DNA from: Candidatus Zixiibacteriota bacterium
GTDB taxonomy: Bacteria; Zixibacteria; MSB-5A5; UM-FILTER-46-8
NCBI GenBank assembly: GCA_014730175.1
Contig: WJIR01000054.1
Location: 1-33,683 of the forward strand
Direction of reading: 5' to 3'
DNA length: 33,683 bases
Part shown: piece after piece, positions 1-33,683 of the stretch
How positions within the stretch are numbered: position 1 is the stretch's first letter
How the letters are laid out: each line of letters begins with the position of its first letter
Program-made: the position numbers and the translations under genes
The notes under the pieces: model-generated
The model's input: only the letters and a program-made list of their open reading frames with translations
What the model was told of the DNA's origin: nothing
Databases searched by the model: none

Positions 1-1
1 A

Positions 2-1267
2 ATTGATGTTGACTATGAACAGTGGGATCACCACATCGTCTCACATATTGACAATTATTCAATAATAACGTGGTCCCATGACGTAGGGTGGCCTAGAGCC
101 GAGGTTAGAGCACAGTGCTTGAATCTTAAGGGCGAACGCCTATGGTTAGAAGATACTTTAGGTTTAGTGATTGCAGGAGGTGAGGAAGGCCAGAAGAGGG
201 ACCCGGGCGTATGGACAGACAGCACTGGCTATATCTATCTAACCTGGAATGATATAACCGATGATTCACTCGTTGGCGGTATATACGCTCAAAAAATCGA
301 TATTGAGGGCAATAAATACTGGGATGAGAACGGTGTGAAAGCCTGCTACGGATTTATCGGTGATTTAAATCGCTTTTATGATGCCACCATAGATGGCAAT
401 GGGGGAGTTTTCATGTCATGGTATGACCGGCGGTTTAGTAGCCAGGCGAACATATATGCAGCTTGGGTCGATTCCATCGGCTCTACACGATGGGGATTGG
501 AAGGAATAACGATCACATTTGACCCGAATGGGGGCGTCTGGCCGCTTATGGAGTATGATGGCCATAATGGTGCTTATATAGGTTATCCGAGCGGTAGCGG
601 AAACCAAAATGTGCAATGGATTAAGTCGGGGCCAGCGGAAGAGGCAACACAATGGGAGGAAAACGGTAAGCCAATTACTGTAAGTGTCATTGGGCATCCC
701 AACTCTTTATTTTACGCTGGCAACAACGAATGGATTTTCAGTTTCAAAGGAGAAGAACGCCAAGCATTTTCTCAGAAATTCGACACTACTGGAACGTGTC
801 TTTGGGGAGAACGTGGAAAAAATGTATGGCCTTATGAAGTAAGCGACTACTGTGCGGTAACCGATAACGCCGGGGGCGCTATTGTTATCGCTAATCTTTT
901 CGACACCTATTACGCTCAGCGAATTGATTCGGATGGTCATTATCCCGGAGAGACCGGCATCGTTGATGATATGGAGAATCTGATTCCTGGCGTATGCGCT
1001 CTCCACACGCCATATCCCAATCCCTTCAATTCATCAACACAAATTAATTTTGATATAGCCGCAAATGGCCATACATCATTAACCATTTATAACTTAGCCG
1101 GAAAGGAGGTGACGCAATTATCTAATGGTTTCCATAAAGCCGGGGGATATTCCGTATTATGGACTGGCAAGACTAACAACGGGGGGAATTTACCTTCTGG
1201 CGTTTACTTCCTCTGCTTAAAATCGGGCGGAAGAACATATACTAAGAAAATAACTTTGATTAAATAA
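2..1267 (+). CDS. Secreted protein with T9SS type-A C-terminal sorting domain (5'-partial, begins upstream of window)
   Basis: The frame is open from base 2 (IDVDYEQWDHHIVSHIDNYSIITW...) through the listed TTG start at 119, so the true start is outside the window. C-terminus 'TPYPNPFNSSTQINFDIAANGHTSLTIYNLAGKEVTQL...SGVYFLCLKSGGRTYTKKITLIK' is a classic T9SS type-A CTD. Confidence 0.88.
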   Translation: MDVDYEQWDHHIVSHIDNYSIITWSHDVGWPRAEVRAQCLNLKGERLWLEDTLGLVIAGGEEGQKRDPGVWTDSTGYIYLTWNDITDDSLVGGIYAQKIDIEGNKYWDENGVKACYGFIGDLNRFYDATIDGNGGVFMSWYDRRFSSQANIYAAWVDSIGSTRWGLEGITITFDPNGGVWPLMEYDGHNGAYIGYPSGSGNQNVQWIKSGPAEEATQWEENGKPITVSVIGHPNSLFYAGNNEWIFSFKGEERQAFSQKFDTTGTCLWGERGKNVWPYEVSDYCAVTDNAGGAIVIANLFDTYYAQRIDSDGHYPGETGIVDDMENLIPGVCALHTPYPNPFNSSTQINFDIAANGHTSLTIYNLAGKEVTQLSNGFHKAGGYSVLWTGKTNNGGNLPSGVYFLCLKSGGRTYTKKITLIK

Positions 1268-1282
1268 GTAAAGGAGCTTAGT

Positions 1283-1987
1283 ATGAGACGCCTTCCTATA
1301 TTACTGTTAATAGGATTAGCGACAGTATTTTATTGTTACGGTAATCCTACCGCATATCAAAAGCCCAATATTGATTTGGGGCTTTGGCATATGCATAATG
1401 GTCACTGCTTGGATCCGGATAGTCAAAGAACTTCTGATTGGTGTCCTGGACCGGATACTCTAACTGGTGATGAAAAGGATTTGATCCTTGGTACAAATTG
1501 TAACTTAGTCGAGGCCCAAATTTTCTCGAATCAGAATATGTTGGAATGGCTGGACGACTGCGATTGCGGGATAAAAATGCCCATAACCTTTGATTCAGCT
1601 TCCGCTTTCGCAGATACTTCCGACCGGAATCGCTATCAGGATCTGTGGTTTCTTTTTGGATATCGTCACGGTAATCAGTACTTTCCGCTATATTATGGTT
1701 GGGAGGATTGGATTGATTTAGCGGATACAATTCTCGTAAACGTTTATGATAGCTGCAATGCTCATCCAGGTTGTGGCGGTTATTATCTTGCTCATGAATG
1801 GGACCGGAACACTAATTTCGATATTGATCCCAGCGAAAAAATGGAATGGGCAAGCGATTATTTGGAGACCACCCTCGGAGATGCGGAGACTTCGCATGAA
1901 ATTAGGGTTGTCCATGCAGGCCGAGCGGAGCATGCTCTGATGCGTAGCTCGTGTGGAGCGAGGCCGGCGCTGAAAGTAGAATCCTGA
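1283..1987 (+). CDS. Secreted protein of unknown function, probably truncated or chimeric at the 3' end
   Basis: ATG preceded by AAGGAG (about 1271-1276); signal peptide MRRLPILLLIGLATVFYCYG. The ORF ends in an atypical R/A-rich tail (HAGRAEHALMRSSCGARPALKVES) and lacks the sorting domain found in neighbouring secreted proteins. Confidence 0.65.
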   Translation: MRRLPILLLIGLATVFYCYGNPTAYQKPNIDLGLWHMHNGHCLDPDSQRTSDWCPGPDTLTGDEKDLILGTNCNLVEAQIFSNQNMLEWLDDCDCGIKMPITFDSASAFADTSDRNRYQDLWFLFGYRHGNQYFPLYYGWEDWIDLADTILVNVYDSCNAHPGCGGYYLAHEWDRNTNFDIDPSEKMEWASDYLETTLGDAETSHEIRVVHAGRAEHALMRSSCGARPALKVES

Positions 1988-2245
1988 AAATATTCAGAGA
2001 AGTTTTTGAGTAATTTAACCAACATTTTTCGACTTGTGATATCAAATACTAACTCTTATATTTTTACCACAACAGTCCCACTTCTTTTGACGACGTACAC
2101 GAATCTCACTCTGGTTCATAGAATTAAAGGTACTGTGCCTGTATCGACTTTAGTTTTTCTCCCGGATGCAATCCACATGTAAATCCTGTGTGAGGACTAC
2201 ACCTTGAGATTGTGCTATTGACTATTTGGAATAAATCCCTTAATT

Positions 2246-3940
2246 ATGTATATGAATCTGAATTTTACTAAGTCCGCTGGTTTATTAATTGTAGTAGCAT
2301 TATTATTCGTAGCTTTTTTGATGACCGGAGTTGATTCGGTATTTGCCTTCGAAGAAGTATGGGTATTGGCTGATGAAATTACTAATAAGATTGAGTTAAA
2401 GGAAGCTGGTTTTCTGCATGGTATCGAAAGCGGGGAGTATCTTGAGGATAGTCTTGTTGCATTACTCAAGCCGTTAAACTGGAGGTTATACAAATTTGCT
2501 ACCCTTGATTATGCCCGTCGGTTTAATCCGAAGATCACCTATGGTATTTCGAATCACTATGCATGGTCTCATGGCGGTTTCCCTTATGCACATCCTTGGG
2601 AAGATTGGGAGGAGTATGAGAATTTCATTCTTGAGGAACTGATTTTGATTGCCGCATATTTCCCGGATGTCCATATCGAGTTTTATGATATTTGGAATGA
2701 ACCCGATCACCCTTATTTCTGGACAGGTACTTATAGTCAGTTACTTGAATTATTCGCGCGCGCACACGATATTATTAAGTTATTTGATCCGGGAGCAAAA
2801 CTCGTAGGTCCCAGTGTCTCCAGGTTTGATCCTGATGATCCCGGTGTAGCAAATGTTGTTGGATTCCTTACTGACCTGGACAGGGGATATGGAGTTCGAT
2901 TAGATGCGGTTTCCTGGCATGAAAACGGGGGTGCGTTTGAACAGGGGCCGAGACCTGAACACATCCCGAATCATGCCGGCCTAATCCGAAGCGGTATTCG
3001 AGATTATTTTCCCCCGGAGTATCAACCTGAATTGCATGTCAATGAATATGCAGGGGGACGGGTACATCTTTCTCCTGGTTGGAATGTTGGCTATTTGTAT
3101 TACCTTGGAGAAGCGCGAATAGACGGTGCCGGAAGAGCATGCTGGTGGGTATTCTCTGGAGACAATCCGCCATACGATTATTGGTCTGATTGCTGGGCAG
3201 GACTGAATGGCATGTTTATGCGGGACGGGATTACTCCTCAACCATCTTATTGGGTATACAGGGCTTATGCTGAAATGGAGGATACTTGGCGAGTTCAGAC
3301 ATTTTCCTCAGAACCCACTACTGTAGTAATAGCGTCGGAAAATAGTGAGGAAGAAGAGTTTAATTTAATAGCCGGACGGTATTGGCATATAGGAGCTGAA
3401 CAAGTTATCATTTACGTGGAGGACTATCCTTTTTTGCATGATATGGTTAACATAGCCATAGAAAAGATTCCTCACTTTCCAGAGTTCTTTGAGGATCCAC
3501 CTATCGCACAACCTCTTCCGGATGGCCCAATACCAATCGCGGCTTATAGTCAAACTGTCCTTGACAGCAGTTTGGTAATAATTATTGACTACTTCGAAAA
3601 TGGTGATGTTTATCTTATTAATATTAAAGAAAATGAAACAACAGATATTGTTGAGAATTATCCATCAACGCCTGCACATCATTCAACTGTCTTGAGAAAT
3701 ATTCCAAATCCATTTAATTCGGTTACTATCATATCGTTTGAGCTTGTTCTAAGAACCGATGTTTGCTTGACCGTCTATAATCTACTCGGTCAGAAGATTG
3801 ATAAGTTACTTGACCAAAGAATGAATCCAGGAAACCACAATATCACCTGGGATGCATCCACATACTCCAATGGGATTTATTTCTATCAGCTTGAGATTGG
3901 AAATAAAACTATAACCAAACGAATGACATTGTTGAAATAA
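2246..3940 (+). CDS. Secreted clan GH-A-like (GH39/GH5-type fold) glycoside hydrolase-like protein with T9SS CTD
   Basis: Hydrophobic N-terminus; 'EFYDIWNEPDHPYFW' (candidate acid/base Glu in WNEP) and 'ELHVNEYAGG' (candidate nucleophile Glu); C-terminus 'IPNPFNSVTIISFELVLRTDVCLTVYNLLGQKIDKLL...NGIYFYQLEIGNKTITKRMTLLK'. Confidence 0.8.
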   Translation: MYMNLNFTKSAGLLIVVALLFVAFLMTGVDSVFAFEEVWVLADEITNKIELKEAGFLHGIESGEYLEDSLVALLKPLNWRLYKFATLDYARRFNPKITYGISNHYAWSHGGFPYAHPWEDWEEYENFILEELILIAAYFPDVHIEFYDIWNEPDHPYFWTGTYSQLLELFARAHDIIKLFDPGAKLVGPSVSRFDPDDPGVANVVGFLTDLDRGYGVRLDAVSWHENGGAFEQGPRPEHIPNHAGLIRSGIRDYFPPEYQPELHVNEYAGGRVHLSPGWNVGYLYYLGEARIDGAGRACWWVFSGDNPPYDYWSDCWAGLNGMFMRDGITPQPSYWVYRAYAEMEDTWRVQTFSSEPTTVVIASENSEEEEFNLIAGRYWHIGAEQVIIYVEDYPFLHDMVNIAIEKIPHFPEFFEDPPIAQPLPDGPIPIAAYSQTVLDSSLVIIIDYFENGDVYLINIKENETTDIVENYPSTPAHHSTVLRNIPNPFNSVTIISFELVLRTDVCLTVYNLLGQKIDKLLDQRMNPGNHNITWDASTYSNGIYFYQLEIGNKTITKRMTLLK

Positions 3941-3963
3941 GCTGATTTTATTGAAGAAATTAG

Positions 3964-3993
3964 GAGCCGGGAGATATTCCGGCTCGCTTTTTT
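3964..3993 (+). terminator. Rho-independent terminator downstream of the 2246-3940 gene
   Basis: GAGCCGG (3964-3970) - GAGATATT - CCGGCTC (3979-3985) followed by GC and TTTTTT (3988-3993). Confidence 0.8.
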
Positions 3994-4148
3994 ATCATGT
4001 TCGCATCACAATATACAGGGGAGTAGAGTATTAATGTCTTGTGTTAAAATCGGAATGGTTTTATTATTCCCGGACTAAAGTAATATGGCATGATTTAGCA
4101 ATTGAAACTGAACATAAGCTATTTAAAAGATAAAATGCGGAGGAATGA

Positions 4149-4649
4149 ATGAATCTTGAAGAAGCGATCAAAATGGCGTTGGACTACGAGAACAGAGTTA
4201 GAGATGCTTACAAGGACGCCGCTGCTAAAGCTAAGGATGATGTGGGAAAACGTGTGTTCAGTGTACTTGGCGATGAAGAACAAAGGCACGTAGAATACCT
4301 GGAGGGTAAGCTCGCGGAGTGGAGACAGAATGGAAAAGTGACACCTGAGGAACTGGATACGATCGTACCTTCCGAAGATGCGATAGCCAGGGGCGTGGAA
4401 AAGCTGAATCATCATCTATCCAAAGCGGATCGCGGTTCCGAAATGGAGCTATTAAGTAAGGCTCTACAATTGGAAGTAGAGACTTCAAATTTCTACCAGA
4501 AAATGGTGAATGAACTCGGCGACGAAGGCAAGTTATTCGAGCGTTTCCTGGAAATAGAAAAAGGGCATCAGGCTATTGTTCAGGCGGAGATGGACTACGC
4601 CAATCAAACCGGTTACCTTTTTGACTTCCAGGATTTTGGAATGGTGTAG
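4149..4649 (+). CDS. Ferritin-like/rubrerythrin-type diiron protein (no rubredoxin domain)
   Basis: Four-helix ferritin-like pattern with two ExxH motifs (EQRH, EKGH) plus the Glu of 'YEN' and 'VETSNFY'; SD GGAGG upstream of the ATG; no CxxC rubredoxin motif. Confidence 0.85.
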   Translation: MNLEEAIKMALDYENRVRDAYKDAAAKAKDDVGKRVFSVLGDEEQRHVEYLEGKLAEWRQNGKVTPEELDTIVPSEDAIARGVEKLNHHLSKADRGSEMELLSKALQLEVETSNFYQKMVNELGDEGKLFERFLEIEKGHQAIVQAEMDYANQTGYLFDFQDFGMV

Positions 4650-4735
4650 AAACCACGGCGGATTAAACGACCGATCGATCCATATTTATCGCTTCTCGCT
4701 GATGATGCGAAGGTAACATGGTCGGCCAGGAAGAG

Positions 4736-4764
4736 ACGGGCAGGGGGATAACTCCGCTGCCCGT
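4736..4764. terminator. Hairpin between convergent genes, possible bidirectional terminator
   Basis: ACGGGCAG (4736-4743) / CTGCCCGT (4757-4764), 8-bp perfect stem between convergent CDS ends; no strong T-tract. Confidence 0.45.
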
Positions 4765-4786
4765 TCATCATAACTATTATATTGCT

Positions 4787-6796
4787 TCATTTCACGAGAT
4801 TCATTTTTTTGATAGCTACAAAATCCCCTGCTTGTAGTCTATAGAAATAGACACCTGAGGATACCGATGAAGCATCCCAGGTCACCCGATGTTCACCCGC
4901 CCTTAAATTGCCGTTCGTAATGGTCTGAACTAACTGACCGGCGATATTGTACACACTCAAGTTTACATCACCAGCTTCGGCGATATCGAAAGATATAGTG
5001 GTTTTTGCATTAAACGGATTCGGATAGTTATCAAGCAGCAAACACTCGGATGGAACCGGCTCGTTGATATCTTCCTTAAACCAATTCGATGAATTCCAAT
5101 CTACCGATCCGCCGCTTGGCGCCAACACTTCGAAATAAAAGGATGCGGAGCTAATCGGTTCAAAAGGAGCTTCGCTACATATCGCGATATATCGGTACAT
5201 CCCTTGAGGCGCATCTCCCGGAACATCCTGACTAACTCCCGGGGCGGTAAGGGTATCATGAGCTTCAATCGGGATATTGTATATCATGCTTAGCGGTCCG
5301 AATAATCCATATTCATCGGAAAAAACAAAAGTCCCCACGTTTACCGTATACGGATCACCCGTAGCATTACTCAAGGTTCCGGTGTATGTAAAACTCCCTC
5401 CTGCCGGTACTTGAACCGGAGCGTTGTCAGGAGTCATGGAAACCGCAACTGCCGGCGGTTCACCTCCACCGCCATAAGCGCCCATATCGCTGCGGAAAGT
5501 CGCTAATCCGGAATCACACCCAAGTGATGAATCGAATAACTCCGGATCTCCCGCATCTATACATGGAGAACTATATGCGTCACCGCAATAAGTAAACATA
5601 AGGTGATAATCACCATTGTCGGGATCCCTGAAAAGCGGGTCCGAATCAATATTTCCCTCGCCTTCCCATCCGCCTTTAATGTCCGAATACGATACGGTTA
5701 TTCCGGAATCATCAAGATATATCTCCGGTCCATTCGGTGCATAATTGTCATATAGTATGGAATTAGTGATATACGGGTAGGCGGAAAGATCAATATATAT
5801 TGCGCCTCCATAATCCTCCGCTGAATTATTCACGAACACATTGTTTTCCACCGGGGCATTCGTATTGAAAAGATAAATCGCTCCTCCGTTTCCGGATTCG
5901 GCTACGTTGCCGGCAAATATATTTTTTTCGAAATCCGGATAAGCGCTAAAGACGAAAACCGCTCCTCCGCCATTGGCGCCTGGCTCGGATGACTGTTCCA
6001 CTCTATTGTTGGAGAATAGGTTTCCGGTTATCGTAGCAGTCGCTTCATCATCAAGAAAGATAGCGCCGCCCTGACCTAAAACAGGCGGAAAAACAATGGG
6101 ATTGACGAAATTATTGATGATCGTATTATCAATAATCACGGGATTCGAAGAGCTGTTACAAAAAATGGCTCCTGCTCTTTGACCCGTGGAATTACCATCT
6201 ATTATATTGCCGGATATTATGGGAGAGGATGAGTCGCAATATATAGCCCCGCCCTGGTTGGTTGAAGTATTACCCCTTATGGTGTTATTCTCAATTATAG
6301 CCTCCGAGCCTTCAATAAGAGTAATCCCGCCTGCCTGGAAATAACCGGGATTGTCTTCGAGAAGGCAGCGCCTGATGGTCAGATTGCTGCCGCGAACTGT
6401 AATGGCAGAATAGAGCGCGCGGCTGATATAGCAGTATTCCATAATAGATGCATCGGAAGCATCGTGGAAATCTATGCCTAACGTGGAGTATCCTTCAACC
6501 ATAGGCAAAAAGCTGATGGAATCAGTCTCGGTACCTATCGCCTGTAAGACAGCTCCGGAGTATATCCTGAAGCTATAAGCGGCGAGGAAAAAGACTTCCA
6601 CTCCCGGTTCTATCTCCAGAGTATCGTCAGCGGAGACGTAAATCGAATCGCTTACAATGACGCTGTCCGCGCTCCAGACTCCGGAAACTTCCCCGGTAAC
6701 AAAAATGGCATCGGCCGCAGCAACCGAAGGTATAATCAGCGCCAAAATTACGGCACAAAGCCATACCTCAGCACGATTCTTAAGAAAATGTAACAT
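4787..6796 (-). CDS. Secreted right-handed parallel beta-helix repeat protein (GGAIY repeats, 'SPCIDAGDP' anchor-like motif) with T9SS CTD
   Basis: Repeats such as NNTIRGNTSTNQGGAIYCDSSSPIISGNIIDGN; N-terminal 'IFVTGEVSGVWSADSVIVSDSIYV...LEIEPGVEVFFLA'; CTD 'DNYPNPFNAKTTISFDIAEAGDVNLSVYNIAGQLV...SSGVYFYRLQAGDFVAIKKMNLVK'; SD GGGAG upstream of ATG at 6796. Confidence 0.92.
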   Translation of the reverse strand: MLHFLKNRAEVWLCAVILALIIPSVAAADAIFVTGEVSGVWSADSVIVSDSIYVSADDTLEIEPGVEVFFLAAYSFRIYSGAVLQAIGTETDSISFLPMVEGYSTLGIDFHDASDASIMEYCYISRALYSAITVRGSNLTIRRCLLEDNPGYFQAGGITLIEGSEAIIENNTIRGNTSTNQGGAIYCDSSSPIISGNIIDGNSTGQRAGAIFCNSSSNPVIIDNTIINNFVNPIVFPPVLGQGGAIFLDDEATATITGNLFSNNRVEQSSEPGANGGGAVFVFSAYPDFEKNIFAGNVAESGNGGAIYLFNTNAPVENNVFVNNSAEDYGGAIYIDLSAYPYITNSILYDNYAPNGPEIYLDDSGITVSYSDIKGGWEGEGNIDSDPLFRDPDNGDYHLMFTYCGDAYSSPCIDAGDPELFDSSLGCDSGLATFRSDMGAYGGGGEPPAVAVSMTPDNAPVQVPAGGSFTYTGTLSNATGDPYTVNVGTFVFSDEYGLFGPLSMIYNIPIEAHDTLTAPGVSQDVPGDAPQGMYRYIAICSEAPFEPISSASFYFEVLAPSGGSVDWNSSNWFKEDINEPVPSECLLLDNYPNPFNAKTTISFDIAEAGDVNLSVYNIAGQLVQTITNGNLRAGEHRVTWDASSVSSGVYFYRLQAGDFVAIKKMNLVK

Positions 6797-6894
6797 AATT
6801 TTACTCCCTTGTACGGGTTTTCAGGTTTAACTATTTTCACTCATATCTACCGATTCAAAAGATCGATGTCTGAGGGTAATTCCCGCTGCTTGCA

Positions 6895-6932
6895 GCGAAG
6901 AGCAGAGATGGCTTCATCGCTCTGCTCTTCGC
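6895..6932. repeat. Long perfect inverted repeat (13-bp stem, 12-nt loop) downstream of the WD40 gene
   Basis: GCGAAGAGCAGAG (6895-6907) - atggcttcatcg - CTCTGCTCTTCGC (6920-6932). No T-tract follows on either strand. Confidence 0.8.
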
Positions 6933-6974
6933 AATAACCTATTCAACGCTTCCAGGGCATTCCCCCTAAGAATA

Positions 6975-8615
6975 CTATTTCAAAAGCGTCATCCGCTTTG
7001 AGATGACTTTATCTCCGGCGGTTAGTCTGTAAAAATATACGCCGCTGGAGTATTCGGATGCATCCCACTTAATGCTATGTTGACCTGCCTGCAAATTTCT
7101 ATCCACCAAAGTCGCTACCTGCTGTCCCAACACATTATAGACCTCCAGATTCGTCTTACCTGATTTCGGCAGGTCGAATGTGATGGTAGTCTGAGCATTG
7201 AAGGGATTAGGGTAGCTGGATATAAGAGCATATTCCGAAAGGATCGTTTGCTGGAACCATCCTCCTTCCAGGATCCAATCATCGCTGCCACGAACAAGAG
7301 GTTCTTCTTCTACTCTGACCGTAAAATAGGTGGAGTCGATGATATCCGGTTTTATACCTGTATAAGCAAGGTAGTAATAGTAACTTATCGGGGCATTGTT
7401 CGGGATATTCTGATTCATGTGAGCGCTTATCGATTGACCCGGATTCAACGGAATATCAGGGAATTCCCACAATTCATAGAAAACGCCTGCATATTTCACG
7501 CCGCCCCATACATCGGCTACAGTCATTGTATCAACAATATTTGTTATAGCGCCGGTAAAACCGAATGAACCGCCCGGAGGTGCAACAATCGGCGGATCAT
7601 CATCAGGAACCATACCGATTTCTACAGCCGGAGGATGAACAGGATTATGCGCTACGCCGAGTTCGCCGTAGGGGCTGCCGAATACGAAATTGAGACCATC
7701 TGCTGAAAATTCAACATCATAAGCCGGCTGATCATAGAATTCCATCAGGCTGCCGTCCTGAGTGTTCCAGAACTTAATTTCCAGGCTGAAGGTGGATAGC
7801 GAAGCATCGCGTCCGCACGAGATAAGTACATCGCCGTAAGGATAGTAATCCAGCCCGAATAAATTATCACTGAAGGCGTCAATGGTGCGCATCAATTCCC
7901 CATCGCTGATTCTCCAAATGTCTATAGACGAAGCTCCGGAAGCCAGGTATAAGCCATCAGGTGAAAACGCGAGTGTGTTAGATTCACCCGGGAACTCATC
8001 AAACAATCCACCGCTGCGTGTGTTATAAAGCTTTATAGTGTTATCGCTTCCGCATGTAGCTACTATGGAGGCATTTGGAGAGATCGCGATATCGTAGATA
8101 TAATTGCCTGTATAGGCTGACATAATCTCCTCTCCGGTTTCGGCATCGAAAACACGGAAATACCTGTTTATGCCGCCGCCACCTGCTGCTACATATTCAC
8201 CATTTTCAGAATATGAAACGTAAGCTCCGCCTCCCTGGAATAATATCGTTCCCGACTCAATATCCCGATATTTGGTATTCCCGCCCGGAGGATAATCAAT
8301 CACTACGTAACCGGTCGCTAACATCTCGTTATTGGGCGATATATCCACCGATACCGTACTGTGGTCATGTCCGTCAAAGGTATGAAGAAGGGAGCCGTCC
8401 GATGCATCCCAGATTTTGGCGAAATCTTCTGCGCAGGTGGCAATAAATTGACCGTCATTGGAGAAATCAACGCTATTGACGCTCCCATCCTGTGGATCAT
8501 GTATCCAGACCAGTTCGGGTTCGCCGCTTGCCATCGCCTGGGTCAAGAAAAAGGCAGCCAATGCGACGGTTAGAAAGGTGATCTTCCCGATTGAATGTTG
8601 CATACAGAGTTTCAT
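6975..8615 (-). CDS. Secreted WD40-repeat beta-propeller protein with T9SS CTD
   Basis: WD40-like repeats (VNSVDFSNDGQFIATCAEDFAKIWDASDGSLLHTFDGHDHSTVSVDISPNNEMLATGY; 'IAISPNASIVATCGSDNTIKLYNTRSG'); CTD 'SSYPNPFNAQTTITFDLPKSGKTNLEVYNVLGQQVATLV...SSGVYFYRLTAGDKVISKRMTLLK'; SD AAGGAG 7 nt from ATG. Confidence 0.92.
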   Translation of the reverse strand: MKLCMQHSIGKITFLTVALAAFFLTQAMASGEPELVWIHDPQDGSVNSVDFSNDGQFIATCAEDFAKIWDASDGSLLHTFDGHDHSTVSVDISPNNEMLATGYVVIDYPPGGNTKYRDIESGTILFQGGGAYVSYSENGEYVAAGGGGINRYFRVFDAETGEEIMSAYTGNYIYDIAISPNASIVATCGSDNTIKLYNTRSGGLFDEFPGESNTLAFSPDGLYLASGASSIDIWRISDGELMRTIDAFSDNLFGLDYYPYGDVLISCGRDASLSTFSLEIKFWNTQDGSLMEFYDQPAYDVEFSADGLNFVFGSPYGELGVAHNPVHPPAVEIGMVPDDDPPIVAPPGGSFGFTGAITNIVDTMTVADVWGGVKYAGVFYELWEFPDIPLNPGQSISAHMNQNIPNNAPISYYYYLAYTGIKPDIIDSTYFTVRVEEEPLVRGSDDWILEGGWFQQTILSEYALISSYPNPFNAQTTITFDLPKSGKTNLEVYNVLGQQVATLVDRNLQAGQHSIKWDASEYSSGVYFYRLTAGDKVISKRMTLLK

Positions 8616-8654
8616 GACGCAACTCCTTTGGATATGTTATTTACGTTTATGTCC

Positions 8655-8694
8655 TTACGGAAAGTTTACTTAAGTAAAGTCATCCTTTCCGTAA
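8655..8694. repeat. Nested palindrome overlapping the stop codon of the 8666-10579 gene
   Basis: TTACGGAAAG (8655-8664) ... CTTTCCGTAA (8685-8694) enclosing the 14-bp palindrome TTTACTTAAGTAAA (8665-8678), which contains the CTT AAG TAA end of the CDS on the minus strand. Confidence 0.75.
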
Positions 8695-10579
8695 ACACCT
8701 TGTCTCCGACAGTGAGTCGGTAGAAGTAAACTCCGCTGCCATAATCGGAGGCGTCGAATTTAATATTGTGCTGGCCTGCGGAAATTTCCCTATCGATTAA
8801 TGTTTCGATATTCTGCCCCAGTAAATTGTAAATGCTCAAGTTTACATCACTCTCGACCGGCAAATCGAATCTTATGGTAGTAACGGCGTTAAATGGATTC
8901 GGATAGTTGCCCACAAGAGCATAGTCGCTCGGAATTCCACTATCAAAATCCCAGCCGCCTTCCAGATTCCATTCCGTAACGCCTCGAGCCAATACGTTAC
9001 CTGTCACATTGAATTCGAAAGTCGCCATATCGCAAACCATCCAGCCGTTGTAATCACCACAAAATGCGTTGTAATCATATTGACCGGTCGGAGCGGTCAT
9101 CGGCACACTCTGATTCATGTGAGCCTGTATATATTGCCCGGGTGAGAGATTGATGTTGCGGAACTGCGCAACCTGAAACGAAAAGCTTTGATAATTAACG
9201 GTGACCCATACATCTGTTACGATTGATGTATCGCGCGGATTGCCGACTATCCCTGTCAGTCCGAATGCACCGCCGGGAGGAACGTTGATCGGATATTCGT
9301 CCGGTTCCATCTCAACATCACAGCAAAATGCTTCGACAACACTGAAGGAGAAAGTATCGCTAACCGAAACATAGCCCATGTCATCGGTCGCTTCGATATA
9401 ATAAAACACCTCGGTTCCCCAGGATTGCCCTGGTATCGTGCCTGAGTAGTTGTCGCCCTGGTTGCTCATGCTGATATCCATGTAGCCGGAGCCGGCATCG
9501 TAATAAAGATCTGCAAAATCGATGTATCCATCGGGATCGGTGATGGTTGCAGATACTTCAACATCTTCCATATTTCCGGGCTCATCGGGAGTATGATCGA
9601 TATTGCTGAACTGCGGAACTCCAATCACCCCGCCATACGCGCCCATATCGGCGCGCATTTCGCCTAATCCCCAATTACAATCGTGAATGCGATCTATATA
9701 CTCGGGATCGCCGGCATCTATACAGGGCGAATATTGCGCATCGCCGCATTCCATGGAATCCTGAAGGTGATAGTCGCCATTATTGTGATCGCGGAATAGA
9801 GGATCGGTATCGATATTGCCCTCGAGCCAATCTATAGAAGCATACCCAATTAGCTGAACGGCATCGTAAGTATTGGAATAACCAATTGCAATTCTTCCGG
9901 GTTGGAAGGTATTCCCCTCTACCCTGATTCCATAATCCCAGTTGAAGGCAGAGACACTGTTGATTATCAGCGGAAGTCCACTTCCTTTGTGATAAAATCC
10001 CCCGGGGTCATTTCCCGAGATAGTTACATGATTTAAGACCGGGGAACCTGAGCGATTATCGAATCCGCCGTGAGAAAGTGCTTCATTGTTATATATGACA
10101 ACGTTTTGGAAAGTAGCATTAGAAGCAGCACAATAGACTCCTCCTCCGAAATCGTCGGCGAAATTATCGGTTACGTAGAGATTTCGTAGAATGGGATGAG
10201 CACTGGCCAGGTATATGCCGCCGCCTTGAGATTCGGGCCAGGGAGGTTGTGCATTACCGTGAGTAATAGTGAATCCGTCGACAACGGTAGCGCTCGATAT
10301 AACGTTAGCATCTTCGAAACGGATTACGCTACCAGCGTTATTCCCATCAATAATAGTATTTTCCTTCGACTCGCCGAATAATTTTATTCCGTTAATAGAG
10401 GGCCATGTTAAATTCTCGTAATATACTCCTGCCGTCACCTGAACTGTATCACCAAAGGATGCAGCATTAAGCGCATCCTGGATGGCGGAGTAATCTCCTG
10501 GAACATGGATAACAGTAGCTTGCACGGAGAAGCAGCAAACCAGAAAGATGACTACAATTAATGCGGTTATTCTGTGCAT
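8666..10579 (-). CDS. Secreted parallel beta-helix protein with T9SS CTD
   Basis: ORF track starts at 10597, but the second Met (MHRITALIVVIF, ATG at 10579) has an AAGGAG SD 8 nt upstream and begins a signal peptide. 'SPCIDAGDPEYIDRIHDCNWGLGEMRADMGAYGG'; CTD 'GNYPNPFNAVTTIRFDLPVESDVNLSIYNLLGQNIETLI...GSGVYFYRLTVGDKVFTERMTLLK'. Confidence 0.9.
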   Translation of the reverse strand: MHRITALIVVIFLVCCFSVQATVIHVPGDYSAIQDALNAASFGDTVQVTAGVYYENLTWPSINGIKLFGESKENTIIDGNNAGSVIRFEDANVISSATVVDGFTITHGNAQPPWPESQGGGIYLASAHPILRNLYVTDNFADDFGGGVYCAASNATFQNVVIYNNEALSHGGFDNRSGSPVLNHVTISGNDPGGFYHKGSGLPLIINSVSAFNWDYGIRVEGNTFQPGRIAIGYSNTYDAVQLIGYASIDWLEGNIDTDPLFRDHNNGDYHLQDSMECGDAQYSPCIDAGDPEYIDRIHDCNWGLGEMRADMGAYGGVIGVPQFSNIDHTPDEPGNMEDVEVSATITDPDGYIDFADLYYDAGSGYMDISMSNQGDNYSGTIPGQSWGTEVFYYIEATDDMGYVSVSDTFSFSVVEAFCCDVEMEPDEYPINVPPGGAFGLTGIVGNPRDTSIVTDVWVTVNYQSFSFQVAQFRNINLSPGQYIQAHMNQSVPMTAPTGQYDYNAFCGDYNGWMVCDMATFEFNVTGNVLARGVTEWNLEGGWDFDSGIPSDYALVGNYPNPFNAVTTIRFDLPVESDVNLSIYNLLGQNIETLIDREISAGQHNIKFDASDYGSGVYFYRLTVGDKVFTERMTLLK

Positions 10580-10797
10580 TCTTAGAACTCCTTTCATACT
10601 CGGTTTTACAACATAGGTCGATTTAAAATTTGAGCGCGAATTTGTATGTGCTGTATGAAGAAAACCGGATGGTATTTAGTGTGTAATACGTAATTCCTTA
10701 ACTATTGGATGGGATAAAACGTTCCGCGTCTATCCGATACTTGATTGATACTTCTTACATGAATGTTGTACTGTCTCTTATATATGTGAAAAATATT

Positions 10798-12972
10798 TTA
10801 TTTCAAGACCGTGATTTGCTTGGTTAGGTGATTTGTACCGGCCGCCATCTTAATAAAATATATCCCGCTTGAATGGGAGGATGCATTCCAGCTTATGGTA
10901 TGTCTCCCCGCTTCTTTTCGGCCCGATATCAAATTTTCAACTCTCTGGCCCCTCAGATTATAAATATCCAGAGAGACTTCTTCCGCTTCCGATAACTCAA
11001 ATGAAATCTGCGTGGATGCGTTGAATGGATTGGGATGGTTGTTGATTAATACATGGTTTACCGGCGAGTTTTTGTCCGCCGAGGCTTCTTCGTTTTTATC
11101 AAACCATTCTGATAGAGTCCATTCCGAGGTTCCATTTGCCAGAGGAAATGTGACTGTGAATCCGAATTCCGCCGAATCTGTTTTCATATCCGGAAATTCA
11201 CCACAAAATGCTCTATATCCGTAGATACCACTCGGCGCATACATGGGAATGTTCTGGTTTACGTTAGAAATTATAATCTCTTCCTGGGCATCGAGAGGCA
11301 CATCATTGAATTGCTTGATAGGACCGTAAAGATTGCCATCGGGCAATATCAGATTAACCCAAACATCGGATGTCATCATCTGATTTGTGTTATTCTTTAG
11401 ATATCCCTCATACCGGAAACTGCCGCCGGCAGGGACGCTAATAGGTGCATCTTCGGGAGTCATGGAAACAATAAGTTCGTACTGTCGAAAATACTTTGCT
11501 CCCATATCGGATATAGTGCCGTCTGGATCATTGGTATCGGGATCACCGGTATCGATGCAGGGCGAAGTATGCTGGAGATCGAAATAACCGTTATCGGGGT
11601 CAACAAAGCGCGGATCCGCATCGATATTGCCCATACCGCTCCATCCTCCTTGAATATCAGAATAAGTTACTTCCACCCCGGATGCTTCCTGCCAAATCTG
11701 AGAGCCTTCTCCGGCGCTGTTAAAATATATTATGGAATTGGTAATGATCGGACCGGAAGGTGAAAGACAGTGAATACCCCCGCCGAAGTCAGGAGCGATA
11801 TTATAGGCGATCGTGTTTTTATCCATCATCGGATAACCAAATTCCATGGATATTCCGCCACCGCTGTAATCCACGGAACGGTTGTTGGTAATAATATTGC
11901 CTTCGAATACGCCGCTGCTGCAGAATTCGATATAAATGCCCCCGCCATATTCGCCGGCTGTGTTACCATCGATAAGATTGTCCTCGAGAACCAAATCATG
12001 GCAACCGACATAGATGCCGCCGCCATGGTTATGTTCGACCGTATTGTCGACAATAGTATTGTTAGCAAGAGTTACGTTTATATCGCTGGTGCGAATATAG
12101 ATTCCGCCGCCATACCCATCGGAATTCGCGCCCCAAACAACAGTATTGCCGCCTATGATATTTTCAGCAATAAGGATATCGACTCCATTATTATCTTCAA
12201 TGTATATTCCGGCACCGTATCCATACACCTGAGAGAATATACCGGAAGGATCGGCTAAATTGTCCAATATAACATTGCCTGTGATCTGCGGACCGGATTC
12301 AATGCAGCATATACCGCCGCCGTAAGCAGAGGTGAGATCACCGACCACATTGTTCTGTATCGTATTTCCCGTAATAATTGGAGAGCTCTGATAGCTGTAG
12401 ATTCCACCGCCGCGCTTATTAGACTCATTGTCGCGTATTGTATTCCCTTCGATAAGCGCATCAGAACTATTTTTTAATTCGATAGCGCCACCGCCGGAGT
12501 TGTTAGCCGAATAAGCATGACAGCTATCGATCAGACTATTCCGAATGGTGATGCTGGAATTATCACAGCGAATACATGACCAGATAGATTTCTTTAGATG
12601 GCAGTACTCGAGTGTGGTTTGATCAGAACAGCTTAAAAAGTCGAATCCCAACAATCGCTGTTCCGGGGTGAAGGGCCGGAATTCTATTGTATCCTGCTGA
12701 GTACCGACCGCATGTAATATCGCATTATTATCGATTACAAATGCGGTAGATCCCAGAAACAGAACTTCGGTTCCGGGTTCAATCGTTAACATCTCGCCAT
12801 CAGGGATACGTATTGAATCGGTTACAACTACAGTATCGGCGCTCCAAGTTCCGGATACATCGCCGTTTACGAAGATTGCGTCTCCATAAGCAGACTGTAA
12901 AAACAAGAAAACGAAAACCGGTATAATTGCAAATAAGTATTTACACGATGATTTGACAATTAGTGGAGACAT
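10798..12972 (-). CDS. Secreted right-handed parallel beta-helix repeat protein with T9SS CTD
   Basis: ORF track starts at 13014; start revised to 12972 (MSPLIVKSSCKYLFAIIPVFVFLFLQSAYG) because AAAAGGAG lies just upstream. Multiple GGGIY beta-helix repeats, 'HTSPCIDTGDPDTNDPDGTISDMGA', CTD 'NNHPNPFNASTQISFELSEAEEVSLDIYNLRGQRVENLI...SSGIYFIKMAAGTNHLTKQITVLK'. Confidence 0.9.
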   Translation of the reverse strand: MSPLIVKSSCKYLFAIIPVFVFLFLQSAYGDAIFVNGDVSGTWSADTVVVTDSIRIPDGEMLTIEPGTEVLFLGSTAFVIDNNAILHAVGTQQDTIEFRPFTPEQRLLGFDFLSCSDQTTLEYCHLKKSIWSCIRCDNSSITIRNSLIDSCHAYSANNSGGGAIELKNSSDALIEGNTIRDNESNKRGGGIYSYQSSPIITGNTIQNNVVGDLTSAYGGGICCIESGPQITGNVILDNLADPSGIFSQVYGYGAGIYIEDNNGVDILIAENIIGGNTVVWGANSDGYGGGIYIRTSDINVTLANNTIVDNTVEHNHGGGIYVGCHDLVLEDNLIDGNTAGEYGGGIYIEFCSSGVFEGNIITNNRSVDYSGGGISMEFGYPMMDKNTIAYNIAPDFGGGIHCLSPSGPIITNSIIYFNSAGEGSQIWQEASGVEVTYSDIQGGWSGMGNIDADPRFVDPDNGYFDLQHTSPCIDTGDPDTNDPDGTISDMGAKYFRQYELIVSMTPEDAPISVPAGGSFRYEGYLKNNTNQMMTSDVWVNLILPDGNLYGPIKQFNDVPLDAQEEIIISNVNQNIPMYAPSGIYGYRAFCGEFPDMKTDSAEFGFTVTFPLANGTSEWTLSEWFDKNEEASADKNSPVNHVLINNHPNPFNASTQISFELSEAEEVSLDIYNLRGQRVENLISGRKEAGRHTISWNASSHSSGIYFIKMAAGTNHLTKQITVLK

Positions 12973-12990
12973 TTGGATACTCCTTTTAAG

Positions 12991-13105
12991 GCAGTTAAAA
13001 AACTTTTGGTTCATTTAAAACTTTATCTGCAAAATTACGTCTATTGGCCAAAACCTCTCAATACGTAATACGAAACATAGTCTCGATTGGATGTTTTTTA
13101 ACTGC
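12991..13105. repeat. 13-bp perfect inverted repeat pair with 89-bp spacer
   Basis: GCAGTTAAAAAAC (12991-13003) and its reverse complement GTTTTTTAACTGC (13093-13105). Confidence 0.6.
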
Positions 13106-13140
13106 TGAATCGAAAAAGTAGTGAAGTGGTGCGACGAATT

Positions 13141-16100
13141 TTATTGAGTCTGTTGTTCAATCACCGCAAGTTCATTCGTCGCAATGAATAGAATTAGCTT
13201 CTCTCTTACGGGCTGGTTGGTGCATATTCTCCAGGCTCTGGCGTATAATTCCAATTGAGGGGCATACTTCTTTACGAGCGTTTCCGTCTTGCCAATACCC
13301 GTTTTATAATCGACCAGCGTCCATCCATCATCTTCATAGAAGACTAAATCGATTGTACCCCGGACAATTACAGGTTTGGAAAACCGATGCTCCTCACCCA
13401 GTAAAATCTGGAAAGGAACCTCCGTAAAACATCTGTCGCTGTTCTGTGCTCGCGTCCAGATTTCAGATTGCATCACGGACCTCACCAACTCCACCGCTTC
13501 AGTAGCGAAATCAATATGGATATCATTTTCTGCAAGTACCGCTTTGGCGGCGTCCTCAAGTTCGGTGATACCGCTTTCCATTGCTATCTGCAGCAGCGAA
13601 TGTATGGCAGTTCCCCATTCTGTTCCATGTTCTCCTGCGGACTCAATACCGGTTTCGCTTATCGCAGTATCTCTGGTCATTTCGTAGGCAGCATCTTCAG
13701 CGAAATATTCACGCGCCATGAATTTTGCCGTAGAAGATAGATAGGTCGGACGGCTGATAATTCGGTGCTTTACGGCTATTTCATCGAGTTCCCATATCAT
13801 TTTCATTGTATCGAGCATGGCTTCCTGCTCCCTATCGACCGGCTTCACATCGGGATCACCAACCTCGGGGGCATCATTCAAATGCTCTTCGAAATGTTGC
13901 CATGGATTATGTCTCCGATGACGTCCCGCTGTCTGCAATGTAACCACCATCGCCGAACATGCCCGGGTAGCAGCGACATAACGTAATCTCAAAACATCCG
14001 CATCCTGAAACTCTGCCTCTATTTCAGCTAACTCATCCCAGCGCGGAGGTTGCGCCAACTTTCTATTCCCGTATCCTAATACGGGCATGTATCCTTTGAC
14101 CTTATCGCCGAATCGATTAATATGCAATTCCGGTTCACGCTCCTTCTCTCCAAAAGGATTAGCTAAAAAGATCACCGGAGCTTCCAATCCTTTTGCCTTG
14201 TGCAGATTCATTATTCGGACAGCGGGTATTTCGTGGGAATGGATCGAGATACCATCGTATTTCTCTTCCATATCGGTTAGTTGCCGCATATAATCGACAA
14301 TCTGGGATACACTCCAGGTATCAGCCTGAGCATTTCGAAGGATCTCAATTGCTTTCGCCAGGCTCCCTGCATTCTGATCACCTTCGGGAATCGAACAGCA
14401 TTGAGCCATCAAACCGAGGTCAGCTACAACCTTTTCGATAGTGGTGATAGGAGGATGCACGGAAAACCATCGAGCGTATCTTCTCAGTCGAGAGAATGTA
14501 TCGACAAACACCTGCCTGTCATTATCCGGAAGTGTATCGGGGACCACTCCTGTATAGACGAATTCCCCTCCATGCTTTTTAAATCTGTACAGGGAGACAT
14601 CACTGATACCGAAAAGCTCGCTGCGCAGGGTCGCCACCAATGCCACCGGATTCTCGGGATGTACAACCGCATTCAAGCAATGGTAAAGCAGCTTCAGTTC
14701 GAATACTTCATTCAAAGCGCTGCCGCCGGTAACGTGATGCGGTATCCCGTACTCCTGAAGTTTGCGCGCATACAAGCTTAGGTCACGACGATTCCTGGTA
14801 ATAATCATGAAATCATCGGGACCGGCTTCGGGAGAAACACCGTTTTCTATCTGAGATATTGTCCGGGAAATTAACATTTTGAGATCGATAGCTTGCTTGA
14901 TAATCCTTGCGATACGGTCTGCTTCGTATTCTACCGAAAACTCCCTTTTTGCCAATTCACTCGGGATACGAAGTGAGAATACTGTGGAGTAATCAGCTTT
15001 ATTCCCTTCTACCCTCCCGGTGTTCAAAGGAACATAAGCGGGGGATTGGGGAGAATGAGTAGCCGGAAAACGATTCCCTCCGGACGCTGGTTGCTCCCCG
15101 TTGGATTCATCCGGCTCGAAGACTCGATTAACCCAGTCGATTATCGATCCAATTGTTCGGAAATTGGTCGAAAGCTGGAGTATTAATCCATTATCCTGCT
15201 TACCGATGATATCCTTAACCTCGTTGTAGGTTACGATGTCAGCGCGACGGAATCGATAGATGGACTGTTTGGGGTCTCCCACGACAAATAACGCGCCCGG
15301 TCGCGGTTTGCATTTCCTCCAGTTGGTTTCATGAATGTTGTCCGCAGTCAGTAAATGCATCACCTCGGCTTGCACCGGATCGGTATCCTGGAATTCGTCA
15401 ACGAGTAAATGGGTATATCTTCGGCTGAAATACCTGCGAATATTAGGCTTGTCGCGAAGAAGCGATGCTGTTTTCATAAGGAGGTCCTGAAAATTCAGAA
15501 GTCCACGAGAATGCCGGAGGTGATCATATATCTCTTTCGCACCGAGCATGGCGCGAATAATCGGTTTGTAGCGAAGCTCCCGCCATATCCGCAGCAGCGG
15601 TTCAGCTACATCGTCACGGAAGCTGTCCCATCTATCCCTCTCAGCTATGGCTTCCTCTTTGCTGAAGTTACCGGTCTTCACCCATTCCTTTTGCACCAGC
15701 TTAATTTTAAAATCGAAAAACGTAAGGATTTCCATTAATTCCACGGGCTCCATCCTGTGCTTGTAATGGGAGACGATACGAGGAATTCTAAGATAATTTG
15801 GTATTAGGCTGTCGTTCCCCCATTCGGATGGCAACCGGTATCGGAGTTCCTCCATGTGCTCTATATACCTCATAACTTGATGCATCACCGGCTCCGGATC
15901 CGGCAATCTCAGGTCGTCATCGGGCAATTCCCAGTACTCAACATCCGGGTAATCCGCAAAACGCTGGAAAGTATCCGCAAGCTGTGATAACTGCAATCCG
16001 TATTGATTGAGTTCGGATAGGATGGTATCACTTTCGTCGGTGAACAGTCGTGCGCTGTACAGCTCCCAGGCCTCGGCTCTAAGTCGAGAATCACTCTCTT

Positions 16101-16515
16101 CATCGATCTCCGTAAAGGATAGATCAACATTTGCTTCCACCGGACGCTCCCGCAGTATTCGTGCGCAGAAAGAGTGGATGGTGCCTACAAAACACTGCTC
16201 GATGTTATCGAGCGCCTGGATTAAATTTTCCTTTTCTTCTCCCTCGGTTTCCCTGATTGCTTTCTCCAACTCGACCTGAAAGCGTGATCTCAATTCAGCC
16301 GCCGCTTTACGCGTGAATGTTACCGCCGCCATCGTCCGGACATGTTTACACTCTCCGCTTTTAATGAGCGCAATCATCCTTCCTATCATGCTGGTCGTCT
16401 TACCGGTGCCGGCGGCGGCTTCTACCAGTATATTTTTATCAAGCTCCGTTAATATCATATCGCGCTGAGTTTGATCCGCCAGAGGGGGAAGCTTCTTATT
16501 CGACTTACTACTCAT
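13141..16515 (-). CDS. addA: UvrD/Rep-type helicase with C-terminal PD-(D/E)XK nuclease, AddA-like
   Basis: Walker A 'VEAAAGTGKTTSM', Walker B 'LLVDEFQDTDPVQ', 'VVGDPKQSIYRFRRAD', C-terminal RecB-family nuclease 'GTIDLVFYEDDGWTLVDYKTG...YAPQLELYARAW'. Confidence 0.9.
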   Translation of the reverse strand: MSSKSNKKLPPLADQTQRDMILTELDKNILVEAAAGTGKTTSMIGRMIALIKSGECKHVRTMAAVTFTRKAAAELRSRFQVELEKAIRETEGEEKENLIQALDNIEQCFVGTIHSFCARILRERPVEANVDLSFTEIDEESDSRLRAEAWELYSARLFTDESDTILSELNQYGLQLSQLADTFQRFADYPDVEYWELPDDDLRLPDPEPVMHQVMRYIEHMEELRYRLPSEWGNDSLIPNYLRIPRIVSHYKHRMEPVELMEILTFFDFKIKLVQKEWVKTGNFSKEEAIAERDRWDSFRDDVAEPLLRIWRELRYKPIIRAMLGAKEIYDHLRHSRGLLNFQDLLMKTASLLRDKPNIRRYFSRRYTHLLVDEFQDTDPVQAEVMHLLTADNIHETNWRKCKPRPGALFVVGDPKQSIYRFRRADIVTYNEVKDIIGKQDNGLILQLSTNFRTIGSIIDWVNRVFEPDESNGEQPASGGNRFPATHSPQSPAYVPLNTGRVEGNKADYSTVFSLRIPSELAKREFSVEYEADRIARIIKQAIDLKMLISRTISQIENGVSPEAGPDDFMIITRNRRDLSLYARKLQEYGIPHHVTGGSALNEVFELKLLYHCLNAVVHPENPVALVATLRSELFGISDVSLYRFKKHGGEFVYTGVVPDTLPDNDRQVFVDTFSRLRRYARWFSVHPPITTIEKVVADLGLMAQCCSIPEGDQNAGSLAKAIEILRNAQADTWSVSQIVDYMRQLTDMEEKYDGISIHSHEIPAVRIMNLHKAKGLEAPVIFLANPFGEKEREPELHINRFGDKVKGYMPVLGYGNRKLAQPPRWDELAEIEAEFQDADVLRLRYVAATRACSAMVVTLQTAGRHRRHNPWQHFEEHLNDAPEVGDPDVKPVDREQEAMLDTMKMIWELDEIAVKHRIISRPTYLSSTAKFMAREYFAEDAAYEMTRDTAISETGIESAGEHGTEWGTAIHSLLQIAMESGITELEDAAKAVLAENDIHIDFATEAVELVRSVMQSEIWTRAQNSDRCFTEVPFQILLGEEHRFSKPVIVRGTIDLVFYEDDGWTLVDYKTGIGKTETLVKKYAPQLELYARAWRICTNQPVREKLILFIATNELAVIEQQTQ

Positions 16516-19500
16516 CTTCCTCCTCCGTCGGGTAATCCCTCAGTGTTGTAAAAGGATTCAACACCGCGTTATCGGGATTCTGCAGTTTATCTGCAGCGCA
16601 ACTCGCCAAATCGGCAACGCTGTTGACTGTAAAGATATAGTCACTGAACTTTACATCGTCCGGATTATCCGTGAATGGGAAACAGCCGGACGCCATCAGA
16701 TCGCAGAGATGCTGCAGCGCTTCTTTCCCTTGCTCTAACTGGTCGGCATCCCACTCAATTCGCTCCCCATGCTCTCGCTGGCTTACGAAGTAGTAGCCGA
16801 ACTTTTTTATCCTCGCTGGCGATTTTAGCTGCCGTAAGCGCGATTTCAGCATTTCAAGGTATAAGACGTTCTGGATACGACGACCATTCATGAAAGGGTC
16901 CAATAGATCATAGCTGCGAGCGCTTCCGGTTTTATAGTCCCAGACAATCAATTGCTTGCTATCGCTACCCTTGACTTCATCGATCCTGTCGATTCTGCCG
17001 CGCGCCCGGATAACCTTGCGGGAAGGCAGCATAATCTCCACCGGCTCATCAACGTCCAAAGGCGTTCCTTCCTCTTCTGGCTTCAATCCCAGAGATGCTT
17101 CGAAATAGAGCGGAATGTAATCTTTACAATAATCCTCTTCCTCATAGAGGAAAATCATAGCTGCCGTTCTCAGTTCCTTAACCTGCTGATTGTAAACATC
17201 AATGTTAGGAGGAGGCTGTATTTCGCGCCATTTTTCGATTTCCCTGTCTAAAATATCGTGCAGTAGCTTTAAATCCCGTTTGAATACCGGAAGCGAATCT
17301 TGGCTTCTAAGTTGATACATGAATGTCTTGAATACGGAATGGAGCAGCTCCCCTTTCTGTAATGCGTCCAACCATACAGACGGATCGATTTCAAACTCCT
17401 CAGGTAACTCAATCCCCAGTACGTACCTAAAGAAATACTCCATTGGGCACCTTCCCAGGGTCTCCAGTCTGCTTGCCGACAGAACCGGTGCGTCGGGTCT
17501 GGTGGGATCGTGATCGGCGCCTGCTTCTGGTACGTAGCCATCGTATTCGTTAAACCGATCGCTACCGCGCGCCTCCATTGCGATCGCTCCACGCTTGAGG
17601 TGAGGAAACTGTTCATGTAGTATAGCCTGTGCGTTGGAGTAGCTCTTATCACCGCTCAATTTCCATATCCACCATTCGGTGGAATCGATACAGCGGGATG
17701 GCGAACCTGGCGCAAATGAAACCGGATCCGATACCCAATTAATGAACTGCTCATAGTCCCCTTCAGCATTTCCGGATAATACCCTGAAAGCTGATATCAA
17801 GACCGGGCTGGGGAACATCTCCCTGTCGTCAATCAGATTCCGGCAGCTATATCCGAGCGTGACATGACCCCGCAGGCGAGACAGCAGAAAAGCGAAATCA
17901 TCCAACCGTTTCTCAACACGTGTCCGGGATGTCGTCAGGTTATCGGATAATCCTTCCCTCTCATCATCGAGTAGTATCGGATCCTGTCCGCCCGAACCCG
18001 GGAAACGAGCGTCATCGAGTCCGATTATAAATGTATGCTTCCTGCCTGAATGCCCTCCAATATGCAGGGGAGCGACATACAAGCATCCGGGACGAGGTCC
18101 TTTCCCCTCGACTCCCTGATAATATAAGATGTCAATCAGCCATTCAAGTATATTAAGCCCCTCGATTGTATCATCCTCGAGATTATCCATTAGTTCCTTG
18201 ATTGTATCCTCGATATATTCCCTGGCATATTGGTCCATGCGATCAATCGAACGGACATTGCTGCCGAGGAAATCGCGGATGCCGGCAAGAAACTTTCTAT
18301 TGTAATTTTTATCCATACAGCAAGACAGAAGTTGTTCTACGAGCCGTCTGATAAAACCGAGTTTGTCTATTTTGCGAGCATATTCCTCTATGTCGTCCGT
18401 TTCGTCGTCTTGTTCCTCCGTTTTATAACGGTATTCGATACGCTTTCGATATGCTGTTATCTCCTCATCGATTTTTGCGAGATATCTTTCTTTTCCCGCT
18501 CCGATCGGAACGGTTCTGAGTATGTTGGCGAACTCAGTATAATTCACTTTCTCCGGTGAATCCGCCTCTATCATCAGCAAGCCATCCTGAATCATCCGCA
18601 CCAGTGTTGCTTGCGGATAACCTTCTTCTATCCAATTCAGCCAGGCGATTACCGCCCTCCCCGGGCGGGAGTATCGTATCGGTATCCCTTCGGCGAATGT
18701 GACATGTGTTTCATCCTTATCCTCCGTCTTCAGCCCGGACATGATTTCATATATCAAAGGAACATAAGTTTCACGGTTGGTATGGATTATCTCGACATCA
18801 TCGAACGGTATGTTTTGCTCATGGCAGAATCGCAACACTTCCTTTACCTCGTTAACTTCGCCCACCGCCCGGAATATTCGAGCGGTTCCATCTTCCGAGG
18901 GAAGCGGCGCCGATTTGGGGTCGGAAATAAAGCGCAGAAGTGATGCATCGCTTGCTTTACCCGATGGAAGCTCATCGGGTTTATCCACTTCAAGTATGAC
19001 ACGCTGATCATCGGGGATACTCTCCCAGTATTCCCGTTCCAGTCCCTTAAGGTCATGCTCCATATCCTCCGGGATCAGGTAGAGAACGTCACCGCCCGGA
19101 TTTCCACGCAATCGTTCTGCGGATATCCGCAGGATATCAGCATAGTCCACCAGCTTCCGCCGTTCCAACTCCGCTTCGTAGAGCGCCAGCAGCCTCTTGA
19201 TTTCGTTAGCCTTTATATCCACCTCGAAACCGGAAGTATTTAAACTTTCTGAACTGATTCCGGCAAGCCGCAGATCATTGATAGAACCGACCATCCGTTC
19301 GACCAGCCCCTGACTGATATCGAGATTGGTAAGATATCCCTTGCCTTCACGCTGCAGCCCGGCAAAAATACCATTAACGAGAATTTCCGCTTGAATACCG
19401 CTTAAGTATTTGAAACCCCGTCGCTGAATCTCCGGCAAAGCGATATCCAGCGCCGACTTCTTCAGTGTGTCAACATGTACATTGAGCACTGGCTGCCCGG

Positions 19501-19621
19501 CACGGGTCACCGAATCCAGCCACTGATACCCCACCCGCAAAGTGGGGGCGATAAGGTGCTTGGTTGAGAGATTAAAATCCTTGATGAGATTTGATAACGT
19601 TCGTATATACCGGTTAACCAT
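16508..19621 (-). CDS. addB: PD-(D/E)XK nuclease family protein, AddB-like (inactive helicase domain)
   Basis: Overlaps the downstream addA start by 8 bp (ATGAGTAG). C-terminal 'LSASRLETLGRCPMEYFFRYVLGIELPEE', 'RARGRIDRIDEVKGSDSKQLIVWDYKTG', 'QNVLYLEML'. N-terminus lacks a Walker A ('KHLIAPTLRVGYQWL'). Confidence 0.82.
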   Translation of the reverse strand: MVNRYIRTLSNLIKDFNLSTKHLIAPTLRVGYQWLDSVTRAGQPVLNVHVDTLKKSALDIALPEIQRRGFKYLSGIQAEILVNGIFAGLQREGKGYLTNLDISQGLVERMVGSINDLRLAGISSESLNTSGFEVDIKANEIKRLLALYEAELERRKLVDYADILRISAERLRGNPGGDVLYLIPEDMEHDLKGLEREYWESIPDDQRVILEVDKPDELPSGKASDASLLRFISDPKSAPLPSEDGTARIFRAVGEVNEVKEVLRFCHEQNIPFDDVEIIHTNRETYVPLIYEIMSGLKTEDKDETHVTFAEGIPIRYSRPGRAVIAWLNWIEEGYPQATLVRMIQDGLLMIEADSPEKVNYTEFANILRTVPIGAGKERYLAKIDEEITAYRKRIEYRYKTEEQDDETDDIEEYARKIDKLGFIRRLVEQLLSCCMDKNYNRKFLAGIRDFLGSNVRSIDRMDQYAREYIEDTIKELMDNLEDDTIEGLNILEWLIDILYYQGVEGKGPRPGCLYVAPLHIGGHSGRKHTFIIGLDDARFPGSGGQDPILLDDEREGLSDNLTTSRTRVEKRLDDFAFLLSRLRGHVTLGYSCRNLIDDREMFPSPVLISAFRVLSGNAEGDYEQFINWVSDPVSFAPGSPSRCIDSTEWWIWKLSGDKSYSNAQAILHEQFPHLKRGAIAMEARGSDRFNEYDGYVPEAGADHDPTRPDAPVLSASRLETLGRCPMEYFFRYVLGIELPEEFEIDPSVWLDALQKGELLHSVFKTFMYQLRSQDSLPVFKRDLKLLHDILDREIEKWREIQPPPNIDVYNQQVKELRTAAMIFLYEEEDYCKDYIPLYFEASLGLKPEEEGTPLDVDEPVEIMLPSRKVIRARGRIDRIDEVKGSDSKQLIVWDYKTGSARSYDLLDPFMNGRRIQNVLYLEMLKSRLRQLKSPARIKKFGYYFVSQREHGERIEWDADQLEQGKEALQHLCDLMASGCFPFTDNPDDVKFSDYIFTVNSVADLASCAADKLQNPDNAVLNPFTTLRDYPTEEEDE

Positions 19622-19645
19622 ATTACTTATCTGTTTATTGACTAC

Positions 19646-20245
19646 TCACCTTACACTTATTTCCCCAATCCCCTCCCCGGTCTCACCAAACTTCACCCAC
19701 TTTTTCGTGAATTTGATTGATGGTTTGTAGTAAGTCGTAGTTATGGTATTATCCGGCTCTATCCAGATGGTTTTAAATGACGGATAATTAATGCAGCATC
19801 TCAGTTTGTTTTTAACTGAGATTTCTCGAACCAGCTCCACTGCTTCTTCTTCGGTTATTTTCCGTCCGAAATCTTTCGTTTGATAGATTGCCGCCATATA
19901 TCTGATAATGAATGTTTTCGGATACAGCTCCAATTCCAGAGCCTCCTCAAAACTCTCCTGGTCAAGTTCGATCGTAAATCGGAGTATTTTATAATCCACT
20001 TCGAGCGCTTCCAGATATCCCCTGGGTACATCTCTGGCGAGCTTGTGCCATAACTCCCGATGTTTCCTGAACTTATTGAGATCGGCATAGCCGGACTCTT
20101 TCATTATTTCGATTTCATCGAGATTAGAAGCCGCTCGTTTTTGATTCAGATAAATCTTCGTACTACGGCAAAACTCGTAATCATCAATATGGTTTATTTT
20201 GGGATTGTTGAAATTGAATGGTAGCCTGTTCGAAATTCTATTCAT
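19646..20245 (-). CDS. Hypothetical protein, first gene of the putative addBA operon
   Basis: 199-aa ORF with 24-bp gap to addB on the same strand; soluble, no signal peptide; conserved-looking 'LRCCINYPSFKTIWIEPDNTITTTYYKPSIKFTKKWVKFGETGEGIGEI'. No family recognised. Confidence 0.7.
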   Translation of the reverse strand: MNRISNRLPFNFNNPKINHIDDYEFCRSTKIYLNQKRAASNLDEIEIMKESGYADLNKFRKHRELWHKLARDVPRGYLEALEVDYKILRFTIELDQESFEEALELELYPKTFIIRYMAAIYQTKDFGRKITEEEAVELVREISVKNKLRCCINYPSFKTIWIEPDNTITTTYYKPSIKFTKKWVKFGETGEGIGEISVR

Positions 20246-20425
20246 GGTAGCTCCGCTGATTCACAATTATGCAATTTTCTATTAATAAATAAAATTTCCT
20301 GTGTTTTGCCACAGAAAAATACTATGATTCTGCATTTTCCCCATCTAAAGTACCAATCACAAAAACCCCTAATTCATCAAATTTTATCGGAACTAACCGG
20401 ATTACTAAAGCGTTTAAAATCAACT

Positions 20426-20725
20426 ATGAGGATTTTCAGCCGAAGAATACCATTCGTTATTATCATATCCATAGCTGTCTTGACGACCTTTTCAATAGTT
20501 TCCGCAGCCGAGTTTCTTGAAAGCCACTGCGAAAACGATTGTGATTGCGAATGCTCGGATCTGTGCATGTGCCTTAACTGCGCTCACAATATAATAGCGA
20601 TAACCGAATTCTATCCAAACTTTCATTCAGCCCATATTAACTTCACCTGGTTAATCGACGGGTATCCAACCGGTTACTACAGCGAATGGGTAAGCGCTAT
20701 CGACCGACCTCCCGAAATCTCCTGA
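20426..20725 (+). CDS. Small secreted Cys-rich protein, putative metal-binding protein of the RND efflux locus
   Basis: The track ORF starts at 20306, but the internal ATG at 20426 begins a good signal peptide (MRIFSRRIPFVIIISIAVLTTFSIVSAAEF). The mature part has 'CENDCDCECSDLCMCLNCAHN'. Upstream of and co-oriented with adaptor and permease genes. Confidence 0.7.
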   Translation: MRIFSRRIPFVIIISIAVLTTFSIVSAAEFLESHCENDCDCECSDLCMCLNCAHNIIAITEFYPNFHSAHINFTWLIDGYPTGYYSEWVSAIDRPPEIS

Positions 20726-20830
20726 TTACATTCCTGTTAGCAAGTATAGACTAAGCTCGGAAGAGCTGCTTCTAAACTTTAAATCAGCACACGTTATGGT
20801 GTTTTCATCATTTCTGAAAGGAGATGTAGT

Positions 20831-22372
20831 ATGAGATTTTCATCCAAAATCCTGTTCGCAATAATATCTGTAACCTTGATAGCAATAGTTTCCGCATATT
20901 TTTTGGGGGATTACGGTTCGGATGATGTCGAAACCGTTGATGCCTCTCATACTGAGGATATCGATCCTCACGCAGGCCATAATCATCCGCCCGGAGAGCA
21001 TCCGGAGGATGCTGAAACCCATGATGATGAAGCGATAGATTGGTGTGCCGAACATTCTGTCCCGGAATCGGAATGTACCTTATGCCACCCGGAATTGGTG
21101 GCGCATTTCAAGGAGACCGGCGATTGGTGCGCGGGGCACGGTATACCGGAATCGCATTGCCGTCTTTGCAATCCCGGAATCGAATTCCCTCAGGAGAAAC
21201 TACTCAGGGAAGCGACGGTAGTATCGATGGATGATGAGATCAAGGTCTCCCTCTTCTATCGCCCCAATTCGGACGTATGCGCTACCGATGGCGCACTGAT
21301 ACAGTTCGCATCAGCAAATACCGCCAGTAAAACCGGGCTTACTACCCAGCTGGTATATGTCTCCCAGGAGGAAACTAATATCGAAGCTCCGGCTGAAGTC
21401 GTATTCAATGAAACCAGGTCAAACGTGATTACATCTTCGGTCAAAGCATTGGTATCGCGATGGGTGGTTTCACCGGGGGACGAAATCAACAAGGGTGATA
21501 TATTAGCCATACTGGAATCTCCGGAGATAGCCGAACTGCAAGCGGGATTGCTGAAGTCATACGCTGCATATCAAGTCGAGCAAAAAGAGTTTGAACGGCA
21601 CAGGGAACTTAAAAACAGGAATCTGATCAGTGATCAGGATTTTGAAAGAGAACAGGCGCTCGCTGAACAAGCGCTAACCGATTTCAACAGCCACAAGGGA
21701 TTATTGATATCTGCAGGGATGAGTGAAGGAGATATCGAATTAATCATCGAGAACAAATCGGTTTCCAACCGGTTCCCGTTGCGAGCTCAAGCAGGTGGGG
21801 TGATGGTTCAGCGAATAGCTCAACTTGGTGAGTTGATGGAAGCCGGTAAGGCATTCGCAATGATCGCGGATCCGCGGCAGATGTGGATTGAGGCGCGCCT
21901 CACAGAGCAGCAGATACGTCGGGTAAAGGTCGGTCAGGCTCTGACATTCACTTCCGACGGATTCGGACTAAATCAGGTGGGCGCAAAAATTATCTGGGTA
22001 TCAAAATATATCGATCCGCATACTCGCACCGGAATCGTGCGCGCCGAGGTGGTCCATCCAGACGCTGGATTACATGCAGGAGAATTCGGTGTCGCCAGAA
22101 TTTCGCATCACGAAGGGAAGCGAGTTGTACTTGTTCCCAAGGATGCGGTGCAATGGGAAGGATGCTGTAATGTGGTATTCGTCAAGGAATCGGATTCACG
22201 ATATCGCCCTTACAAGGTTAATTTGGTTTCAAGCAGCGGGGATTATTACCAGGTCTCCGAAGGCGTAAACCCGGGCGACGAAGTGGTTGTCGATGGGTCA
22301 TTTCTCCTGAAAACCGAATTGAAGAAATCCAGCCTGGGCGCCGGATGCTGCGGTCTTGATCCGGTCGGTTAG
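20831..22372 (+). CDS. Efflux RND transporter periplasmic adaptor subunit (CzcB/CusB family) with N-terminal His/Cys metal-binding region
   Basis: SD AAAGGAG; signal/TM N-terminus; His-rich 'HTEDIDPHAGHNHPPGEHPEDAETHDD'; tandem 'WCAEHSVPESECTLCHPEL' and 'WCAGHGIPESHCRLCNPGI'; HlyD/CusB core 'VSRWVVSPGDEINKGDILAILESPEIAELQ...' and C-terminal 'GAGCCGLDPVG'. Confidence 0.92.
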   Translation: MRFSSKILFAIISVTLIAIVSAYFLGDYGSDDVETVDASHTEDIDPHAGHNHPPGEHPEDAETHDDEAIDWCAEHSVPESECTLCHPELVAHFKETGDWCAGHGIPESHCRLCNPGIEFPQEKLLREATVVSMDDEIKVSLFYRPNSDVCATDGALIQFASANTASKTGLTTQLVYVSQEETNIEAPAEVVFNETRSNVITSSVKALVSRWVVSPGDEINKGDILAILESPEIAELQAGLLKSYAAYQVEQKEFERHRELKNRNLISDQDFEREQALAEQALTDFNSHKGLLISAGMSEGDIELIIENKSVSNRFPLRAQAGGVMVQRIAQLGELMEAGKAFAMIADPRQMWIEARLTEQQIRRVKVGQALTFTSDGFGLNQVGAKIIWVSKYIDPHTRTGIVRAEVVHPDAGLHAGEFGVARISHHEGKRVVLVPKDAVQWEGCCNVVFVKESDSRYRPYKVNLVSSSGDYYQVSEGVNPGDEVVVDGSFLLKTELKKSSLGAGCCGLDPVG

Positions 22373-22380
22373 GGTGACGT

Positions 22381-25300
22381 ATGCTAAGGCATTTAGTTGA
22401 AGCGATACTCAGATATCGCTACGCGGTCCTGGTACTCACCTCGATTCTGGTAGTTTTTGGGCTTGTTGCATTATGGAATCTGCCGTTCGATGCATTCCCC
22501 GACACCACTCCCGTAATGGTGCAGGTGAACGTCTCCGCGCCGGGATGGTCGCCGGAGGATATCGAGATACTGGTAACATATCCCATCGAACAAGCTCTCA
22601 CCGGGCTTGCCGGATTGGATGAAGTTCGATCCGTAACGAAATACGGGCTTTCTCAAATAACGACCATTTTTGACGACGAGATCGATCTTTACCTCGCTCG
22701 CCAACAGGTCAGCGAAAGATTGGTATCGGTGGAGTTGCCGGACGGGGTAGGCGCTCCCAAGCTGAGCCCGGTATCAACAGGATTGGGCGAGATATTCCAC
22801 TATGTAGCCATCAATAAATCGGAGGATGAAACCAAAGCGCGCACGGTTCAGGATTGGATAGTTAAACCGCAACTGCTTGCCGTTCCCGGTGTCGCTGAGG
22901 TAAACAGTTGGGGAGGTTTCGTTAAACAGTATCAGATACTGTTCAGTCCCGCGAAAATCGCGCAATACGGATTAACTCTCCATGAGGTCGTTTCGTCAGT
23001 GGAAGCCGAGCTGGGGAATGTGCCCGGTGGACAGATTAACAGGGGCGGTGAGATGACGCTGGTGAGGGGTATCGGCGTTGTCGAAACGATCGAGGAGATC
23101 AAAGAAATTGTCATAGCTTCGGTGGAAGGCATTCCGATCTCGGTAAAAGATATCGCGGAAGTGGCAATCGGGCATGAGATCCGGCGCGGCGCAACCACGT
23201 ACAACGGGACAGGCGAGGCTGTGTTGGGATTGGGTTTTATGATCACCGGCGAGAATCCGGCTTCGGTTACACGCGAACTTTCAGAGAGATTGGAGGAAGC
23301 GCGTCAGGGAATACCGGAGGACATAGAATTAAAGCCGGTTTATGAGCGAACAGAACTGGTCGATAAAGTGCTCTCAACCGTTGAGCATAACCTGTTTTAC
23401 GGCGCGGCGCTGGTAATTGCGATACTATTCCTTTTCCTGGGAAACCTTCGCGCCGGTTTGATTGTGGCGTCGGCTATTCCACTATCGATGCTGTTTGCGT
23501 TTGACATGATGTCCAGGGCAGGAATCGTCGGCAGCCTGATGAGTCTGGGCGCTGTCGACTTCGGCCTGGCAGTCGACAACGCCGTTATCCAGGTCGAGAA
23601 TTCGGTACGCCGTCTTACTCATTCCGGACCGTCTGCAAATCGATTGCAGGTGATACGTGATGCAATCTGGGAAGTGCGGAAACCAACACTTTTTGGCGAG
23701 TTGATAATTATCATTGTATATCTTCCCATACTGACTTTGCAGGGAGTGGAAGGCAAACTGTTCCGCCCTATGGCTCTAACGGTCGTTTTTGTTTTAACCG
23801 GATCCTTGCTTCTATCTTTCAGCGTCATACCGGCACTGATCGGGACATTTCTTAAGCGAAACGTGACCGAACGCGAACCCGGATTCGTAAACTGGCTCCG
23901 GAAGGCTTATAAACCGGTGCTTGCGTTGGCTATAAAATACAGCCGGATCGTGATAATAGTAACGCTGCTGATGATAGTCGGCGGAATCGGTCTGTTTCGC
24001 CAACTCGGCTCGGAATTCGTCCCTCGTCTCAGCGAGGGCACCATAGTAATCAATTTAGTACGACTGGCGGGTATCTCTCTCGAGCAGTCGGTTGAATATA
24101 ACACACGGATTGAGAAAAACTTATTGGAGAAATTCCCGGATGAAATCGATTTGATCTGGACAAGAACGGGCACCGCCGAATTGTCCACAGACCCGATGGG
24201 ATTGGAGCTCTCCGATATGTTCATTTCACTCAAGCCTCGCGATCAATGGGTGCGAGCCAGTACTCAGCAGGAATTGGTTGATGCTATCGACGAAGAGCTT
24301 TCCGATATGCCGGGGCAGAACCGCATATTCACCCAACCGATCGAGATGAGGATCAATGAGATGTTATCCGGTATCCGGTCCGATATCGGGATAAAGTTAT
24401 TTGGCGATGATCTCGATACACTTGAGCGGAAAGCGGATGAAATAGCTGCCCTGGTCGAGCAAATACCCGGCAGCGCCGATGTGACAGTTGAGCAGTTGAC
24501 TGGACAGCCGCAGATGAAACTCGCCGTGGATAGACATAGACTATCCAGATTCGGCTTGACATCGCGCGATGTATTGACCGGAATCGAGAGCATAGGCGGG
24601 ATAACGGTTGGTGATGTCTTCGAAGGACAGCGGCGATTCGAACTCGCCGTGAGGGTAGATACCACCCGGTTGTCCGGAGTCGAGGATATCAACCGGATAC
24701 TTCTCCGATCTTCAACCGGTGCGCTGGTGAGTTTGGATCGGGTTACCGAAATCATGCTTGATGATGGACCTGCATCGATAACACGCGAATGGAGCAAACG
24801 ACGCGTAGTAATACAGTGTAATGTCCGGGATAGAGATATGGGATCGTTTGTGGATGAATTAAGGGGAGAACTGGATGAACAGATCACGCTGCCTGCAGGA
24901 TATTTTATTCGCCTTGGCGGTCAGTTCGAAAATCTGGAACGAGCGCGAACGCGATTAGCCATAGTGGTTCCGATAGCTTTGTTTTTAATTTTCGGATTGC
25001 TTTACTGGACATACCGGTCTGCTCGCGATGCTATCCTGATATTCTCAGGCGTGCCGTTAGCTACCCTTGGGGGAGTAATAACACTTACTCTTAGGGGGAT
25101 GCCGTTTTCTATCTCTGCGGGAGTAGGATTTATCGCCCTATCCGGAATAGCCGTTCTAAATGGATTGGTATTGGTTTCTACTATCAAACGATTGCGTTCG
25201 GAGGGATATGAGATCACCGCCGCAATCGAAGAAAGCGCTATAACGCGTTTGCGCCCGGTGCTGATGACCGCGTTGGTTGCGGCATTCGGCTTTGTGCCGA

Positions 25301-25449
25301 TGGCGATTTCCACCGGAGTTGGCGCCGAAGTCCAGCGTCCTTTGGCTACGGTCGTAGTCGGCGGGATAATGACATCGACCTTATTAACCCTGATAGTACT
25401 TCCGGCTTTATACAACGTATTCGGTAAGCGAACCGAATCGGAGTTATAA
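22381..25449 (+). CDS. CusA/CzcA family heavy-metal efflux RND permease (CzcA-like)
   Basis: 1022 aa; 'LPFDAFPDTTPVMVQVNVSAPGWSPEDIEILVTYPIEQALTGL', TM4 'GAVDFGLAVDNAVIQVENSVRRL' with the CzcA-type D...D...E signature; 8 bp after the adaptor stop. Confidence 0.95.
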   Translation: MLRHLVEAILRYRYAVLVLTSILVVFGLVALWNLPFDAFPDTTPVMVQVNVSAPGWSPEDIEILVTYPIEQALTGLAGLDEVRSVTKYGLSQITTIFDDEIDLYLARQQVSERLVSVELPDGVGAPKLSPVSTGLGEIFHYVAINKSEDETKARTVQDWIVKPQLLAVPGVAEVNSWGGFVKQYQILFSPAKIAQYGLTLHEVVSSVEAELGNVPGGQINRGGEMTLVRGIGVVETIEEIKEIVIASVEGIPISVKDIAEVAIGHEIRRGATTYNGTGEAVLGLGFMITGENPASVTRELSERLEEARQGIPEDIELKPVYERTELVDKVLSTVEHNLFYGAALVIAILFLFLGNLRAGLIVASAIPLSMLFAFDMMSRAGIVGSLMSLGAVDFGLAVDNAVIQVENSVRRLTHSGPSANRLQVIRDAIWEVRKPTLFGELIIIIVYLPILTLQGVEGKLFRPMALTVVFVLTGSLLLSFSVIPALIGTFLKRNVTEREPGFVNWLRKAYKPVLALAIKYSRIVIIVTLLMIVGGIGLFRQLGSEFVPRLSEGTIVINLVRLAGISLEQSVEYNTRIEKNLLEKFPDEIDLIWTRTGTAELSTDPMGLELSDMFISLKPRDQWVRASTQQELVDAIDEELSDMPGQNRIFTQPIEMRINEMLSGIRSDIGIKLFGDDLDTLERKADEIAALVEQIPGSADVTVEQLTGQPQMKLAVDRHRLSRFGLTSRDVLTGIESIGGITVGDVFEGQRRFELAVRVDTTRLSGVEDINRILLRSSTGALVSLDRVTEIMLDDGPASITREWSKRRVVIQCNVRDRDMGSFVDELRGELDEQITLPAGYFIRLGGQFENLERARTRLAIVVPIALFLIFGLLYWTYRSARDAILIFSGVPLATLGGVITLTLRGMPFSISAGVGFIALSGIAVLNGLVLVSTIKRLRSEGYEITAAIEESAITRLRPVLMTALVAAFGFVPMAISTGVGAEVQRPLATVVVGGIMTSTLLTLIVLPALYNVFGKRTESEL

Positions 25450-25588
25450 TAGGGTATCGTCTGATTTAAGTGTTATCACTTGGTAATTCTTTATATGTAT
25501 ATAAATAAAGCGAGGATACGTTGCGAACTAAGTGCGATAATGATATGTTTAACGCAATGACGGATGAAATGAAGTTAGTACATGAATT

Positions 25589-26014
25589 ATGATTAACATT
25601 GCCAAGAATATTACAATACCCGAGAGTGAAATTAATTTCAGGTTCGGCGCCAGCAGCGGTCCCGGGGGGCAGAATGTGAATAAAGTAAGTACTCGGGCGA
25701 CGCTTCTATTCGATATCGCCAATTCTCCCAGCTTGACTGATAAGCAGAAAGAGCGGATTTCAATTGAGCTAAAAACCCGTATTAATAAGAAAGGTGTCCT
25801 GCGGGTGGTCTCGCAGAAGTACCGCAGCCAGGCAGCAAACCGTGAAGCTGCGATCGAGAAATTCCGGGAGCTTTTGCAGAATGCACTGCAAGAAAAACCC
25901 CGGCGCAAGTCAACTAAAATCCCCAAGCGCGCTCATGAGAAACGCCTTGCCGAGAAAAAGCGCCGCAGCAGATTAAAGCGGGAACGCTCCGGAGTTGGAA
26001 TCGATAAGTGTTAA
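25589..26014 (+). CDS. arfB: Alternative ribosome-rescue factor ArfB/YaeJ-type peptidyl-tRNA hydrolase
   Basis: RF1-like domain with 'FRFGASSGPGGQNVNKVSTRATLLFDI' (GGQ motif), short length (141 aa) and basic C-terminal tail 'KRAHEKRLAEKKRRSRLKRERSG'. Confidence 0.92.
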   Translation: MINIAKNITIPESEINFRFGASSGPGGQNVNKVSTRATLLFDIANSPSLTDKQKERISIELKTRINKKGVLRVVSQKYRSQAANREAAIEKFRELLQNALQEKPRRKSTKIPKRAHEKRLAEKKRRSRLKRERSGVGIDKC

Positions 26015-26098
26015 TCATTTACAAAAGATTATACTAATGAAGGGCCAGCGGTATAATCAATCGGCCGGTTGTCCAATCCATTGCTTACTCTTTTAAGG

Positions 26099-27382
26099 TT
26101 ATTTGTTTACTCGCCCCTCAATCTGCCTGATCTTGAGAAATAGCAAGCCCGCCAATATGATTATTAAGATTGAAGTGAATAGTAATCCCTTTTGCTTGGT
26201 CTCCATGTCTTCCCCTGCCTCTTCAGCGCTTTGTATCACGTGTCTGGCTTTGGAGATACCGTTCTTCGTAATATCACGTACTGTACGGGAATTGAATGAA
26301 TGTATTTTGTTCCTGGCTTCGATTAAACGGTCGGTTGCCTCGGTGAGGTTGTATCGGGCAGTTTCAATGTCAACACCGGACATTTCAATCCTTCTAATTA
26401 TCGAATCAGCTTCATCTATGAGCATTTTTAAGGAATCTATCGCCGAACTCATCTCTGCCGCGGCTTCATAACCATTGTCACCCCTCGAATGGCATTCTAT
26501 ACAGAATGAGTTCTCACCAACGCCCACTTGATTATCAGTTGGAGTTAATACGAGATGATGGTTATGACACCGAATACATTCCGGGATTCCGAGTTCCTTC
26601 CATGGTTCAAAGTGAGGGCTTTTATCGAACAATGCTTGATTTATTCCATGACATTGACCACATGCGGCTGCAATCGACGCTAATCCGAGGGGCGCTGCGC
26701 CATGATTCCCATGACAGGAATTGCAGGTTGGCGCCGACTTCTCGTGTTTTTCAAAAAGAAGCCTCCCGTGAACACTCCGGCTGTATTCATCATACTGATC
26801 GGTAGGGATTCCGTAACGAGCCATATAATCCTCATTAGCGTGGCAGTTCGCGCATGTCCCCGGTATATTTTCCACATAGGTCGATGAACGGACGTCGTTG
26901 CTGGAGAGTATTCCGTGTGCACCATGGCAGCTAACGCATTGCGCAACGCGCTTGTCACCCTCTTTTAATCGTTTTCCGTGAACTGATGTTAGATACAGTT
27001 GGTGCTGGTCAATCCTGAGTTTCGGTCTACGTTCTCTCATGTATTCAACGTCGCTGTGGCAGCGACTGCAGAATTTAGGTATCTCGTTATACGATGGAAC
27101 CCCGATGTAACCCTTTTCCGGATCCATCGCCAGCGATGGATCTCCCTCTTCATATCCCACAGTAGGATCTCCACCATGACAATCGGCACAGGATATAGCA
27201 TTCCTGTAATGAATATCCGAAACAATCAGTTTGGTAGGAGAATCGGGAGCGCCTTCAATCTCCTGGTGACATTTCATACAGGAGTCTGCCGAGAGGCGAT
27301 TTACTGGTACAAGGACCACTATCGAAACTAATATAAGGATGTATCGTACCGAGCGATATTGCCTTGCCATCCAAAAGGTCAT
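26099..27382 (-). CDS. Membrane-anchored nine-heme c-type cytochrome
   Basis: Nine CxxCH motifs counted (CMKCH, CADCH, CSRCH, CVSCH, CANCH, CNSCH, CGQCH, CIRCH, CIECH); N-terminal signal sequence; C-terminal helical region and TM 'LLFTSILIIILAGLLFLKI'. Start overlaps the cyt b stop by 1 nt (TAATG). Confidence 0.93.
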   Translation of the reverse strand: MTFWMARQYRSVRYILILVSIVVLVPVNRLSADSCMKCHQEIEGAPDSPTKLIVSDIHYRNAISCADCHGGDPTVGYEEGDPSLAMDPEKGYIGVPSYNEIPKFCSRCHSDVEYMRERRPKLRIDQHQLYLTSVHGKRLKEGDKRVAQCVSCHGAHGILSSNDVRSSTYVENIPGTCANCHANEDYMARYGIPTDQYDEYSRSVHGRLLFEKHEKSAPTCNSCHGNHGAAPLGLASIAAACGQCHGINQALFDKSPHFEPWKELGIPECIRCHNHHLVLTPTDNQVGVGENSFCIECHSRGDNGYEAAAEMSSAIDSLKMLIDEADSIIRRIEMSGVDIETARYNLTEATDRLIEARNKIHSFNSRTVRDITKNGISKARHVIQSAEEAGEDMETKQKGLLFTSILIIILAGLLFLKIRQIEGRVNK

Positions 27383-28470
27383 TAATATATGTATCCCAAG
27401 ATCGTGAAAATTATAAAATAAATGAGCGCTATTGCGCCCGCTATAGTTAGCGAACGATTATCCTGTAATCTATTCGCTTGCTTATCGATAAATGGAATGA
27501 ACAGGAGTATAGCGCCTGCAGTTGAAAACGCAAGAATGCCCAAAATCTCTCCCTCTATAAACAATATATGGCCGGGAATGAATTTTAAGGTCTGAAACAT
27601 AAACATAAAAAACCATTCTGGTTTAATCCCTGCGGGGGCTGATGCAAGCGGATCGGCCTTTTCCCCGAGTTCCCAAGGAAAGACGGATGCGAGGAAAACC
27701 AAAAAGCCGAGCGCTATTATCCATCCGATTGCATCCCTTAACAGGAAATTGGGCATGAAGGGGATATTCTGCAGATCTCCACCCGCTTCCTTTTCCCTTG
27801 CCTCTTTCAGCGGTAAAGCCATACCATGCTTCTGAATCAGGAACAGATGCAGACCCAGCATGAAGGTAGCAATCATAGGTAGAATAGCAACATGTACACC
27901 GAAGAACCGGGTTAAAGTAGCGCCAGTTACTTCTTCACCGCCTCTCAATAGTCTAAGAACAGGTTCTCCAACAACCGGAATGCTCCCGGCAATATCAGTT
28001 CCAACTTTCGTAGCGAAATATGCAAGCTTATTCCAAGGGAGCAGATAACCTGAGAATCCAAAAGCGAGGGAGAGAAACAGAAGCAGCACACCACTTATCC
28101 AGGTTACTTCTCGCGGTTTTCGATAGGATTTAAGGAAAAACACAGAGAACATATGAATTAACATTACCGCTATCATTAAATTGGCTGACCAGCTATGTAT
28201 TGAACGCATCAACCATCCGAATTCAACCTCCGTCATAATGAACTTAACTGACTCGTATGCCGCCTCCGCCGTGGGACGATAGTAAAGCAGAAGGAAGATA
28301 CCGGTTATGATTTGAATGACAAATAGGAACAAGGTCATTCCGCCAAAATAGTACCAAGTGGTGTGCCTGTGCTTTGGGACTTGCTTCTGTCTGAGTAATT
28401 CTACAACGGAAGATAATCCCACGCGACTATCCAACCAGTCATAAATTTTCCTGCCGCGGTCCCTTGTCAT
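27382..28470 (-). CDS. Cytochrome b subunit of a cytochrome bc-type complex (b6/subunit IV-like fused)
   Basis: Heme ligands '[15 protein letters not shown]' (H-x13-H) and '[16 protein letters not shown]' (H-x14-H, b6-like); Qo motif '[20 protein letters not shown]'; multiple TM helices. Confidence 0.93.
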
Positions 28471-28472
28471 TT

Positions 28473-28928
28473 TTAACCTGTCCGCCTACTCACAATTATT
28501 TCTTCGCCTCTGATTGCTACATCATAAGCTTCCAACGGTGAAGGGGGAGGACCCGAGATATTCCTCCCGGTTAAATCGAAGCGCCCATTGTGGCACGCGC
28601 ACCAGATATCACCTCTTGTAGGTTCGTATTGCACCGTACATTGAAGATGTGTACAAACAGCTGAGAAAGCCCGATAATCTCCCCCGCTGGTGTAAACTAA
28701 AATCCCTGGTTTCGTTCCAAATTTAAAAATTTTCCCGGAATTTTTCTCTAATTCGCCTACTTTGGCCGCCACGATAGTATTCCGGACAGCCTCCGGTTTA
28801 TCCGGTGGATAAATAAATCTGATTATGGGATAGATGGTGGCAAGTATTAATGTGCCGAGGCTACCCGTTAGCAGCCAATTAAGCAAGCTGCGTCTTGTTT
28901 TTACTTTACCTTCCATTGTGAAATTCAA
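28473..28928 (-). CDS. Rieske [2Fe-2S] protein of a cytochrome bc-type complex
   Basis: N-terminal TM '[22 protein letters not shown]'; Rieske boxes 'CTHLQC' and 'CACHNG' in '[48 protein letters not shown]'; 2 bp upstream of cyt b. Confidence 0.94.
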
Positions 28929-29386
28929 ATGAATTCCGAAAACGTGGTGAACAAGGAAAAACTACCGCTAACGATATCATAACTATACCGGATTGCTGGA
29001 GTCCATTAGAGATAATTATAAAGACCAACAATTGGAAAATTATTAACCGCAAATTGATAAGTCAAGAATTATATTCAATTAATTCTGTCAACATTCTATG
29101 AGATGCGCCAGATATTAAGAATCCACACCTCAGATTACTCACGAATCAGGTATCTGCACAGAAGAAAACACGCTGTGTACCCTATTAATTAATCAGTTCG
29201 ATCATTCTTATTCTGAAAAATATCCCAAAATTCATTGTATAATCCAATATTGAAAACATTTCGTATCTATTTATGAATGGCAACCTCAATAGCTATTCCT
29301 GTTTGACTGATGGACCTAAATCGCCAATATACTATTTTTAATGATAGAATTTAATATAATAATACTTGGTACACGGAGGATTACAA

Positions 29387-31411
29387 ATGAATTCCAAATT
29401 AGCTAAATGGGGCTTGTTTGCCATTGTCAACTTTTCGGCATTATTATACTGCTGGTCGATATCGACTGCTGAAGTGGTTTTTGTGAGTGGTGATGTTTAC
29501 GGTGTCTGGGATGCGGATACCGTTGTTGTTACAGACTCCTGTCGGGTTCCTCCCGACCAGACTTTGACGATCGAACCGGGAGTCCACGTGATGTTTATCG
29601 GATACTGGGGATATACATTTCTGATCGATAATAACGCAACTTTGCTTGCTGTAGGAACTGAAACGGATTCCATAAAATTCCTGCCGTTTACCGAGGGCAA
29701 TTATCATCAAGGTTTGACTTTCCTGAGTTCATCATCGAATTCAATTCTGGAATATTGCCATATACGGCGCTCTATTTCGTCCGGCGTATATTGCGATGAT
29801 GTGGATCTGACGATCCGCAATTGTCTAATCGATAGCTGTGAAACAAACTACGGCAGAATTGAGGGGGGTGGCATCACATTAATCAATGGATCCGAAGCCT
29901 TAATCGAGTACAATGCATTCAGAGATAACTATGCCCACGATGCAGGAGGCGCTATTTACATCGTTGACTCGTCGCCAACGGTTGCAATGAACTTGATCGA
30001 GGATAATCATGCGGGACTTCGCGACGCCCTTGGCGGAGGGATTTATATCTATGGAGATAGTAATCCTTCGGTTGAAAAAAATATCATCAGAGGTAATGCA
30101 GTTCATCCCAGTTCTTTATTCAGCGACGCTGTTGGACTCGGGGGAGGAATCTTTATAGGCACTTACTGCGCGCCGCATATCTTGAATAACATGATATTTG
30201 ATAATTATGGAACGACAGGTCCGTCGGCTCTTCCATTTGGAGGCGGAATTTATTCGGCTACTTATTATGAAGAATGTATAATATCCGGCAATCTCATAAT
30301 AGGAAATTACCTGGAAGAAGGTTTAGTGGAGGAGAGTAATGGTGGAGGAATATATCTTGGATGGTCGGACGCAACCGTGGAGAATAACACAATAGCATAC
30401 AACTCCGCGCCCGGAGGTTACGGAGGCGGTATCTATGTTGACGAATGGGCCAATCCTGCTATAAATAACAGTATTATTTATTTCAACAGCGCCGGTTTGG
30501 GCCCTCAGATCTACGAAGAGGAAAGCGGCGATGCTTTTGTTACCTATTGCGACGTAGAAGGCGGTTGGAATGGTACCGGGAATATCAGCGAAGACCCTCT
30601 TTTCGTCGATCCCGAAAACGGTTATTACGAACTTCAGTACGCCTCCCCCTGCATAGATGCGGGTGATCCAAACATTAATGATCCTGATGGCACGGTTTCC
30701 GACATAGGCGCTCTGTTTTTTCATCAGGGAGAACTTATCGTGTCGATGGTTCCCGACGGCGCTCCAATCAGTGTGCCCGCAGGCGAACGCTTCGCCTACG
30801 AAGGATACCTGAAAAATAACTCCAATCAGATGAGGCTCGCCGATCTATGGATCGAGTTGATTTTACCCGATGGATCTCTTTACGGACCGATCAAGAGATA
30901 TAATAACGTGCCCATTGAAAGCCAGGAAGAAATAATTATTCCCGTGGTTTACCAGAATGTACCGGTTTATGCTCCTCTGGGTTTATACGGTTATAGAGCG
31001 TATTGCGGCGATTACCCCGATATGAAAGTTGATTCCGCCGAATTCGGATTTTACGTGACCTCTCCCGCTCCAGCGGGCAGTAAAAGCTGGGAGGTCGATG
31101 GATGGTTCAGAAACTCCGAGTTTACCGATGAGGATGAAAATTTGACAGCTACTCAGGTTAGCTATGGGAGTTATCCTAATCCATTCAATGCGCGAATAAA
31201 TATTGAGTTTGACCTGATTCGGGATGCAGATGTCCAGCTCAAGATTTACAATGTTGGTGGGCAGCTTGTTAATGATTTAGTCGATAGGTATATGGAGTCC
31301 GGAAAACATGTTATTACCTGGGATGCGGCTGATACGCCGTCCGGCATATATTTCTACAAGTTATCAATTGGGAATGACACTTACGCTCAGCGAATCACGC
31401 TGGTGAAGTAA
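29387..31411 (+). CDS. Secreted right-handed parallel beta-helix repeat protein with T9SS CTD
   Basis: ORF track starts at 29366 (TTG); ATG at 29387 (MNSKLAKWGLFAIVNFSALLYCWS) with GGAGGA SD at 29375-29380. GGAIYI/GGGIY repeats, 'ASPCIDAGDPNINDPDGTVSDIGA', CTD 'GSYPNPFNARINIEFDLIRDADVQLKIYNVGGQLV...PSGIYFYKLSIGNDTYAQRITLVK'. Confidence 0.91.
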   Translation: MNSKLAKWGLFAIVNFSALLYCWSISTAEVVFVSGDVYGVWDADTVVVTDSCRVPPDQTLTIEPGVHVMFIGYWGYTFLIDNNATLLAVGTETDSIKFLPFTEGNYHQGLTFLSSSSNSILEYCHIRRSISSGVYCDDVDLTIRNCLIDSCETNYGRIEGGGITLINGSEALIEYNAFRDNYAHDAGGAIYIVDSSPTVAMNLIEDNHAGLRDALGGGIYIYGDSNPSVEKNIIRGNAVHPSSLFSDAVGLGGGIFIGTYCAPHILNNMIFDNYGTTGPSALPFGGGIYSATYYEECIISGNLIIGNYLEEGLVEESNGGGIYLGWSDATVENNTIAYNSAPGGYGGGIYVDEWANPAINNSIIYFNSAGLGPQIYEEESGDAFVTYCDVEGGWNGTGNISEDPLFVDPENGYYELQYASPCIDAGDPNINDPDGTVSDIGALFFHQGELIVSMVPDGAPISVPAGERFAYEGYLKNNSNQMRLADLWIELILPDGSLYGPIKRYNNVPIESQEEIIIPVVYQNVPVYAPLGLYGYRAYCGDYPDMKVDSAEFGFYVTSPAPAGSKSWEVDGWFRNSEFTDEDENLTATQVSYGSYPNPFNARINIEFDLIRDADVQLKIYNVGGQLVNDLVDRYMESGKHVITWDAADTPSGIYFYKLSIGNDTYAQRITLVK

Positions 31412-31501
31412 ACGCTTTGGGCAGCAGGCCAAGCATTTGATGGCTCCACTTCCTACATAAAAAGTTACCGCAGACATTCCGGTTCTGTGAAAAATGTAAT
31501 C

Positions 31502-31531
31502 CGCACCGCCAGCAACAGCGCTGGCGGTGCG
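31502..31531. repeat. Intergenic hairpin, 12-bp perfect stem
   Basis: CGCACCGCCAGC (31502-31513) - AACAGC - GCTGGCGGTGCG (31520-31531), between convergent genes. Confidence 0.8.
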
Positions 31532-31634
31532 CTTCATGAGCCCCCCGGATTTTGTCTATGCTCCGGCGGAACGCAAACATCAGATTAGTCCACAATCCTA
31601 ACCCGGACAACTCATAAAAAACGTTAACCGGCAG

Positions 31635-31653
31635 CCGAAGGCCTGTCCTTCGG
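31635..31653. repeat. Intergenic hairpin, 7-bp perfect stem
   Basis: CCGAAGG (31635-31641) - cctgt - CCTTCGG (31647-31653). Confidence 0.6.
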
Positions 31654-31777
31654 AGATTCAATAGAAGTAGATCGTTTACGGATTGGAATTGAAGACTACA
31701 AGGGAATGGCGAAAGCGAAAGGCTTCCGCTACCTAAAATGAAGTTTATGATTAATCCGGATTAGTGCTATAGTGCAT

Positions 31778-31812
31778 AAAAAAGCATGGCCAAGTCCTCG
31801 ACTCGACCATGC
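31778..31812 (-). terminator. Rho-independent terminator for the SBBP-repeat gene
   Basis: Minus strand: GCATGGTCGAGTC-GAG-GACTTGGCCATGC (13-bp stem with two G-T wobbles) followed by TTTTTT. Confidence 0.88.
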
Positions 31813-31844
31813 CTGAATTGTGTCCAAGGACTAACGAGTAATGA

Positions 31845-33683
31845 CTACTTCAACAATGTCATCCTCTTTGTGATATCCACATTACCGGAGGTCAACTTGT
31901 AGAAGTAAACGCCGGAAGCATGTTGAGAGGCGTCCCAGCTTACGGTGTGCTCTCCAGCGTCCCGATATCCATCCGCCAGCTTGGTCACCAAACGTCCGGC
32001 TATATCATAAACCGACAAAGTAACGTGTCCGGCATTGGATAGTGAATAGCTTATACTGGTTGTTGCATTGAACGGATTGGGATAGTTGCCTAACAGGGAT
32101 GACTCCACGGGCAAGGAACCCTGAGTTTCCCCTCCGTAAAATGATTCCATCGTACCCCAGCCATTCTCTGCGATCGTAATCGTTTTGTTGTCATCACTTA
32201 TCACCGCAATACCCGGCGCTACTACTTCGATGTCCCAGTAGTCTTCAGACCAGAATGGCGTAGGAAATCCTTCACCGATGCGAGCATAATATCTGTAAGT
32301 ACCTGCCGGTACATTGCCGACCCACTGAGGAACATTGTTAAATGACTGAGTCTGTCCCGTATTAAGCGTGATCGCTTCTGGTCCGATCATCGGTTCGTAG
32401 ATCTGACCATCGGGAAGCCGTTGCACCGCAGTCCATCCCATGAAACTCTGAGATGTCGATTCGTTGTTGGTAACTTCCACGTCAAATCTGAACTGAGACT
32501 GAGGAGGAATCTCCATCATATCCGAAGAGATATTCACGGTCACATCCGGTATTTCGCCACCTGTTGTGAGTTTTGCCGAATAGAATTCCGAAGGTATATT
32601 TACCGAACCAGCGAAATAAATATCATCCATATCATCTATATAAATACCGTGTCCCCGATTTGACGATCCGGAGTTGACGGTAACTGAGTAATCCAGAACA
32701 CTGCCGTCGTGATTGAATCTGGACACGAATATTTCCGCAGCGGTGTCAATTCCGTTGGGAGGAAAATTAGGGGAGGTTGTATAGCCAACCACGTGCACCC
32801 TACCTTCGCTGTCAATAGCGATATTACGGCCTTCTTCAATATCATTTCCGCCCAGATATGTGCAGTAGATTAAACCTTCGCCTTCTGTCGATAATTTTGC
32901 CGCGAAGGCATCGTCGCAATTGTAGTCACCCCCAAAAGGTATCTCACAGCCCAGAATCTCACCCACGAATTCTTCCTGGAAAGCCCCCGGAGTGGTCGGG
33001 AAATTAATTGACCGGGTCGCACCGCTGATATATACATATCCATCCGAATCGAGCGTCAATCCACCCAATCGATCAAAATCCTCTCCGCCGAAATAGGTGC
33101 TGAACATTAGTGTTTGCCCATCAGATGAGAACTTGGATATGAAAATATCATGCGCATCCGCCTGAATCGGATCGACCAGCGGGAAATCCTCCGCATTGGT
33201 TTCACCCGCAATTATGATATTTCCATCAGAATCGAGTTCGATATTCTCGGCGATATCATCTTTGTATCCGCCATAATAGGTGCTATACAGTATGGAATCA
33301 CCTGCCGGCGTCAACTTGGTAATGAAAACATCCTTGTAAATATAAAGCGGTGCGTTAGGTTCCGGTTGGTAGGCGTCCTCGGTCACAGGGAAATCAGTGG
33401 ACTTGGTGTATCCCGCAAGATAAAGTTCGTCAGCATCGTTAATAGCCAATGCGTAACCCAGATCTGTATAATCACCTCCGAGGAAAGTGCTGTAGAGTAT
33501 CGATCCATCTTCCGGAGAGAATTTGGTTAGGAAGATATCCCTAAAACCGGTCAATGTATTATCGAATGCATCCGGCGTAGTCGGGAAATCTTCGGAACCG
33601 GTCCAGCCGATTACCCACACATCACCGTTACTATCCAGCTTAATATCCTCGGGTTGATCATGCTCCGCTCCGACGATGAATCG
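31845..33683 (-). CDS. Secreted SBBP-repeat beta-propeller protein with T9SS CTD (5'-partial, extends beyond window end)
   Basis: Open through the end of the window (RFIVGAEHDQPEDIKLDSNGDVWVIGWTGSEDFPTTPDAF...). Repeats of the type 'LDSDGYVYISGATRSINFPTTPGAFQ' and 'SILYSTFLGGDYTDLGYALAINDADELYLAGYTKSTDFPVT'; CTD 'GNYPNPFNATTSISYSLSNAGHVTLSVYDIAGRLVTKLA...ASGVYFYKLTSGNVDITKRMTLLK'. Confidence 0.92.
   Translation of the reverse strand, partial: RFIVGAEHDQPEDIKLDSNGDVWVIGWTGSEDFPTTPDAFDNTLTGFRDIFLTKFSPEDGSILYSTFLGGDYTDLGYALAINDADELYLAGYTKSTDFPVTEDAYQPEPNAPLYIYKDVFITKLTPAGDSILYSTYYGGYKDDIAENIELDSDGNIIIAGETNAEDFPLVDPIQADAHDIFISKFSSDGQTLMFSTYFGGEDFDRLGGLTLDSDGYVYISGATRSINFPTTPGAFQEEFVGEILGCEIPFGGDYNCDDAFAAKLSTEGEGLIYCTYLGGNDIEEGRNIAIDSEGRVHVVGYTTSPNFPPNGIDTAAEIFVSRFNHDGSVLDYSVTVNSGSSNRGHGIYIDDMDDIYFAGSVNIPSEFYSAKLTTGGEIPDVTVNISSDMMEIPPQSQFRFDVEVTNNESTSQSFMGWTAVQRLPDGQIYEPMIGPEAITLNTGQTQSFNNVPQWVGNVPAGTYRYYARIGEGFPTPFWSEDYWDIEVVAPGIAVISDDNKTITIAENGWGTMESFYGGETQGSLPVESSLLGNYPNPFNATTSISYSLSNAGHVTLSVYDIAGRLVTKLADGYRDAGEHTVSWDASQHASGVYFYKLTSGNVDITKRMTLLK

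Follow-up and report, generated by a model that had tools for sequence, protein, structure and literature searches.

An Ig-like domain family shuffled onto T9SS cargo ahead of the type A sorting domain in Candidatus Zixiibacteriota

On a contig of a Candidatus Zixiibacteriota genome, proteins of different fold share a segment of approximately 120 amino acids just ahead of their C-terminal sorting domain, which raises the question of what this segment is and what it does there. The window, that is, the whole stretch of 33,683 nucleotides analysed here, corresponds to contig C316 of a genome that totals 3.6 Mb in 328 contigs. Eight of the proteins encoded in the window have a type A T9SS sorting domain (CTD; PF18962/TIGR04183) at the C-terminus, and six of them carry the segment, hereafter the module, 19 to 52 amino acids upstream of the CTD, with PF18962/TIGR04183 above the cut-off in all six open reading frames. 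Five such segments and a weaker version in an SBBP protein had been quoted in a sequence-only reading of this DNA, and all were found as described there, with correct coordinates and sequences. The features are located as follows.

5090..5455, minus strand: Ig-like module preceding the CTD in the beta-helix protein 4787-6796 (HMM E 4e-50; E 4e-34 and 1.5e-33 with profiles built without window copies)
7272..7631, minus strand: Ig-like module preceding the CTD in the WD40-type protein 6975-8615 (HMM match, also with profiles without window copies)
8963..9328, minus strand: pre-CTD Ig-like module, CC-type with four Cys, of the beta-helix protein 8666-10597 (HMM match, also with profiles without window copies)
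11113..11481, minus strand: Ig-like module preceding the CTD in the beta-helix protein 10798-13014, used for structure modelling (HMM match, also with profiles without window copies, and model)
30731..31096, plus strand: Ig-like module preceding the CTD in the beta-helix protein that starts at 29387 (HMM match, also with profiles without window copies)
32184..32549, minus strand: divergent Ig-like module preceding the CTD in the SBBP propeller protein 31845-33683, which is open at the window end (40 bits, E 8e-12, profiles without window copies)
4787..5026, minus strand: T9SS type A CTD (PF18962/TIGR04183) after the module (profile above cut-off)
6975..7214, minus strand: T9SS type A CTD of protein 6975-8615 (PF18962/TIGR04183 above cut-off)
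8666..8905, minus strand: T9SS type A CTD of protein 8666-10597 (PF18962/TIGR04183 above cut-off)
10798..11037, minus strand: T9SS type A CTD of protein 10798-13014 (PF18962/TIGR04183 above cut-off)
31172..31411, plus strand: T9SS type A CTD of the protein starting at 29387 (PF18962/TIGR04183 above cut-off)
31845..32084, minus strand: T9SS type A CTD of the SBBP protein 31845-33683 (PF18962/TIGR04183 above cut-off)
11038..11112, minus strand: predicted disordered linker between module and CTD, the expected place of CTD removal (pLDDT < 50 at model residues 129-143)

Test profiles were built without the window copies, either from 71 copies elsewhere in the same genome or from 23 copies of other genomes, and both recovered all six window copies, five of them at E-values of 6e-32 to 4e-43 and the SBBP copy at about 8e-12. 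Since the best E-value among 400 shuffled control proteins was 0.3, chance resemblance is ruled out. The same outside-only search showed the module to be absent from the window CTD proteins 2-1267 and 2246-3940, the latter having a glycoside hydrolase 39-like passenger followed directly by the CTD. The passengers behind the module were indeed of different fold, right-handed beta-helix, WD40 and SBBP all being found, and the earlier description of them requires two corrections: protein 8666 has an extra, unrelated segment between helix and module, and proteins 10798 and 29387 are paralogous in the passenger too and not in the module alone. These two beta-helix paralogues (10798-13014 and 29366-31411) are approximately 67% identical in the module and just upstream of it, while their linkers are 23% and their CTDs 43% identical; the CTD of this pair appears to have undergone faster divergence or exchange. 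Elsewhere in the window, inspection by eye revealed large adjacent open reading frames at 13141-19621 (a putative AddAB-type helicase/nuclease pair), a putative heavy-metal RND efflux pair at 20831-25449, composed of a membrane fusion protein with a Cys/His-rich N-terminus and a CzcA/CusA-like pump, and genes for a multihaem cytochrome c, a cytochrome b and a Rieske protein at 26099-28928 (a putative alternative bc complex).

The AF2 model of the module, obtained with an alignment of 29 sequences, showed an all-beta fold of eight strands and no helix (pLDDT 95.7, pTM 0.84), and the best PDB match in Foldseek was the CARDB Ig-like domain of PF1109 of Pyrococcus furiosus (3idu_B; TM 0.64/0.71, E 6.5e-6). 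The Ig-like nature suggested earlier was thus borne out as a confidently predicted all-beta sandwich with CARDB as its closest solved fold. Although CARDB (PDB 3idu/2kl6) is also an extracellular Ig-like sandwich, its profile matched none of the 29 module members at E ≤ 1. The searches of Pfam and NCBIfam revealed weak matches, with at most one of the 29 members matching any one family; Big_14, RbmA-like FnIII and Transglut_C, which are Ig-like as well, were each matched by a single member (E 0.003-0.04), inconsistently. The PDB sequence search gave a best E-value of 0.27. With no consistent match, the idea that the module belongs to a known family of Pfam, NCBIfam or the PDB was rejected, and the named Pfam domain of known role that the sequence-only reading had itself set against its proposal was not found, as no family fits. 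No useful match was obtained in viral fold library, phage or plasmid searches. The neighbouring CTD is an Ig-like sandwich too, but the module is always upstream of it and never its replacement, and a duplicated CTD was rejected as its origin because the hhalign profile-profile probability was 0.4%.

Foldseek, which gave its best E-value to CARDB, also aligned the module with RbmA of V. cholerae (TM 0.70 by query length), and the single match to RbmA-like_FnIII had an E-value of 0.003. These matches are in line with an adhesive or glycan-binding role, in which the module would bind a polysaccharide or another cell and give the secreted proteins a common binding function, like the RbmA FnIII with the biofilm matrix. 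However, Ig-like sandwiches are generally alike and one weak match in 29 members is near chance, so that we consider this role rather improbable. Across 77 paralogues, the nearly invariant positions included, in the numbering of the 10798 copy, P9, P13, G19, F22, G26, N30, D39, W41, Q76, P79, A82, P83, G85, Y87, Y89, G94, F106, F108, V110, and W121. A four-Cys subclass starts with CC, and a late Cys was present in 26 of 26 CC-type copies as compared to 5 of 43 copies not starting with Cys, a pattern which suggests that class-specific disulfides may form in the CC-type modules.

The distribution of the module was surveyed in two phyla, Zixibacteria and LCP-89. At least 150 module matches (202 first-look candidates) were found in the genome of the window, and 52, 74, and 64 scored matches in three other genomes of its family. 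The nearest named genomes that carry the module all belong to Candidatus Zixiibacteriota, and one more distant match is from the candidate division LCP-89. Among 132 Zixibacteria genomes, the module was abundant in only two families (4 of 4 genomes of one and 2 of 2 of the other), and three further genomes had a single match each, one of them in a genome with 9% contamination (G057) and two of them weak. Of 39 LCP-89 genomes, 11 carried between 46 and more than 140 copies (46 to at least 114 in the phylum-wide count, and 146 in genome G132), and 28 carried none. As genomes have either no copies or tens to hundreds of them, the distribution is all-or-nothing.

The module is tightly coupled to the CTD. 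Among the at least 150 module and at least 150 CTD matches listed for the genome of the window, at least 95 module matches had a CTD 45-99 nt downstream. The stretches of this genome that were read contained 106 distinct module copies, of which 97 had a visible ORF end, many ORFs being truncated by MAG contig ends. In 84 of these 97 copies, the CTD was located within 60 amino acids of the module; five copies were upstream tandem members, followed by a second module and then the CTD, and in six another domain stood between module and CTD. Because 11 of the 97 copies are thus not next to the CTD, a strictly CTD-proximal role is not universal. The ORF ended in the CTD in 95 cases, in a divergent CTD-like 'FPNPF...' domain, to which the CTD profile gives 7 bits, in one (L055), and was frame-broken in one (L062). 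No intact CTD-less protein with a module was found among the 97 copies, and in LCP-89 every module with a visible ORF end preceded a CTD, except for one with an in-frame stop (L133). The proposed association with the CTD therefore held in both phyla, and modules in proteins lacking any CTD, which had been named as evidence against it, were not found in these sets.

The CTD, in turn, does not always come with the module. The 109 CTD proteins of the genome with enough upstream sequence comprised 79 with an adjacent module and 30 without, and in the latter propeller passengers often ran directly into the CTD. In G048, a related Zixibacteria genome without the module, beta-helix passengers adjoin the linker and CTD directly, and these proteins share the terminal motif of the window protein 4787 (SPCIDAGDP...RSDMGAYGGG). 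These architectures indicate that the module is an optional insertion between passenger and CTD. The secretion apparatus itself is encoded in the genome, with SprA (SprA_N E 8.6e-31) and PorU (T9SS_sortase 715 bits, cut-off 420), and SprA was found in 9 of 9 genomes tested, while in 10 of 10 PorU scored higher than its cut-off. A T9SS need for the module was rejected, as CTDs were found in all 132 Zixibacteria genomes and the module in bulk in six, in addition to the 30 own CTD proteins that lack it. A general role in T9SS recognition, which the sequence-only reading had offered among its possible functions, would make the module part of the signal as an extended CTD, and it could draw on the tight physical linkage and on a W-x(2,8)-W motif that trails the module in 48 of 79 linkers, as compared to 2 of 30 linkers without module. 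This role was disfavoured and is held to be very improbable, because 126 of the 132 CTD-bearing Zixibacteria genomes have no more than a stray copy, the same genome has CTD proteins without it, module and CTD are not homologous, and elsewhere in bacteria the CTD alone is enough for secretion (PMC12618676). Of the other functions offered in that reading, surface attachment, a stalk or a part in folding are candidate roles.

The module was found behind a wide range of passengers. Seventy-three module-bearing passengers of the genome matched 73 Pfam families, which include beta-helix, FG-GAP, DUF5122, SBBP, WD40, S8, M14, C1 and C25 peptidases, and Omp28; since FG-GAP, Omp28, C25 and propellers were also found in cargo without module, the module adds a property that is not specific to the passenger. 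In the 73 proteins, module similarity was unrelated to passenger homology (Mantel r -0.01, p 0.63) and weakly related to CTD similarity (Mantel r 0.18, p 0.018), showing that the module is truly shuffled and in agreement with the mobility proposed from the window. Module pairs of 75-84% identity occurred behind passengers without BLAST similarity at E 1e-3, and in the pair L048/L036 the identity was 32% upstream, 84% in the module, 42% in the linker and 61% in the CTD, with the drop at the module edges. In these high-identity pairs, synonymous sites were near or at saturation, and dN was 0.11-0.21 in the module as compared to 0.21-0.34 in the CTD, a comparison biased by the selection of the pairs for high module identity; over all pairs, paralogue identity was lower in the module (39%) than in the CTD (50%). 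Low module dN at saturated synonymous sites indicates that the shuffling is mostly old and that strong purifying selection acts on the module whatever the passenger. Recent gene conversion was rejected for most of the 75-84% pairs, given the saturation of their synonymous sites. In one pair, L064/L076 (contigs C253 and C5), the modules are 87% identical with dS 0.79 and the CTDs 45% identical with dS 3.06, and there a later module exchange or gene conversion may have occurred.

High copy number, shuffling and confinement to some families of two phyla would also be expected of a functionless filler, a stable Ig-like domain spread through cargo genes by recombination without a specific role. The invariant or nearly invariant positions in the 77 paralogues (e.g., N30, F22, Q76, P79, G85, Y87, and W121) and the low-dN pairs, however, indicate selection, and no copy in an intact CTD-less protein was found among the 97 copies with a visible ORF end; we consider this explanation improbable. 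That the module represents a new family of Ig-like, CTD-linked, shuffled domains is, on the other hand, very probable.

An Ig-like domain ahead of a T9SS CTD is already known from the gingipains (RgpB, Kgp) and PPAD of Porphyromonas gingivalis, where it likewise stands between the passenger and a type A CTD. The crystal and SAXS data on RgpB revealed an Ig-like IgSF domain before the CTD, an unstructured linker and no fixed orientation (PMC4804311). The AF2 model of module, linker and CTD similarly showed two sandwiches, and the low pLDDT (< 50) at linker residues 129-143 together with an overall pTM of 0.57 predicts no fixed orientation of the module towards the CTD. In the gingipain and PPAD proteins the flexible linker is where the CTD is removed (PMC4804311), and the module linker is predicted to be disordered. 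The two differ in that the module has approximately 120 amino acids and the IgSF approximately 85, and in that the module is a shuffled family serving tens to hundreds of unrelated passengers. No RgpB, Kgp or PPAD chain was present among the PDB sequence matches to the module at E ≤ 10, nor were these proteins among its 50 best Foldseek matches, which include CARDB. What is new here is a family without Pfam or NCBIfam entry, the use of a single shuffled module on the majority of the T9SS cargo in a genome and, in two candidate phyla, a spread that is all-or-nothing. The open-licence literature yielded no paper that connects Zixibacteria with T9SS.

In RgpB, the CTD is removed by PorU and the anchor attached concurrently, and the authors suggest that the IgSF is a spacer or insulator (PMC4804311). 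Applied to the module, this would mean that it separates the passenger from the CTD, so that the CTD can dock to the translocon and PorU can reach the linker, and a partner of its own would be unnecessary. The order of domains and the predicted flexible linker are the same as in the RgpB IgSF-CTD, and the median distance from the end of the module match to YPNPFN is 22 amino acids. Nevertheless, 30 of 109 own CTD proteins, often propellers directly before the CTD, and the related G048 with the same beta-helix passengers manage without an adjacent module, 11 of 97 copies are not CTD-adjacent, and passive spacing leaves unexplained the 75-84% identity at saturated synonymous sites, which implies a constraint beyond it. 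We therefore regard spacing as unlikely, though as the strongest of the alternatives.

The reading we favour, with a probability of roughly 0.45, is that the module is a shared surface attachment or stalk domain and the last folded domain after removal of the CTD; it is ranked above spacing, followed by adhesion, filler and recognition in this order. The cargo would cross the outer membrane via SprA with the CTD as guide, and the CTD would then be cut off by PorU within the disordered linker of 20-30 amino acids, cleavage at this place being inferred from P. gingivalis (PMC4804311). The Ig-like module would remain as the domain at the C-terminus of the mature protein, close to the membrane and at the site of anchor attachment; by a conserved interaction it would keep a wide variety of passengers on the cell surface or within a surface layer. 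The constancy of the module across unrelated passengers, and the fact that the 11 non-adjacent copies are still found only in T9SS cargo, favour the binding of a partner over spacing, although they do not prove it. A bolder version of the attachment reading, which we consider doubtful, is that the module acts as a general tag for surface attachment in these lineages. Independent of the signal for T9SS export, this second signal would be shuffled onto any cargo and would fix the destination of the exported protein, retention in one surface layer, via a single conserved receptor or lattice; if true, this would be a diderm counterpart of the Gram-positive SLH, WxL or sortase-anchored modules.

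A module standing between very different secreted proteins and the surface tag suggests a common handle for holding or presenting surface proteins, and it bears on the open question of what decides the fate of exported type A cargo. Natural comparisons are offered by cargo with and without the module in one cell, and by a passenger that carries the module in one sister family and lacks it in another. The module represents a very large extracellular domain family, which occurs in two uncultured FCB-type phyla and has no entry in Pfam or NCBIfam, and naming it would allow annotators to recognise a class of T9SS cargo in these phyla.

Some variants of the C-terminal arrangement were also observed. 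The L055 protein (C288, 494-3853) ends in an extra Ig/FN3-like domain and the divergent CTD ('VFPNPFRLK...GKIIVIR'), which may be a further CTD subtype. Two recurring domains stand between module and CTD in L185, L077, L150 and in L183, L184, L056, namely a flavodoxin/ThuA-like segment (LVWSNYNFAD...) and another segment starting with 'DFEDVPEQYWYFGGGQNLGGFY'. The frame-broken module-CTD gene of L062 (C269:16739-17095) has intact paralogues. L089 (5555-6565, minus strand) has another Ig-like segment ahead of the CTD (FRLTINNTGLNSWQDVWAEIYP...), which differs from the module, is followed by a W...W trailer of its own and is possibly a remote relative of the module.
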